A stretch of 64,000 bases of DNA from the NCBI RefSeq assembly GCF_011074885.1, contig NC_054687.1, positions 1 to 64,000 on the forward strand. Direction: 5' to 3'. Shown in pieces: positions 1-64,000 of the stretch (position 1 is the first letter of the stretch; the number at the start of each line of letters is the position of its first letter). A program made the translations under genes and the position numbers. Under the pieces are notes generated by a model. It was not told where the DNA came from and did no database searches. It worked only from the letters and a program-made list of their open reading frames with translations. This DNA is from Brettanomyces bruxellensis. Taxonomy: Eukaryota > Ascomycota > Pichiomycetes > Pichiales > Pichiaceae.

Positions 1-240
1 GAAAGAAATTTAGGGAAGACAAGCTAATATATATTTTCATTTGAATTGATTTTAATTTAATATTGATTGTATCATAAATTGACAGAGATTGTCCGTATGA
101 TATTATTATTGATTATTATTCGTGTCACTGAGTCTTGTAACCTCCTCACACACCAGGAATCGGTATCTAGCTAGTCGACAATACCATCCTTACACAAATT
201 AATTACCTCAGTCTAAATTTGGGTTGCCATTCATTAAAAT

Positions 241-394
241 GCACACAGTGCAGTTTTTCCAGTTCTTTAATAGATAGATATATTATTTGAAATCTTCGTT
301 ATTTAAGTTCAGATCCTCAGAACAAACAAATAAATCTAATGACATATAATAATAGGATTACCTAATTCTAGGTAATATTCTCATATGTCCGACA
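241..394 (-). mobile_element. Relic 610-family LTR end, reverse orientation
   Basis: The stretch ends at 394 in ATATGTCCGACA, the inverted start of the 610-bp LTR family seen complete at 7376-7985, 8351-8960 and 18848-19458. About 100 bp next to this end align well (ACATATAATAATA, GGTAATATTCTCATATG); further left the match decays into short words around CACAGTGCA. No second LTR border is visible, so this is an old truncated solo LTR. The left edge is approximate. Confidence 0.75.
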
Positions 395-670
395 AAAATT
401 TCAGGGGGCAACAAACTGATAGAAGGCAAAATAAAAATATGCGTGAATTTTAGGCTTCGGTATTTTTGGATATTTATTTAAATAAAACACATTTACGGCT
501 TGTCAAAACAATGAAGCTTTCGAACAATGGAGTTCAAGTAAGAAAGATGATATTGTATATATCTGATTAATACGAGAATATTCCTTTGTATATCATTCAT
601 TATACATACTCTTTATTACATACTACAATAAATATCGAATACTATATAATCTGGTAACACTAACTTTAAC

Positions 671-725
671 AATATGTGAGCAACTAAGCAGATACAAAGA
701 TCACACGGGATTATATACTCTGACA
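671..725 (+). mobile_element. Relic 559-family LTR 3' end
   Basis: About 55 bp match the last 55 bp of the 559-bp LTRs at 11252-11810 and 17590-18148 (GAGCAA.TAAGCAGATACAAA, CACACGGGATT, TATACTCTGACA), with a few substitutions. TGG follows at once, as at a primer binding site, but the next bases differ from the PBS of the intact element. It is a fragment of an older copy. Confidence 0.7.
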
Positions 726-1171
726 TGGTCGGACAAATAAAGATATAATAGACAACGGACGAATGGTTCCAAAAGGAAATGGATTAAAGTCCGACCGAAA
801 ATGTTGGAATATTTCACTAATGGTAGAATATACAACGACTTCGATTAATTATTCACTACCTTACCAATTTTCTTTAATTTTCAAACTATCTGAAACCTTA
901 TCACTCTCAGGACTGTTTTATCCGTTATACCTTCTATCTATTTTATTGTATTTCACTGATATTTACATCTTGTGAAAACTTTTTATCACTTTTATTACAC
1001 CTTAAATAACTTAGAAACCATATTTATGGTTTCTGACCTTACCCTGAGGAAGAATATATAAGGGGTCTAGCGACCCCTTGTATTTTCTCACCCTATTATT
1101 ATTTTGTTACTATTTTACCTCTTTCTTTAGACTATCACCGCTATATTATATATCTTAATATAGTTAGTATT

Positions 1172-2265
1172 TGATAAATTTGCCCTCCTCAAATTTTCCT
1201 TTATTGAGTCGTGTTACCTGTACTATATACTAGTATATANNGTGTCCTCAGATAACTTAAGCTTGTCAATACTTAAGTGCTTTGTATCAAATATAGTCTT
1301 GTAAGATCACTAACAAAAATCAACAATTCTTGTAGAAACAGTTAATTTTCTTGTTAATTCATTAACTCGTTAAGAANTCGTTAATTCGTTATTAATCCAT
1401 ATTTCAAAGCGAAGTATCAGTCATAAGACACTCAGGGCAGAGACACTACTATATATATCTGTCCTGACTACAGTAAATTTCCTGCACAACGATTCCCAGA
1501 CCAGAAAATGCAGCCACCATTTTCCTTTGTTTTCCCAGACGAACAATGCCTCCGAATCAGGTGATTCTGCACATTCTGAAACTTGCTGCAGCAACAATGA
1601 TCAATGATCTTTTATTCGTCAATAATTGATCCCGTAATACCTACGCCAAGTGGGGTAACTATTCCCGTTTCCCAGCCGAGTCTTAGGATCCCGTCGGAAC
1701 TTCCCGAGCACTGCGCTCAGTTCGACCTCAGCTCCGGGAACCCATAGTTAACCTGACATTGCCGAATAAAGCCGTCAGATGCAAGATCCACCGTTCGTTG
1801 ACTTGACCATGCCGGCCAAAGCCAAATGCGTAGAAACTCATTTGTCAATTTTATCAACCAACTTGCGCTGGCTGATCAAACTAAATTGATCACTGTAACA
1901 AGCTCCCTTAGTCGAACTAGCAACCTAATTCTCATAAGTTAGCTTGCTCGATTTTCTTCAAATATCAAACCATGCCGGATAAAGCCAGCACGATTTTCTC
2001 TCATCGATTTCCCCAACGCTTCGACCAATATCGACGCGTCTATCGACCAATTCAGAAAATCAAGTTTCTGCTCAGTTTTTCCTCGCTGTCAAAACTATCG
2101 CGGTCTCATCGTTCTGCTCTACTGTAAATTTTACTTCCAAGCTTATGTTTACAACTAAGTATACTTTTGTTGTATCAGGTATTTTTATTTCAGAACAATA
2201 TTCGTTCTTGTTATTATATACCTTTACAAGCATACTTAGCTGATCACATATCTTCAACTTCAACA
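1172..2265 (-). repeat. S repeat (1094 bp, TG..CA), uninterrupted copy
   Basis: Read on the minus strand it begins TGTTGAAGTTGAAG at 2265 and ends AAATTTATCA at 1172. A second copy on the plus strand (10512-11251 joined to 18154-18507) has the same borders and length once the inserted element is removed. TG..CA termini, a TATA-like stretch and an AATAAA near the 3' end make an LTR the best reading. It interrupts a Ty1/copia pol frame exactly after GGAACT (2266-2271), and the same GGAACT follows the other copy at 18508-18513. It contains a 64-codon frame with no known similarity, and two N bases. Confidence 0.8.
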
Positions 2266-5200
2266 AGTTCCGCCTCAGTAGATGACTTGCAGACCAATGG
2301 GGTATACTGGCACTTCCAATAGAGAGGTGCATCCGAAAACATGATGAGAAATCCGTTCATGGACTTCCTTGTAATCGGATCTTGAGCATAGTCACTATCT
2401 GAGTAGCAAATCAAATGATCCATTTTAGTTTCCGAAGTGTGTTGATAAATGATAGATTTGAAACGACTATGATAGAGGTAGTTTAAAACATGTTTCAACT
2501 GATCAACGACTAGACGATGAGGATACGTCGAAAAACGCGCTAAGTAATCAACAGCATAAGCAATATCAGGCCTTGTCATAACCGCGACGTATAATAAACA
2601 ACNAATTTTGCGTCGAAAATCACTGACTGCCTTATTAAGCATCTCCTTAGTAGCTTCTAACGGATGTTCCGCAGTATCGAAGTAGAAATTTGGACTTAAC
2701 GGAGTAGCACAGCTTCTAGCAAAAGTAAGGTGAAGCTTCTCAACGAATTCTTCGATATAGGCAGACTGACATAGCTTAATCTTTTTCACACGACCATCCT
2801 TTAATCTTTCCACAGTGAGATCAATCCCNNAAAACTTCTGTAAATTGGTCTTCTTATCAGGTTGGATCGTTTTAAGCTCATATTTACCAGATATATGTTT
2901 GTAAACTTTGTCCAGTATAGCTTTATTCGAAGCGCCAACAATAATGTCATCCACAAATAAACCAACAACGCAATCGACTTTTCCATTCCGATTCTTATGA
3001 ATGTAGGTGGATGGAAAAGGGTGGGAACTTTCAAAATTAATTTTGGCCAAATGTTTCTGAATTTCCTTATGCCACAAATTGCCCGATTGCTTGAGACCAT
3101 ATAAAGCTTTGTTAAGCTTATAGACCCACCCTCATGCCGGATGGCACTTTTGCATGCCTTGTGTGGGTAGAATACCCTTGAGGCTGATAAATGTACAATT
3201 CGGTATCAATAGGACTGTATAGATAAGCAGTTTTGACATCAAACTGAGCCATAAACCAATGCTGAGTAGCAATAAGAGCAAAAATCGCTCTCATGATCTC
3301 TGGTCGAAGAGTTGGAGAAAATGTAATTGAATATGTATTCTCCTTCTGGTGATCACCGCGAGCAACGAGACGTGCTTTGCGTCGACCATCAGATTTAACG
3401 GTAAAAACCCAACTTGTGGAGACGCAGCAATTCAAAATTTTCGGATCATCTGTAAGAATTGGATTGCGATCCCATGTGTTATGTATATGATGAGAGTGAA
3501 ACTCGTCATCAATTGCTGCCTTCCATTTTGCAGCGTCCTTGCTGCACATCGCTTGTTTGTAACCTTTCGGATTAGCTGCGAGATAAATGTCGCTTAACAA
3601 CACTTGAAAAATCCGTGGCTTCTTCCGAGCAACCATATAGGTACGCTCAGGAGCAGAAGATTCGCCAGGAGTGCTGTTAATCAACGGCACCGAGGAACGG
3701 GTGTCCCCATTCACAAGATCATCATAAGTATGTTTTCTTGATAAACGAGTTCCAGTCCTAAAAGGCTCTAAGGAAGAGAATTTGGACTTGTTCAAACGGC
3801 TTGAACCCTTCTCGGTCTTCACTTTTTCACCAGCAGAAGTCGCAGGAATCACTTGAAATGATATCTTATGGCCAGAGGATCCGGATTTGTCCGCCAAAGT
3901 ATCATGAGGTGAAGTAACTTGAGGTAACTTAGAGTGATTGACTTCTCCATCCAATGACGAGTTGAGTAATGCTCGATCATCTTCATGTTCTGCTTGTAAA
4001 GGGATGTTAAGATGCCTGGTCGTAGTATGATGCTTGGACTCCGTGTGATTGTGTCCAGTTAGTCTCTGATAATCCTTTTCACCAGCATTTAAACTTGGTG
4101 AATCAGAAACTGCAAATTTCTCAGGTTCGACCACGGGCAACGGACGATTTAACGTGCTCAGTGCTTCCATATTTTCAGGAACTGTCACTCTGGAAGTAGC
4201 AAGATTGTTCGATTCCTTTCCACCGACAACAGGGTTGTCGTCAGTAGAAGTTGCAGTAGATCTCTCAGCTTTAACGTTCTCCTTAGGAGCTTGGGGCATT
4301 GAATGCTTCGCTCCCTTAATCTTACCAGCATGACCAACCATAGGTGAACGCTTCGCATTAGGAGCGGGCTTCGATGAAACTTTCTTGGGTTTAGTACCCT
4401 TGGCAGGCTTCTTAAAGTTTGGCTTCCTGTAATGCAGTTGAGGAGTTGAGTGATCTCCTGCATCCAAGTCGAAAAGCATAGTAGTTTCCGCTGTAGGCTT
4501 CTCGTCTGATGCTTGGATAGTCTGAGGTTCCTCTGAGTTTGAGACTTCACGTAAGTCGGCAGCGCTCTCAATATCATCAGAGTAGTCCTCAGACGTAGAA
4601 GAAGTAGTATACAGTATGTCTGAATTATCATCTGAATCTGGCACCCAGTCAGAATCACTTTCGTAGTCATCGTCTGAACTGGATACAATTGGACTGCCAG
4701 CACGCAATGTGGGCTCTGTCACAATCGAATGATCATCATCTTCAGATAGCTCGGTCTCCATAGCAGCATCGTCGTAGAGCTTTCTGTCAACAGGAATAGA
4801 TGACGCATTCTGACCTTCAGATAATCCAACAATACTCGGCACCTCAGAAGAAATATCACTTGATGCATCATCAGCAGATAGATCGGCAAAACTCTCAATT
4901 CTTGGATCATAAAGTGACTGCAATGAATCATCCACGCGTGATTGAGGTGTAAGAAAATAGTCTGTATAAAGTACAGACGGGTTCATAAATTGAACATGGC
5001 GTGTATCCGTAAATGTACCGTAACGTGTGTCTCCTGGCGTATTCGGGATGAAGACTTGGCAACCAAAGGTTTCATTGCTCCATCCAAGATATATGCCCTG
5101 AACAGCCCTTTCCCCAAGCTTAGGTGTGTATTTCGGAGGGTAAGTAACCTCACAAAGTTCACCAAAGATATGCAAATCCTTAGTTTTGGGAGACATAAAC

Positions 5201-6240
5201 TTGAGTTTAAGTGACGGACTGGTTCCAATATTATCATTCACGAGATTGTTCCTGACAAATACTGAATATAGCACAGCTTCCTTCCAAAAATTGTGAGAAA
5301 CTTTACCAGAATGCAACATGGCACGCGCATCATTCATAATCGTTAAGTTCAAGCGTTCAGCAACACCATTAGACGCAGATGTATAACCGGAGGTAGTATG
5401 AAGTTCAATACCTTCACGTTCTAATATGTTTTTCAATTCAGCATTTAAGTATTCAGTACCTTTATCTGAGAAGATTTTATGCACTCTGTATCCTTCCTTG
5501 CTAAATTGGTTTGATACCCATCGAACGTATTTATCAACTGCACGAGCAACATCACTCTTGTGTTTCATCATAAAAACCGTTGTATACTTAGTATATTGGT
5601 CCTTAAAAGTAACAAAGCAACCCATTTCGCCAACACTCGTGTGCGTCTTGACAATGCAAACATCGGAATAAACAACATCAAAAGGAATAGGACGCAAGTA
5701 ATAGTCTCTTGAACCCTCTATAGCATTTGCTCGTCTCGCCTTCGCTTCCATACAATCAACACAACCTTTGCTGAGCAATTCATCAAGTTCCTTTATTTCC
5801 TTCTTCGAAGCAGTAGTCGTCCCATGATTAATAGACTTTTTGATTAGCCTAGGGTTAGCATGAGCCAATTTAAGATGTAAGTTGTTTATATGCAATTGTC
5901 CTCCACCAATCATAAACTGATTAAAATCACCTGGTATATACCATAGCTTGTTAACTTGAACTAACTGAATACATTCATCTCCAACATTGAGAACCTTTGA
6001 ATAAGTCTGAGATTTGGTACCAAAATCGTGAAAGTAGGTCTGAATTCGGCATTCAGGGCAACGGTTGATATCGTCTTCTGAAAAGATAGTAGGAGCACCC
6101 TCATAATAGTGTAGGTAGAGTGTAAGACTTTATCGTCCTTGCGGAAAGGCATGTAATCATGTAGCCATTCCCTATGACCTGTGAGACTAATGGCAGCGCC
6201 ATTATCAATTAAGATAAAATCTCGAATGCCTCGGAGTATT
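2266..6240 (-). pseudogene. Element 1 pol (protease-integrase-RT-partial RNase H), broken
   Basis: Domain order is that of Ty1/copia. A protease-like motif D-N-G-A lies at about 6200. The integrase zinc motif (H..H..CxxC) and a D,D35E core (SDKGTEY, then SASNGVAER) follow between about 5880 and 5340. Next come an acidic Ser-rich spacer and RT (KARLVARGDHQKE, FDVKTAYL, LFVDDIIVGA). Lesions against the intact copy at 13072-17604: a deletion of roughly 25 codons near 6130 that changes frame; one extra base in the CCC/GGG run at 3125-3127, which ends the upstream frame at 3118; N bases at 2603 and 2829-2830; and truncation by S at 2266 just after the STEAEL motif of RNase H. Confidence 0.9.
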
Positions 6241-6660
6241 CAAACTATCCATTGGCACGCTGCCTAGGACTTGTAACTCGGAGATATTAGTAGATTCATC
6301 GCTCAATTTGACATTATTCATATTCTCCTTCCTCTCATTCTTCTTGCCTTTGTTAGATTGATCCTTCTTCTGATGATCAGATCCATGCGAACGGTTATTA
6401 TTCGGCGGCTCTTGTCTTTTCTTGTTTTTCGAAATGCTGGAATAACCTTGCTTGTTGGAAGTCACAAAGATTGACTTGGAAAGCGACTTCGAAACAATCG
6501 CAGCATTACGTTTAGACTTGACTTTTCTTTCGATCCATTTCTTAAATTCAACTAAGTCGTTTATTTCATCAAATTCTGAACAATTTCCTTTAATCGATTC
6601 AGCGACACCGGGTCTAAGATGGGCCAAAATATCTGTATCCCCGTGATAGCAACTACAACC
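6205..6660 (-). pseudogene. Element 1 gag remnant (C-terminal part)
   Basis: About 140 codons aligned with the C-terminal half of Gag of the intact element (the LRPGV / LKPGV segment, a FKKWI / FKEWI segment, then a Lys/Asn/Gln-rich basic tail). It opens without an ATG, and upstream, towards 7375, all frames carry stops. The frame ends at 6205 and overlaps pol in the +1 frame. A CCG-AGG-C heptamer sits at 6228-6234 in gag phase, at the place matching CCG-AGT-T in the intact copy, so it is a candidate +1 frameshift site. Confidence 0.75.
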
Positions 6661-7356
6661 ATTTTATAGATGTAATGACATTGTCAATGATGTTGACATA
6701 AACACTAAAGAGGCTTCTAATAATCATCATGCCTGATAACATCTAAAACATTCCTAAACCATCCTGATGTAATTCAATGTTTGTCACAATCGTAAGTTCC
6801 CAGAATAATAAGTAGGGCTTGCAGTATTCTATGAACAAAATTCCATTTGCATAAGCAGCTCTATTCATCAATAGCAGAGTTTGGTAGTAATTCCATTTCT
6901 GACAAATTTCTGATTAATATATATGAGATCATCTCGTTAAGAATATCGAGTAGGAACAGCTTCCTTGACTCAAAATTGAGATAACAACAATTCACGCGCA
7001 GCAAAATATGATTTCACTTGAAAAGTAAACGAATCATTAAACATCTTTANGCATCGAAATAATGTATCTGAAGCTCAGTTAAAAACCAGCTGATAAAGAT
7101 AATATGAATGAGATTATGTAATCGATATGATCAGCGATCTACACAAATTTCTCAATCTGTTAACACTCATAACGGATCTTAGAAAATTTTCCCAGGAGGC
7201 ATAACCTGAAAATATTTTCATCAAGTGAGAATTTTTCTTGAGAGAAATTCAGTAGACATAATAAAAAAAATTCCTTCTCGTAGAATTCTCAACTAAATTC
7301 AAAAGAAAAAAGATGGCATACACATCTGCCTCTTCACAAAAATCACACAAATTGGT

Positions 7357-7375
7357 TATCCTGTCTGTGACGCCA
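7357..7375 (-). other. Primer binding site of element 1
   Basis: Directly after the LTR on the minus strand stands TGGCGTCACAGACAGGATA, identical to the site after the 5' LTR of the intact element (11811-11829). Its complement has the layout of a tRNA 3' end: five T-stem bases, seven acceptor bases, a G discriminator and CCA. A G discriminator fits tRNA-Ser best. Confidence 0.75.
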
Positions 7376-7985
7376 TGTCGGAGTTAAGAGAGACCTTATG
7401 AGTTACTCCCGGGCTTTAGCTATCAAACTCCTTCTTTAATAGAACTAATAAGAACCTAGCAGTCGGGGAGATTCAGACAATTGTAAGGTCGGTTACCTAA
7501 GTGGGTGGATATAAATGTACCAAGTGGTCTGTGTGATAATGTTAATGCCTTTAACATTCTAACAATTGTGTATGTATCACCATAGAAGAAAATNAATTTA
7601 CTTCCTTTACTCTGTTACCATCAAAGTGGAGTCGAACTAGTTGTATTGCAAAATAGGCTATCGGGTCTCGTCCCTTCGTAGAAGAAACAAGTTATATAAA
7701 AAGAGGTAAAGTAAAGTAAAAATAAAAAGGAAAATAAAGTGAGGTAATCATACATAATAAAAAAAAAGATTTAATTCTCAGAAACAGAATTATGATCGCG
7801 CATAATTATTTTTCTGCTGATTTCCTAACATACACAGTTAGTGCATTTTANCCAGGATTGTCTCTATTAGATATTATTCTAAATCTTCGTTATTTTAGAA
7901 TAAGTTCAGATCTCAAAACAAATAAATCTAATGACATATAATAATAGATTACCTAATACTAGGTAATATTCTCATATGTCCGACA
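7376..7985 (-). mobile_element. LTR C, 5' LTR of element 1
   Basis: 610 bp bounded by TGTCGG..CCGACA (TG..CA with inverted termini), in reverse orientation. Apart from two N bases it is the exact inverse of the LTR at 8351-8960, and nearly identical to 18848-19458. The PBS adjoins its inner edge. Confidence 0.95.
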
Positions 7986-7995
7986 GAGAGGTCTC

Positions 7996-8340
7996 ATGAG
8001 TTACTCCCAGGTGGTTTAGCTATCAAAATCCTTCTTTAATAGAACTAATAAGAACCTAGTAGTTGGGGAGATTCAGACAATTGTAAGGTCGGTTACCTAA
8101 GTGGGTGGATATAACTGTACCAAGTGATATGTGTGATAATGTTAATGCCTTTAACATTCTAACAATTGTGTATGTGTCACCATAGAAGAAAATGAATTTA
8201 CTTTTTTTACTCTGTTACCATCAAAATGGAGTCGAACTAGTTGTATTGCAAAATAGGCTATCGGGTCTCGTCCCTTTGTAGAAGAAACAAGTTATATAAA
8301 AAGAGGAAAGGTAAAGTAAAAATAAAAAGGAGAATAAAGT
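7996..8340 (-). mobile_element. LTR D, partial 610-family LTR
   Basis: Reverse-oriented internal part of the 610-bp LTR: about 255 bp are missing at its 5' side and about 20 bp at its 3' side. It differs from LTR C by scattered substitutions (for example GTAGTTGGGG against GCAGTCGGGG), so it is older than the near-identical full LTRs. Both its edges meet the 10-bp GAGAGGTCTC arms of the inverted repeat. Confidence 0.9.
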
Positions 8341-8350
8341 GAGACCTCTC

Positions 8351-8960
8351 TGTCGGACATATGAGAATATTACCTAGTATTAGGTAATCTATTATTATAT
8401 GTCATTAGATTTATTTGTTTTGAGATCTGAACTTATTCTAAAATAACGAAGATTTAGAATAATATCTAATAGAGACAATCCTGGATAAAATGCACTAACT
8501 GTGTATGTTAGGAAATCAGCAGAAAAATAATTATGCGCGATCATAATTCTGTTTCTGAGAATTAAATCTTTTTTTTTATTATGTATGATTACCTCACTTT
8601 ATTTTCCTTTTTATTTTTACTTTACTTTACCTCTTTTTATATAACTTGTTTCTTCTACGAAGGGACGAGACCCGATAGCCTATTTTGCAATACAACTAGT
8701 TCGACTCCACTTTGATGGTAACAGAGTAAAGGAAGTAAATTTATTTTCTTCTATGGTGATACATACACAATTGTTAGAATGTTAAAGGCATTAACATTAT
8801 CACACAGACCACTTGGTACATTTATATCCACCCACTTAGGTAACCGACCTTACAATTGTCTGAATCTCCCCGACTGCTAGGTTCTTATTAGTTCTATTAA
8901 AGAAGGAGTTTGATAGCTAAAGCCCGGGAGTAACTCATAAGGTCTCTCTTAACTCCGACA
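8351..8960 (+). mobile_element. LTR B, solo 610-family LTR
   Basis: A complete 610-bp LTR in forward orientation (TGTCGGACAT..TCCGACA). No PBS follows (CCACTAAAAG) and no polypurine tract precedes it, and the flanking five bases differ (CTCTC left, CCACT right), so it is a solo or rearranged LTR without a target duplication. Confidence 0.93.
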
Positions 8961-10511
8961 CCACTAAAAGATGAAGTATTGTATGTTGTAAAATAATGCT
9001 TTTTGAATGTTATGATGTAATTTAAGTAAGTGCGGAAGTACTGTATAATGAAATAATCAACTAGTTTGTATTCACTAGGATATAGATAAAAGCACCCCTT
9101 TGTATATGTTTATAATTTGAAGTATTAATGTATTTATTTTTAATGACTTGTTTTTTTTTTTATTTGTTTTATTTGTTTTTCTTATTTTTATCTTCTTGTT
9201 ATATTTTCTCTTATTCTTATCTCTGTTGTTCTTATTCTTGTCTGTCTTCTTCTTATCTAAGCTGTTGCTTTTTCTTTCTTATCTTCATCTTGAGTTTTCC
9301 AAAAAGACTAAATACTCATTTAATATTTTCTCGTTTTTCTGCTTAATAAAATATTTGCATCTCGTCGTCCAATTTTAATAAATAATTCGCTCATGTTGCT
9401 TCGCTCATAATATTACGTAACCATTTGGATAACACGTGACTTTTCCTTGTTCGATCCCTCACATAAATTGTAAATGGTCGGACTGAAGGTAACAAAATAT
9501 TATTTTCAATAACCTGAAGTATAAGGATGCTTTAGATGATTACCAAATCCGTCTAAAGATATATAATAAATTAATAAGATTGTTATCTGATACTTCTCGT
9601 ATCTTTCTTCTTTTTTATCATAGCTATCTATGAAACATTCTATTCGTTCATTATTCAATGTAATAACTTCTCTCCCTCATTTCTCTTTTCTAGAAAAATA
9701 ACTAAATCATAATCTAACCTTGTCTCCATATCAAAGTAGGGCAAGGGCGCATATTTATATTAAATGGAGAATGACACTTCTTCCATTTCTCTTCCAATTT
9801 CATACAATAAAAAATTGTATGCCAAAGAGGAATCCATCCTGTTTGGGAACATCACATTATGTGAATTCAGCATAACCCGCGATCATGCAAAAACCTGTTG
9901 TTTTGCAAATGCAGTCGCCACACGAATATTAGTCAGCTTATTCCGATGTAGCTCTTTCTTATTGTCTTTCGGATCACTATCCTTTCAGTGCGCTTTATTT
10001 CTTATTCGCGCTTCTCATAAATTATTTCGGAAACTATTTATATGTTTCCGTGTTACCTAATCAGGTAAATGAATTCATTAATATTTTATCTGGCTTTAAA
10101 CCAATATGCGCTTGGTTTGACCCCTTACATTACCGCCGTTTTTTAGAAAAATCGTCCTCGATTTATAATTTTTTTAACATCTCACAACAACATTTAGATA
10201 TCTTCGTAAGCATTGCCTGGTGTTAGCATATTTCCTTCTTAGGAAAATGAAATCATATGATACGTACAAGTATCTGATATCTTTGTTGGAGTCATCAATT
10301 CAAACAAACGTTCATAACTAGTCTTAACAATCAAAGTATGTCATAGGTATCTAACAAACATGTTTTGGAGAGCAATCTTGCTCGAAGACTTCATATGTCT
10401 TGTATCAGTTAATACCTGCTATACCAATAATTTCACAAAGTCTGTCTCGGACTTCGAAATCGGTGCGCGGAGGTTCTTTGGGGTAAATAGCATCTTGCTT
10501 TAAGTATGGTT
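8961..10511 (+). other. Non-coding stretch between LTR B and S
   Basis: AT-rich, with a long pyrimidine tract at about 9148-9300. A 98-codon frame at 9764-10060 begins with ATG but is Phe/Ser/Leu-rich, lacks motifs and is not supported as a gene. The last bases before S (10512) are not a polypurine tract, so there is no sign of a normal element interior. The stretch may be original flank carried by the rearrangement. Confidence 0.5.
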
Positions 10512-11251
10512 TGTTGAAGTTGAAGATATGTGATCAGCTAAGTATGCTTGTAAAGGTATATAATAACAAGAACGAATATTGTTCTGAAATAAAAATACCT
10601 GATACAACAAAAGTATACTTAGTTGTAAACATAAGCTTGGAAGTAAAATTTACAGTAGAGCAGAACGATGAGACCGCGATAGTTTTGACAGCGAGGAAAA
10701 ACTGAGCAGAAACTTGATTTTCTGAATTGGTCGATAGACGCGTCGATATTGGTCGAAGCGTTGGGGAAATCGATGAGAGAAAATCGTGCTGGCTTTATCC
10801 GGCATGGTTTGATCTTTGAAGAAAATCGAGCAAGTTAACTTATGAGAATTAGGTTGCTAGTTCGACTAAGGGAGCTTGTTACAGTGATCAATTTAGTTTG
10901 ATCAGCCAGCGCAAGTTGGTTGATAAAATTGACAAATGAGTTTCTACGCATTTGGCTTTGGCCGGCATGGTCAAGTCAACGAACGGTGGATCTTGCATCT
11001 GACGGCTTTATTCGGCAATGTCAGGTTAACTATGGGTTCCCGGAGCTGAGGTCGAACTGAGCGCAGTGCTCGGGAAGTTCCGACGGGATCCTAAGACTCG
11101 GCTGGGAAACGGGAATAGTTACCCCACTTGGCGTAGGTATTACGGGATCAATTATTGACGAATAAAAGATCATTGATCATTGTTGCTGCAGCAAGTTTCA
11201 GAATGTGCAGAATCACCTGATTCGGAGGCATTGTTCGTCTGGGAAAACAAA
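10512..11251 (+). repeat. S repeat, first part (740 bp), split by element 2
   Basis: Begins TGTTGAAGTTG and is the inverse of 1526-2265. It breaks after ACAAA at 11247-11251, where element 2 is inserted; the rest continues at 18154. It carries three copies of a motif GGCTTTRNYCGGCA(A)TG at 10791, 10954 and 11004, and a GC-richer block at about 11030-11125. A 64-codon frame up to 10705 has no recognised similarity. Confidence 0.85.
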
Positions 11252-11810
11252 TGTCGGAACCTATGAGTTATAATAATGTTTCATATGTTAATAACGCATA
11301 AAGGTTCAACTGGTATTTGATTTATAATATGTGAATCAAATTAATGTTCAGACAGATAGAAGAAATAATTCGCGGGGAAATTTTTCCTGTGAAATAAATT
11401 TCTCCCTAATCTACTTTCGGCTGAGAATGACCTATTCCACTTCTGCGGAAAAATATCTCTTATATGTATGTACTACTTTTTCCTTATATACTATGTGTCT
11501 CTTAGAAGGGACGACGACTTTATTGTGTAATTTGCAATACATATTCTTATAAGGAAATCCATCTTGAAGTGAACCTTCAGCTGAAACCAAGAGTAACCTT
11601 CGGGTTCTCGCTGGATTACAAACGTGTTCGTAAGGACCCTATTTTGTTATGGGGGTCATTCTATGCAACAGAAGTCTTTTCTATATCCGAACTATATGGC
11701 CAATCCCGTTCATAACCTTGGGCATCTGCGCGCTCGGTAGTGCTACGGCACAGAGATATGTGAGCAATTAAGNAGATACAAATGTCACACGGGATTTATA
11801 TACTCTGACA
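11252..11810 (+). mobile_element. LTR E, 5' LTR of element 2
   Basis: 559 bp, TGTCGGAACC..TACTCTGACA, identical to 17590-18148 but for one substitution and one N (11773). It shares only the TGTCGGA start with the 610-bp family, so it is a distinct LTR family driving a closely related internal region. Confidence 0.95.
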
Positions 11811-11829
11811 TGGCGTCACAGACAGGATA
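11811..11829 (+). other. Primer binding site of element 2
   Basis: TGGCGTCACAGACAGGATA lies directly next to the 5' LTR with no spacer. The first 18 bases fit the complement of a tRNA 3' end (CCA, G discriminator, seven acceptor bases, five T-stem bases). The same site serves element 1 although the LTRs belong to a different family. Confidence 0.75.
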
Positions 11830-12144
11830 CTCAGTTTTGCATAAGAATTGTGGTTCGCGACACTATTAGTTTTTCAAATACTCTTTCATTTCGGATCGGC
11901 GAGAATTAACCCTTTCCAGGGAATTTTCACTAACAAATTTTTCATACGGTTTTATTGCACCGTGTGGGAAAATTTCTCATTGGTCAATTTAGGTCGACAG
12001 AGGATTTTTCTTAGTTGCATAATACTTTTGTGCTACCTAGGATTAAGATCTAGCCTAATACCTCTAAAATTCACAGATTTACAATTGCAAAATCTTCTCA
12101 ACTACTTGCAAATATTATCAGGCACTACTGTTCAATTTACCAAC

Positions 12145-13071
12145 ATGTACTCAGCTTCCAATTCAACCGAATCTTCTCAATCATCAGAACTTCTTCGTAG
12201 CCTTGTTAGGGCTATAACCAATACTAATGAAACTTTGAAGTTGATTCATCAGGATCTCGCTGTTAAGCGTCTTGACCCTGAGAAAATCAGAAAGACGGTT
12301 AAGGAAAGTGTTGTCCCTGCTATTCATTTTTTGCGGGACGAAGATGGACAATGTAGTCCTATGGTGTTCATTCGCTACTTAAGTGAGCTTAGAAGTGCTC
12401 TAAAGGACTATGGTTATGAGCAGGTCTGTGCTAACTTTGCAGAACAGAAATATGACTCCGTCTCTGACGAAGAGGAGTTATTCACGAACGAGACTTTGAA
12501 ACAAACAAACGATGGCTCTGTTTATGTTATGTTGAGAGATTACTATAGGAAATCTCACGGCAAGTATCCATCCGCAGCAAAGATGTTGAATCTTTTACGT
12601 GACCGACACTCGACTATTAAGCATAGCAAGCAGTCTTATCTTAAGGCCCTTGCAAAACTTCGGTATGAAGATTATACCAAACCCTTTTTGGACTACTTTA
12701 ATCTAATNGATGACTTTATTAATGCTATTAAGAGCGACGGTTACAAAGTCGATGATGATGATATCCTAGAGGCATTGAAACCAGGTGTTGTTAAGTTGTG
12801 CGAGAACGATCGAAACGAACTCAATCAAGTTACTACACTAACTGAATTTAAGGAGTGGATCATTAAGGAGGTCAAGATCCAACGTGTCCCTAACAGGGAG
12901 GAGGTTCAGATCCCAAAATACTTATTGAAGGGTCTTTACCATTCTCAGACCGACTCTAGCGGCACACACAACAAACAAAAGCAATATTCTTCGAAGCACG
13001 GTCAATCTAAAGGGCAGAGTCAATCGAAGAAGGACTCACCCGAGAAGAAAATGTTCACAACTTCAACTTGA
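12145..13071 (+). CDS. gag: Element 2 Gag
   Basis: Capsid-type protein of a Ty1/copia element, 308 codons from the first ATG of a frame that is open from 11848. The 5' part from 11848 has no ATG and is taken as leader. It shows Ser/Thr-rich residues 1-25, a helical charged middle, an FKEWIIKEVK segment near the C-terminus and a Lys/Gln/Ser-rich basic tail. There is no CCHC zinc knuckle, as is usual for yeast Ty1-type Gag. It ends in TGA at 13069. The frame that resembles the Gag C-terminus of element 1 continues instead in the third frame to TAA at 13149, so a base seems to be missing in or near the A run at about 13050. One N at 12708 leaves one residue undefined. Confidence 0.85.
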   Translation: MYSASNSTESSQSSELLRSLVRAITNTNETLKLIHQDLAVKRLDPEKIRKTVKESVVPAIHFLRDEDGQCSPMVFIRYLSELRSALKDYGYEQVCANFAEQKYDSVSDEEELFTNETLKQTNDGSVYVMLRDYYRKSHGKYPSAAKMLNLLRDRHSTIKHSKQSYLKALAKLRYEDYTKPFLDYFNLXDDFINAIKSDGYKVDDDDILEALKPGVVKLCENDRNELNQVTTLTEFKEWIIKEVKIQRVPNREEVQIPKYLLKGLYHSQTDSSGTHNKQKQYSSKHGQSKGQSQSKKDSPEKKMFTTST

Positions 13072-16000
13072 ATAATCACAACGTCATATCTGATCTTGAA
13101 TTATTGGGAGGTGTTCCGATGTCAGGTAAGAACTTACCGAGTTTCGTCTAATCTTATACTTATTGATGGAGGAGCGGGAATTAGTCTTACCGGGCACAAG
13201 GAATGGTTACATGATTTTGTACCACTTACAGAATCCGACAATATTCAATCAATAGCCTACGATCATTCAACGAAAAATCTAGAGGGTCTAGGCAGGTTGA
13301 TCTTTAATTATACTGGAAATTTACTCTCAGTTGATGCTTATTATTACGAGGGTGCCCCAACTATTCTTTCAGAAGACGATATAAACAAATGTCCAGAGTG
13401 CAGTACTCAAATCTATCATCATGACTTCGGAACTACTTCTCAAAGTTATTCGAAGGTTCTAAATGTTGGTGAAGAGTGCATACAGCTTATTCAAATCGAC
13501 AAGCTATGGTATATTCCTGGCGACTACAACCAATTCATTGTTGGCGGTGGTCAAATGGCAATCAATAATTTACATTTAAAACTAGGACATGCCAATACAA
13601 AGCTGATTCGAGACTCTATCTCTCACGGAACGATCTCTGTTTCCAAGGAGGAGAAAAATGAGCTAAAGCACACAGCGGATCATGGTTGCGCAAGATGCTT
13701 ACGGGCAAAAGCGAGACGTGCTGATGCAGTCGAATATTCTCGTGATTATTATTTGCGCCCAGTACCGTTTGATATGGTTTATACAGATGTTTGTGTTGTC
13801 AATCTGCACGCTAAGAAAGGCGACCAAGGTTACTTTGTTACTTTCAAGGACCAGTTTACGAAGTTCACTACAATTTACTTCCTGGCTCATAAGAATGATG
13901 TTACCGCGGCGGTCGCCAAATACTTGGATTGGGTGGAAAATCAGTTCAGCGAACAAGGGTACAGAGTGCACAAACTCTATTCTGATAAGGGCACTGAATA
14001 CCTGAACGCTGCAATGAAGACACTTCTTGAGCGAAAAGGTGTGGAACATCATACGACCTCAGGATACATGTCGGCATCCAACGGTGTTGCAGAACGGTTG
14101 AATTTGACAATAATGAATGACACTCGTGCTATGTTACAGGCTGGAAAAGTTCCTAACGCATTTTGGAAAGAGGCAGCGTCATATTCTATCTTTATACGCA
14201 ACCACCTCTACCAGAAGAGCATTGACACTAGTCCAGTAATGGCACTGGGAGTGAAGACTCCATTGAAGGCAAAGGATATACATGTTTTTGGCGAATATTG
14301 CGTTGTTACTCAACCTCCGGATTACTTACCCAAGCTTCACACTAGAGGTAATGAAGGAATATATCTAGGATTTGATCCAAACACTTTTGGCTCTCATGTC
14401 TTTGTTCCAAACACTCCGGGAGATTTGCGATTTGGCAGTCATGTTTATTCAAGGAGCGTGAGTTTTCTCAAGACGCCCATGTTGTATGTGGATTACTGCT
14501 TGAATCATCGAACTTTGAATGATGACCCTCTTATGGAACTTTATGATCCGCGTTTTCAAATATTTGCCGATCTAGAGACAGAGGAAGCACCATTAAGTTG
14601 CGACGAAGCAGCATTGCTTGCTGACGATCAGGTTGAAAATGATTTAACATTGTCACCCGCTGTCGAAAGGACGTCGCGTATCGATTCAAGTATCGACACG
14701 AGACCTGCTACCCCTGAAGATGAGTTGATAGACACTCGCCCTAAAGAAAATATTTCAAGGGCTGGAGCGCTCACTACGTCTTCCCTTGCTAAAGAGGAAA
14801 TAGAAGCAGAACCTCCTAAGGTTACAGACGATACCATTGTCATTGATACCTCACCTGGAGATACTCAGTCTTTCCACGAGTCGACGGATCATCCTGGAAA
14901 TTTAAGTACGGATGAGTCTGACAACGACCCGGACTGGACCCCTGACAACGTCAGTATGCAAGACTCTTCTTCCGAGCCTGAGGATTACTCAGATGACGAC
15001 TCACGTGAGCTGTCTGATGATGAACCTCAGACTAACCAGGCCCCAGACGAAAGAAAGGATGTAGAAGGTACTTCTCTTTTCGACCTGGATCCAGGAGATC
15101 ATTCGACTTCCGGAATACACTACAAGAAACTTCCACCCGAGGTAAGGGTCGAGGCGAAGAATCCCGGAAAGTCGCTCGTTAGCCAAAATGCTGGTAGGGC
15201 TAAGCATCCAAAGCGTTCTCGGAAAAGACGCGAGGGTGCACAGAGCGACAAGTTGAATAAATCAAATGGTCGCTCTACTAAAGGTGGTAACACTACTACC
15301 AATGGTAGAGCAAATTTTAAACCAACTGTTGTTTCCACTGCAAAGGAGTCAGGGGACTCTTTGCAAACTTTAAATCCATCGGATAGCTTCGGTAAGCATG
15401 TGAAAGTTGGAGTTTCTGATACATGCAAGTTAGATGCATGGACTGAAGACAATCAGAAGCCGAAGGGTGCAGATCCTGTTAAGGCAGGGATCGAACAACG
15501 AAAGCATACGGAGCATTCAGTCGCACGCACTATAACATCAGACGACAAGAGCGCTGGCAGTCAGCTGATGCCAAACTCTTCAATCAAGCAAGCCAAACAC
15601 GGAGATAAATCACCTCAAGATTACCCACATCCTCCAAGACTCGATTCCGGAAAAACGAGCAGTGAGACGTCTTCTTCCGTGGCTGGTAAAAAGTCTGAAG
15701 TTACATCTTCTAAAGGGAATAGCTTACCATCGTGGCAAGGTCGTAATATGCGTTCATTGAATCGACCATTAACTAGAAAACGTCAATTTCATGATGATGG
15801 CGATCTGGACCGATATGACAGCACGGTGCCACCGATCGGCACAGGTAGATCTAGGCTGAAAGCAAAAGGCCGCTGGCGTTATGCGGTTAAACACAAGAAG
15901 CTCAAGGTCACCCAAGTGTTGCTAAGTGATGTTCACCTGGCAGTTACACCAAGTAGCTACAAGAAGGCGATAAGCAGTAATGATGGAGCTGCAAAGTGGA

Positions 16001-17604
16001 AAGCAGCAATTGCTGATGAGTTTAACTCTCATCGGAAACATTGCACCTGGGATCCCAAACCTATTATTACAGATGATCCTAGAATTTTGAGCCGGACGGT
16101 CTCCACAGGTTGGGTCTTCAACATCAAGTCAGATGGTCGGTTCAAAGCGAGACTCGTTGCTCACGGCGACCACCAGAAGGAGTCAACATACACCTTGACT
16201 TTTTCCCCGACACTTCGACCTGAGATCATGAGGAGCATTCTTGCTCTTATTGCTACACAACACTGGTTCATGGCACAGTTTGATGTTAAAACGGCTTATC
16301 TTAATAGTCCAATTGATACCGAATTGTACATCTATCAGCCACAGGGCTATCATAGTTCTGTCAAACCTTCCGATGTATCAACCGGTAAGAGGGTGGTGTA
16401 CAGGCTTAACAAAGCCTTATATGGTCTCAAGCAATCTGGAAAATTATGGCACGAGACAATCAAGGCATATTTGGCTAAGATTGGATTTGAATATTCGAGC
16501 CCATTTCCTTCCACATACATTCATAAAGATGTCAAGGGAAAAACAGATTGCGTGGTTGGTCTATTTGTGGATGATATTATTATAGGTGCATCGACCAAAT
16601 CTATTCTTGAGAAGGTCACTAAGCACTTACAGAAAGCTTATGAATTAAAGATCATCGAACAAGATCCAAAGACATATGTTCAAAGATTTTTAGGTATAGA
16701 TCTTAAGGTGGAGAGACTTAAAAATGGTCGTGTTGGAAGAATTAGTTTATGTCAGTCCTCTTACATTGAAGAGTTTGTTGAGAAACTGAAGATTGAGATG
16801 ACACGAAAATGCGCTACACCGTTGAGTCCTAACTTTTATTTTGATATGGATCAACACCCGTTGAAATTAACTCAAGAGGAATTGGATAAAAGAGTTACGG
16901 ATTATAGACGCAAGATTGGTTGTTTACTTTATGTCTCTACTATGACTCGACCAGACATTGCTTATGCAGTTGATTATTTAGCAAGATTCTCTACTTATCC
17001 ACATGATTTAGTAAGAGAACAGGTGATTCACACAATTCGATATCTCTATTTTTCGAGATTCAGGACAATTGTTTATCAGAACACTGACGCCGATAAGCTT
17101 AATCATCTAATTTGCTATTCGGATAGTGACTATGCGCAAGATCCAATTACTCGTCAATCGATGAATGGTTATTTTATCATGTTTGCTAATGCGCCAGTTC
17201 ATTGGAGAAGTCACTACACTCCACTGGTGTGCAAGTCTTCTACCGAAGCTGAATTACAAGCCATCAATTTCTTAACTGATGAGTTAGAATGGTTCCATCC
17301 TTTGATGAAATTTATTTCTGCTTATCAAGGAAAGGTTCATTGTCCTGAGTTACTAGTCGACAACAAGTCTGCCATAGATACAATAGTCTTCGGTAATTTT
17401 TCGCCGAAGGCAAAGCCATATGCAGTCAGGCTTAAATGTCTTGAAGAGAGATTTAATCGAAAGAAGTTTGTCATCAGGCATGTTGGCACAGAAAACCAAT
17501 TAGCTGATTTGCTTACTAAACCAATAACTATCAAGGTCATGGATAAACTAAGGCACATGCTTATTCAGATGTTACAAATCAAGGGAGCGTGTCGGAACCT
17601 ATGA
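13072..17604 (+). CDS. pol: Element 2 Pol polyprotein (PR-IN-RT-RH)
   Basis: About 1500 codons without a stop. Protease motif D-G-G-A-G at 13165, with Gly where Ser or Thr is usual. Integrase zinc motif H..H..CxxC at about 13570-13700, and D, D and E of the integrase core at about 13786, 13983 and 14091 with 35 residues between the last two. A 450-residue acidic, Ser-rich spacer follows. RT has RLVAHGDHQKE, FDVKTAYLNSP and LFVDDIIIGA (about 16560). RNase H has CYSDSDYAQD, SSTEAELQA and the closing DLLTKP. No ATG opens it, so it should be made by +1 frameshifting from gag, probably at CCG-AGT-T (13137-13143). The stop lies 15 bp inside the 3' LTR. Confidence 0.95.
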   Translation: MITTSYLILNYWEVFRCQVRTYRVSSNLILIDGGAGISLTGHKEWLHDFVPLTESDNIQSIAYDHSTKNLEGLGRLIFNYTGNLLSVDAYYYEGAPTILSEDDINKCPECSTQIYHHDFGTTSQSYSKVLNVGEECIQLIQIDKLWYIPGDYNQFIVGGGQMAINNLHLKLGHANTKLIRDSISHGTISVSKEEKNELKHTADHGCARCLRAKARRADAVEYSRDYYLRPVPFDMVYTDVCVVNLHAKKGDQGYFVTFKDQFTKFTTIYFLAHKNDVTAAVAKYLDWVENQFSEQGYRVHKLYSDKGTEYLNAAMKTLLERKGVEHHTTSGYMSASNGVAERLNLTIMNDTRAMLQAGKVPNAFWKEAASYSIFIRNHLYQKSIDTSPVMALGVKTPLKAKDIHVFGEYCVVTQPPDYLPKLHTRGNEGIYLGFDPNTFGSHVFVPNTPGDLRFGSHVYSRSVSFLKTPMLYVDYCLNHRTLNDDPLMELYDPRFQIFADLETEEAPLSCDEAALLADDQVENDLTLSPAVERTSRIDSSIDTRPATPEDELIDTRPKENISRAGALTTSSLAKEEIEAEPPKVTDDTIVIDTSPGDTQSFHESTDHPGNLSTDESDNDPDWTPDNVSMQDSSSEPEDYSDDDSRELSDDEPQTNQAPDERKDVEGTSLFDLDPGDHSTSGIHYKKLPPEVRVEAKNPGKSLVSQNAGRAKHPKRSRKRREGAQSDKLNKSNGRSTKGGNTTTNGRANFKPTVVSTAKESGDSLQTLNPSDSFGKHVKVGVSDTCKLDAWTEDNQKPKGADPVKAGIEQRKHTEHSVARTITSDDKSAGSQLMPNSSIKQAKHGDKSPQDYPHPPRLDSGKTSSETSSSVAGKKSEVTSSKGNSLPSWQGRNMRSLNRPLTRKRQFHDDGDLDRYDSTVPPIGTGRSRLKAKGRWRYAVKHKKLKVTQVLLSDVHLAVTPSSYKKAISSNDGAAKWKAAIADEFNSHRKHCTWDPKPIITDDPRILSRTVSTGWVFNIKSDGRFKARLVAHGDHQKESTYTLTFSPTLRPEIMRSILALIATQHWFMAQFDVKTAYLNSPIDTELYIYQPQGYHSSVKPSDVSTGKRVVYRLNKALYGLKQSGKLWHETIKAYLAKIGFEYSSPFPSTYIHKDVKGKTDCVVGLFVDDIIIGASTKSILEKVTKHLQKAYELKIIEQDPKTYVQRFLGIDLKVERLKNGRVGRISLCQSSYIEEFVEKLKIEMTRKCATPLSPNFYFDMDQHPLKLTQEELDKRVTDYRRKIGCLLYVSTMTRPDIAYAVDYLARFSTYPHDLVREQVIHTIRYLYFSRFRTIVYQNTDADKLNHLICYSDSDYAQDPITRQSMNGYFIMFANAPVHWRSHYTPLVCKSSTEAELQAINFLTDELEWFHPLMKFISAYQGKVHCPELLVDNKSAIDTIVFGNFSPKAKPYAVRLKCLEERFNRKKFVIRHVGTENQLADLLTKPITIKVMDKLRHMLIQMLQIKGACRNL
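13137..13143 (+). promoter_or_regulatory. Candidate +1 frameshift site CCG-AGT-T
   Basis: In the gag C-terminal frame the codons read CCG AGT TTC GTC TAA; shifting +1 after CCG enters the pol frame. The position-equivalent site of element 1 (6228-6234) reads CCG-AGG-C. Ty3 uses GCG-AGU-U and Ty1 CUU-AGG-C, so the shape matches known yeast +1 sites. Function is inferred. Confidence 0.55.
17581..17589 (+). other. Polypurine tract of element 2
   Basis: AAGGGAGCG directly precedes the 3' LTR. The same nine bases precede LTR A at 18839-18847. It overlaps the last pol codons, so pol runs into the LTR. Confidence 0.75.
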
Positions 17605-18148
17605 GTTATAATAATGTTTCATATGTTAATAACGCATAAAGGTTCAACTGGTATTTGATTTATAATATGTGAATCAAATTAATGTTCAGACAGATAGAAG
17701 AAATAATTCGCGGGGAAATTTTTCCTGTGAAATAAATTTCTCCCTAATCTACTTTCGGCTGAGAATGACCTATTCCACTTCTGCGGAAAAATATCTCTTA
17801 TATGTATGTACTACTTTTTCCTTATATACTATGTGTCTCTTAGAAGGGACGACGACTTTATTGTGTAATTTGCAATACATATTCATATAAGGAAATCCAT
17901 CTTGAAGTGAACCTTCAGCTGAAACCAAGAGTAACCTTCGGGTTCTCGCTGGATTACAAACGTGTTCGTAAGGACCCTATTTTGTTATGGGGGTCATTCT
18001 ATGCAACAGAAGTCTTTTCTATATCCGAACTATATGGCCAATCCCGTTCATAACCTTGGGCATCTGCGCGCTCGGTAGTGCTACGGCACAGAGATATGTG
18101 AGCAATTAAGCAGATACAAATGTCACACGGGATTTATATACTCTGACA
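17590..18148 (+). mobile_element. LTR F, 3' LTR of element 2
   Basis: 559 bp, TGTCGGAACC..TACTCTGACA, followed by the ACAAA target duplication at 18149-18153. It pairs with LTR E. Confidence 0.95.
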
Positions 18149-18507
18149 ACAAAGGAAAATGGTGGCTGCATTTTCTGGTCTGGGAATCGTTGTGCAGGAA
18201 ATTTACTGTAGTCAGGACAGATATATATAGTAGTGTCTCTGCCCTGAGTGTCTTATGACTGATACTTCGCTTTGAAATATGGATGGACAACGAATTAACG
18301 AGTTTCTAACGAGTTAACGAATTAACAAGAAAATTAACTGTTTCTACAAGAATTGTTGATTTTTGTTAGTGATCTTACAAGACTATATTTGATACAAAGC
18401 ACTTAAGTATTGACAAGCTTAAGTTATCTGAGGACACGTTATATAATAGTATATAGCACAGGTAACACGACTCAATAAAGGAAAATTTGAGGAGGGCAAA
18501 TTTATCA
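18149..18507 (+). repeat. S repeat, second part
   Basis: Starts with the duplicated ACAAA and continues S for 354 bp to its 3' border TTTATCA at 18507. It is the inverse of 1172-1525 with minor differences. At 18290-18335 lies a cluster of AACGARTTAACGA-like words, and an AATAAA stands near the end. Together with 10512-11251 it makes 1094 bp. Confidence 0.85.
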
Positions 18508-18874
18508 GGAACTTCAGGCAATTTACCTACTTTCTAATGAGCTTGAATGGTTTCACCCTCTCATGAAGTTCATGTCCGCTTATCAAGGCGAAGGAAATTA
18601 TCCTGAACTTTTAGTGGATAACAAATCCGCTGTTGATACGATAGTTTATGGTAACTTTTCACCAAAATCAAAGCCATACGCTGTCAGGTTGAAATGTTTA
18701 GAAGAACGATTTGAAGAGAAGCGTTTCATTATCAAACACGTTAGTACGAAGGACCAGTTAGCTGATATTCTTACTAAACCTATTACTACCAAGGTATTGG
18801 GTAAGTTAAGGAGCATGATTATTCAGATGCTACAAATCAAGGGAGCGTGTCGGACATATGAGAATATTACCTAG
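18508..18874 (+). pseudogene. Pol C-terminal fragment (RNase H end) of the 610-family
   Basis: The frame resumes exactly after S with GGAACT (18508-18513) and encodes the end of RNase H: ELQAIYLLSNELEW, a VDNKSAVD motif, HVSTKDQLADILTKP and a C-terminal QMLQIKGACR. It stops 27 bp inside LTR A. It supplies precisely the part missing from element 1, whose pol breaks at the same GGAACT (2266-2271). It has no start of its own. Confidence 0.9.
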
Positions 18875-19458
18875 TATTAGGTAATCTATTATTATATGTC
18901 ATTAGATTTATTTGTTTTGAGATCTGAACTTATTCTAAAATAACGAAGATTTAGAATAATATCTAATAGAGACAATCCTGGAGAAAATGCACTAACTGTG
19001 TATGTTAGGGAATCAGCAGAAAAATAATTATGCGCGATCATAATTCTGTTTCTGAGAATTAAATATTTTTTTTTTATTATGTATGATTACCTCACTTTAT
19101 TTTCCTTTTTATTTTTACTTTACTTTACCTCTTTTTATATAACTTGTTTCTTCTACGAAGGGACGAGACCCGATAGCCTATTTTGCAATACAACTAGTTC
19201 GACTCCACTTTGATGGTAACAGAGTAAAGGAAGTAAATTCATTTTCTTCTATGGTGATACATACACAATTGTTAGAATGTTAAAGGCATTAACATTATCA
19301 CACAGACCACTTGGTACATTTATATCCACCCACTTAGGTAACCGACCTTACAATTGTCTGAATCTCCCCGACTGCTAGGTTCTTATTAGTTCTATTAAAG
19401 AAGGAGTTTGATAGCTAAAGCCCGGGAGTAACTCATAAGGTCTCTCTTAACTCCGACA
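18848..19458 (+). mobile_element. LTR A, 3' LTR of the 610-family
   Basis: 611 bp, TGTCGGACAT..TCCGACA, preceded by the polypurine tract AAGGGAGCG. It differs from LTR B/C at a handful of sites (for example GGAG/GGAT, AGGGAATC/AGGAAATC). It ends about 90 bp upstream of the tRNA-Ile gene, a typical distance for insertion upstream of Pol III genes. Confidence 0.95.
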
Positions 19459-19547
19459 CAAAACAAACACACAAATCACTTTGGACTTACATAATCTAAA
19501 ATAATTTAGGTTCAAAATAAAGCAGACCCCTTACAGTTGACGCTAAT

Positions 19548-19621
19548 GGTCCCTTGGCCCAGTTGGTTAAGGCATCGTGCTAATAACGCGAGGATCAGCA
19601 GTTCGACCCTGCTAGGGACCA
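19548..19621 (+). tRNA. tRNA-Ile(AAU)
   Basis: A 74-nt cloverleaf with acceptor stem GGTCCCT/AGGGACC, A box TGGCCCAGTTGG (19555-19566), anticodon loop CTAATAA with anticodon AAT at 19582-19584, and B box GTTCGACCC (19601-19609). It closely matches yeast tRNA-Ile(AAU). No intron. It is a likely anchor for the retrotransposon insertions to its left. Confidence 0.97.
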
Positions 19622-19625
19622 TTTA

Positions 19626-19631
19626 TTTTTT
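19626..19631 (+). terminator. Pol III terminator of tRNA-Ile
   Basis: A run of six T starts four bases after the mature 3' end of the tRNA, the normal RNA polymerase III stop signal. Confidence 0.8.
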
Positions 19632-19911
19632 GAATAAAATTTCTCATTTTTTTTGCATGGGGGAGCACGGAACGGAATTCAGTTAGAGGGCGATGTGAAG
19701 AGTGTGATTGATCGGAGATATAAGATGTACGGCTTTAAGTGTGCTATCATACAGTAGTCTGTCGAACTGACGTTAATTATACCCAAGTGAATTTCTGGTG
19801 AAAATTAGTCTTTTAATTTGCTCAATGAACCAATCCTCAAAATTTTGTGTTCATAGTGGTGCATTATAAAATTAATCGGCTTTTGGGTTAAGCTTTCTTC
19901 AAGAATAGGGG

Positions 19912-21234
19912 ATGACACCAACAAATGTAACCGGACCTGTTGCACAGAGAATTTTCGGCAGGATACCTTCTTTTAGGTTGCTATTAACACGATTTAAATC
20001 TTCTGTTGGAAGTTATAAGCTGTTGCCGTCACGGCAAAGGAAGTCGGACACCAAATCGAAACATACAAGTCAGTTGCAATTCAAAGTTTCAAAAGTGGAT
20101 AAAAAAGAAGCACGAAAATTGGAGGATTTAGCACAGAAACATGAATCACACGTACTGAGCATTCTAGAGAAGCCTCAATACAACAATATTGATCTGGTAG
20201 TGTCCAAAAGAATTCAAAGTTTAAATTCATGCATAAACGAAGGAACCGATGGGCTAATCCATACAGAGAATGGCCTTAGTTGGATCATGGATCATTTTGG
20301 ATCCTCATTTTGGTCAGATTTAAACAAGGATGAACAAATATTTATAAGAAAAGTAATGGATTGTCAACATGCCACGGCACTACAATTATTTATACGAAAG
20401 ACCCATAATCAAAAATGCCTTGCTGTAATTTTAGAGGAATTGATAGTTAGAAGTGAGTTAGATGAGCGAAGTCTCATTTCCATAATAATGCGACTGGACC
20501 TAGATCATTTAATATCTTTGCATCAAAGACTAAGTTCCAATTCTTGCTTGGTAAAACATTGGGACATAGATGCAAATGTTCGTATAAAATGTGAAATTAC
20601 GCTTGCTTTTAGGTACAAAATGCTAAGGTCGAACATGCTGTGCAGGTACATTATTGATCAATATTTAGAGACAGAATGGTTACCATGTCTAAAGATGAAT
20701 GCCTTTAATAGTCCAATTTTCCTGAGAAATATGGTATATCTTTTAAAGGACGTTGTGAAGGACAGGCAGATAACAAATCTTGTTTTGAATTATAATATTC
20801 CATCATTAACATATTGCTACTGGGAGTCAAATCCAGAAATATGTGATGTTCGTTCTAGCCTTATCTCATTGTGTGATCAGCTCAACATTTTCCAGCAAGT
20901 CATTGTGAAGTTGATCAATACTTCATTAATATCCACAGACAAAAAATACATCCGCAAACTGTGCTATATTTCAAAAGACTTTAAACTTTCAACAGAAGGA
21001 GAATTGAATTATTCAAGCGTGATAAAGTTTACGAGCTCTATAGAAGTTTTACTATCGAAATTGAAAGAGGACACAAACACTGGAACAGCTGAAGGAATGT
21101 ATCTTTTTACGGAATCAATACGTATATTTGAAAACTTTAAAAGGCGCACATGCAGGAACATGGAACAAACTGTCTGTATTCCAATAGGATTTATTGGGGA
21201 TTATTCAGGAACTCAAGGTCATCAAGAAGTTTGA
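19912..21234 (+). CDS. Probable mitochondrial protein, function unknown
   Basis: A 440-residue protein. The first about 45 residues are rich in Arg, Ser and Leu, nearly free of acidic residues, and look like a mitochondrial targeting sequence. The rest is helical and Leu/Ile-rich, with evenly spaced helical segments and many Cys and His residues but no recognisable catalytic motif. This is the style of fast-evolving yeast mitochondrial expression factors of the AEP/PET class, but no family can be named. The ATG at 19912 is the first in frame. The gene lies 290 bp after the tRNA and converges on the PKA gene. Confidence 0.75.
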   Translation: MTPTNVTGPVAQRIFGRIPSFRLLLTRFKSSVGSYKLLPSRQRKSDTKSKHTSQLQFKVSKVDKKEARKLEDLAQKHESHVLSILEKPQYNNIDLVVSKRIQSLNSCINEGTDGLIHTENGLSWIMDHFGSSFWSDLNKDEQIFIRKVMDCQHATALQLFIRKTHNQKCLAVILEELIVRSELDERSLISIIMRLDLDHLISLHQRLSSNSCLVKHWDIDANVRIKCEITLAFRYKMLRSNMLCRYIIDQYLETEWLPCLKMNAFNSPIFLRNMVYLLKDVVKDRQITNLVLNYNIPSLTYCYWESNPEICDVRSSLISLCDQLNIFQQVIVKLINTSLISTDKKYIRKLCYISKDFKLSTEGELNYSSVIKFTSSIEVLLSKLKEDTNTGTAEGMYLFTESIRIFENFKRRTCRNMEQTVCIPIGFIGDYSGTQGHQEV

Positions 21235-21892
21235 GTTTGAGTCCACACAGAATAGAATTTATCTTAAACTTTTCGACTGAGCATTTTAAGTCCGCATGAT
21301 ACTGAGGTAGACGATGAAAATATGATTCTTCACAATGCGAAATTTCTGAAATTGCTATTACTGGGATGGTGAATAATATGTAGTGCTAGAGGTTGCTATG
21401 CTTCGTATTTATCTTCACAAATTTTCTTGATATAAGAAATTTGATGAATAATTAATTGAAATCATCAAACTCGGGGAACTTAAACCGTGGTGTAATGAGT
21501 GAATGTTTTTGTGAATAAAAGTAGAAACTGTACATTTCAAACTTATAGCATGACGATTGTGAGCTGTTGCGTACTTGAATCAATAATTCAAATATTAAAT
21601 ACATGCAATACCCGTTGGTAAAAGTAAATATTTCATTTGCGAGCAAATATAACCTTTACCTATGTGAAATAGCGAAGAAAGTAATAACACACCAAAAAAA
21701 ACCTTGTTAATACCCATAATGGCCTAAAAGAAAGATATAAAAAACAACGAAGATAAAGCAAAACACAAAATAGAACGACGGAATAAAAAGTTAAACAAAG
21801 TAGGACAAAAAAGTATAAGATTTCACCAACGAAACAGCAACAAAGCACCCTGAACAAGTAAATGAAGACAACTTTCTTGGGCTGCTTCAATC
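21235..21892. other. Convergent intergenic region
   Basis: AT-rich sequence between two convergent genes. Short frames on the minus strand (21452-21646, 21660-21890) are low-complexity and not supported. Nothing else seen. Confidence 0.6.
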
Positions 21893-23452
21893 TTAGAAAT
21901 CCGGAAATAAATATCCGTACTCATCTTTTTCACTAGTTGTACCATAATCATAACTTAGTTCCGGATATGTATTAAACTGAGAACTATCTCCCACTCCGGA
22001 TTGGATATCTGGCTCGTATGGTGTTTCTATACTCCCCTGGAGAAGACTTTTCCAAACAACTTCTTTGTACCATGAATGTTTCTTGATATCGTCAACACCA
22101 TTTTTTAGATTTCCTAATCGAAATGTCACATCTTTTCGAATAAGACCTTTCAATAGAGAAACGGCGTCAGAGCTAAATGTTGACGGATAATGCACATGAC
22201 ACTGGCTAATCTTTTCATACGTCTTTATTGGCGAAGGATCATAAAACGGGGTTCTTCCAGCGAGCATTTCATATATTAAAACACCGAAAGACCACCAATC
22301 CACCGCTTTATTATACAGCTGAAAGGCGATCACCTCCGGTGCAATATAATCCGGTGTACCACAAAGTGTGTATGTATTCGTCTCAACTTCTTTGGCAAAA
22401 CCAAAGTCTGCGAGTTTTATATGACCTGATCTTGTTAAAAGAATATTTTCTGGTTTAAGGTCACGATAAATAATGTTCTTGGAGTGCAAATATTCTAAAG
22501 CTAGCAACACCTCAGCACTGTAAAACTTGGCTACTTGATTAGGGAATGTTCTAGAACGCCTTAAAAGAGTAAATAGTTCACCACCTTCAATGTAGTCCAT
22601 CACCATAAATATAGACTTACAATCTTGAAATGTTCCCCACATCCTGGTAATAAACGGATGATGAGTGATTGCCAATATTCTTCTTTCATCGTTTGTATGC
22701 TCTATCTGCTTTGCTTGAACAACACGGCTCTTGCGAAAAACCTTCATTGCATAAAAACGAGAATTATGAACAGATTTAACCAAGTGTACACGACCAAAGG
22801 AACCTGTACCTAAGGTTCTTATAATTTCGAAATCTGAAAGTGAGTACTTACCCTTTGTTATTCGTGTTGGAAGCTTTGTCTTCATGTGTGTAGCTTGTTC
22901 CAGGGTTCTATGGTTGCTATTCGGGCATGATCGTCCTCCGCTTTGAATTGCCTGTGCAAACTGCCTTACTTTGTCTAATTGCCCCCCATTTGAAGTAGTA
23001 TCTTTATGCCCACAGTCAGGAACAACACTAACACCATCAACGTCTATAAACTTGTCCTTGACAATAGAGCCACAATTTTTAAAAGTGCCTATTTTACTAG
23101 AAACAACGGAATTGATTTCCGTTGCATCAAAGCACTGCTCTTCAGGAACATCCCGAGTAGTCATATTTGCCATCTTCACGTCATGTAATAAAATATTTGA
23201 TTTTTTAGCCGCCAGAATAACATCATTATCAAGATGATGTTGCAAAGATTGTATAAGCCCATCTTGTGAGCCTGCACGCTCTTGCTGAGTAGTGCACGAT
23301 TCTACATGCTGTGCTCGACTTATCGAATATCTAGCTTTAGCCATACTCACAGCATGCTCCATATACACATGATTGTAGTCTTCCTGTAAATCCCTGGAAC
23401 TTGTAACTGAAAGACCAGACAAGCTGGATTCCCGAACTGCCGGAGTTGCCAT
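21893..23452 (-). CDS. TPK: cAMP-dependent protein kinase catalytic subunit
   Basis: Ser/Thr kinase of the PKA class (519 residues from the ATG at 23452; an in-frame GTG lies 24 bases upstream). Residues 1 to about 205 are a long, variable, Ser/Gln/Asp-rich extension. The kinase core then shows the GTGSFG loop at about 215, YAMKVFRKS with the catalytic Lys, YRDLKPEN at about 330, DFGFAKEV and the activation segment [11 protein letters not shown] with the phosphorylatable Thr. The C-terminal tail ends in the hydrophobic YLFPDF motif typical of PKA. It acts when released from the Bcy1 regulatory subunit by cAMP. Which of the S. cerevisiae TPK1-3 paralogues it matches cannot be told. Confidence 0.95.
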
Positions 23453-24548
23453 TCCTGCTTTTCTATTTAGAAGCACTAATCAAAAAAATAAAAGATGGAG
23501 AAGAAAAATATGTTACCTTATGGGTTGAACGTACTATGACAACAATAACAGTACGGACCCCTATTTCTTGTCTTAAAATAAACCAAGAAAGAGGTAGTCT
23601 GAGCTTCTCTTATAAAGTATTTATCGACGTTTGTGTTTGCAAGTGGACTCTGGTTGTTACAATTGTTTCTAAATATGGATGGCAGAAGTAACAAGTCTTA
23701 CAGTGTTCAATTTTCAATTTCTTTTTGCTCCTAAAATTTTTTATTCCCCAGCACTTAAATCCTCCCTCTATTCGTGGGTCGTCCATCATGTGCAGTCGTG
23801 TTAATTTTTTTTACTCACCGTAGCAAACTTTTTTTTTATTGCATTGTATTACATAAGCACCTTGTAAACGTTGCTTTGTTTTTTTGATGTAAGAGAAATT
23901 AACCGTTGTTATCATGCGTCTAGCTTTTTCAGCTGCCTTTCTTACTAAAAATTTTATGGAAGTCGATCTTGTTGAGAGTTGTGCTCAGAAAACTTAAATT
24001 AAGGCTGTGCTACAAATAAGGATTTCGAGATTTCTAAAGAATCTTCTGGTAACTAGTTTAGCAGGATATAGATACGACTTTAGTATTGAGGGCAAACGAA
24101 GGCAAACAATATTAAAGATTATGTGTCATGTCGAAAGACGCTAACTGACATCTAGAATGTTCTGATAATAGAAATTAGAGAGAATCTTATTTGTGAATGT
24201 AAAAAGTAAAAGTAATCGTAGGACTATATAAAGATGGTCCTTGTCAGTGACTTTGAAACTTCTACGTGATGTGAATAGGTTTATTGAAGATAAGAAACTA
24301 ACGAACAAACTAAGGAATTTAGTGATAATATATCTAAGTTGTCTTATCAGAAAACCACGACTGATATTAGTTTTGAGACTATAGACGGGACTATCATCTT
24401 TTATAATTAATTCATTTTCTTATTTTATTTCCGGACTGTCATCAGATCTCTCTTATTATTTGCGGACAAACACTCTAGTGTAAGGATGTAAAAATACATT
24501 TTATTTAAATAAAGAAGTTAACGGCAAAGATTTTAATTTGAGTTCAAT
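23453..24548. other. Intergenic region upstream of the PKA gene
   Basis: About 1.1 kb with T-rich runs next to the PKA start (presumed promoter side) and AT-rich sequence further right. No credible coding frame or RNA gene was seen. Confidence 0.55.
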
Positions 24549-25043
24549 TTGGCAGAAAATACGTCGAGCCATAAAAGTACAAATTGTTGTGTTTTCTGCC
24601 CTACTGCTTCAGTGTGGCCTTATAAGCTTGCTTGTTCATTGTTGGAGCACTGTGTAGATAAAGGGCTTAATTTGCAAACAAACACAGCTGTTACCGATGT
24701 TCAGTACCTTCGGGATGTTGAAAAATGGTTTCTCGAGACTCCAAGAGGGAATATTATTGCCAACAAAGTGGTAATTGCAACCAATGCGTATACTGCTGCT
24801 ATTCTACCCGAATTTAAAGGTGTGATAGTTCCAGTCAAAGGATGCGTTTCACATTTAAAACCCGCTGATCATTCTATTAAGAAGCTTCCTTACAACTATT
24901 ACCACGCTTATCCAATGGAAGGTGACTACGTGACTGCAAGATCCGACGGTTCGTCCACTGCCCGTTACGGGAAAAAAAAGGACAGTTACGCGTCTCTCGC
25001 CTCTTTGGCGGCCAATAACTCGATCACCAGGGGCGACAAATAG
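24549..25043 (+). pseudogene. Relic of an FAD-dependent oxidoreductase (DAO family)
   Basis: A 160-codon frame without an ATG. It encodes part of a DAO-type flavin oxidoreductase: FCPTASVWPYKLACSLLEHC, a strand-turn-strand ending in NKVVIATNAYTAAILPEF, and VPVKGCVSHLKP. These are the substrate/FAD-domain segments of fungal glycine- or amino-acid-oxidase-like enzymes. The N-terminal dinucleotide-binding GxGxxG part is absent. Homology fades after the ARSDGSS stretch, and the frame ends at 25043 with the C-terminal FAD contact region missing. It is truncated at both ends and reads as a decaying gene. Confidence 0.75.
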
Positions 25044-25805
25044 TTTCAGCACCAGCCGGGCTTTCGTTTCTTGCATTGTGTTATGCTATTGTAGGATATC
25101 AGAACTTACCTTCGGCATTAATAATCAGCTAAAGGTTTATAAGCAGACTACTGGGTAGTAATATTATAATTTCCTTGTAGGGTAATGTACCATTAATACT
25201 TACTTTGTGAGAAAATATACCCTTAAATTTATCTTCATTCAAGTCTTAATTAGTAGAATTCCATATGTATATATATAAATGTGCCTTGAAGAAATACAGC
25301 CTTATCGATACCTCAAATTTGTAATCGATCATTAGAAAATAATTATATACTAACATATCTCTACAGTTATCAACTTTTCGGACCCGGATAAGAGAAATAA
25401 GAACAATCCTCAGAAAATTTGCATCTTTTTCTTAGGAATAATCACTAATACTAACTGCGGGCCGCACAGTGTTTCGGCAATTTAACATCACCCATAATAG
25501 GAAGTTTGGGCGTATTTTCAATGCAAAAATTCAAATTATCGTATCTTTAACTGTAGGACAGCGGCGAGTGGAAGTCAGATCATATTCACACGCACTTTAT
25601 AAGAGAGGAGAATTATCACTTTTGAAGAGAAATCAGTAAATGAATTCAAGATTGTATGGTCAGAATTGGATACGTTTATTATCTACATTTTACCGTTTAA
25701 AAGGAAAAATCAAATTTAACAAATTATTATTCTCTGTTGTGTCATAGAGATCGCCCTTTTTTTAGAAGAACAATTTGCAAAAAAACAGAAAAACGAAGAT
25801 CAAAC
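25044..25805 (+). other. Intergenic region upstream of ARO8-like gene
   Basis: Presumed promoter of the aminotransferase gene. Two intron-like branch-point heptamers TACTAAC occur at 25348-25354 (followed by CTACAG at 25361-25366) and 25449-25455. No matching upstream exon was found. Otherwise AT-rich and featureless. Confidence 0.5.
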
Positions 25806-27266
25806 ATGGCTTTCGATACGATTAGAGAAAAAAGTGGCTTTTCATTTGCCCATGATGATCTTATTGCAGACAGAGTTCGTAAAAGAAAGAACATCCATTT
25901 TTTCGAGGTCAGGGAACTTCCAAAAGGTGTGAAACCCCATCCCGACCCTATATCGGTTGCCGGAGGTATGCCTAGTCATGGCTTTTTCCCGATTGAATCA
26001 ATTGATGTCAACCTTGATTCTGAGCCATTCTCTTTTGATGGTAAGGACTCATTCAACATTCCAGACATTTCAAAAGACGAAGATATTATTGATTTACAGA
26101 ATGCGCTTCAGTATGCCGATACTACTGGCTTTCCTGCCTTAAAAAGGGCCACAAAAGAGTTTGTTAGCCGTGTGGTTAAACCAAAGATGGATGAATGGTC
26201 AACCATAATTACTCTAGGGGGTGCTGATGGAATTTCCAAAGTTATGGATGTCCTTGTGAATCCAGGCGATTCAGTACTCTTTGAGGAATTCACTTTTACG
26301 CCGATTTTAAATTATTGTATGGAGAGGGGTGGAAACCCAGTGCCAATTAAGCTTTCAGAAGTTATGGAGAACAATACCTTAGGTAAGATGGAGTATGCTG
26401 ATGAATTAGAGCAGATGCTTAGCCATTGGAAGGAAAGATACCCTAAGCTTCCCCTTCCAAAATGTTTGTACACAATCCCAAATGGTCACAACCCATTAGG
26501 AGTTGCTCAAACTTTTCAACAAAAGAAGAAGATATATGCATTAGCAGAGAAGTACAACTTTTTCATAATTGAAGACGAACCATATGCTTATCTCAATTTC
26601 TCTCCAGTGGGCGAAAAACCAAATTTCAAACTCACAAATGATGAATTCATAAACAAACTTTATCCGTCGTATACTACTCTTGATAAGTCAGGTAGGGTGT
26701 GCAGACTTGAGACATTTTCAAAGATATTTGCTCCAGGTACCAGGCTTGGCTATGCTACTGGCCATCCACAGTTTTTAGAATACATGAAAACGTCAGCCAA
26801 CCTCTACACTAGAGCCCCAAGCGGTTTGTCACAGGCCATTGTCAATGACACAATTGCTCATCTTGGTGGTACTGAAGGCTGGATTCATTGGATCACCCTT
26901 GTTAGGAATCATTATTTGGAAAGAAAGAATGCACTTGTGAAAGCTATTAAAGATTCCGATGCAGGTAAAAAAGGCTACTTGTTACCATTAGATCCAAGTT
27001 GTGGTATGTTTGTTTCCTGCAAAATAAATTTCGACAAGTCGAAAGAGCCCCAATTTTCGGAGTTGATGCAGGAATTCCTTCTCAATTGCCAGATTGCGGG
27101 AGTTCTTCCAGTTTTGGGAATTAACATGGCTGTTGACAAAGCCTTCTCAGCCTCAAGAGGAAACTTTATACGTATCGCTATTTCCTATCCTGACAAGATA
27201 TCTGTCTTAGAGGAGGCTGCAAAACGTCTTTCCTCTGCAGCAATCCGGACATTTGAAGACCTCTAG
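25806..27266 (+). CDS. ARO8: Aromatic aminotransferase, ARO8 type
   Basis: Fold-type I PLP aminotransferase of 486 residues (S. cerevisiae Aro8 has 500). It should transaminate aromatic amino acids and 2-aminoadipate with 2-oxoglutarate in the cytosol. Motifs: VAGGMPSHGFFP near the N-terminus, TLGGADGISK, TIPNGHNPLGV, IIEDEPYAYLNF with the Asp that contacts the PLP ring, and FSKIFAPGTRLGY with the PLP-binding Lys at about 306, then a C-terminal Arg motif GNFIRIAISYP. The start is the ATG at 25806; the open frame upstream has no other ATG. ARO9-type enzymes share these motifs, so the exact paralogue is inferred from overall resemblance. Confidence 0.93.
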   Translation: MAFDTIREKSGFSFAHDDLIADRVRKRKNIHFFEVRELPKGVKPHPDPISVAGGMPSHGFFPIESIDVNLDSEPFSFDGKDSFNIPDISKDEDIIDLQNALQYADTTGFPALKRATKEFVSRVVKPKMDEWSTIITLGGADGISKVMDVLVNPGDSVLFEEFTFTPILNYCMERGGNPVPIKLSEVMENNTLGKMEYADELEQMLSHWKERYPKLPLPKCLYTIPNGHNPLGVAQTFQQKKKIYALAEKYNFFIIEDEPYAYLNFSPVGEKPNFKLTNDEFINKLYPSYTTLDKSGRVCRLETFSKIFAPGTRLGYATGHPQFLEYMKTSANLYTRAPSGLSQAIVNDTIAHLGGTEGWIHWITLVRNHYLERKNALVKAIKDSDAGKKGYLLPLDPSCGMFVSCKINFDKSKEPQFSELMQEFLLNCQIAGVLPVLGINMAVDKAFSASRGNFIRIAISYPDKISVLEEAAKRLSSAAIRTFEDL

Positions 27267-27605
27267 GTGGAAGAGAGTTACATATGTGATAAAATATACA
27301 CTCGTGTATCACTGTTTATCTTTCGATAGATTAAGAAAGGCTATTGGCTGCGTAGCCTAATGACTGTAAAATATATACATACGTAAACAGGCGAGTAGGC
27401 ATCAGTGCTGCACGTAACCGAGTAGTAGGCAGACAATGATGATAATCTGGAAAGCTCGAAATTCCCACAAATGTGATAGAGAAGAAGCATAAACAGATGG
27501 AAAACAAATATAGAAAGAAGAGAGAGAATAAAAAACCGTAAAGAAATTCACTCATTGCGTTGAAAATATATACATTGAATGACATGTGAATATCAGTCCC
27601 CCATT
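27267..27605. other. Convergent intergenic region
   Basis: Between the ends of the aminotransferase and ISD11 genes. A 92-codon minus-strand frame (27331-27609) is low-complexity and overlaps the ISD11 end; it is not supported. Nothing else seen. Confidence 0.6.
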
Positions 27606-27932
27606 TCAATCACTCGTGGTCATAGTTGGCTTCACAGGGACCGCAGCTCTTTCAGCAGCTCTCACCTCATGATGCTTTGCATCAACCCTTTCAACAACCA
27701 ACTTCTCAAATGGGAACATCTCGGAAATTATAGACTGCCTTCTTAATAATGCCAAATCTTTCATTCCCTTCTTATAAAGATCACTGTTATCGCCACTAAC
27801 GTTACGTAACCTTCTGAACTCAGCTCTAGTCCTGCGTAGAAAATACAGCCTAAAGTTGTAGTATTCAAACTGATAGCTTGCTCTGAGTATGTTTCTGTAT
27901 AGAGCTAGAACCTTTTGGGGAGATGCAGACAT
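27606..27932 (-). CDS. ISD11: LYR protein of Fe-S cluster assembly, ISD11
   Basis: A 108-residue mitochondrial matrix protein that stabilises the cysteine desulfurase Nfs1 together with acyl carrier protein. It shows the LYR motif (ALYRNIL, residues about 10-16), YNFRLYFLRRTRAEFR, and the LLRRQSIISEMFPFEKLVVE segment closely matching yeast Isd11. The C-terminal about 20 residues (Ala/Val/Thr-rich) extend beyond the S. cerevisiae protein. The start ATG at 27932 is the only plausible one. Confidence 0.93.
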   Translation of the reverse strand: MSASPQKVLALYRNILRASYQFEYYNFRLYFLRRTRAEFRRLRNVSGDNSDLYKKGMKDLALLRRQSIISEMFPFEKLVVERVDAKHHEVRAAERAAVPVKPTMTTSD

Positions 27933-28325
27933 GATTCCTATGTATTACCTTGAATATAACCTTGCTTCCTAGAAAATATGGTTCAAAACCACACACTAAC
28001 TATTTCAGATACCGATAAATTATCTAACAACTCTTGCAACATGGAATGTTGTGCACAATATGAAGATAAATTCAAATATACTGCGGGATAGCTCAGGCTA
28101 ATAAAGAAGATTCTTAAAACCGATACGCATAAGAGTAAGCTTTTTTTTTTTGCCCCGGATCTTGAAATTTGGAAGAGAGTTTTAAGTCGATCGACCCTAA
28201 TTGTTTTTAATCTGTAAGCGAACAAAACAATATTGACCAAAGTTGACACATGACTTATCAGAAATTAGAATCACTAATACCATATAACAACATTTATAAC
28301 ACCCTGATCTGTGTAAATAAAAATC
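27933..28325. other. Divergent promoter region, ISD11 / APQ12-like
   Basis: 393 bp between two divergently transcribed genes, with an AT-rich core and a run of ten T at about 28141-28150. No coding evidence; a minus-strand 88-codon frame here is random in composition. Confidence 0.55.
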
Positions 28326-28769
28326 ATGGCAGGAGGTGCAAAATTGAACGTGGCTCTACAAATTACAGGTGTTGAGTCTGTTGATTCAGCCATTACAAAG
28401 ATATTGTACGGTGTGATTTCCGCAACCGGTTACCTATATCAACAATTTGCCGGTTTTTCTGCAGCGTATCCGGAGTTGTTCAATTTGATTATATATGTAA
28501 TTGCAGCATATATCACATACAAGATAATTCGTGGGGTCGTTTTATTCTTTATTCGATGGATCAAGACAATTGTTAAAATTTGTTTAGTTTGCTATATAGG
28601 CTTATTGATAACTGCATTATATACCGGAGAAACAGTTTCAGAACTCTTTTATGGAAATATTTATGTTCAGAATGTGATCAGGATTATTCACCAATTGAAG
28701 CTTTTGTCAGGCATTTTATATAACCTGTACATTCTTTCGAGAAGTGTGAAGACTAATTCGGGAACATAA
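28326..28769 (+). CDS. Small two-pass membrane protein, APQ12-like
   Basis: 147 residues with two adjacent hydrophobic segments (about 55-80, LFNLIIYVIAAYITY..; about 86-110, IVKICLVCYIGLLITALY) separated by a short basic linker RWIKT, after a soluble N-terminal 50 residues. Length, topology and the basic linker agree with Apq12 of the nuclear envelope and ER, which is linked to lipid homeostasis and mRNA export in S. cerevisiae. Sequence identity is too low to be certain; another small ER protein is possible. Confidence 0.6.
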   Translation: MAGGAKLNVALQITGVESVDSAITKILYGVISATGYLYQQFAGFSAAYPELFNLIIYVIAAYITYKIIRGVVLFFIRWIKTIVKICLVCYIGLLITALYTGETVSELFYGNIYVQNVIRIIHQLKLLSGILYNLYILSRSVKTNSGT

Positions 28770-29469
28770 GGATTTGCTAGGAATGGTCGCATTTGATGAA
28801 GGACACACAAAATTGAGCAGCACTGCTTTTATATATATATATATATTCCATATGCATATGTATGGGCATATAGCGATTGTAATGTACGTACCATTTGATG
28901 GTTGCTTTTATTCGGAGGTACCAGAACTTAGCGATTCTTACACGTTAATTGGATCTTGCCGGAAATCGAAAATCAACATTTCTTCGGATACTGAAACGGA
29001 ACCGAATTGACTATGGCTAGCGTATCAACATATTTAGTCGAACATATTTAGTTGAATGCAATAAGTGAACTGAAGAGTTGATAAATCTGATCATTCTTAA
29101 CTCTTTGGCATATCAATCACACAAGTACATCCTGACACCGGCATAAACTATCGTAGCATCTTTTATTTATTCTTTTTTTCCAACTCGTTCCCGCGTAAGT
29201 GCTTCGCTGTTCAGAAATGCCAGCTGGAGCACGCGGCAAATTTCTCGTTCGAGCTTTTCGATTCCTCCCTAAAATTTGCCATATTTATTTACTTTTTATT
29301 TTTATTTTTTTTCAAGACGAGGGAGAGGAGAATCAAGGGTAGGAGAAAAAAAGGAGGAAACCAGTCTGCATCGTCATTTCGTTTTTCTGGCAAATCGACC
29401 CCGTCAAAGAAACTTAGATCCCCTAATTGAATCCTGCATTGGAGGAAACAGGTACGATAATTACTATCC
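28770..29469. other. Intergenic region upstream of SEC24
   Basis: Contains a (TA)n run at 28831-28847 and an A-rich/T-rich segment at 29280-29360 before SEC24. A 78-codon frame at 28774-29010 lacks features of a real protein. Otherwise nothing seen. Confidence 0.5.
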
Positions 29470-32331
29470 ATGTCGTCTCGTAGAAGAAGAGCATATCCAC
29501 AGCCAAATTATGCTGCACAGTCACCTTATGGAGCCACAACGGTTCCAGCAGGAAATGCCGCACCTGGTGCACCATCTGCATACTCGGTGGATCAAGCAGC
29601 TCAAGGAATAAGCCAAATGAACATTAATGGTGCTGGAGCGATGCCACAGGGTGTTCCTGGTGTTCGTGGCGCTGCAACTCCCCTCAATCCAATCAGTCCA
29701 AATATTCCAACTGCAGGTGCCAATCCTGTCAATTCGGCATATTACCAGCAGCAACCTCAACAGTCGGTCCCACTTTATCCTCAGCAGCAGGGCCAGCAGC
29801 CGCAGCTGCAACAACAGCAGCAGCAACAGGGTCAGCAATCCCAACAACTGGGATATCAGCCAATGGCACAGCAACAGCAGACTTATTTGAATCAGCCTGA
29901 ATACGGCCAACAGGGACCGGGTGCCGCTCCTCTCAACATGTTGTACTCAACAGATCTTCTCAAGGAGCTTCCCCCACCTATTGCAGATCTCCAATTTCCA
30001 CCGCCACCAATTGTGTTGCCGGCTAATGCGACAACCACTGGATCCGAGAGCTCTAATGCGGACTACCAGTACTTCAGATCCACTCTCAACGTGATTCCAA
30101 ACACAAGTAGCTTGCTAAAGAAGTCCAAGCTTCCATTTGCCATCGTCGTTCGTCCATACATCACTCTTCACGACTCGGACAATCAAATCCCAGTTGTTTC
30201 CGACTGCGTTATTGCCCGTTGCCGCCGCTGCCGTGCCTACATTAATCCTTTCATCCATTTCACAGAGAATGGTAGACGCTGGAGGTGCAACTTTTGTGGT
30301 CTTTTGAATGACGTGCCGTCGGCTTTTGACTATGACTCTGTTACATCGCAGCCAGCTCAAAGGATGGAAAGAAGCGAGCTTAACCATGGCGTTGTGGAGT
30401 TCGTTGCTCCTCCAGAATACATGATTCGTCCACCTCAACCTTTGGTTTACGTGTTTGTTCTCGATGTCTGCAAGTTTTCCATAGATAACGGATTGCTTGC
30501 GACGGTCACGAGGACCATACTCGACTCGTTGGACAGAATTCCAAATAAGGAAGGCCGCGCCAGAATTGCATTCATGGCTGTTGACAGTTCGATTTCCTAC
30601 TTTGCCATCCCAAGAGACGAGGAAACCGACAAGGAGACAAAGATGATGATTGTTTCCGACACAGAGGAGACACTTATCCCTGCTCCAGAGGGTATTTTGG
30701 TGAACTTGAAGGAGAGCAGGAAGAACATCGAGAAGTTGCTCCAGGAGATTCCATCGTACTTCGCAAACAACATGAGCACGGACTCTGCATTGGGCCCTGC
30801 GTTGAAGTCTGCACACAGCCTGATTTCAAGAATTGGAGGAAAGATCGAGGTGTTCACATCCACCTTGCCGAACATCGGAATTGGTAAGTTGAAGGTTCGC
30901 GATGAGAATGCTGTTGCCAACAAGCCCAAGGAGGCATCAGAGTTGCTCACGCCAAACTCCTCCTTCTACAAGTCGTTTGCTGTGGAATGCAACAAGTCTC
31001 AGGTTACCGTGGACATGTTTTTAACTGGATCCTCGTACCAGGATGTTGCCTCACTTTCAAATCTTCCAAGATTCACCGCGGGTCAGACGCACTTCTACCC
31101 AGCATGGTCGGCAAACTCCGTTGAAGATATCACAAAACTTTCCAAAGAGGTTTCCAACCACCTCAGTATGGACATTGCTCTGGAGGCTGTGCTTCGTGTT
31201 CGTGGATCAAACGGCATGCGCATGCAGTCATTCTTTGGAAACTTCTTCAACCGGTCCTCCGATTTGTGCTCCTTCCCATCTTTCCCTCGGGACCAGTCAT
31301 ATGTCATCGAGGTGTCCATTGAGGACTATATCACAAAGCCGATTGTCTATTTCCAGTGTGCAGTTCTTCACACCACTTGCTTTGGCGAGCGTCGTATCCG
31401 TGTCATGACTCTGGCTATACCAACTTCGAAGGATCTCAAGAGTGTGTATGCATCTGCAGATCAGCTTGCCATCACAAACTACTTTACGCACCGTGCAATA
31501 GAGAAGACGATGTCCTCATCCCTTGATGATGCACGTGACTATTTGCGCAAGTCGGTGGTGGACATTCTCAGCTTGTACAAGAAGGAAATTGTTCCGGGCA
31601 ACATGGGCTCATCTTCTCCTTTGCAGCTTTGCACAAACCTGCGAATGCTTCCTTTACTGTTGCAGTCTTTAGCCAAGAATATTGCATTCCGTTCAGGCCG
31701 CGTTCCATCAGACCATCGTGCTGCAGCATTGAATAAACTTGGATCGATGCCTCTTCCATATTTGATCCGTGCAATCTATCCATCGGTCTACAGCTTGCAC
31801 ACAATGCCCGATGATTGCGGACTTCCATACGAGGGTGAAGAGGAGGAAGGCGACGAAGAGCCTACTCAAAGTAGCGACTTGGAGCGTGGAGAAATCGTCA
31901 TTCCAGAGCCTGTTAACGCCTCGTGCATGAACTTGGCCCGCTATGGATTGTACTTGATCGACAACACATCGGAGTTATTCCTCTATGTTGGTGGAGATGC
32001 CGTCCCACAACTTGTCGAAGATGTGTTTGGCGTTCAGAACATTGCTGACATCAAGATTGGCAAGGCTGAACTTCCAGAGCTAGAAAACGAATTTAACACC
32101 AGAGTTAGAAACATTATCTCCAAGATTAGAGAAGGAAAGGATACCATTGAGTATCTGAACTTGTATGTTGTCGTTGGCCCAGGAAGTAACGAGAGTGCTA
32201 CTGCAAGCGCAAACAGAGATTTGATTCCGTTGCGTATATGGTGCATGTCTGACATGGTTGAAGATCGTGCTACCTCAAATGTTAGCTATAAGGAGTACTT
32301 GGGACAGCTTAGAGAGAAAGTTTCATCGTGA
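29470..32331 (+). CDS. SEC24: COPII coat cargo adaptor Sec24
   Basis: 953-residue COPII inner-coat subunit. With Sec23 it selects cargo and SNAREs at ER exit sites. Residues 1-170 are Pro/Gln-rich and disordered with Gln runs. A zinc finger CxxC..CxxC falls at about 251/254 and 273/276. The trunk domain begins [13 protein letters not shown] at about 325. Beta-sandwich and helical domains follow, with [13 protein letters not shown], and a gelsolin-like domain [14 protein letters not shown] lies near 840. An acidic insert [11 protein letters not shown] lies at about 788. Length and domain order match S. cerevisiae Sec24 (926). The conserved Leu of NLRML is encoded by CTG, evidence for the standard code. 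Confidence 0.97.
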
Positions 32332-33742
32332 TTGAATCATTGCACTCTACTTAGATTTCTTATTACACTGTTCTTATCTATATGTTCTCATTTATGAAGA
32401 ATTAACTTATTGGTCATTACATTGATTTTTCTTCGTCTTGCGTTGAAATCCTGCCATCTTCCCTCCATTTTTTTTCTTCTAAGATCCTAGAAATTTTCTT
32501 TTTACAAGCTGCCTTTTATATTAATCAATTTGCTTTTAATTGTGTCTACTGATAAGATTACTTGTTGTATCGGACTCAGTAGTTTATCATCGAATACTGT
32601 ATGTGCGTACATAGTATGATTATGGGAAGCCTTTGTGTAGAACAACGCAAAGAAGGATGTAGTATCGAGAAACACAGCAAAACTTCCAAGAATGTGTTGA
32701 AATAAACTGAAAAATCGTGTAAGCAGATGTGGCAAGTACGATTGATAGTTTTTCTGCTGCATTGTAATATCATCATTGAGATCTTTCTTGTCAGAAATTA
32801 AGGTTTAGCACAAACTACCATCACCAAAAAAATTGGCGGGACGAAAGAGGAACTAGAACAATGATAAAAAATCTCTTGAGCGTTGTAAACTGGAGTAGGT
32901 GGCTCATCCAATAATAGACGCGGAAAAGCTAAATTTTTTTTATTTTATCAGGCGTTTCGTAATCACATCACAGCACTTTCATCAGTTGACATTTTTGATT
33001 GTTGATGAACTAGGAAGGAGGGTGGAATGGCATTTTTGTGGTCATCCATCTCATCGTGACAAGAAGTGGGTGGACAAATCGCATATTCAGGACTCTTAAT
33101 TGTTTCCTCTGTCTGAACACAAGATTAGCTATGCAATTGACATAAAGTATTTCCTAAATGCTTTTTTTTTGTTTGAGCAATAATTTTGCGGGGATTAAGG
33201 AGGATACGAGAAAAAGGATGGGAAAAAGACAAAAAAAAGGACGGGGAATAATAAATTTTGCTTCCAGCAGTACTGGGGTCCCAGATAAGTAATAGGAAGT
33301 CTGAAAAGACATGTATATATGAGGATTTTTGAAAACCTGCAAATGTATATTACTGGAGCAACAATGAGACTGTAGTTATGTTTAATGTGGTTAAAAATTG
33401 AGTAAATGTAGTTGCCAAATTAAAGCATAGTTGTAAGGCATAGTTTAATTAAGCAGAAATAATTAGTTCAATTCTAAACCGCCTGATTTGTTAGAGATCA
33501 CAGAATGTTGCTGTATTTCGCGAGCATTACTTTAATTCTTAATTTTTTTTTTCAACATTTATTTTTCTAATTTTTTTTTTTAAAGTTTTCTCCTGATTTT
33601 AAGAAAGTTTGCTTTTTTTTCTTACGTACGAACCTCTTCCAACAAAACATATACTGTACGCTCCAAACATAATCGGATTAGTGAAAGCTACTGCAAACAC
33701 TATCTTTGAAAGGAAACACGGGATATACACACAATTATCGCA
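32332..33742. other. Long intergenic region SEC24-COX5
   Basis: 1.4 kb with T-rich stretches at 33540-33620. A 66-codon frame at 32899-33099 lacks an ATG, and minus-strand frames at 32502-32776 have no protein-like features. A CCAAT at about 32905 is too far from COX5 to call a HAP site with confidence. No gene seen. Confidence 0.5.
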
Positions 33743-34204
33743 ATGTTGGCACAGAGACTTTTAAAACCAAACCTTCTCAAGACTGTGAGTAAGAGTCAAA
33801 TAAGACTTGCTTCCACTGCCATTTCTCAGGCCTCGATATCCGGCTTGGACAAGAGGTGGGAGAACCTTCCAGAGCCAGAAAAGAAGACTGTTATTGACGC
33901 TTTGTCTGAGAGACAGAAACTCCCATGGGATCAACTCACGGCTCAGGAAAAGAAGGCTGCTTATTACATATCATTTGGTGAGTGGGGCCCAAGAAGACCA
34001 CTTTACAATGCTGCTGAAAAGAGAACCATCTTTTGGGGAACAGTTGCTGGTCTTGGTATCTGCACAGCACTTTTTCTAGGAATCAGACACTTCAGAAATG
34101 TTCCAAAGACGATGCACAAGGACTGGCAGGAGAAGTCTGATGAATACTTGAAGTCCAAACACGCCAATCCATTCAGCCATTACTCCCAGGTTCAGTCCAA
34201 GTAA
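33743..34204 (+). CDS. COX5: Cytochrome c oxidase subunit 5 (COX IV family)
   Basis: 153 residues, the same length as S. cerevisiae Cox5a. An N-terminal presequence (residues 1 to about 25, Arg/Lys/Ser-rich) is followed by the conserved RWENLPEPEKKTVIDAL, the KLPWDQLTAQEKKAAYYISFGEWGP region and one membrane span (about 95-117, FWGTVAGLGICTALFLGI). A short tail faces the intermembrane space, ending in an amphipathic KDWQEKSDEYLK segment. It is a nuclear-encoded subunit of complex IV in the inner membrane. Only one copy lies in the window, so Cox5a or Cox5b identity is undecided. Confidence 0.95.
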   Translation: MLAQRLLKPNLLKTVSKSQIRLASTAISQASISGLDKRWENLPEPEKKTVIDALSERQKLPWDQLTAQEKKAAYYISFGEWGPRRPLYNAAEKRTIFWGTVAGLGICTALFLGIRHFRNVPKTMHKDWQEKSDEYLKSKHANPFSHYSQVQSK

Positions 34205-35132
34205 GCATTTTCATCCAGAACTACATCTCAGCTTGCCACTACAGTTGGAAGCCATAATATAAGGCAGAACTTGTGGTGACTATCATCATTGCCTTTTGTT
34301 TTATTCCTTATTCGTCACCTTTATTTGTGATTCTCCGCTTGAGCTGGTTTTTGCCCCCTTTTAATCTCATTGACTCTGCTAGTTAATCATCTCAGATGGT
34401 GGGCTCTAAGTCTTGTGCTTTGAATTTGGTTCAATCGGGAAGAACAAATATTGCGAGTGGTCCCATATCTTCTCTGCCTTTACATTGGACAGTTGATTCA
34501 TCTGTCTTTCTCACAATTAACTTATTATTTTCTAAAATCATTACTCAAACTAAACCAGACTAAGATGCTTATCATTACAAAATTACTTTATTTCTAACGA
34601 TGAATAATTGCTCGAGCAATTTGGAGGACCTGATTTCTTTGGACTTCGTTTTAGCTGAGTGGAGACTGAATATTCATTTCTGTTCTGCGAAATCTATTTA
34701 TTTTCTACTGACTTCCTCTTCGGTTAGTGAGGTCAGCCATACAATACATGCTTGATTCTTATTTGATAGTCGAGGGCATCGGTCTTTCTTACACCCTCTT
34801 TCATTTTATTTTATTTGTTTAAGCTATCTTTCTCCTTAGTTGTGGGTTTTGTTTAGACGCTTTTTATTTGAACATCACTGACTTCTCTATTGGAACTTTC
34901 CATGCCTGTAATCGTAAAAGTCAATTTAATCAAAACAGTAGGGGAAAAATGGGTCACAAGGTGCTTTTCTAGCGAGGACATTGTGATTTTCTTTTTTTAT
35001 TTGGTGTAAGGCAGTGCACAGGTAAAGCAAAACAGCTCCTTTTTGCTCTTACAGAAACACAGAGGCGATTTAAGTCGTACGGAAAGTGAAACACATCGAG
35101 AGACAAGTTTAATCAAAAGATAGAGCATTGCA
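34205..35132. other. Intergenic region COX5-VPS28
   Basis: 928 bp, T-rich, no supported frame. A perfect 16-bp palindrome AATTGCTCGAGCAATT lies at 34606-34621. No tRNA or snoRNA with confident boxes was recognised. Confidence 0.5.
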
Positions 35133-35939
35133 ATGCAACCATACACACCCAGATCAAATGTTAGATCAGTGACAATTGGAATGATAAAAGGGGCTAAACG
35201 GTCACTTGATATCGAGATACCACTTTTTGAAACACACAGTGAAAGAGAAAGATGCGAGTCTATTGCTGAATTGTATTCAATTATAGTTGCTATCAACATA
35301 TTGGAGAAAGGCTATATTAGGGATGAATTTGTGGATAACGAAGAGTACTATACAAACACTACGATGAGATTTATAAAACAGTTCTACTTGACTTTGGAGA
35401 ACGATGAGGTGAAGCAAGAATTCAAGGATATCGATAACTTTGTGAAAAAATACCAGCTCAATTGTCCGCTGGCGGTAAAGAGGCTCAAATTACGAATGCC
35501 TGCTACGATTGAACATTTGTCTATTGTTGAGGAAGAGACGAAAGAGATATCAGACGAAAACAAGCAAGATAAAGGTGATGAGAACGAGAGTTCCAAGAGA
35601 CCAACACAGAAAAAGGAGATCAGCGCTGATACTGAAAGTGCAGTACCTGAAGGTTATAAAGGCAGAGCAATAGCAGAAGCAACTGGGGCATTTATCACAA
35701 TGATGGATGCCATTAAATTGAGTTATAATACGAAAGAGCAGTTACATCCTTTGCTCACGGATATTGTGACAGCAACAAACAAAGTTTTTGATGATTATGA
35801 TTCAAGACCAAAGCTCGTGCAATGGCTTATTACTCTCAACGGATTAAAGTTTGATGAAGTTTTAAGTGAGAATCAGCTGAAAGAACTACTTTGGGACGTT
35901 GATAGCGCTTATAAGGGATTTTTTGCTAAGTTAGGATGA
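35133..35939 (+). CDS. VPS28: ESCRT-I subunit Vps28
   Basis: 268 residues (S. cerevisiae 242). The N-terminal core-binding part has EIPLFE, SIAELYSIIVAINILEKGYI and RFIKQFYLTLE. A Lys/Glu-rich linker (about 135-175) is longer than in S. cerevisiae. The C-terminal four-helix domain begins AEATGAFITMMDAIKLSYNTKEQLHPLL and ends QLKELLWDVDSAYKGFFAKLG; it binds Vps36 of ESCRT-II. The protein acts on endosomes in sorting of ubiquitinated cargo into multivesicular bodies. The first about 28 residues are extra and basic. Confidence 0.96.
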   Translation: MQPYTPRSNVRSVTIGMIKGAKRSLDIEIPLFETHSERERCESIAELYSIIVAINILEKGYIRDEFVDNEEYYTNTTMRFIKQFYLTLENDEVKQEFKDIDNFVKKYQLNCPLAVKRLKLRMPATIEHLSIVEEETKEISDENKQDKGDENESSKRPTQKKEISADTESAVPEGYKGRAIAEATGAFITMMDAIKLSYNTKEQLHPLLTDIVTATNKVFDDYDSRPKLVQWLITLNGLKFDEVLSENQLKELLWDVDSAYKGFFAKLG

Positions 35940-36945
35940 ATTGTGATAATGCTAAACATATATTGGATAGACGTGCTTTTGATAATTGATTCTTGTACTA
36001 ATCACCGAACGATCTTTGTTGTACCACCATTCTGTGATATTAATGGTGCAAGGATGCATTCCCGCGATTCAATACTGTACGAATAATTGGGGGAGAGAAT
36101 CATTCATTCCAACTGATAAGAGAAAAAAGAAGAATTCAGCGATACTAGAACGAGGCGAAGGGCTTCTTTGTACCGGCAGATATACAAGTACAAATTACGA
36201 TAAAATTGGTTTGGTAAAAAAAAAGGGTAGTAATAAAGTAATAATAGATAAAAGTAAAATGCGTTGAGCCAGTGTGCCAAAGACGTGAAGAATGAATAAA
36301 TTCAAAATTCAAGAGTTTTCAGAACAGAAATCCGATGCCCGGGTGCACAATAACGGGAGGAAGTGGCTGTATAGGGAAACAGAAACCGGAGGGGACCAAG
36401 GTTGCGTTGCGTCATAATGGCGGAGAAAGAAGGATAGAAGAAACATAATAAATGTATCGGCGCGAGTTAGCCGATCCTTATTTTTGCTTTATTTTATTTT
36501 TTCGTAAGACTGAGTCATTTTTCAGTTTCTCGCGAGTACGCAAAACAAAAAATTTTTTTTCATACCGTTTCCGGAGTTTGCAAGGTGAAAATTGCGAGAG
36601 AGGACGAGGGAGCAGGTAGGTTTAGGTGAACAGTGCATTGTTGGGCAAACCAGGGTGGTATTGTTTTTCCAGGTACGGTGAGAAATATAAATTTAATGTG
36701 GAGGAAAGGACAATTTGTAAATCATATATGAGCACAGGATTTCTGCGGACGGGACTCTATCGATAGGTTGTTTTGAGTATTTGAAATTCGGCCATTACAA
36801 AGCGAGACGTTACACGGTACTTAGAGTATTGAACTAAATAGCAGTCTTTGGTATAAAATTCCAGTTGTTACGAGCAGCACTAGGAGGATTACAGAATTAG
36901 AACAAGGCCAGGAAAAAAAAAGAAAACAAGACAGATATTGACAGA
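35940..36945 (+). other. Intergenic region upstream of HOM3
   Basis: 1 kb upstream of HOM3 carrying a Gcn4-type site (listed separately) and a poly-purine stretch just before the start. A 93-codon frame at 35986-36267 is not protein-like. No other gene seen. Confidence 0.55.
36511..36517 (+). promoter_or_regulatory. Gcn4-type site TGAGTCA upstream of HOM3
   Basis: TGAGTCA (TGACTCA on the other strand) is the exact Gcn4 consensus, 429 bp before the HOM3 ATG. HOM3 is a known general amino-acid control target in S. cerevisiae, so the site is plausible; activity is inferred. Confidence 0.6.
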
Positions 36946-38643
36946 ATGAGTTTAGCAGCATCCACAAGCTCATTATCAGCACTTACATCAGGCTGGGTTA
37001 TTCAAAAATTCGGTGGAACCTCGGTGGGTAAGTTCCCAGAAAAGATCTGCGATGAGATCGTGAGCCCACACCTCAAGAATAACCGGGTTGCCATAGTGTG
37101 CAGTGCCCGGTCATCGAAAACAAAATCAGAGGGCACTACAAGCCGGCTTTTGAGAGCAGCAGAGCAAGCAGCAGAAGGCTGTGCAGAGGATGAGGAGGAA
37201 GGAAGCAGCAGGAGTGGAAGTACGAGCGACAGTGTGTTTGGAGAGTCGGGCGCGGACGATTTGAGCAATGCAGCTTTCCAGAAGACACTTGATTTGGTGG
37301 AGGCGGATCACGTGAACAATGCAGAGGCAAGAATCAAGAATGAGGAGCTTCAGAAAAAGCTCATCGCAGAAACGAGAGCGGCAGTGCACTCGGTCCGGAG
37401 GCTGTTGGAGGCATGCAGTGTGATTGGAGAGATCCCGGAGCGCACGAACGACATTGTTATGGCATGTGGTGAGCAGCTCAGTTGCATGTTCATGACTGCG
37501 TTGCTGAAAGATCACGGCACACCGGCCGAGTACTTAGATTTGTCGGATATCGTGGTAGGTTTTACGCGAGAGATGCAGAACGAAGGCAGCATACCAGACC
37601 CAACGGAGCACGAGAAAGGCGAGCTTAAGCCACAGTTCTACGCCAGATTGGCCCGGGAAATTGCATCTCGAGTCCGTAGTGTGCCAACAGGCGTTGTTCC
37701 GGTGTTGACGGGCTTCTTTGGCCCAGTTCCCGGCGGAATGTTGAACTCGGTGGGCCGCGGATACACGGACTTGTGTGCAGCATTGTGTGCAGTCGGAGTT
37801 TCTGCCGATGAGCTCCAGATTTGGAAGGAGGTGGACGGTATTTTCACAGCGGACCCGCGGAAGGTCCGCAGTGCCAAGCTTCTTTCCTCGGTTACACCCG
37901 AGGAGGCCGCCGAGCTTACCTACTACGGCTCCGAGGTCATCCACCCGTTTACCATGGAGCAAGTGATCAAGGCCAAGATCCCGATTAGAATCAAGAATGT
38001 CATGAATCCAAACGGCCGCGGTACCGTTATATATCCGAACAACGTGGCCAAGAGGGGCGAGGCAACACCGCCACACCCTCCAATCTCGGCCGAGAACTTG
38101 CCACAGGAGCTGTTCAGTGTGCGTAAGACGGCCACCGCCATCACGGCCAAGCCAGATATTGCAGTTCTGAACATTCACTCGAATAAGAAGACTCTTTCGC
38201 ATGGCTTTTTGGCCAATGTCTTCCGTATTTTGGACCGCCACAAGCTCGTGGTCGACTTGATCTCCACCTCGGAGGTCCACGTGTCGATGGCAATGAATTA
38301 CTCCAAGGAGAGAAGGAGAAACCTCAATTTGGCCATCTCGGAGTTGACCAAATACGGTGAGTGTGACGTCACCACCGGGCTTGCAATCGTTTCTCTGGTT
38401 GGGATCCACATGAAGCAGTTGATCGGCATTGCCGGTGCCATGTTCAAGATCTTGGCCGACGAGAAAATCAACATCGAGATGATTTCCCAGGGTGCCAATG
38501 AGATTAACATCTCCTGTGTGATCGACGAGCATGACGTCATCAAGGCACTTAACGCACTTCATGACAAGGTCATTCTCCGCCCAGTAGAGTCCGGAGCCGG
38601 CATTCTTGACCAGAGGATCAGCGAGTTGCGTTTGAGCGAGTGA
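36946..38643 (+). CDS. HOM3: Aspartate kinase
   Basis: 565 residues (S. cerevisiae Hom3 527). It phosphorylates aspartate, the first step to threonine, methionine and isoleucine, and is feedback-inhibited by threonine. It shows the amino-acid-kinase start VIQKFGGTSVGK, the NDIVMACGEQLS segment, GFFGPVPGGMLNSVGRGYTD with the nucleotide-binding residues, and ELQIWKEVDGIFTADPR. Two ACT domains occupy the last 150 residues (AVLNIHSNKK.., VSLVGIHMKQLIGIAGAMFK, INIEMISQGANEINISC). An extra Ser/Glu-rich insertion lies at about residues 65-100. The body of the gene is GC-richer than its flanks, as is usual for a well-expressed gene. Confidence 0.97.
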   Translation: MSLAASTSSLSALTSGWVIQKFGGTSVGKFPEKICDEIVSPHLKNNRVAIVCSARSSKTKSEGTTSRLLRAAEQAAEGCAEDEEEGSSRSGSTSDSVFGESGADDLSNAAFQKTLDLVEADHVNNAEARIKNEELQKKLIAETRAAVHSVRRLLEACSVIGEIPERTNDIVMACGEQLSCMFMTALLKDHGTPAEYLDLSDIVVGFTREMQNEGSIPDPTEHEKGELKPQFYARLAREIASRVRSVPTGVVPVLTGFFGPVPGGMLNSVGRGYTDLCAALCAVGVSADELQIWKEVDGIFTADPRKVRSAKLLSSVTPEEAAELTYYGSEVIHPFTMEQVIKAKIPIRIKNVMNPNGRGTVIYPNNVAKRGEATPPHPPISAENLPQELFSVRKTATAITAKPDIAVLNIHSNKKTLSHGFLANVFRILDRHKLVVDLISTSEVHVSMAMNYSKERRRNLNLAISELTKYGECDVTTGLAIVSLVGIHMKQLIGIAGAMFKILADEKINIEMISQGANEINISCVIDEHDVIKALNALHDKVILRPVESGAGILDQRISELRLSE

Positions 38644-38777
38644 TGAGATGCCGCTGCTGGACGGACTTTCTGTATCAGCTATGACTTAATTAAACAGATA
38701 TGTACGAGAAATATAAAATAGAAGCAAGACAATGTAATCAAAGCAGCGATTATTTACTGTACAGCCACTAATATTAC

Positions 38778-39623
38778 TTAAAACACAAACACCTGATCCG
38801 CAAGCTTCGAGATAGGCTTGGCTTTCTGGAAGCCCAATTCGACTGCTGCCTTTTTGAGCGCAGAAACCATAGGAGGTGGGCCACAGAGCAACAATTTGCT
38901 ATCGTCCGAAGGGCCCGGCAACTTCTTTGCCATCAAATCCTTGTCAATGAACCCAGTACCAGCACTCCATCCTTCAGGAGGTTTGTTCAAAACGTGATAA
39001 ACATGAATATTACTGTGCTCCTTGGAAAGCTCATCCAACTCCTTTCTGAGAAGAATGTCCTCCTCAGAGACGTTGGCGTAGAGTAGATTCACCTCAGTCT
39101 TGTCACCAGGGTTGTTGCAAATGGCCTTGATGATCTGGTACATTGGTGTAATACCGGTTCCTCCAGCTATCATGCTTAGACTGGAAACCATGTTGGGAGT
39201 GTAGGTGAAAAATCCCTTGGGACCCTTCACCTTGATCGACTCGCCGATTTGGAGCCCATCAATGTATCTGGACACGTTACCGTTGGGGTACACCTTGATC
39301 AAAAGTTGAAACTTACCCTTTGCGTCCTCATCTAGCGAGGTTGGAGTGTAAGATCTCACAACTTTCTTACCTTTGATTTCAGAAGTGATCTGAATATGCT
39401 GCCCAACGGGGAGTCCAAGAACATCAGTCGATCTTGGAAGACCAAACGTGTACAATGTTGAGTTGTGGTTGACCTTTTCCTTTGCAACCAATGGGAACTT
39501 CTGGAATTTCTCATTCGTAAGCACTTTCCTCTCTTTGGGTTCTCCTTTGGAGAGAAAGACACCGACTAAAATGATAGTCAATGCAGATAACGCTGAATAC
39601 AAAATAAGCTGATCTGAGGCCAT
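38778..39623 (-). CDS. CBR1: NADH-cytochrome b5 reductase 1
   Basis: 281-residue membrane-anchored flavoenzyme (S. cerevisiae Cbr1 284). An N-terminal membrane span (about 6-24) is followed by the FAD-binding segment RSYTPTS, the PNGNVSRYIDGL loop, the NADH-binding GGTGITPMYQII motif, LLYANVSEEDILLRKELDEL and the CGPPPMVSALKKA motif near the C-terminus. It transfers electrons from NADH to cytochrome b5 for fatty-acid desaturation and sterol synthesis. The lack of a mitochondrial presequence favours Cbr1 over Mcr1. Confidence 0.94.
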   Translation of the reverse strand: MASDQLILYSALSALTIILVGVFLSKGEPKERKVLTNEKFQKFPLVAKEKVNHNSTLYTFGLPRSTDVLGLPVGQHIQITSEIKGKKVVRSYTPTSLDEDAKGKFQLLIKVYPNGNVSRYIDGLQIGESIKVKGPKGFFTYTPNMVSSLSMIAGGTGITPMYQIIKAICNNPGDKTEVNLLYANVSEEDILLRKELDELSKEHSNIHVYHVLNKPPEGWSAGTGFIDKDLMAKKLPGPSDDSKLLLCGPPPMVSALKKAAVELGFQKAKPISKLADQVFVF

Positions 39624-41087
39624 TTTTTAGTAATACAGATGCTAATCACGTGCAGATATGTCTTTGATGTGGGTGAGAGCAGTTTCAGCAGTACGCGAGT
39701 GAAGTATGATTTCACACAAATAAGTTTTCGATTAAGTAATCCGCATAAAACTGGTTTGATTTATCTTTTTTTTTTAGCCTTACAATTTTCTATTTTCCTT
39801 TCCTCCCAGATTTGTACGAAGAACGGTCGTTTGGCCAACGGCAGCCGATAACAAGGAGAAAAAATATTAGACGATAGTAGACATGAACGGAATACTATCT
39901 TTTTTACAACTTTCAGACATACATATTTACACGACAGATACGAAGATTCGTATCAATTACTTCATTTTTTCTAGTTTTCTACATTTCTTCCCTAGGTCAC
40001 TGATAAGTGATTTTTGTGTGTGTGTGGCGTAAAATCTTAAATGATGTAAACACTTAACAAAGACCACATTGTAGTAAAAATAATAGCGGAAAGTGGTGTG
40101 CCTGACAGTTTTCATGAAATTTCATTTCATTGTACTAAACATCAACACGGGCAGTTGACCACTGATCGCCGAATGAAACTTGAAAATTGTGTTGCAATGC
40201 CGTTTCGAGGACGGGATCCAGAAAATCATGACCTTTATTTCATTTTGTTGCCGTGAGAAATCGCAAATGCAAAATTGTTACTTTGCTCAAGGCAAATCCA
40301 GCCTGGGTACAGGTGATATTCAAATTCTTATGTATACTTAGTGTATGATGCCCCATATACCTATTAGGATATATTTCAGATAACCGTGGTGAAGCTTTTG
40401 TTACAGGAAAAAACCGAGATTGGCACGTGAAAATACGCCATTAGGATTGAGTGCTTTTTGTTTCGGAACTACTCGGTTACATCATGCGAAAAGAAAGGGG
40501 GAAAAATTCAATACACTAAAATGAGAGAAAATTAAAGGCCGATAGACGACAATACCGATTAGTGGGGAATTTCTGATTTTCTCCAAAATATTAATGAGAG
40601 TAGCGAGATTTGGATTGACCCCAGTGAATGAAGTGAGAGCAGATAAAGAAAATGAAAAAAATAAAGAAAAAAAAAAGAGCGGGAGGTTTCGGTATCCTGG
40701 GACTTTCGAAAAAAGAAGAAAAAAAAAAGGGGGGAAAAAATTAAGCATAACAAACTAGGGATGGTCCGAATTAAATTGATCGAGCAGAAACGCACCGAGC
40801 AGGAACACAGACCATTTTTACAGATAGAAAGCATTGGCAGAAAAAAGGGGATTCTTAACTGGTAGAAATATCAAGGGTCTCGGTCAAGCAAGAATTGCTA
40901 ATCATCATAGGTGATACAGCCAGGCTTTTTTTTTATGGCCATCCCTCCCGGTTTTCGTTAAATTAGAATTGACTACATTGGGTTCAAATCAGGGGTTGAT
41001 AATAGAATTGCGGGAACCACATGAGATAGAATATATAAAAGGAGAATTTCAAGGACAGAAATATACGGGAATAAAGAAGGTAAGAGG
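39624..41087. other. Divergent intergenic region CBR1 / SKY1
   Basis: 1.46 kb shared promoter space. It holds a (TG)n run at about 40015-40026, an A/G-rich tract at 40650-40745 and T-runs. Frames present here (39639-39851; minus frames at 40482-40834) are low-complexity and unsupported. Confidence 0.55.
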
Positions 41088-43706
41088 ATGCGTTTGGCAC
41101 AAACGAAGGAAGAAAGAAATACAGTGATAGGTACGGCAACAACAAGCGAGCGTACAAGTGCTGAAGAAACACCAGTTGTGAGTATAAGCGTGTCGGAATT
41201 GAGACCAAGTGTATCACGTGGTAGCTGTGACAACAAGAGTGAGAGCAGTAAGCATAGCAATAAGCATATCAGCGGAAACAGTGATAGGAATAGCAATAAT
41301 AACAGCAGCAAGACTAGCAGCAAGAGCATCGGTAGGAATATTAGCAGAGAGAGCAGCAGCAGCAGCAGCAGCAAGAATAACAAGGTCCACACACTAGAGT
41401 ACAGCCAGAAAGGCCGACCGTCAGGATTCAAGATGTTTGCGAGACGGCTTTCGTTTTCAAAGCACTCACTGCCAAAGCAGTACGAAGAGAAGCACAGCAA
41501 CTTGTCGCAGTCGATTGCGGATGTGAGGCAGCAGACGGCAAAGGCCCCAAAGATAACGGTCGACACGCATGTTGGGACAGAGGAAGGGAGCGGGAGTGCA
41601 TGCCCCTGCGATGAAGACGAAGCTCCAGCGGATGAAAAGAGTATGGGCAAGGAGGAAGACCGGAGTGAGTACAGGAAGGGTGGGTACCATCCGGTGTTCA
41701 TTGGGGAGCGGTACGGGGTGTTTGGGCAGTACGAAATCGTGCGGAAGCTCGGGTGGGGCCATTTTTCGACGGTGTGGTTGGCGTGGGATGGCTCGGGCAA
41801 GAGACACGTGGCAATCAAGGTGGTGAAGTCTGCAAAAAACTACCGGGAGGCAGCCGAGGACGAGATCAAGATCTTGGAGAAGGTGAACAGCGGGCCGGCG
41901 GACCACCCGGGCAAGAGCCACGTGGTGCAGCTGCTAGACCACTTTATACACAAGGGCCCGAACGGCAGCCACATCTGCATGGTGTTTGAAGTGTTGGGAG
42001 AAAACATGGTGTCGCTTTTGACCCGATACAAGAGTTTTCAGGACCACAAGACGCAGGAAATCCAACGGAAGAGCTTAGGGGACGCTTCGACGCCTCCGTC
42101 GCAGACTTCCGGGTTGGGCAACGATGCTGGAGCGGGCAGCAGCACTGAGTCGCTTCAATTTCACATGTCACAGCTCAACGACCTCACAATTTTGCATGAG
42201 AGTTACGGCGGGTTGCCTGTGACGCTCGTAAAGCAAATCAGCAAGCAGATTCTGCTTGGCTTGGACTACTTGCATCGGTACTGCGGGATCATCCACACGG
42301 ACTTGAAGCCAGAGAACGTGCTTGTGGAGATCAAGGACGTGGAGGCGTTGGTGGAGGCGTTGAGGGTGGACCGGGGTGTGCATACAGGGGGAATGCATTC
42401 TACGGGCGTGCGTTCCGGCTTTGAGCATCCAGGGCTGGCCCATCGCCGGGTACAGTCCACTGCCACGACCCCGGTGCGGATATCCAAGCCGCTTGCCACT
42501 CCCGTCGAGACCTCCAGCTCCGTCGAGAACTTTTTCCGGTCGTTTTCCGTGCACCGGGCGTACTCGAGCACGTCGGAGGCAGGGGGAACAGGGGGTACTT
42601 GCCGTAGGCCCACCACGGGATCAACCATAGTGCCTACCACGGCCCCCGGTGAAGTCTACGTAGATGCCCGGGAGACCCCGTCACCCGGTGCACCGAGCAC
42701 TGGAGGAGACCCCGCCCACAACGAGTCCGCAAATAACTTAACCAGCAATAACGCCAATAATGAAACCACAAACTTCAGCAACAACGACGCCAATAACGAA
42801 ATTTCAAATAATGTTGGAAACAGCGAAACTACCAATAATGTGGGAAATAGTGAAACTACCAATAATGTGGGAAATAGTGAAACTACAAGTAATTCGGGCA
42901 ACAGTGAAACCACCAACAACTTCAGCAACAGCGAAACCACAAATAATTTCAGCAACAACTTAGCAAACAACGACTCTACGAACATAAACACCAGCTTCTC
43001 TCGCGCGGCAAGCTCGTCGTCGTCACCATCGATCCTCAACGATCTCAGCTCGGTGATCTCCGTGAAGATCGCAGACCTGGGCAATGCATGCTGGTTCGAC
43101 ACGCACTTCTACCGACAGATTCAGACCAGGCCTTACCGGGCTCCGGAGGTCATTATGGGCGGCCAGTGGGGGTGCTCGGCGGACTTATGGTCTTGTGGTT
43201 GCCTCATCTTTGAACTTATCACGGGTGACTACCTGTTCGACCCGCAGAGAGGTGCTAGCTTCGACAAAAACGACGACCACCTCGCCCAGATGATCGAGCT
43301 GCTTGGAAAGTGGCCGCCAAAGGACTTTCTCCGCCGCTGCAAGTACTCCCGGCACTTTTTTGACAAGACGTACCAGTCGCTTCGCCACATTGGCAAGTTG
43401 AAGGTGTGGACTCTCCCGGAAATCCTCCATGAGGAGTATTTTCTCGAGATGCCGCTCGCCCGCTGCGTGGCCGACTTTCTTCTCTCAATGCTCAACTACG
43501 AGCCCCAGAAACGTGTTGATGCTGGATCCATGAGCAACCACCCCTGGCTTGCCGATACAATGGCTGGAAACAGCGTCGACCGGCCCTTTGGCCTTACCGG
43601 CCAGGATATAAGGGGCTACAGTTGCGAGTACAGGACCAAAAGGAGAGAGTCTTCCGAAAGTGTCCCTAGCCAGGGTTCTGGCTCCACCGACTCTGCCTCA
43701 CATTGA
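41088..43706 (+). CDS. SKY1: SR-protein kinase Sky1
   Basis: 872-residue SRPK-family kinase (S. cerevisiae Sky1 742) that phosphorylates RS-type proteins such as Npl3 and affects nuclear import and ion homeostasis. A Ser/Asn-rich N-terminus (1-200) precedes GERYGVFGQYEIVRKLGWGHFSTVWLAWD and VAIKVVKSA. The catalytic loop IIHTDLKPENVLVE is at about 402. The kinase is then split by a non-conserved spacer (about 415-655) before IADLGNACW, TRPYRAPEVIMGGQW and DLWSCGCLIFELITGDYLFDP. The split-kinase layout is diagnostic of SRPKs. The spacer carries a 27-bp tandem repeat (separate entry). The coding region is clearly GC-richer than its flanks. Confidence 0.95.
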   Translation: MRLAQTKEERNTVIGTATTSERTSAEETPVVSISVSELRPSVSRGSCDNKSESSKHSNKHISGNSDRNSNNNSSKTSSKSIGRNISRESSSSSSSKNNKVHTLEYSQKGRPSGFKMFARRLSFSKHSLPKQYEEKHSNLSQSIADVRQQTAKAPKITVDTHVGTEEGSGSACPCDEDEAPADEKSMGKEEDRSEYRKGGYHPVFIGERYGVFGQYEIVRKLGWGHFSTVWLAWDGSGKRHVAIKVVKSAKNYREAAEDEIKILEKVNSGPADHPGKSHVVQLLDHFIHKGPNGSHICMVFEVLGENMVSLLTRYKSFQDHKTQEIQRKSLGDASTPPSQTSGLGNDAGAGSSTESLQFHMSQLNDLTILHESYGGLPVTLVKQISKQILLGLDYLHRYCGIIHTDLKPENVLVEIKDVEALVEALRVDRGVHTGGMHSTGVRSGFEHPGLAHRRVQSTATTPVRISKPLATPVETSSSVENFFRSFSVHRAYSSTSEAGGTGGTCRRPTTGSTIVPTTAPGEVYVDARETPSPGAPSTGGDPAHNESANNLTSNNANNETTNFSNNDANNEISNNVGNSETTNNVGNSETTNNVGNSETTSNSGNSETTNNFSNSETTNNFSNNLANNDSTNINTSFSRAASSSSSPSILNDLSSVISVKIADLGNACWFDTHFYRQIQTRPYRAPEVIMGGQWGCSADLWSCGCLIFELITGDYLFDPQRGASFDKNDDHLAQMIELLGKWPPKDFLRRCKYSRHFFDKTYQSLRHIGKLKVWTLPEILHEEYFLEMPLARCVADFLLSMLNYEPQKRVDAGSMSNHPWLADTMAGNSVDRPFGLTGQDIRGYSCEYRTKRRESSESVPSQGSGSTDSASH
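42770..42972 (+). repeat. Asn/Ser/Thr minisatellite in the SKY1 spacer
   Basis: Nine-residue units of the type NNVGNSETT (27 bp) repeat about six times with decay at the ends (NNFSNSETT, SNSGNSETT). The three central units are nearly identical at DNA level. Copy number is likely variable between strains. Confidence 0.85.
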
Positions 43707-44285
43707 CTGCCTTTGCATTTGTACTTTTTACTTTATCCGTCTGTACATTTATTTACTAATAGAATTGCCGTTATCGGTGTTATGGGGGTACCGTTTGCAC
43801 GTGTAGGTTATCTATGCAGCCTGCTAACTGATCGATTGCTGCCCACTATCTTTGAAGCTTGAACTTCTTCAGTTATCTTCGTAATATTTGGGATGAGCTG
43901 GTGTGCTGAATTAGGGAAAGGACAACCATCAGCTCTTTTTCCCTAATTGCTGCTTCTTCACCATTCTCTTTTACCCTAAAAGATTGATTATTTCTATTTC
44001 TACTCTGTTCAAATGCCACCACTCAGCCTAAAGTAATAACCGTCATCACGAGAATATAATATACAGGAAAATATCAACAATGTAGGTACTGACTCGTATT
44101 TCCTTCACATTCATTCCTCCTTCTCTTACTCCATCAAACCTACATCTCTTCCACGTCAACAACCCAAAAAACATACAAACAGATCAACGGCAATAAAATC
44201 CAGATCAAAGTAAGCTTTCGCTGCATAGAATGCAGTATATCTTTATTGTTAATAAATAAATAGATAAATAATTCGTAGTATGAGC
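43707..44285. other. Convergent intergenic region
   Basis: 579 bp between the ends of SKY1 and the complex I subunit gene. AT-rich; no coding or RNA feature seen. Confidence 0.6.
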
Positions 44286-45515
44286 TCACGACTTGAGATC
44301 AAAGAAGTCAAAGCTGTTCTTAGGCGTGTTCACGTAATCACGGAGCTTCAACACCTCATCCCGGCCGTAAACCGTCCGGTTCAAACTCTGCGATGGTGAT
44401 ATAATGTAAGGCTTCACGTATGAATACAACCAGTCGGCAAGATCATCCGCTTTCATGCCAAGATCCTCGTATGTGAGCGCGGACGGGTCGATCACCTGGT
44501 CGATCGTCGATCTGCGATACGTATCCATGTTCACAGACTCCATGCTTGGATTGAACTTCTCATTTAGCCAGCACCACACCTTCATAAAAGATCTAGGTGC
44601 CGGGATCGAAAATCCTGTAGCAGCAGGGAAATATCCGTACATTCCAATATGCGTCATGTACTTGATCATCTCCCGGAGCTCACGCTTCGAGTATCTCTCC
44701 GGGCCGTACAACTCGTACGTTTTTCCCAATGTGGAATCGTCAAAAACGATTTTTTCAAGGGCCTCGGCAACCTGCCGGCCATGTGTCGGATATATTTCTT
44801 GCCTAAACAGGACATTTCCGCCCAACTTTGTCAACGGCACGAGCTCGTGAAGCAACGCCGAGTTCCTTCCGTACATTGGTGCCGGCCGGACGATGGTCGC
44901 GTCGGGATATATATCTTTCACCACTTGTTCACCGACACCTTTGGTTGCGAAAAACTCGGATTCAGACTTTGGGTTAGCGTTGTACGACGAGACCTGGATG
45001 AAACGGTCCACGCCATATTTCTTGGCCGCCTCTGCAATCCGCCGACTGCCTTCAATATTAGCATCTGCCATCGAGAAATTCTTCGTGTTCAATTCTGAGC
45101 CAACCAGATTAATCACAACATCGGCGTGTGCCACCGACTCCTCGATCGACTGGACGTTCCGCAGGTCCCACTCATGATAGTTCACCACACCTAAGTCACC
45201 ATTCACCTTCAAATGCCTCATAGAACGCGAATTTCTCCATGGTGCCACCACTAATGTACCATGCTTGGCCAATTTTGAAGTGATGATTCTTCCAAGGAAC
45301 CCGGATCCGCCAAAAACGGAAACAGTGTACCCAGTTCTCGAAGAACGTCCTCCCTGGCCAATCGCGATCTTTGTCTTTCCTGTTTTTGTGATGTTCACGT
45401 CACTCTTCAGTGGGAATCTGTAGATGTTTCTTTTTTGCTGTGTTAAAATGGCTGCTTTTCTACCTGCTGCCATTGACGCCTTTGCTGCTGCTTTCCCGCT
45501 GAAAACCGAAAGCAT
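44286..45515 (-). CDS. Complex I 39/40-kDa subunit (NDUFA9 / NUEM)
   Basis: 409-residue atypical short-chain dehydrogenase subunit of respiratory NADH:ubiquinone oxidoreductase, bound to NADPH at the matrix arm. An Ala/Lys/Arg-rich presequence (about 1-30) precedes the Rossmann motif VFGGSGFLGR at about 69 and VVAPWRNSRS. NYHEWDLRN, VINLVGSE, RFIQVSSYNANPKSES and ATIVRPAPMYGR follow. C-terminal helices end in a Phe/Asp tail. The family is absent from Saccharomyces, which lacks complex I, and present in Yarrowia, Pichia-type yeasts and filamentous fungi. It therefore implies a proton-pumping complex I in this organism. Confidence 0.93.
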   Translation of the reverse strand: MLSVFSGKAAAKASMAAGRKAAILTQQKRNIYRFPLKSDVNITKTGKTKIAIGQGGRSSRTGYTVSVFGGSGFLGRIITSKLAKHGTLVVAPWRNSRSMRHLKVNGDLGVVNYHEWDLRNVQSIEESVAHADVVINLVGSELNTKNFSMADANIEGSRRIAEAAKKYGVDRFIQVSSYNANPKSESEFFATKGVGEQVVKDIYPDATIVRPAPMYGRNSALLHELVPLTKLGGNVLFRQEIYPTHGRQVAEALEKIVFDDSTLGKTYELYGPERYSKRELREMIKYMTHIGMYGYFPAATGFSIPAPRSFMKVWCWLNEKFNPSMESVNMDTYRRSTIDQVIDPSALTYEDLGMKADDLADWLYSYVKPYIISPSQSLNRTVYGRDEVLKLRDYVNTPKNSFDFFDLKS

Positions 45516-45953
45516 CTTTGATATTCTTTCGCCAATAACCGACTCTCTTGAAATTGCCGTGCCTTTTTTTCCTTAAGTCGTCTAGTAATCCTAGGTAGAC
45601 CTTGTTTTCTTTATCTAGCTAAGTGCGATTTCCCCAGCTTTTATTTTCGTATTTTTTTTTTTTTTCTACTTTATTTCTACTGCTTTTTTGTAGCATTCTA
45701 ATTCGCTTCCCAGAGATGAAATAAAAAAAGGCTTTGCAGGTGCACGGATGCACTACAGCCAAACTGTTACACGCATCCATTAACCCATCTACACGCCATA
45801 CATATATGTCAGCATGAGAATCAACATGTATTAGATTATTAGCCTAATAGTACAAACATAGAGGGTGGCATCAGGAGCACATTTCAAATAGCGAGAAGTG
45901 ATACCTTTGATGCTTGTGCTCCCAGTTATTCTAGAATCTGACCCTAAATATGA
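45516..45953 (-). other. Intergenic region upstream of the complex I gene
   Basis: 438 bp with a run of about 15 T at 45650-45665. It separates the 3' end of YSY6 from the start of the complex I subunit gene, both on the minus strand. No gene seen. Confidence 0.55.
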
Positions 45954-46302
45954 TCATAGGAATAGCCTTATAAGCTCCAAAAGACCACCACCAATTAGAA
46001 GGAAACATAACAGACCTGGAATATTCAAAATAATGGCAATTGTTAGTATTGAAGATCAGAGGAGATCAAACATAACGTAAATTAAACATGCGTATACCTA
46101 CCAATAACCCATTTGGGAAGTGCAACATTCTTAGCTCTCTTCTTCATTTTTGGCTTTCCCATTTGCTTCTCATTTCTCTTGGCAAACTTCTCGTTTCTGA
46201 GTCTTTGTCTTGCGGTTTGAAGAGCCTTTTAATATAAAAAGATGAGTTGTTAGTATACACGTATTCTCCAAAAGCACACGCAAAAAACGCCAAACTTACC
46301 AT
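45954..46302 (-). CDS. YSY6: ER stress-associated RAMP4/SERP1 protein, YSY6; two introns
   Basis: Coding exons on the minus strand: 46300-46302 (ATG only), 46102-46225 and 45954-46015, giving 62 residues (S. cerevisiae Ysy6 has 65). The protein starts M-ALQTARQRLRNEKFAKRNE, has a basic Lys/Arg middle (KPKMKKRAKN), and ends in one membrane span with LLCFLLIGGGLLELIRLF, matching the GGG-containing tail anchor of Ysy6. It is a tail-anchored ER protein linked to the Sec61 translocon and stabilisation of membrane proteins. Each intron has a GT-AG pair and a perfect TACTAAC. The phase across intron 2 (G|GT) restores the conserved WVIG-LL junction, strong support for splicing. Short frames in this region do not show the gene unless it is spliced. 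Confidence 0.93.
46016..46101 (-). other. YSY6 intron 2 (86 nt)
   Basis: Minus strand: GTAGGT at 46101-46096, branch point TACTAAC at about 46047-46041, acceptor TTCCAG ending at 46016. It interrupts a Gly codon after its first base. Confidence 0.9.
46226..46299 (-). other. YSY6 intron 1 (74 nt) directly after ATG
   Basis: Minus strand: GTAAGT at 46299-46294, branch point TACTAAC at 46255-46249, acceptor AAAAG ending at 46226. Exon 1 contributes only the start codon. Confidence 0.9.
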
Positions 46303-46685
46303 TATGAATTAACTTAGCCTCTATATATGTCCTATAGTTTGTGTGCTATGAGGGAAAAAGGACTGAAGAATCACCTGTAATTATGATCTTGTGATCACCT
46401 TGCTTACTTTTTCGCAGATACACACCTGTCAATTAGCTTTTCTGCATCTCCTCCCTATTTATTTATTCCTTTTTTTCGCGCGATTTTCCCTTGCTCGCAT
46501 TTTTGGTTCAGCATTTCGAGGTTTCGAGTCTAGCTTAGAGCAGTAATTCCGATTAGAAGAATGGGCCGGGATCACAAGGAAATGCCATTTTAAAAGAAAG
46601 AACAACACAAACTACAACTATACAGCCAGAAAGGAACTGAATACGAATCTGAATACTTAACGTTTATACCTGGACTATTTTTAAG
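46303..46685. other. Divergent promoter region, YSY6 / TEX1-like
   Basis: 383 bp between divergent genes. A T-rich run with TTTTTTTCGCGCG lies at about 46470-46483. No coding evidence. Confidence 0.55.
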
Positions 46686-48254
46686 ATGAACAATTATTCC
46701 AAACTAGAGCGAATACCACTTCCAGTTCGGAAAAGTGCAGGGCCAGGAATGAAATCACTTGCCCTAGAATGGAACACGGAAGGAACATATCTAGCATATA
46801 CCTGGTCGGACAAGAGCATATTTGTGTCGAAATTTGACCCCATCAAGTGCACATGTGAAGAATCCATGAATTATGCAAACGCAGCACCAAAACAGATCAA
46901 TTCCATTTCATGGAATCCCAGAGCCCCTACACAGTTTGCGACTACCAGCAACGACAACAAGATTAGGGTGTTCTCCATAGAGGATTCATCTATTGTTTTT
47001 GCCTCCGAGTATGCCTCCGATTCGGTAGCAGAATTTACCAACGTGAAATTTTCACCCGACGGTGAGTACTTGGCAGCATTTTCCACGAAGAAAGCGATAA
47101 CAGTGTTTGAAGTGGATGAGAAATTTGGAGTTCCTAAGTTTGTACTGGTTGCAACATCTCCATACTTGTCCAGATTTCGGGATTTCGATTGGTCATACAC
47201 GGGTCATCGGATACTTGTCGGTGATTCGTGTGGGTTTGTTGATGTTTTCGAATTGGTGGACAAAGACGGCAAGATGGAACTTTCAACAACCAAAAAGGGC
47301 ACTCATATCAGCAGCTGTGCCATTGGAAAGATATGCTCGAGGGATTCTGCGAAATGGTTTAGCTTGGTATTAGATAATTCGGAGGTTTTGCTGGTAGATA
47401 CCGAGTATATGGTCGTCGTTAAGCAGTTCTCGAATTTTGGCTCTTCGTCGACAGTGAGACTACTTGAATCCAAGCTTTTAACCCCAGGCCAAAATGCGTT
47501 TGAGGGTATAGACGGCACAAGCATAGCTGGAGAGGCTGAATTAGACGATCCATACGGGAAAATTGTGTTTGCTGTTTGTCCCACATATGGGGGCCATACA
47601 ATATTGTTTGACAGCGAGGAATCGAAGCCAGGAGATGCTACTCAGTCGGTGAAGGAGCTAGAGTATGATATGTTTCGGTTCAATCTGGTTAATCCGAAGG
47701 TATCTGCCGGGATTCGTGGTTTAACTGTGAATGCATTAGTTCCGGGTGACTCAGTGGGTGGAAAAAACAAACGGAAGCAAGAGAATGAGAAGCAGAAGAT
47801 GGAGCAGAAGGTAGAGCAGAAGGATCAGAATAGAAAGAGAGAGAGAGAAGATAGTAGAGATAGGTATTATATGTATAATAGCATGCCAGCTGACAGAGAT
47901 AGACAAGGCAGCAGGAAATATGAGAGAGAGAGAGATATTCAAAGGGGAGGTGATGGCAGATATGGCCGAGGGATGGTGGACAGATCACGTGATAGAGAAA
48001 GGAATAGGGAGAGGGACAGAGATAGAGACAGAGATAGAGACAGAGATAGAGATAGGGATAGAGACAGGGATAGAGACAGAGACAGAGATAGGAGAAGTGA
48101 CATTGGCAGAAGAAGAGATGGCGATAATTATAGAGATAGGAGAAGCAACAGAGGACCGGACTATGATAGAGATAGAGGTGTGAAGAGAGGAAGAGGGCAG
48201 AATAGCGGTGGATATCATTCCGATCGGAGTGCCAAGCGGCCAAGACTGCACTAA
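46686..48254 (+). CDS. WD-repeat protein, TEX1/THOC3-like, with Arg-Asp tail
   Basis: 522 residues. Residues 1 to about 355 form degenerate WD repeats: SLALEWNTEGTYLAYTWSDKSI, SISWNPRAPTQFATTSNDNKIRVFS, VKFSPDGEYLAAFSTKKAITVFE and FDWSYTGHRILVGDSCGFVDVFE. The spacing and WNP..F.T.S.D..IRV pattern resemble THOC3/Tex1, the beta-propeller of the THO/TREX mRNA export complex. Residues about 370-515 are a charged tail dominated by Arg-Asp and Arg-Glu repeats, ending RSAKRPRLH. The RD-rich tail is not in S. cerevisiae Tex1 and resembles spliceosomal RS/RD/RE domains, so a nuclear RNA-processing role is plausible. The exact orthology is moderate. Confidence 0.65.
   Translation: MNNYSKLERIPLPVRKSAGPGMKSLALEWNTEGTYLAYTWSDKSIFVSKFDPIKCTCEESMNYANAAPKQINSISWNPRAPTQFATTSNDNKIRVFSIEDSSIVFASEYASDSVAEFTNVKFSPDGEYLAAFSTKKAITVFEVDEKFGVPKFVLVATSPYLSRFRDFDWSYTGHRILVGDSCGFVDVFELVDKDGKMELSTTKKGTHISSCAIGKICSRDSAKWFSLVLDNSEVLLVDTEYMVVVKQFSNFGSSSTVRLLESKLLTPGQNAFEGIDGTSIAGEAELDDPYGKIVFAVCPTYGGHTILFDSEESKPGDATQSVKELEYDMFRFNLVNPKVSAGIRGLTVNALVPGDSVGGKNKRKQENEKQKMEQKVEQKDQNRKREREDSRDRYYMYNSMPADRDRQGSRKYERERDIQRGGDGRYGRGMVDRSRDRERNRERDRDRDRDRDRDRDRDRDRDRDRDRDRRSDIGRRRDGDNYRDRRSNRGPDYDRDRGVKRGRGQNSGGYHSDRSAKRPRLH
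47995..48095 (+). repeat. Arg-Asp dipeptide repeat (GATAGA/GACAGA)
   Basis: A hexanucleotide-type array of GAYAGR units encodes more than a dozen Arg-Asp dipeptides within the tail of the WD protein. Such arrays are prone to length change. Confidence 0.85.
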
Positions 48255-48386
48255 GCTACTGAATTAATGTACTATACTTGCAAAGAAACTGAGATGGACG
48301 GGTAGTAAAGACGTAGATAGAGATTAAAAGAAAGAAAAAGATTGACTAGGCGTTAGTATCGTATAAACACACACGTATGTGCAGCC

Positions 48387-50864
48387 TCAGGAGCCAAGGT
48401 CTAGGTGGCTTGGAGTGGTGCGAAGGTGGATATTACTAGATTTGCCGACCTGGCCGCGATTCCGGACCCTGGCATGTCTGGGGACTTCTGGGTTGGAAAC
48501 TTGAGCATTTATGCTTACAGAATCGGCGTCTGAGCCCGGCGAAACCTCGTGATCCAATGGGATGACCAAGGAGCTCAAGAGTGGTGTATTGTTGTTGGAA
48601 GTGGCCTCTTCGTACGTCGGAGGAGACAAAGTATGGACCGCATTGTATGTAGGAGGCACCTCATCGTCCCAGGAAACTCCGAGACCGGATCTCTCTGTGA
48701 GTACAACCTTGAATTGCATGCGGAGGACCCTGGCAACGCCTGTTGGGATTCCGGACGTCTGATTGGCGTAATCCTGCCTGTTTCCACGCATTGAGTCCGG
48801 CCCAGTGCCTCCATCGTGCATTTCTAGTGGTCTGGAGGCAGTTTCGGGCCCGGATACAGACTCGGAAGCCGGCTGGGAGGCCGAGGAGCCGAGCCTACCC
48901 CCTTTAAGAGAAGTAGAGCTTTGCACAAGCTCCTCGGCAACTACAGCCTCGACTATGAGGTTATGATTGACGTAGATGCCGAGTTCAGGGTCGGAGATAT
49001 CGCAGGAGCAGTTGCTGTCGGCCTCTAGGTACGTGGCCGGATCAAAAAGAGGCGAGTTGCAGTTCTCAGACGTGATCGTGGTGATATTCGTGTTTGCAGA
49101 ATTAAAACCCATCGACATCAGCTCCATAGTAGAGACATCGACCACCAACTCGATCCGGCCCTTATTGGAGAAGTCTGACTTCCAGCCGGACTTCATTTCG
49201 CCCGAGCTGAGCAGTCTTATTTCCTCCGTGTAGAGTTCGTCCTGCCGCGAGGCCTGCACAGCCTCGTCAATACCGGCGGAGACCTGAGCTGGCGACGCGT
49301 CGATCGACCAATTGGACGCAAAGGGCGACAAAGTCGGTGTCGCAGAGGAGTCCGGCGAGACGATCGATGCGACGCCGGATGATGCGTTGTGCACGAGCCG
49401 CTGGTTGTGCGAGTTGCTGGGTTGGGTGGCATTAGGAGGATCTTGTGGGCGTGAGGGTGAGACAATAGAGGTAGCAATAGGAGTGTTGGTGGTAGCATTA
49501 GTATTAGTAGCAGCATTACTACTACTACCAGCATTAGCAACGGTAGCAACACTACTACCAGCATTAGCAACATTAGTAGCAGTATTACTAGTAGCAGCAT
49601 TACTACTACTACCAGCATTAGCAACGGTAGCAACACTACTACCAGCATTAGCAACATTAGTAGCAGTATTACTAGTAGCAGCATTACTACTATTACCAAC
49701 ACTACTCCCTGTAGACTCGGAAGAGTTACTCCTCCCGGAATCAGCATCGTCGAAATTCCCTATAAAGTAATTGTACGCAGGACCATTGGCACCGTTGCTG
49801 TTCCGGTTAAACTTCCGCCCCCTGACCTTCTTCCTGGCCACCTCCAAAGCAGTGCGGAACTTCTTCTCGTGCTGCACGCAGTGGTGGGCCCTTACCCGCA
49901 CACTCTCCTCGATTTTCCAGCTGAGCTTTCTCATCCGCCACCGACGGTCCTTTGTGGCGATATTATCCATGCGAATTTCGACGGGAAACGTCGACCGCGG
50001 GTAGGAAATGTTGGGGATGGCGGCGGTGGCAGTGACGTCGGTCGGAGGGAAGATTCGGAGCGAATTGTGGTCGTGACCGCGGAAAATGCTTCTTCTTATC
50101 ATGACGGGCAGCGACAGGTTGATAAGGTCCTCGGCACCGCGGCGGTTGACGAACACAGCCTTGCACACCAACTCGTAGGTGATCGATGTGCCGTGCGTCG
50201 ATAGGACGGTCGTGGGTGGCACTTTTCCCGGAATCAAGTATCCAAACGGGAAACTGTGCGACGTGCCCTTTGCAAAAGCGGTCCGCCGGCTGAGAACGTC
50301 CCACGAGGCCAGCTCTGTCACTTTCCGGCGGCACGCACCGCAGTGCTGCAGCGAGCTCGAGTGCGGGAGGAACGGCTTCGAGTATCGCACCACCTGCAAA
50401 AAATACAGCTTCACCTGCCTCAACTCGACGTAACCCCGGCGAAGTTGCTGCCTGGAGAGCTGACTGACCGACGCAGTGGGCCCGAGCCCATCGGGCGTTG
50501 CCGGCGGCATCACGGGCGACACGGGCATGCTGTTTGCAGCCGTCCCGGACCGGCTTTCTAGCAGCTCCCGGATGTCTTTTGAGTTTCTCGCAAACACATC
50601 CAGAACTAGTGCACCGTTGAACAGTGCCCCGGAGCTTTCCGCCGGCTTGCCGTACAGCATTATGGGCGGCGACTCCACGCACAGGCTTATCCTGATATTG
50701 GAATTCGGGTTCAGCCGGTTGCATTTCACCGTGTGGTACTCATCTGTTTCACTCTCAGTGTCTATGCTGGCACTCGACCGGCCCCCATACCGCCTTTTCC
50801 CGCCGGAATCTTCCGTCGAAACTGCATGCACTATGCCATTGAACAGCCTTGAGAATGACGGCAT
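48387..50864 (-). CDS. LDB19: Arrestin-related trafficking adaptor Ldb19/Art1
   Basis: 825 residues (S. cerevisiae Ldb19 818). It recruits the ubiquitin ligase Rsp5 to plasma-membrane transporters for endocytosis. The arrestin N-domain has RISLCVESPPIMLYGKPAESSGALFNGALVL and the SFPFGYLIPGKVPP strand. The C-domain has NSLRIFPPTDVTATAAIPNISYP, FPVEIRMDN, DRRWRMRKLSWKIEESVRV, GEMKSGWKSDF and RVLRMQFKVVLTERSGLGVSWDDEVPP. Two PPTY motifs near residues 740-755 are the Rsp5 WW-domain ligands. An Asn/Ala/Thr/Ser-rich insert between about 375 and 475 contains an 84-bp tandem repeat. The start is the first ATG at 50864. Confidence 0.97.
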   Translation of the reverse strand: MPSFSRLFNGIVHAVSTEDSGGKRRYGGRSSASIDTESETDEYHTVKCNRLNPNSNIRISLCVESPPIMLYGKPAESSGALFNGALVLDVFARNSKDIRELLESRSGTAANSMPVSPVMPPATPDGLGPTASVSQLSRQQLRRGYVELRQVKLYFLQVVRYSKPFLPHSSSLQHCGACRRKVTELASWDVLSRRTAFAKGTSHSFPFGYLIPGKVPPTTVLSTHGTSITYELVCKAVFVNRRGAEDLINLSLPVMIRRSIFRGHDHNSLRIFPPTDVTATAAIPNISYPRSTFPVEIRMDNIATKDRRWRMRKLSWKIEESVRVRAHHCVQHEKKFRTALEVARKKVRGRKFNRNSNGANGPAYNYFIGNFDDADSGRSNSSESTGSSVGNSSNAATSNTATNVANAGSSVATVANAGSSSNAATSNTATNVANAGSSVATVANAGSSSNAATNTNATTNTPIATSIVSPSRPQDPPNATQPSNSHNQRLVHNASSGVASIVSPDSSATPTLSPFASNWSIDASPAQVSAGIDEAVQASRQDELYTEEIRLLSSGEMKSGWKSDFSNKGRIELVVDVSTMELMSMGFNSANTNITTITSENCNSPLFDPATYLEADSNCSCDISDPELGIYVNHNLIVEAVVAEELVQSSTSLKGGRLGSSASQPASESVSGPETASRPLEMHDGGTGPDSMRGNRQDYANQTSGIPTGVARVLRMQFKVVLTERSGLGVSWDDEVPPTYNAVHTLSPPTYEEATSNNNTPLLSSLVIPLDHEVSPGSDADSVSINAQVSNPEVPRHARVRNRGQVGKSSNIHLRTTPSHLDLGS
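49506..49690 (-). repeat. 84-bp minisatellite inside LDB19
   Basis: Units starting at 49506, 49590 and (partial) 49674 are identical over 84 bp, in frame, each encoding 28 residues built of NAATSNTATNV and ANAGSS blocks. It lies in a disordered insert of the arrestin C-domain. Confidence 0.92.
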
Positions 50865-51492
50865 GCCTTACGTGTTGTGCCTGTCAAAATATGTGCTTGA
50901 TCTCCCAACTGTAGCCTGATATATGATGTGGAATGTGGATGTGGGGAGAACCCTGAAGTGATAATCCAAGCTGTAACTCTATGTCTGCTCTCTTTCAATC
51001 GTGCACACAATACTCATGCAGTGTCGTGCTCGAATGTGGCCAAAACAACTAACTATGAATACTGGCCCAAGTATGCTGATGGGATGTGATCTAGTGCAGA
51101 ATAAGCTCTGTGGGCTAAATAGAGAGCATCCAGGCCGCATCTAGATCCAGGTCAGAAAAAAAAAAAAAAAAAAGAGTACTCAGTGTTTTTTTACTCGCGC
51201 TCTCTCCACTCCTATTGTCTCGCTTACATGAATCCGAGTCCCATCTACTGATAATAAATAATAATCCCAAAATCAGTACAACCGAGCAATCAAGTGGAAT
51301 TTCGTCTGTTGCTACGCTCAAATATGCTTACTCTATTCTAATTAATATATATTAGTAAACGGATCATCGCACTCTGTCAATGCTTTTCTGTACCTTAGTC
51401 TTCCGCTAAACCATCAGAGGCGTCTCTATGATTTACTATATTCCACCATCCTCTATCAGTACAGCAACTTTCAATACACTCTCACCCTGTGC
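50865..51492 (-). other. Intergenic region upstream of LDB19
   Basis: 628 bp between two minus-strand genes; presumed LDB19 promoter. A run of 18 A lies at 51156-51173. No coding frame is supported. Confidence 0.55.
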
Positions 51493-52728
51493 TTACTTCT
51501 TGCCGTTCTCAGTCCCATGCTTCTTATGGGCATGCTTATGCTTGTGATTCTTTCTTTTTCCGCCATCTGTTTGATTGGTTGAATGTTTATGGTGATGTTT
51601 GTGGTGCTTGTGATGCTTATGGTGATCTTTATCTTTATCTTTTGAACTTGCTTTAACTTTCTTTTCTTCATTTTTTTCATCATCTTCCGTATCGTCATTA
51701 TTATCATCATTATCTTCTTCTTCTTCTTTATCATCATTCCTACCTTCATCATCTTTATCATCCTCAATATCATCCAAATCAATTCGATAGTCGTCCTTGC
51801 TTATATAATCCTTGACATCTATATCCTCCACCACAAGTTCGGAGGGTTTTTCAATTTCTTCATCCTTCTCCTCTTTCTCCTCTTTCTCCTCCTTTTCATC
51901 CTTCTCATCATCCTCTTCAATTCCATTTATTTCTATCTCTTCACCTGCCATCAAATTATACAATGCTGCAGCTCTCATCGCATACTTCACATCAACACTA
52001 TTATCCTCATCTTTTTTCTCATCAGCCTCCTTCTTCTCATCAGCATCTTTCTTATTCTCATCCTTCTTATCTTCGTCCTTCTTATCCTCATTCTCTTGAT
52101 CCTCATTCTCTTTTTCTTCTTCTTCTTCTTCACCCTTTTCCTCCTTATTTTCCCCTTCCTCCTTTACATTCTCATTCTTCTTCTCCTCCAACTCTTTCGC
52201 AGCAATCTCTATTTGTAGATTCCACTTTTCTACAACCTCCTTCATCTCCTGTATAAGTCGATCTCGGGACCCTCCCTTCATCGTTGATAAATACGCCTTA
52301 AGATAATCATCATACTTCTCAGGAATCTGTCTTATATTTCTCAGAAGCCAGTTCTGTTTCTGCTTTGAAAACTTCCAATGCTCCTTATCCTTGTAAAATG
52401 TTCGAAGGTATGCAAGTTGATCTTTTTCAGGAGGTGCAGGCCTCTTATTCTTTGGCAATTTCTTCCTTTTTGGTGCTTTCTTACTCTTTTTAACGCTTTT
52501 GGTCTCTATAGTTTGGTCTTTATCTAATTTTTCAAGCTTTCTTTTTTTGCTCTCTGTTTCTGTCTTGGTTGCTTCCGACTCTATTGTACTACTACTATCA
52601 TCTTCTGTTGATATACCCGCCAAATGAACTGGTGCTATAGCTAGAGGATCATCTGCTAAACTTCTCTTTATTTTAAGCCCGAGTCTTTTCCATGCCGGCT
52701 CTCTTTTTCCTGTTGGGGTCTGTACCAT
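51493..52728 (-). CDS. WKF-domain protein with acidic and His-rich tail
   Basis: 411 residues. A Lys-rich N-terminal region with nuclear-localisation-like clusters (KSVKKSKKAPKRKKLPKNKR) precedes a WKF-type domain at about 108-165: AYLRTFYKDKEHWKFSKQKQNWLLRNI and YLKAYLSTMKGGSRDRLI. This domain is found in C7orf50-like nucleolar proteins. It is followed by long Glu/Lys/Asp runs (about 180-365) with a short conserved-looking island AMRAAALYNLM, and a C-terminal tail with about 18 His in Lys-His-His blocks. Biochemical function of the family is not established; a nucleolar or ribosome-assembly role is inferred. The acidic/basic runs make other frames look open. Confidence 0.78.
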   Translation of the reverse strand: MVQTPTGKREPAWKRLGLKIKRSLADDPLAIAPVHLAGISTEDDSSSTIESEATKTETESKKRKLEKLDKDQTIETKSVKKSKKAPKRKKLPKNKRPAPPEKDQLAYLRTFYKDKEHWKFSKQKQNWLLRNIRQIPEKYDDYLKAYLSTMKGGSRDRLIQEMKEVVEKWNLQIEIAAKELEEKKNENVKEEGENKEEKGEEEEEEKENEDQENEDKKDEDKKDENKKDADEKKEADEKKDEDNSVDVKYAMRAAALYNLMAGEEIEINGIEEDDEKDEKEEKEEKEEKDEEIEKPSELVVEDIDVKDYISKDDYRIDLDDIEDDKDDEGRNDDKEEEEDNDDNNDDTEDDEKNEEKKVKASSKDKDKDHHKHHKHHKHHHKHSTNQTDGGKRKNHKHKHAHKKHGTENGKK

Positions 52729-53386
52729 TTTTTATATATGTTGAAAATGTGCGCAACGAAGAAAGTTTAGATATTGGCCACTAGTGAATTGCTTACAGAT
52801 AATAGAAATGACTTTATGATTCGGAGAAGACTAGGACTGACAATTTTTCACATCTTAAAGAAAAAAAAAAAAATTCCCAAATAAAAATCGGTCTCGCACA
52901 CAATAGAATAATGGAAATTGTGAAATCGAAATCAATGCAAATCATAGTGGAATATATAAGCTCCCACATTTCCTCATCAGCCCAACATCACACTAGTCCC
53001 GTTTTCACAACTTTCCACTTCTTTTTCCTTTCCCTTTTCCCTTTTCCTTTTTCCTTTCTCTTTTTTTTCCCCTTTCCTTCTGTATCATTCAATTATGCGC
53101 GCTACCGCCACTCCCGTTGAAGAAGAATAAGGTTTCCTTAACTCTTGGTATGTGCCCACGCTAGATCAATTTTGATCCTCCTTTGTTTGAGTCCTGTCAA
53201 ATACCGAAGGAAGGAGTGGCATGAGCTGCTCTATTTTTCCGATACCATAGTTTTGACAAGGATATAGAAACGGGACGACAGGTTGCATTCTAGAAACCTA
53301 TAGTAATGTACGGATTCAAATAAATTCTAAAGCGAGATCTCAATTTTTTACACATAAAAGCAAAATTAAAGCAGGAAAAAGCGAGA
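52729..53386. other. Intergenic region with promoter-like TATA and CT tract
   Basis: Contains TATATAAG at 52952-52959, an uninterrupted C/T-rich tract at about 53022-53085, and an ATG with 11 sense codons at 53095-53130 (ending GAAGAAGAATAA). This layout is that of a strong yeast promoter and 5' leader on the plus strand, yet no full gene follows. An A-run lies at 52860-52872. Confidence 0.4.
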
Positions 53387-54577
53387 TCAGTTCCGTCCGA
53401 GAGCGTGCAAAACCAATCTCTTGTAATCATCAACACCCTGCTCAAGCATATTGGGGAGAATGTACTCGTTGGCCGAATGTGCAATGGTGATAAGGCCAGG
53501 ACCATAGAGGTACCTCTTAAAGCCTCTGTTGAGCATGTTAGGCACATCCGTGGAGCATGATAGTGACGTGTGGTTAAAACCTGGAGCATCGTAGTCAACA
53601 TATGTTGGGTCTGCCCGTTGGGTGGTCTCTGTTTCAATCCTGATGGCATCTTTTTCATGCTTTGAAATAATCTGGTCAACGACTGCAGCAATTTTGTCAG
53701 TAGTACTGGCTGCTCTGATGAGGACTGTGCATGCAGCATATGGAGAAAGTACATTTGCTGCATTGCTGGCGTCAATTTCACCGATGTTGACAGTTGCTTT
53801 ACCCAAAAGCTTGGATTCAGGGAACTGCGTGGTCAATAAATCATTCATTATACCGATTAGTGCCTTGTTGGCGTCCACACCGAGCTCCGGATAGCCGGAA
53901 TGGCAGGAGCGGCCATACACCCTGATTTGGAAGTAGTAGATGCCCTTATGTCCGACGGCAAGTCTGTTTCCCGTCGGCTCTCCAAATATTACAGTATCCC
54001 AACCAACATGCTCTTTTATGAGTTGCTTATCGGCTGGAACCATACCAAGGCCCCCAATTTCCTCCCCCACGACATATAGGAAGCTGATATCTTCACTCGA
54101 GACCTTTTTTTCTGCAACAAGCTCCTTTGCAGCAATTATTTGAGATGCAACAGAAGCTTTTGCGTCAGTTGAACCTCGGCCGTGTATCCTGAGCCTGTTT
54201 TCCGCGTCTCTCTCAAGTGAGTAGTTAAAGTATGGAGGAACGGTATCAATGTGGCTTGTCAAAAGCACAGATGCATTCTTGTCTTCACCAAAATACGCAT
54301 AGACGTTTTTTCCGCCGGCTGGAGAGTCTAAAAGCTCAACATTGAGTCCCTGGTTACTAAGGTATTTAGATAAAAATGCAGTTGCGTTTTCCTCATGGCG
54401 ACTTAGTGAGGACACCTGAATTAAGTCTTTATGAAGTTGGAAAAGCTCAGGTCTTGAGGCGAACTCCGGGACAGATAAAGCATTGCTTTCATCCAATGAG
54501 AATGCCGATTGCTGGTTTATTGGCGTTGCAATCGACACTGCCGCAAAAAAGGCGAGTGCAAACGCAGATGTAAACAT
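53387..54577 (-). CDS. Secreted M20-family metallopeptidase
   Basis: 396 residues with a signal peptide (residues 1 to about 17, FALAFFAAVSIA). It shows the M20 zinc-site residues in order: LLTSHIDTVPP (His, catalytic Asp), GRGSTDAKAS (bridging Asp), VVGEEIGGLG (catalytic Glu, Glu ligand), IFGEPTGN and, near the C-terminus, TIAHSANEYI (His ligand). The dimerisation lid domain is present (GRSCHSGYPELGVDANKALI). Related to ArgE/CPG2-like fungal peptidases and vacuolar carboxypeptidase S. A signal peptide with no long membrane anchor suggests secretion or vacuolar delivery. Several N-glycosylation sequons occur (NASV, NYSL, NHTS). Substrate unknown. Confidence 0.88.
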   Translation of the reverse strand: MFTSAFALAFFAAVSIATPINQQSAFSLDESNALSVPEFASRPELFQLHKDLIQVSSLSRHEENATAFLSKYLSNQGLNVELLDSPAGGKNVYAYFGEDKNASVLLTSHIDTVPPYFNYSLERDAENRLRIHGRGSTDAKASVASQIIAAKELVAEKKVSSEDISFLYVVGEEIGGLGMVPADKQLIKEHVGWDTVIFGEPTGNRLAVGHKGIYYFQIRVYGRSCHSGYPELGVDANKALIGIMNDLLTTQFPESKLLGKATVNIGEIDASNAANVLSPYAACTVLIRAASTTDKIAAVVDQIISKHEKDAIRIETETTQRADPTYVDYDAPGFNHTSLSCSTDVPNMLNRGFKRYLYGPGLITIAHSANEYILPNMLEQGVDDYKRLVLHALGRN

Positions 54578-55349
54578 GTTTGAGTCTTGAAGATAGCAGA
54601 AATATTCGAAAGACTAATATATTTGCGGCGTTGTTAAATTAAGTAAGTGGAACTAGAAAACTATACGCCCGAATATATAAAGCAATGGATAGACTTCTTA
54701 TATATTTACATATATATTTGGGTATATTTCCGTTTCTTCGTTTAATTGTACTTTGTGCGAACAATTCAGTAACTGTAACAATGAAACTGTGGCTTCCGGA
54801 GTCGGCGCATCGCATCGCAATTGCAGATAGATAGAGAGAGAATGGAGAAAAATTTCAGATTGAAGGGAAAAAAATTAGAGATTATTCTCAACGGAAACCG
54901 GAAAGGACGGATCTTTTTTTTTTTTTTTTTTTCATTTTATATTTTATGATTGTGCCTGAAGAATTAGCTGGCTCCACATTGAAATTAGAACCCTGAACAA
55001 ATCTCTAAGTCGTTTGAAATTTGGAAAATAGTTATACTATCAGGTTAGCAGTAGGATCACCTAAACTTTAAGCTACCGTCACTTTTACTATGTACTTCTG
55101 CTATACACTTTCACTATCTACTTCCCATCTGTCTTCTCCAAAATATTAGAAATACCAGTCCAAAGTGTTTCAAGTCGATCGACTGTGCACGCGTCGCTCT
55201 ATCATGTTAGTGAATTTGAAAAACTAGGAATTTAACCCAGGCAAGTAGAATTTAAGCCGGGCGCACATCTTGCCTTTAGCCACTCGTTACATTAATATCA
55301 AGGACACAGTCACATTCATATAAGGGCAAGCAAACACAAGAAAGCAACT
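54578..55349. other. Divergent intergenic region, M20 peptidase / VMS1
   Basis: 772 bp shared promoter space with TATATA-rich sequence at 54700-54725 and a run of 19 T at 54914-54932. No coding evidence. Confidence 0.55.
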
Positions 55350-57227
55350 ATGCAAGAGGGGGGACGAACAGGTAAGAAAGAGCCGCCATTTACAGCCAGA
55401 TATGTGTATCGGCTGGATGACTCAGTCTTGAAATCTTTAAAGTTGATGTATTTTGATTCATTAACCCACGAGGAAAGATCTGAACAGGAGTACAAAAGGT
55501 CGCTCAACAGCATTGTTTCAAATTACAATGATGGAACGATGAAGGGGAGCTTTGGGCCTCCGAAAATAGTAAAACCTAGGGCAAGATCAAGTACCAAGAA
55601 GCACGTCGAGAGTAATAATTTGTCAGATTTGGACAAGTACAATGAAAAAAGAGCACGGAATGGGCAGAAACTGTTGACCGAAACCGAATTTGAGGCCAAA
55701 ATGGACCAGTTGAGCATTTCCGGGTCTGAAACGGAGGATGAGTTGGATACGATCACGGAAGAGGAGAGTTCGAATACCAAAGTGACTGATGAAGCAGATA
55801 ATAGTCTGGATGAGTCATCGATAAGTTATTTGTTCACAAAATCACCGTTTGTGCTTTTTCATTCGGGGCTGCTTCAGGACGGAAAATGCTACGGAGTGTA
55901 TAAAACAACTTTGGATGCAGAGGAGGGCAAGAGTGATCCCATGAGAAAATTAATGGAACTTAACAGTGAGAAGTTTCAGCAGAAACTGGACAACAGTATT
56001 TCGGCCTTGTTTATGATTGGGGGAGGACATTTTGCAGGAGCCATCATCAATCACAAGCCTATTGTTACAAAGGGTAACAAGGGCTCTCCGGAAGAGTTAC
56101 AGTTGCAATCTGTGAACATTGCTGAGCATAAAACGTTTCATAGGTACACTACCAGAAGGAAACAGGGAGGATCACAGAGTACTTCAGATAATGCAAGAGG
56201 AAAGGCAAACAGTGCAGGTTCTACATTGAGAAGATATAACGAGCAAGCTTTGAGGGAAGAAGTCCAGGATTTATTGAAAATCTGGAAACCATTGCTCGAT
56301 AGGTGCGACAGGATATTTATTAAAGCTAATGGAGTTTATGCTCGGCAATCACTGCTTGGAAAAGGTCCCGAAGCAGTAATAGAAGCCGAAGATCCGAGGG
56401 TCAGAATCTTCCCATTTACCACAAAGAGGCCCACGACAAAAGAATTGAGAAGGGCTTGGTGTGAGCTTTCGTATTTGAAAGTGATGGACATTCCGAAAAG
56501 TGATAAGAAGGCAGTCGAAATGAAGATGAGGCAAAGAGAACATCTTGCGAAGTCTAAGGAGCAGAAGCAAAGGAAAATTGACGTTTCCAAAGGCAGTTCT
56601 GAGGATGATGAGACCACTAAGCAGTTGATTTCACTCTTGAAGAAGTCGAAGGCCCCCTCTTTGATCGCATATATCCGCAAGAACAAGGTCCCAGTAAACT
56701 TTAGGCTTTTGCCAGAGAAAGAGTACGGCAGAAATACACAAACAATGCTACATTATGCTGCTCATTTTGGCTTAAGCCGCATGTGCCAGGTCCTCTTAGT
56801 AAATTTGAAGGCAGACCCCACGATTAAGAACGAGAGAGGGTACACAGCCTATGAGATGTCTGCAGATGAGAAGACCAAGTATGCATTTGAGGTGGCTAGA
56901 AACACTTTAGGTGAAGATTATTGCGACTGGGAAAAGGCGGCAAAAGTTCCAGGGTCAAAAAGCAGGGAGGAAGTAGAGGAAATACTGAAGAAGAAAGAGG
57001 ACGAGTCACGTGAGAAACTGCGAGAGTTGCACGAAAAGGAATTGGAGACTGCAAGAAAGCAGTTTGCCGAATCTCACGATAAGAAATTCGGCAGAGGTAA
57101 GACGCTGGGAGGCTTTAAAGAGACAGAGCAGCATAAACTTGACTCGCTTACCCCACAACAGAAGATGCGAGTAATGAGAGAGCAAAGAGCTCGTGCGATT
57201 GAAGCGAGAATGAAGGCGAACAAATAA
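55350..57227 (+). CDS. VMS1: Peptidyl-tRNA hydrolase-like release factor Vms1
   Basis: 625 residues (S. cerevisiae Vms1 632). It cleaves peptidyl-tRNA on stalled 60S subunits in mitochondrial ribosome quality control and binds Cdc48. The VLRF1 domain has ALFMIGGGHFAGAII and HRYTTRRKQGGSQS, whose Gln (about 272) is the catalytic residue, and DRIFIKANGVYARQSL. A Lys/Glu linker, an ankyrin-type pair (TMLHYAAHFGLSRMCQVLL, DPTIKNERGYTAYEMS), a coiled coil and a C-terminal VIM motif for Cdc48 (REQRARAIEARMK) follow. The N-terminal region that holds a C2H2 zinc finger in homologues (here about residues 28-55) contains no Cys and no paired His. Confidence 0.95.
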   Translation: MQEGGRTGKKEPPFTARYVYRLDDSVLKSLKLMYFDSLTHEERSEQEYKRSLNSIVSNYNDGTMKGSFGPPKIVKPRARSSTKKHVESNNLSDLDKYNEKRARNGQKLLTETEFEAKMDQLSISGSETEDELDTITEEESSNTKVTDEADNSLDESSISYLFTKSPFVLFHSGLLQDGKCYGVYKTTLDAEEGKSDPMRKLMELNSEKFQQKLDNSISALFMIGGGHFAGAIINHKPIVTKGNKGSPEELQLQSVNIAEHKTFHRYTTRRKQGGSQSTSDNARGKANSAGSTLRRYNEQALREEVQDLLKIWKPLLDRCDRIFIKANGVYARQSLLGKGPEAVIEAEDPRVRIFPFTTKRPTTKELRRAWCELSYLKVMDIPKSDKKAVEMKMRQREHLAKSKEQKQRKIDVSKGSSEDDETTKQLISLLKKSKAPSLIAYIRKNKVPVNFRLLPEKEYGRNTQTMLHYAAHFGLSRMCQVLLVNLKADPTIKNERGYTAYEMSADEKTKYAFEVARNTLGEDYCDWEKAAKVPGSKSREEVEEILKKKEDESREKLRELHEKELETARKQFAESHDKKFGRGKTLGGFKETEQHKLDSLTPQQKMRVMREQRARAIEARMKANK

Positions 57228-57274
57228 GAGGTATTGTATAATTAGAGGTCTATAGATGGTGATAAAGAAGAGAA

Positions 57275-57380
57275 ATGGCAAGTAGAACTTGCAAGTGGAA
57301 ATTGCAGATAGAAATGACAAGTACAAGTTGCTAGTACAAATGGCAAGTACAAATTACAAGTAGAAATGACAAGAAATGCA
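57275..57380 (+). repeat. Imperfect short tandem repeats after VMS1
   Basis: Repeated words of the type AAATGRCAAGTA and CAAGTACAA recur about seven times with spacing near 10-20 bp, in the gap between the VMS1 stop and the end of RDH54. No frame is associated with it. Confidence 0.65.
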
Positions 57381-57390
57381 TGACTGCCAC

Positions 57391-60113
57391 CTAATACTTA
57401 GCAAATATGTAACTTAATAAAGGTTTCTTAGGGTCCTGGTCGACGACTAGAGTATTGATAACAGCATCATCAGTTGGAGTCTCACTTTTTGCTGCTACCG
57501 GATCAATGTGCCTAAACCCCCGAAGGCATCGCTGTATCTGCTTTTTGGCTCTATTCTTGGTCTCGTTCTCATCATTCACGCAGTTTTGGCTGAACTTTAA
57601 TGCTGTGACAAACGATTCAGGTTCATCGTCCTCTGCTTCATCATTTGCTGCAACTAAATCGTCGTCCTGTGTGCAATCAAGCTCCTTATACCCAAACCAT
57701 CGCAGCCACAAAGCATAAGATCATGCGTGCCACATTGGCAATCTTCCGACACCGTAAAAATATCACGGAGATCGGAATAGCTGAAGAAATCGGCATCGGA
57801 CGATGCTGAGTCATCCACAAAACGATCGCTCAAGTTACGTTTGATCAACTGTCTCTGGAATATCTTCTCGTCAATACATCCGCTTGTCAGTAGTCTGTAT
57901 ACCCTAACATGCCTCTTTTGGCCTTCCCTGTGAATCCTGGCCATGGCCTGTAGGTCAACAGACGGATTCCAGTCGTTGTCAAAAAGAATTAAGCGTGATG
58001 CACCCACTAGATTCAACCCCATACCTCCAGCCTTCGAACTGAGTAGAAAAACAAAGCACGCTTCTTTGGTGGACTTGTTGAAGCTGTCCACAAGCTTTGA
58101 GCGGTCTTTTGAAGGTGTAGAGCCGTCTAGTCGTGAATAGGAAAGCCGAAGACTCTGAATTGTCTTCTCGATTACATCGAGAACCTGCGTAAAGTTGGAG
58201 ACCACGATTACCTTCTCGTCCTGAGTGTTCCTATAGATCAGAGTCAACAGCTTCATCAACAAGTTGATCTTCCCACTCTTCACCTTCTTCCCCAACTGCT
58301 CTGCAAACGCACTTCCAGGGCCAGAACCACTGGCATCATCACATATTTCCCTGAAAAGTGAATCCTCTTCAAGCAAAGACGGCGAGTTGCATATCTTTCT
58401 GAAGGTGGTCATAAGACTGAGAGAGTCCTTTGTGACCGAAGGCTTTGCACGTGATCCGGCCGGTTGTAGTTCCTCCTCTTCCTCCATGATTTTTGTGTAT
58501 TTCTTCGTCTTGGCCAGCAAACGGAAAAGCTCAAGTTGGAGCCGGGAAGGCGGAACAAACAAAACATAGTCTGATCTCTTGGGTAGATATTTCACAAGCT
58601 CTGTATTTGTTCTGCGAAGGATGAATTTCTTCGTCTCTTGCACGAGACTCTCTGTTCTCTGCTTTCCGAGACTAATCACGGCCTTACTTCTGCATCCAGT
58701 CTCCCGGGACCGAAGAATAGGCTTGATGAACTTCTTCTGAAACTCCTTGAAGCTTCCCAGAACCCCGGGATTGACAAAACTGATGAGGTTGTAGAACTCG
58801 GTCAGGTCATTTTGAATTGGTGTGCCTGTAAGAATGATTCTACGCCGGATATCCAGCCTTTGCAATGCCTTGAACGACTTGCTGAGAGAGTTCTTAAGCC
58901 TGTGACCCTCATCGCAGACCAAGAGATCGAACTTCGCCTCGGAAAGTTCCTTTTCAAGCGATTGCATCTTCTCGTAGCCAACTATAAGCACTTTGTACAC
59001 TTTGGTATTCGAAAAGCCATGGACTATTTGCCTGTCTTTCTGCCTGAAACTTTGCTGTGCACCATCCAGGGCCAAAACACTCGGGGAGTTTGGTTTCCTG
59101 CCTAGCCACTTGTGAAATTCCTTCTTCCAGTTTGCTACTAGTGTCACCGGACAACATATGAGCACCTTATTGGAGATAATTGGCTTCTGGCCAACATACG
59201 GCGTCTGCTTCAAAAGAGTCCAAATTAGAGAAATGGTCTGCAACGTTTTGCCAAGACCCATCTCATCGGCTAAAATAGCACCATTGCCCACAAAGCTGTT
59301 GAATCCCATAACGCAGTTGTACAGAAACTTGATGCCCTCTCTTTGGTGCGGCCTCAACTTGCACGATAATGCAGGATCCACCACAACATCCTTTACCAAA
59401 GTACCCGGAGGGCCGAACTGCCCCGGTCTGTCCATTATAAGTGGGTTATTGATCTCTGCTATGTTGTATAACGGCATGGATGAGTGGCTGCTGCCATCAG
59501 AGAGAAAGTTCTGCTTCCTGGAGTTTTTTTTGTCAAGCACCGACTTTGCAGGATAAAGCGAGCCACTTTTCACGCTGCTGTGCCCGGAAATAGTGGAAAT
59601 ACGCTTCGCACGTTTCGAACTGGGGATTGAATCTATTTTGTGACGCTTTAACCCAGATGACATCTTCATAGTAAGACCACTTGAAAGATCGGCTGATGAT
59701 TGCGACTGCGAATCAGCACTCGATTCAAGTTCACCGTTTAATTGGCACTCGATTGCGGAGCCACACTTAAATGCATCTTCCCCAAAGATCCTCTCCGATG
59801 CCTTAAACACCTTTCCAAGAAAATTGCCATCCTCATCTTTGACTATTGCCGAATCGGTGTTTTTGTTAAGCCGGAGAACTCCGTCCCCATCCCAAGGTTT
59901 ATTTTTGCGATGCGAGACTTTTCTCCATAAAATGGCATACTTAATATGACTGTTGGCAGCAGGGGTCCTTTTTCGGCCACTTGTTAGTGATCTTGAAGCC
60001 GCATGATCCTTCTTTCCAACCTGTAACGAAGTCTTGTGAGTTAAAGAGCGATTGTTCTTGACACCCGGTGATCTTCTCCTTACAGGCCTAAATGGGGTAT
60101 TAAGGTTGAGCAT
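57391..60113 (-). CDS. RDH54: Rad54-family DNA translocase Rdh54/Tid1, with frame break
   Basis: Swi2/Snf2 ATPase of homologous recombination that works with Rad51/Dmc1. The first frame (60113-57654) gives 819 residues: a basic N-terminus, KLRPHQREGIKFL, Walker A DEMGLGKTLQ, DEGHRLKN, TGTPIQND and helicase-C motifs SRLDGSTPSK, SSKAGGMGLNL, ARIHREGQKR. It ends just after THDLMLCGCDGLG. The homologous C-terminal tail (ALKFSQNCVNDE.. RCLRGFRHIDP) continues in another frame from about 57690 to 57391. One base missing in the GGG/CCC run at 57691-57693 would join them. Either a sequencing error or a real truncation; the conserved tail favours an error. Confidence 0.93.
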
Positions 60114-61703
60114 TAAAAAGGCCTGATAAGTGCACTTGGCCAGGTATCATATAGCTTACGAAAGATCAGCAGAAATAAGTATTCAGGGTCCCTAAACCAT
60201 GAGAAGTCAATATGCAAAATAAAGTACGTGAAAGCAACAATAGGAAAAGTGTACGGGTGCGCGAAGGGCCCTGGATTATTTTTCAGTGTCGACGCGTTTT
60301 TCCTAAATCGCGAAGCGTGAAATGAAGAAAAAACACTGCTATCAAAAAGGTGCGATCAAAAATCTGGATGTCGAAAATCTGCTGCTGCTGCAGGTGCTGC
60401 ATAATATTTCCGACTGAAAAGGGGTGTCGATCGGCGGAAAATGAGCAATACAGGGTATCGAAGTTTTGTTTATACTATTGTGCTGTACGCGGCCAACAGC
60501 AGGGAACAGAATGTGAGGTATGCAATTGCAAAATGTGAACAGTAAAATGGCGTATATTTAAATATACGCAAGTTGATTATCACGTGAGACTTACGTTGAC
60601 GGTTTGAGATTCCTGAATTTCTACCAGTACTGAAAGCAGTCAGATGCAGTTTTTAAGATTTCGCATTGATGCACAGGTCTTTTTATTTAATTTTAATTTT
60701 ATTCATTTTTTTGCGGGTCGGAAGGGTCATAATAATGTCCACCCCATTATTCTGGGCCAGCATTTTTCCCCCCTCCTTGTTGGATAGAAAATCTCGATAT
60801 TTAGGTCAACCGGCAGCCTCTTTTTGTGTATTGCATGCATTAATGCGTTCTGACGTAAGCCTGTGAACGCAGCATCCTTTTTGCATACGTTGCCTATTCT
60901 TGCCGGAACTTATTACACAGCTTGCATTATTCATTTTCTCCAGGTACTCACGACCAAGGGTCCCTTACAGCCTATTTTTGATAAGATACGATTTTTGATA
61001 AGATTAGGCGGTCGAAATAAATCGTGAGCCGTTGCGCACTATTGAATTGAATGAATGGGCCAAAAAATTACTAGTGCACGATTAATGCATCTCATCTGTG
61101 AGGGCAGTAAGTGGTAGTGACTGGGTTTCTGTGCCTTAAATATTCCCTGCTGAAATATTTCCAGCCTCTTCTCCGTACTAATTATTTTTCTCTCTCTGTT
61201 TTTTTTTTTTTCGCTCTGGCTCCTTCCTGCTTTTCCCGTTTGCACAAAATACTTTTTATTTTTCCCTCACGCAGTATTTATTTATATTTGTTTACTCGCT
61301 CGCCTAAAAGCGTGCTGGTGGTGCTTTCCCTGTTTCTGCGAATTTATTCTGCACTTGTGAGTACATTTTTTTTCCAACAGCAACATTTATTGCACTGAGA
61401 GACCAGAACATCACGCTGATAATTTTTCACAGCTAGATAGTGACAGTTGCACATCAGTGTTGGACTTTTGCGGTGGATTCAAACAGAGAATAGGAACCGT
61501 GACTGTTTTGGTTTTGGCATTCTTTTTTCAGGACTACGGGCAAAAGCAGGGCACGAAAGCAGCAAAAAGCAAAGAGTTGGCAGGTCACAAAAGCAACAGA
61601 GAACAAGCATTCCAAGCAGTTGGCAGGCAATTTAAGCATACTACCAGAGTAAGTCCCCCCAGACTTAGAGATAACAGAGTCAATACCACAGACAAGATTC
61701 GAA
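60114..61703. other. Long divergent intergenic region RDH54 / WHI5-like
   Basis: 1.6 kb with an MCB box (separate entry) on the RDH54 side, T-runs near 61200 and several short frames (60350-60538, 60666-60866, 61111-61398, 61447-61635) that lack protein features. The size suits a heavily regulated cell-cycle promoter. No other gene seen. Confidence 0.5.
60292..60297. promoter_or_regulatory. MCB box ACGCGT upstream of RDH54
   Basis: ACGCGT, the MBF site of G1/S genes, stands 179 bp upstream of the RDH54 ATG. Recombination genes are typical MBF targets; use here is inferred. Confidence 0.55.
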
Positions 61704-63263
61704 ATGATTTCATCAGCCTCTCAGGGACACTCGTCGAGTCGGGAGTCACTCCCGTTGAAGAATGCACGTCCGGTACAGGCAGTGGAAAGTAGGGGTGGCC
61801 CCGTTTCGCCCGAGAAGAAGAATGGGTCGGATACTTCGCTTCCGTTGCCAAAGACGCCGTCGATGAACAGAAATGCGACTTTTGAGAATGCTGGCTTCCC
61901 GATGTTTCAGACACCCGAGAAAACTCCGATACGCCAGATCAGCAGAGACGATCAGTCGCGGGGAGGCGATGCGGACTCCGCGATGCTCCTATCGCCACCA
62001 GGAGTGGCGTCTCCGGGGTCGAGAAAACGCAGAAGTAACGATTTTTACACTTTACTCAAAAGTCCGAGGACGCCTCAGCACTCGCGGCCCATGTCGATCG
62101 AGGAGGGCGAAATTAGGCGTTTGGAGGAATGCTCGTGGCCGTCTCCGGAAAAAGAGTACAGTGTTTCTCCCCGGGTGGAAAGAGGCACGGATGTAAAACG
62201 CATCTCTGAGAACTTGAAGACGCAGCTCAACTACGCCAAGGCGAAGATCCAGCACGGGTGGTCGGACAAGTCGCTAGCAGAGGTTCGCAAGCAGCTTGAG
62301 ACACAGAAAGAAGGCAACAAAAAAGGCAACAAAAAGGACAGGCAAAAAAGCGACAAAACCTCGTACGACGAGTTCTGGAAAACCCCTGGTGAGGCTTTGC
62401 CGCGGTATGAGAGGCAGGAAGCTCGGAGGAGGCCGAAAACGCCACAAAAATCGAACATTTTGCCAAAAAGCCACGGCATCCAGCATTCCATCACCCTAGA
62501 CGAGGTGGCAAGCCACCACAGAAAGCTCAAGCAGTACGGGGCTTCCGGGTCGGCCGAGCGGGCACTATTGGAGGCCCTCAGCCCGCGTACGCCGCGGCAT
62601 GCACCGCCAAATGGGCCGCCTCCGTCCGTTTCCCGCTCGCCAATACCGGAAACACGCCTAGAGCACGATGCAATCGTGTCGTTGATGACTCTGGCGACGC
62701 CCAAGGACAAGCTGAGTGCGTCATCTTCGCCCAAAAAGGGGCAGAAGGGCCATCTTTCTGCTTTTTTGCCGGGGCTTTTGCACAGACGCAGCCCGAACAG
62801 AGACGCAAATGCACGTCATCAGTTGGGTGGCCCGCTTCTCCCACCCCCCAGCCCAAGCAAGACCCACACCTTTGCACGCAGCCCTACGTATGATGATGAT
62901 GATATCACCGAGGTGGAGACCTCAGACGAGGACGAGTCACGTGTAAGGCTTCCCGCTCTCGATTCCCGTCTTTCCTCCTCGCCCATATCTCGGACTCTTC
63001 CGCCATTGCAGGTCTCACCCAGATTTGCCGGAACTGGCCAGCTTGTAGGGCTTGGATTGAGCAAGAACCCGGCCACTTTCGCTTCTCTTCGCACCCGGCC
63101 ATCTGTTGGCAGATTTGGGGAGGAGGGGGAGAAAGTGGGAGGGAGTGAAAAAATGGGAGAGGGTGAGAAATTTGGTAAAAGAGGTAACGTTGGGAAAAAG
63201 AGAGAAAGGAGGGAAAAAGAAAATGATGACGATGATGACGATGATCGAACGCTGAGCGAATAA
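61704..63263 (+). CDS. G1/S transcription repressor, WHI5/NRM1 family
   Basis: 519 residues, mostly disordered and rich in Ser-Pro/Thr-Pro sites (for example PKTPS, FQTPEKTP, LKSPRTPQ, ALSPRTP), as expected of a CDK target. At about 170-198 lies the short family motif (LKTQLNYAKAKIQHGWSDKSLAEVRKQL), matching the GTB motif by which Whi5, Nrm1 and Srl3 bind SBF/MBF. The C-terminus is Gly/Glu/Lys-rich and ends in an Asp run. Such proteins hold G1/S genes silent until CDK phosphorylation or switch MBF genes off after S phase. The motif alone does not decide between Whi5 and Nrm1. Confidence 0.8.
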   Translation: MISSASQGHSSSRESLPLKNARPVQAVESRGGPVSPEKKNGSDTSLPLPKTPSMNRNATFENAGFPMFQTPEKTPIRQISRDDQSRGGDADSAMLLSPPGVASPGSRKRRSNDFYTLLKSPRTPQHSRPMSIEEGEIRRLEECSWPSPEKEYSVSPRVERGTDVKRISENLKTQLNYAKAKIQHGWSDKSLAEVRKQLETQKEGNKKGNKKDRQKSDKTSYDEFWKTPGEALPRYERQEARRRPKTPQKSNILPKSHGIQHSITLDEVASHHRKLKQYGASGSAERALLEALSPRTPRHAPPNGPPPSVSRSPIPETRLEHDAIVSLMTLATPKDKLSASSSPKKGQKGHLSAFLPGLLHRRSPNRDANARHQLGGPLLPPPSPSKTHTFARSPTYDDDDITEVETSDEDESRVRLPALDSRLSSSPISRTLPPLQVSPRFAGTGQLVGLGLSKNPATFASLRTRPSVGRFGEEGEKVGGSEKMGEGEKFGKRGNVGKKRERREKENDDDDDDDRTLSE

Positions 63264-63733
63264 GGAGGAAATATAAAGGATGACAAATATATGCGGTGAA
63301 TTTAAGAGTAATGCGGAGGATGTAAAGATGCATATGCCGCTCGAGATTGTGAAGGCCTTTAAGAGCGCATTGTACATTATTGGACAGGATTAATGGTGCT
63401 TTTTGTATATTACGCTGTTCGAAATACTAATATTATCTGATTAATAAGGACCAAGTATTTAAAATTTGGAAGAGTAACACAGCATAAACGAGTAGCAAAA
63501 TAAATGTATTGTGTGAGAATGAAAATACTTCAGACTGGCTAGTACTCGTTAATTATAGTGTACAAAGTTTCTATTTACTTTCCTAATAAGCAACCTCGAC
63601 ACTAAATTTATATGTACTATTTTATTTATTTACATTTATCTTAACATTTACTTTATTTCATTTACCTCATCACGTCTACCTACTCGCTTTATTACATCTA
63701 CCTTATCTACTCAACTTTTCTTTAACAGTCTTG
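63264..63733. other. AT-rich intergenic sequence
   Basis: Downstream of the WHI5-like gene, with a pyrimidine-rich stretch at about 63600-63720. No gene seen. Confidence 0.5.
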
Positions 63734-63886
63734 TCAAAACCTTAGCTTGCAGATATCCGCATACAAATCACTTGTAGGTATTCCCAGACTAGGACTTATC
63801 ACACGAAATTCTGTCGGTAGCCCGGCAGTTTCCGTGGACAAATCCGGAAGAACGTAAACAACAACAGACTCCTCAACACCCTCTTG
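63734..63886 (-). CDS. Possible C-terminal exon of a gene cut by the window edge
   Basis: A 50-residue minus-strand frame with balanced protein-like composition (EGVEESVVVYVLPDLS, then EFRVISPSLGIPTSDLYADI, ending KLRF and TGA at 63734). It is closed upstream by TAA at 63887-63889 and has no ATG, so it would have to be a last exon or lie after a frame break. No family recognised. Weak. Confidence 0.3.
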   Translation of the reverse strand, partial: QEGVEESVVVYVLPDLSTETAGLPTEFRVISPSLGIPTSDLYADICKLRF

Positions 63887-63982
63887 TTAAGAACAGAACT
63901 GACTTGGCTAATCTGCACTAAACAGCTACACTTCTTGTACGTTTAGCGCTGGCAAAGCATGTATAGAGAAAAAAAGTGAGAT

Positions 63983-64000
63983 GGGGGGGGGGGGGGGGGG
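63983..64000 (+). repeat. Homopolymer run of 18 G at the window end
   Basis: An uninterrupted G run reaches the last base. Nothing similar occurs elsewhere in this AT-rich DNA; it may be an assembly artefact or a contig edge. Confidence 0.9.

What the first reader, a model, noticed from the sequence alone, without database searches (positions are those of the whole stretch)
2266..18513. One pol gene split by S, its halves now in opposite orientation
On the minus strand pol runs to ..GGAACT at 2271-2266 and S starts. On the plus strand S ends and GGAACT at 18508 continues with the exact missing RNase H part and LTR A. The shared GGAACT looks like a 5-6 bp target duplication of an S insertion into the 610-family element. 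The outer borders (S end at 1172, S start at 10512) do not carry it. The simplest history is a TG..CA element with S as LTR inserted in pol, then an inversion or fold-back that separated its two ends.
Basis: partly seen in the sequence, partly recalled or inferred. Interest (0 to 1): 0.75.

Follow-up and report, generated by a model that had tools for sequence, protein, structure and literature searches.

The report
Jumping-gene remnants flipped a DNA segment
In a yeast, probably Brettanomyces bruxellensis, two leftover ends of one jumping element lie in opposite directions and appear to have recombined, flipping about 8 kb of DNA and splitting another jumping element's gene; this is a known kind of rearrangement, seen here in unusual detail.

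Summary
Observation confirmed. The window is the start of contig C6 of a 13.1 Mb yeast genome, most likely Brettanomyces bruxellensis UCD 2041. The two halves of one copia-type pol gene (family A) meet S at the same base, in opposite orientation, each carrying GGAACT. In 12 of 12 other close genomic copies the halves adjoin across this six-base site; the window's halves are the exception.

S is the 1,094-bp TG..CA LTR of a separate copia-type element. Whole S elements and solo S with 5-bp duplications occur elsewhere. The window's S copies are not the two LTRs of one inserted element: neither borders its primer-binding site or polypurine tract. They are solo-type, inverted copies; S(-) is mosaic at a few sites, its 3' end matching an S joined to the same outer flank on C8. 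A 6.9-kb B element is nested in S(+).

Best explanation: solo S in pol, then inversion of about 8.2 kb by recombination with an inverted S that was itself recombinant. It lies in an S cluster; LTR clusters of this species have been likened to centromeres in print. Not shown: the uninverted order, a functional centromere, exclusion of assembly error.

The parts
1..1171 (-). Flank X, joined to the 3' end of S(-). Near S it resembles sequence that elsewhere lies just before a possible gag start of another element; contains an A-LTR fragment (229-394) and a B-LTR fragment (672-725)
   Evidence: X-like sequence without S at C9:1876946-1877190, C9:1879232-1879487, C4:814853-815108 and, more diverged, C4:823648-823796. 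The gag start is my reading by eye
1172..2265 (-). S(-): solo-type S LTR, 1094 bp, TG..CA, mosaic at its 3' end
   Evidence: also read in the overlapping contig end C4:827656-828753
2266..2271 (-). GGAACT, first copy of the target duplication of S in pol
2272..6127 (-). A element: pol up to the break (integrase, SH3-like and reverse transcriptase matches), read as two ORFs, 2244-3077 and 3118-5913
6128..7375 (-). A element: remaining gag side and leader with primer-binding site
   Evidence: (6124-7985 matches C8 at 99.4%)
7376..7984 (-). LTR A, 5' LTR of the split A element
7985..8343 (-). Fragment of an older LTR A between two opposed full LTRs
8351..8960 (+). Second LTR A, inverted relative to 7376-7984; together a palindrome with 621-bp arms at 99.7%
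8962..9463 (+). LTR-like repeat Y1; four pairs of copies 5935 bp apart elsewhere
9466..10511 (+). [not shown]
10512..11251 (+). S(+), 5' part
11252..18148 (+). B element nested in S(+): LTRs 11252-11810 and 17590-18148 (99.6% identical), ORFs 11848-13071 and 13096-17604, duplication ACAAA
18149..18507 (+). S(+), 3' part (begins with the second ACAAA)
18508..18513 (+). GGAACT, second copy of the target duplication
18514..18847 (+). A element: 3' end of pol and polypurine tract
   Evidence: homologous to the end of B pol at 75%
18848..19458 (+). LTR A, 3' LTR of the split A element
19547..19622 (+). tRNA-Ile (AAT), beside the cluster

Best explanation
An A element (copia-type) lay beside tRNA-Ile. 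A solo S LTR (or an S element reduced to one LTR) sat in its pol at GGAACT. A second S, in inverted orientation about 8 kb away, joined element Z to flank X. Crossing over between the two inverted S copies flipped the segment between them (about 2266-10511) and so put the 5' part of the A element on the minus strand while its 3' end stayed beside the tRNA gene. The Z-S-X copy was itself recombinant, because neither the duplication partner expected for S in Z nor the one expected for S in X was found; loss of the DNA between an S in Z and an S in X would produce it. A B element jumped, at an unknown time, into the S that is now S(+). Shown: the halves, the duplication, the uninterrupted site, the inverted S pair, the solo-type borders, the mosaic S(-). 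Inferred: the crossover itself, the order of events, the deletion step.
For: Both halves break at the same base and share GGAACT; in 12 of 12 other copies at 97% or more they adjoin there, and C8 shows the uninterrupted site. Both halves are 100% identical to the same four copies, C9:1459k, C9:997k, C8:604k, C3:110k. The S copies are inverted and 99.7% identical over the first 741 bp, on one contig. S makes 5-bp duplications as solo LTR (C7 TTACC, twice in one tandem unit; C8 CAAAC) and as whole element (C8 GTCAT). Among the 18 rows, 1034C and 1045T are in S(-), its C4 reading and C8:2931611-2932011 alone, and the last is joined to the same X start; 1026A is in C4 and that C8 copy (N in S(-)); 906T also, but in one solo S too. 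S(+) has 873G/874G/876C together, as only the two LTRs of the whole C8 element do. 180A is in S(-), its C4 reading and S(+), against G in 11 of 11 other rows covering it. X-like and Z copies without S show where S once sat.
Against: The uninverted order was not seen in any sequence. The split A element has no matching duplication at its outer ends (upstream CTCTC, downstream CAAAA), although 3 of 6 solo A LTRs scanned have one, so a further LTR exchange is needed; the C8 A element lacks one too (TATTA/GAATC). The Z-S-X partner needs a further event. S copies with both ends but no duplication are common here (C4:818967, C4:823805, C7:1607417, and the outer flanks of the whole C1 element). The mosaic rests on few sites, and the 3' third of S is the more variable part in most comparisons. 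X identity to the C8 copy falls away from S (203 of 254 columns). Assembly error is not excluded: C6 begins here, with N bases, and the overlapping C4 end is of low quality (96.9%, 144 gap openings). If C4 were a separate locus, there would be two orphan 5' halves.
Confidence: 0.74

Rival explanations
1. Assembly flip: in the cell the order is pol-S(with B)-pol and X-S-Z, and the assembler turned the segment between two inverted, near-identical S copies.
For: The contig ends here, N bases occur, S is 1.1 kb and with B about 8 kb of repeat; the first 741 bp of the two S copies differ at only 2 positions.
Against: The pol 5'-S(-)-X junction is present in two contig ends, C6 and C4, although these may share reads. 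S(-) and S(+) keep distinct letters at 304 and 325, so the copies were not merged. The paper that best fits this assembly used corrected PacBio reads (PMC7052964, passages), which normally span 1.1 kb (own knowledge).
Confidence: 0.15
2. One reading: a whole S-LTR element inserted in pol, and an inversion pulled its two LTRs apart.
For: Whole S elements exist, one of them inside the pol of another A element, at a different site (C8:2914229-2921029). Target duplication at GGAACT.
Against: Neither window S borders the primer-binding site or polypurine tract of the S element, and no part of C6:1-24000 matches the internal regions of the whole S elements on C1 and C8 in the blocks listed (150 bp or longer).
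Confidence: 0.04
3. Two independent exchanges (gene conversion, break-induced replication or translocation) joined each pol half to a different S neighbour, without a single reciprocal inversion.
For: Many scrambled S borders in these clusters; the S-X junction is also on C8; the split A element lacks an outer duplication.
Against: One reciprocal event explains both halves, their inverted orientation and their 8-kb distance; both orphan halves lie in one cluster and no other close copy is left without its partner.
Confidence: 0.07

Closest known systems
Ty1/delta ectopic recombination in Saccharomyces cerevisiae (PMC9879454, passages seen)
   Same: [quoted passage not shown] recombination between flanking deltas leaves a solo LTR
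   Different: There induced by cuts in Ty1; here inferred from sequence, between solo LTRs of a family found only in a few clusters, with a target duplication split between the two junctions
LTR clusters of Brettanomyces bruxellensis UMY321 (PMC7313668, passages seen)
   Same: At least 96 solo LTRs, some grouped in regions up to 40 kb, likened by the authors to centromeres; most elements related to Debaryomyces hansenii Tdh5
   Different: The passages seen describe no single rearrangement and the word inversion does not occur in the main text; whether S is one of their families was not tested
Ty5-like clusters at yeast centromeres (Cyberlindnera sargentensis, Ogataea polymorpha, Scheffersomyces stipitis; PMC12711049, passages seen)
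   Same: [quoted passage not shown] sargentensis; inverted repeats formed by parts of retrotransposons
   Different: [quoted passage not shown]
Flip/flop mating-type inversion beside a centromere in Ogataea polymorpha (PMC5720833, start of abstract in a search listing)
   Same: Inversion of a segment under centromeric influence in a budding yeast
   Different: There a regulated 19-kb switch carrying MAT genes; here the segment holds retroelement sequence in all parts identified

Membership tests
LTR of an LTR retrotransposon (S) | TG..CA ends and pairs of direct copies flanking a coding region | tested here: met
   C1:8788-9879/14507-15598 and C8:2914229-2915323/2919936-2921029 each flank a 1487-aa ORF
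LTR of an LTR retrotransposon (S) | Short target duplication | tested here: met
   TTACC twice (C7, one tandem unit), CAAAC and GTCAT (C8); not at four other copies or elements. GGAACT in pol is 6 bp, or 5 bp if S begins one base earlier
Ty1/copia group (S, A, B) | Integrase domain upstream of an RVT_2 reverse transcriptase | tested here: met
   Pfam: rve before RVT_2 in S, A and B; RVT_2 is above, rve below Pfam's own cut-off in all three
Ty5-like | Primer-binding site matching the anticodon stem-loop of tRNA-iMet | tested here: not met
   Sequence after the 5' LTR of S, A and B lacks TTATGAG; longest match of S 7 nt, outside the anticodon loop (tRNA letters recalled from S. cerevisiae, the host's own tRNA not fetched)
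Inversion by recombination between inverted repeats | Both breakpoints lie in inverted copies of one repeat | tested here: met
Inversion by recombination between inverted repeats | Reciprocal junctions of one interrupted sequence | tested here: met
   pol halves and GGAACT; the outer Z and X pair has no duplication
Inversion by recombination between inverted repeats | Uninverted order in another strain or in reads | not testable with these tools
   I found no other strain or reads of this species among the tools
Retroelement-cluster centromere | One cluster per chromosome and element confined to it | tested here: inconclusive
   27 S matches (a lower bound, 461-bp query) lie in 7 stretches; C9 internal, C8/C1 and C4/C6 contig ends overlap; no overlap of C7 end and C2 start of 600 bp or more found
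Retroelement-cluster centromere | Bound by the centromeric histone or at a Hi-C centromere peak | not testable with these tools
   no such data held

The most novel reading that the evidence does not exclude
The inverted S pair at the edge of the S cluster is a standing flip switch: both orientations of the 8-kb segment exist in the population, and repeated S-S exchange keeps remodelling the border of a retroelement centromere.
Probability: 0.17. Interest if true: 0.5.

Novelty: new member of a known kind. Interest (0 to 1): 0.33.

Why it matters
It is a compact record of how solo LTRs remodel a probable yeast centromere region: one split target duplication, an uninterrupted reference site, a mosaic LTR and a nested young element let the order of breaks be argued from sequence. 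If centromeres of this species are such clusters, S-S inversions offer one route to the karyotype variation reported for the species (PMC7052964 and PMC6493715, passages). For annotation, the halves should be recorded as one disrupted A element, not as two elements.

Tried and rejected
S as the paired LTRs of a single inserted element: rejected because neither border has the primer-binding site or polypurine tract. Two different A elements broken independently: rejected as unlikely. Search for the lost partners of the outer junctions: S end followed by the Z continuation, 0 matches; the X duplication before the S start, with 1 mismatch allowed, 2 matches, one an S with TATAC (C9:1876312) and one at C9:3566395 that I did not study. 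A regulated switch: Pfam scans of 17 window ORFs between 19.9 and 63.3 kb showed kinase, aminotransferase, VPS28 and other household proteins, no mating-type domain at E 0.001; the ORF list was cut at 150 aa. Rfam on 1-26000: 0 matches. The first self-comparison printed no rows, cause not traced, and was redone. Protein searches for B pol (24 hits) and S pol (13 hits) gave no named yeast relative; the Sec24 search (best 120 of 1039 listed) has Ogataea, Candida arabinofermentans and C. boidinii as its best named hits. Papers: Ty5 with Brettanomyces bruxellensis and centromere, 0 papers; Brettanomyces with centromere, retrotransposon and LTR, 5 papers; with LTR retrotransposon and copia, 3 papers; general searches on Ogataea centromere inversions and LTR inversions were seen as listings. 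PMC5633375: passages, no mention of centromere or transposon. That this inversion is absent from print rests on no more than these.
Full report
What was checked. The window is G000:C6:1-64000, the start of a contig of 1,390,784 bases in a genome of 13,135,849 bases in 9 contigs. The length of contig C8, 2,936,442, equals the N50 of 2.936 Mb printed for B. bruxellensis AWRI2804 = UCD 2041 in PMC7052964, where the length is 13.20 Mb in 12 contigs (passages). I therefore take the host to be that species; this is an inference, and the contig count and length differ.

The split. GGAACT stands at 2271-2266 (minus) next to S and at 18508-18513 (plus) after S. On C8 an A element, 99.4-99.7% identical in the matching blocks, reads across the site without a break. 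Of 14 places with the 600 bp before the site at 97% or more, and 13 with the 335 bp after it, 12 pairs lie six bases apart (seven in one, where the match starts a base late). The remaining rows are the window's two halves and C4:828759. Weaker rows were left out of these counts: 16 of 30 before the site (15 of family B at 67%, one 89% fragment on C2) and 16 of 29 after it (14 of family B at 74-75%, two short fragments at 83 and 79%).

What S is. S is 1,094 bp, TG..CA. A 461-bp piece of it gives 27 matches in the genome, a lower bound, all in seven stretches: the starts of C1, C2 and C6, the ends of C4, C7 and C8, and the inside of C9. The A and B LTR matches listed (52 and 45 rows; 40 of 134 and 40 of 105 candidates scored) lie on all nine contigs. 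Two whole S elements were seen, each with a 1487-aa ORF that matches integrase and RVT_2 reverse transcriptase; integrase is below Pfam's cut-off, and the zinc knuckle is above it in one of the two. Target duplications: TTACC, CAAAC, GTCAT. Three solo-type copies with both ends, and the outer flanks of the whole C1 element, lack one.

The two window copies. S(-) is 2265-1172. S(+) is 10512-11251 plus 18149-18507 with a whole B element between, flanked by ACAAA; no other S copy in the stretches compared is broken at that place by a B element. Neither window copy borders S internal sequence. S(-) is followed by AATACTAACT; X-like sequence without S reads CATATTAATAGAATACTAGC at two places on C9 and one on C4, and a fourth, on C4, is more diverged, so an S once entered X there. 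S(+) follows TATGGTT of element Z, which at three other places continues TGAACC or TAAACC, so an S once entered Z. The lost partners of these two entries were not found.

Mosaic. In an alignment of 18 rows (more diverged S copies were left out) S(-) shares 1034C and 1045T only with its C4 reading and with C8:2931611-2932011, which is joined to the same X start. S(+) has 873G, 874G and 876C together as only the whole C8 element does. 180A is in S(-), its C4 reading and S(+) alone. Letters of S(-) at 893-894 and 1026 are unsure (swapped against the rest, or N). So the outer part of S(-) seems to have a different descent from the outer part of S(+), as exchange within S predicts. The sites are few, and the 3' third of S is the more variable part in most comparisons.

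History. The least costly order is: A beside tRNA-Ile; S into its pol (GGAACT); other S copies in Z and in X; loss of the DNA between those two, leaving Z-S-X; crossing over between Z-S-X and the inverted S in pol, turning about 8.2 kb. B entered S(+) at an unknown time; its LTRs are 99.6% identical. Against a simple story: the A element's outer flanks CTCTC and CAAAA do not match, as those of the C8 A element do not, although 3 of 6 solo A LTRs scanned have a duplication. Next to its 5' LTR lies an opposed LTR A with 12 bases of the same flank (7376-7996 against 8340-8960, 99.7%), so a further LTR event took place.

Contigs and setting. C4:826464-834315, the end of C4, matches C6:1-7818 in the same direction (96.9%, 72 mismatches, 144 gap openings), and the end of C8 matches the start of C1 (99.2%). 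If these overlaps are true, two of the clusters lie inside chromosomes, as does that on C9. No overlap of 600 bp or more was found between C7's end and the first 8,000 bases of C2. Clusters of solo LTRs up to 40 kb, likened to centromeres, are in print for this species (PMC7313668, passages), and another study cloned two CEN loci (PMC4999066, passages) whose relation to S I did not test. Whether S clusters are the centromeres is open.

Comparison. Inversion by crossover between inverted Ty elements, and solo LTRs by recombination, are described for baker's yeast (PMC9879454, passages). S, A and B are copia-type by domains, but the Ty5 mark given in PMC12711049 (passages) was not seen. The finding is a new, clearly resolved instance of a known process.

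Noticed in passing
7376-8960: Two full LTR A copies in opposite orientation (621-bp arms, 99.7%) with a 343-bp spacer of older LTR A; both share the same 12-bp upstream flank, like a fold-back.
   Followed up: partly
C6:1-7818 and C4:826464-834315; C1:3-3940 and C8:2932482-2936418: Contig ends overlap in the same direction, so C4/C6 and C8/C1 are probably neighbours on one chromosome each.
   Followed up: partly
C7:1609709-1625000 (L028, L029): Tandem array with a period of about 7.44 kb: B elements sharing LTRs, two units with the same solo S (duplication TTACC) inside.
   Followed up: no
C8:2914229-2921029 (L024, L025): A whole S element sits in the pol of another A element, at a different site from the window's; with the C7 array this shows S entering other retroelements more than once.
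   Followed up: partly
11811-11829 and 7375-7357 (minus): Families A and B, with pol about 68-71% alike in the matching blocks, share the same sequence after the 5' LTR, TGGCGTCACAGACAGGATA, perhaps one primer tRNA.
   Followed up: no
8962-10511: Two further repeat families: Y1, with four pairs of copies 5935 bp apart, and Z, with a frequent part of about 664 bp.
   Followed up: no
window, 11 positions (1240 to 12708): All 11 N bases of the window lie in the first 12.7 kb, marking low-quality sequence at the contig end.
   Followed up: yes
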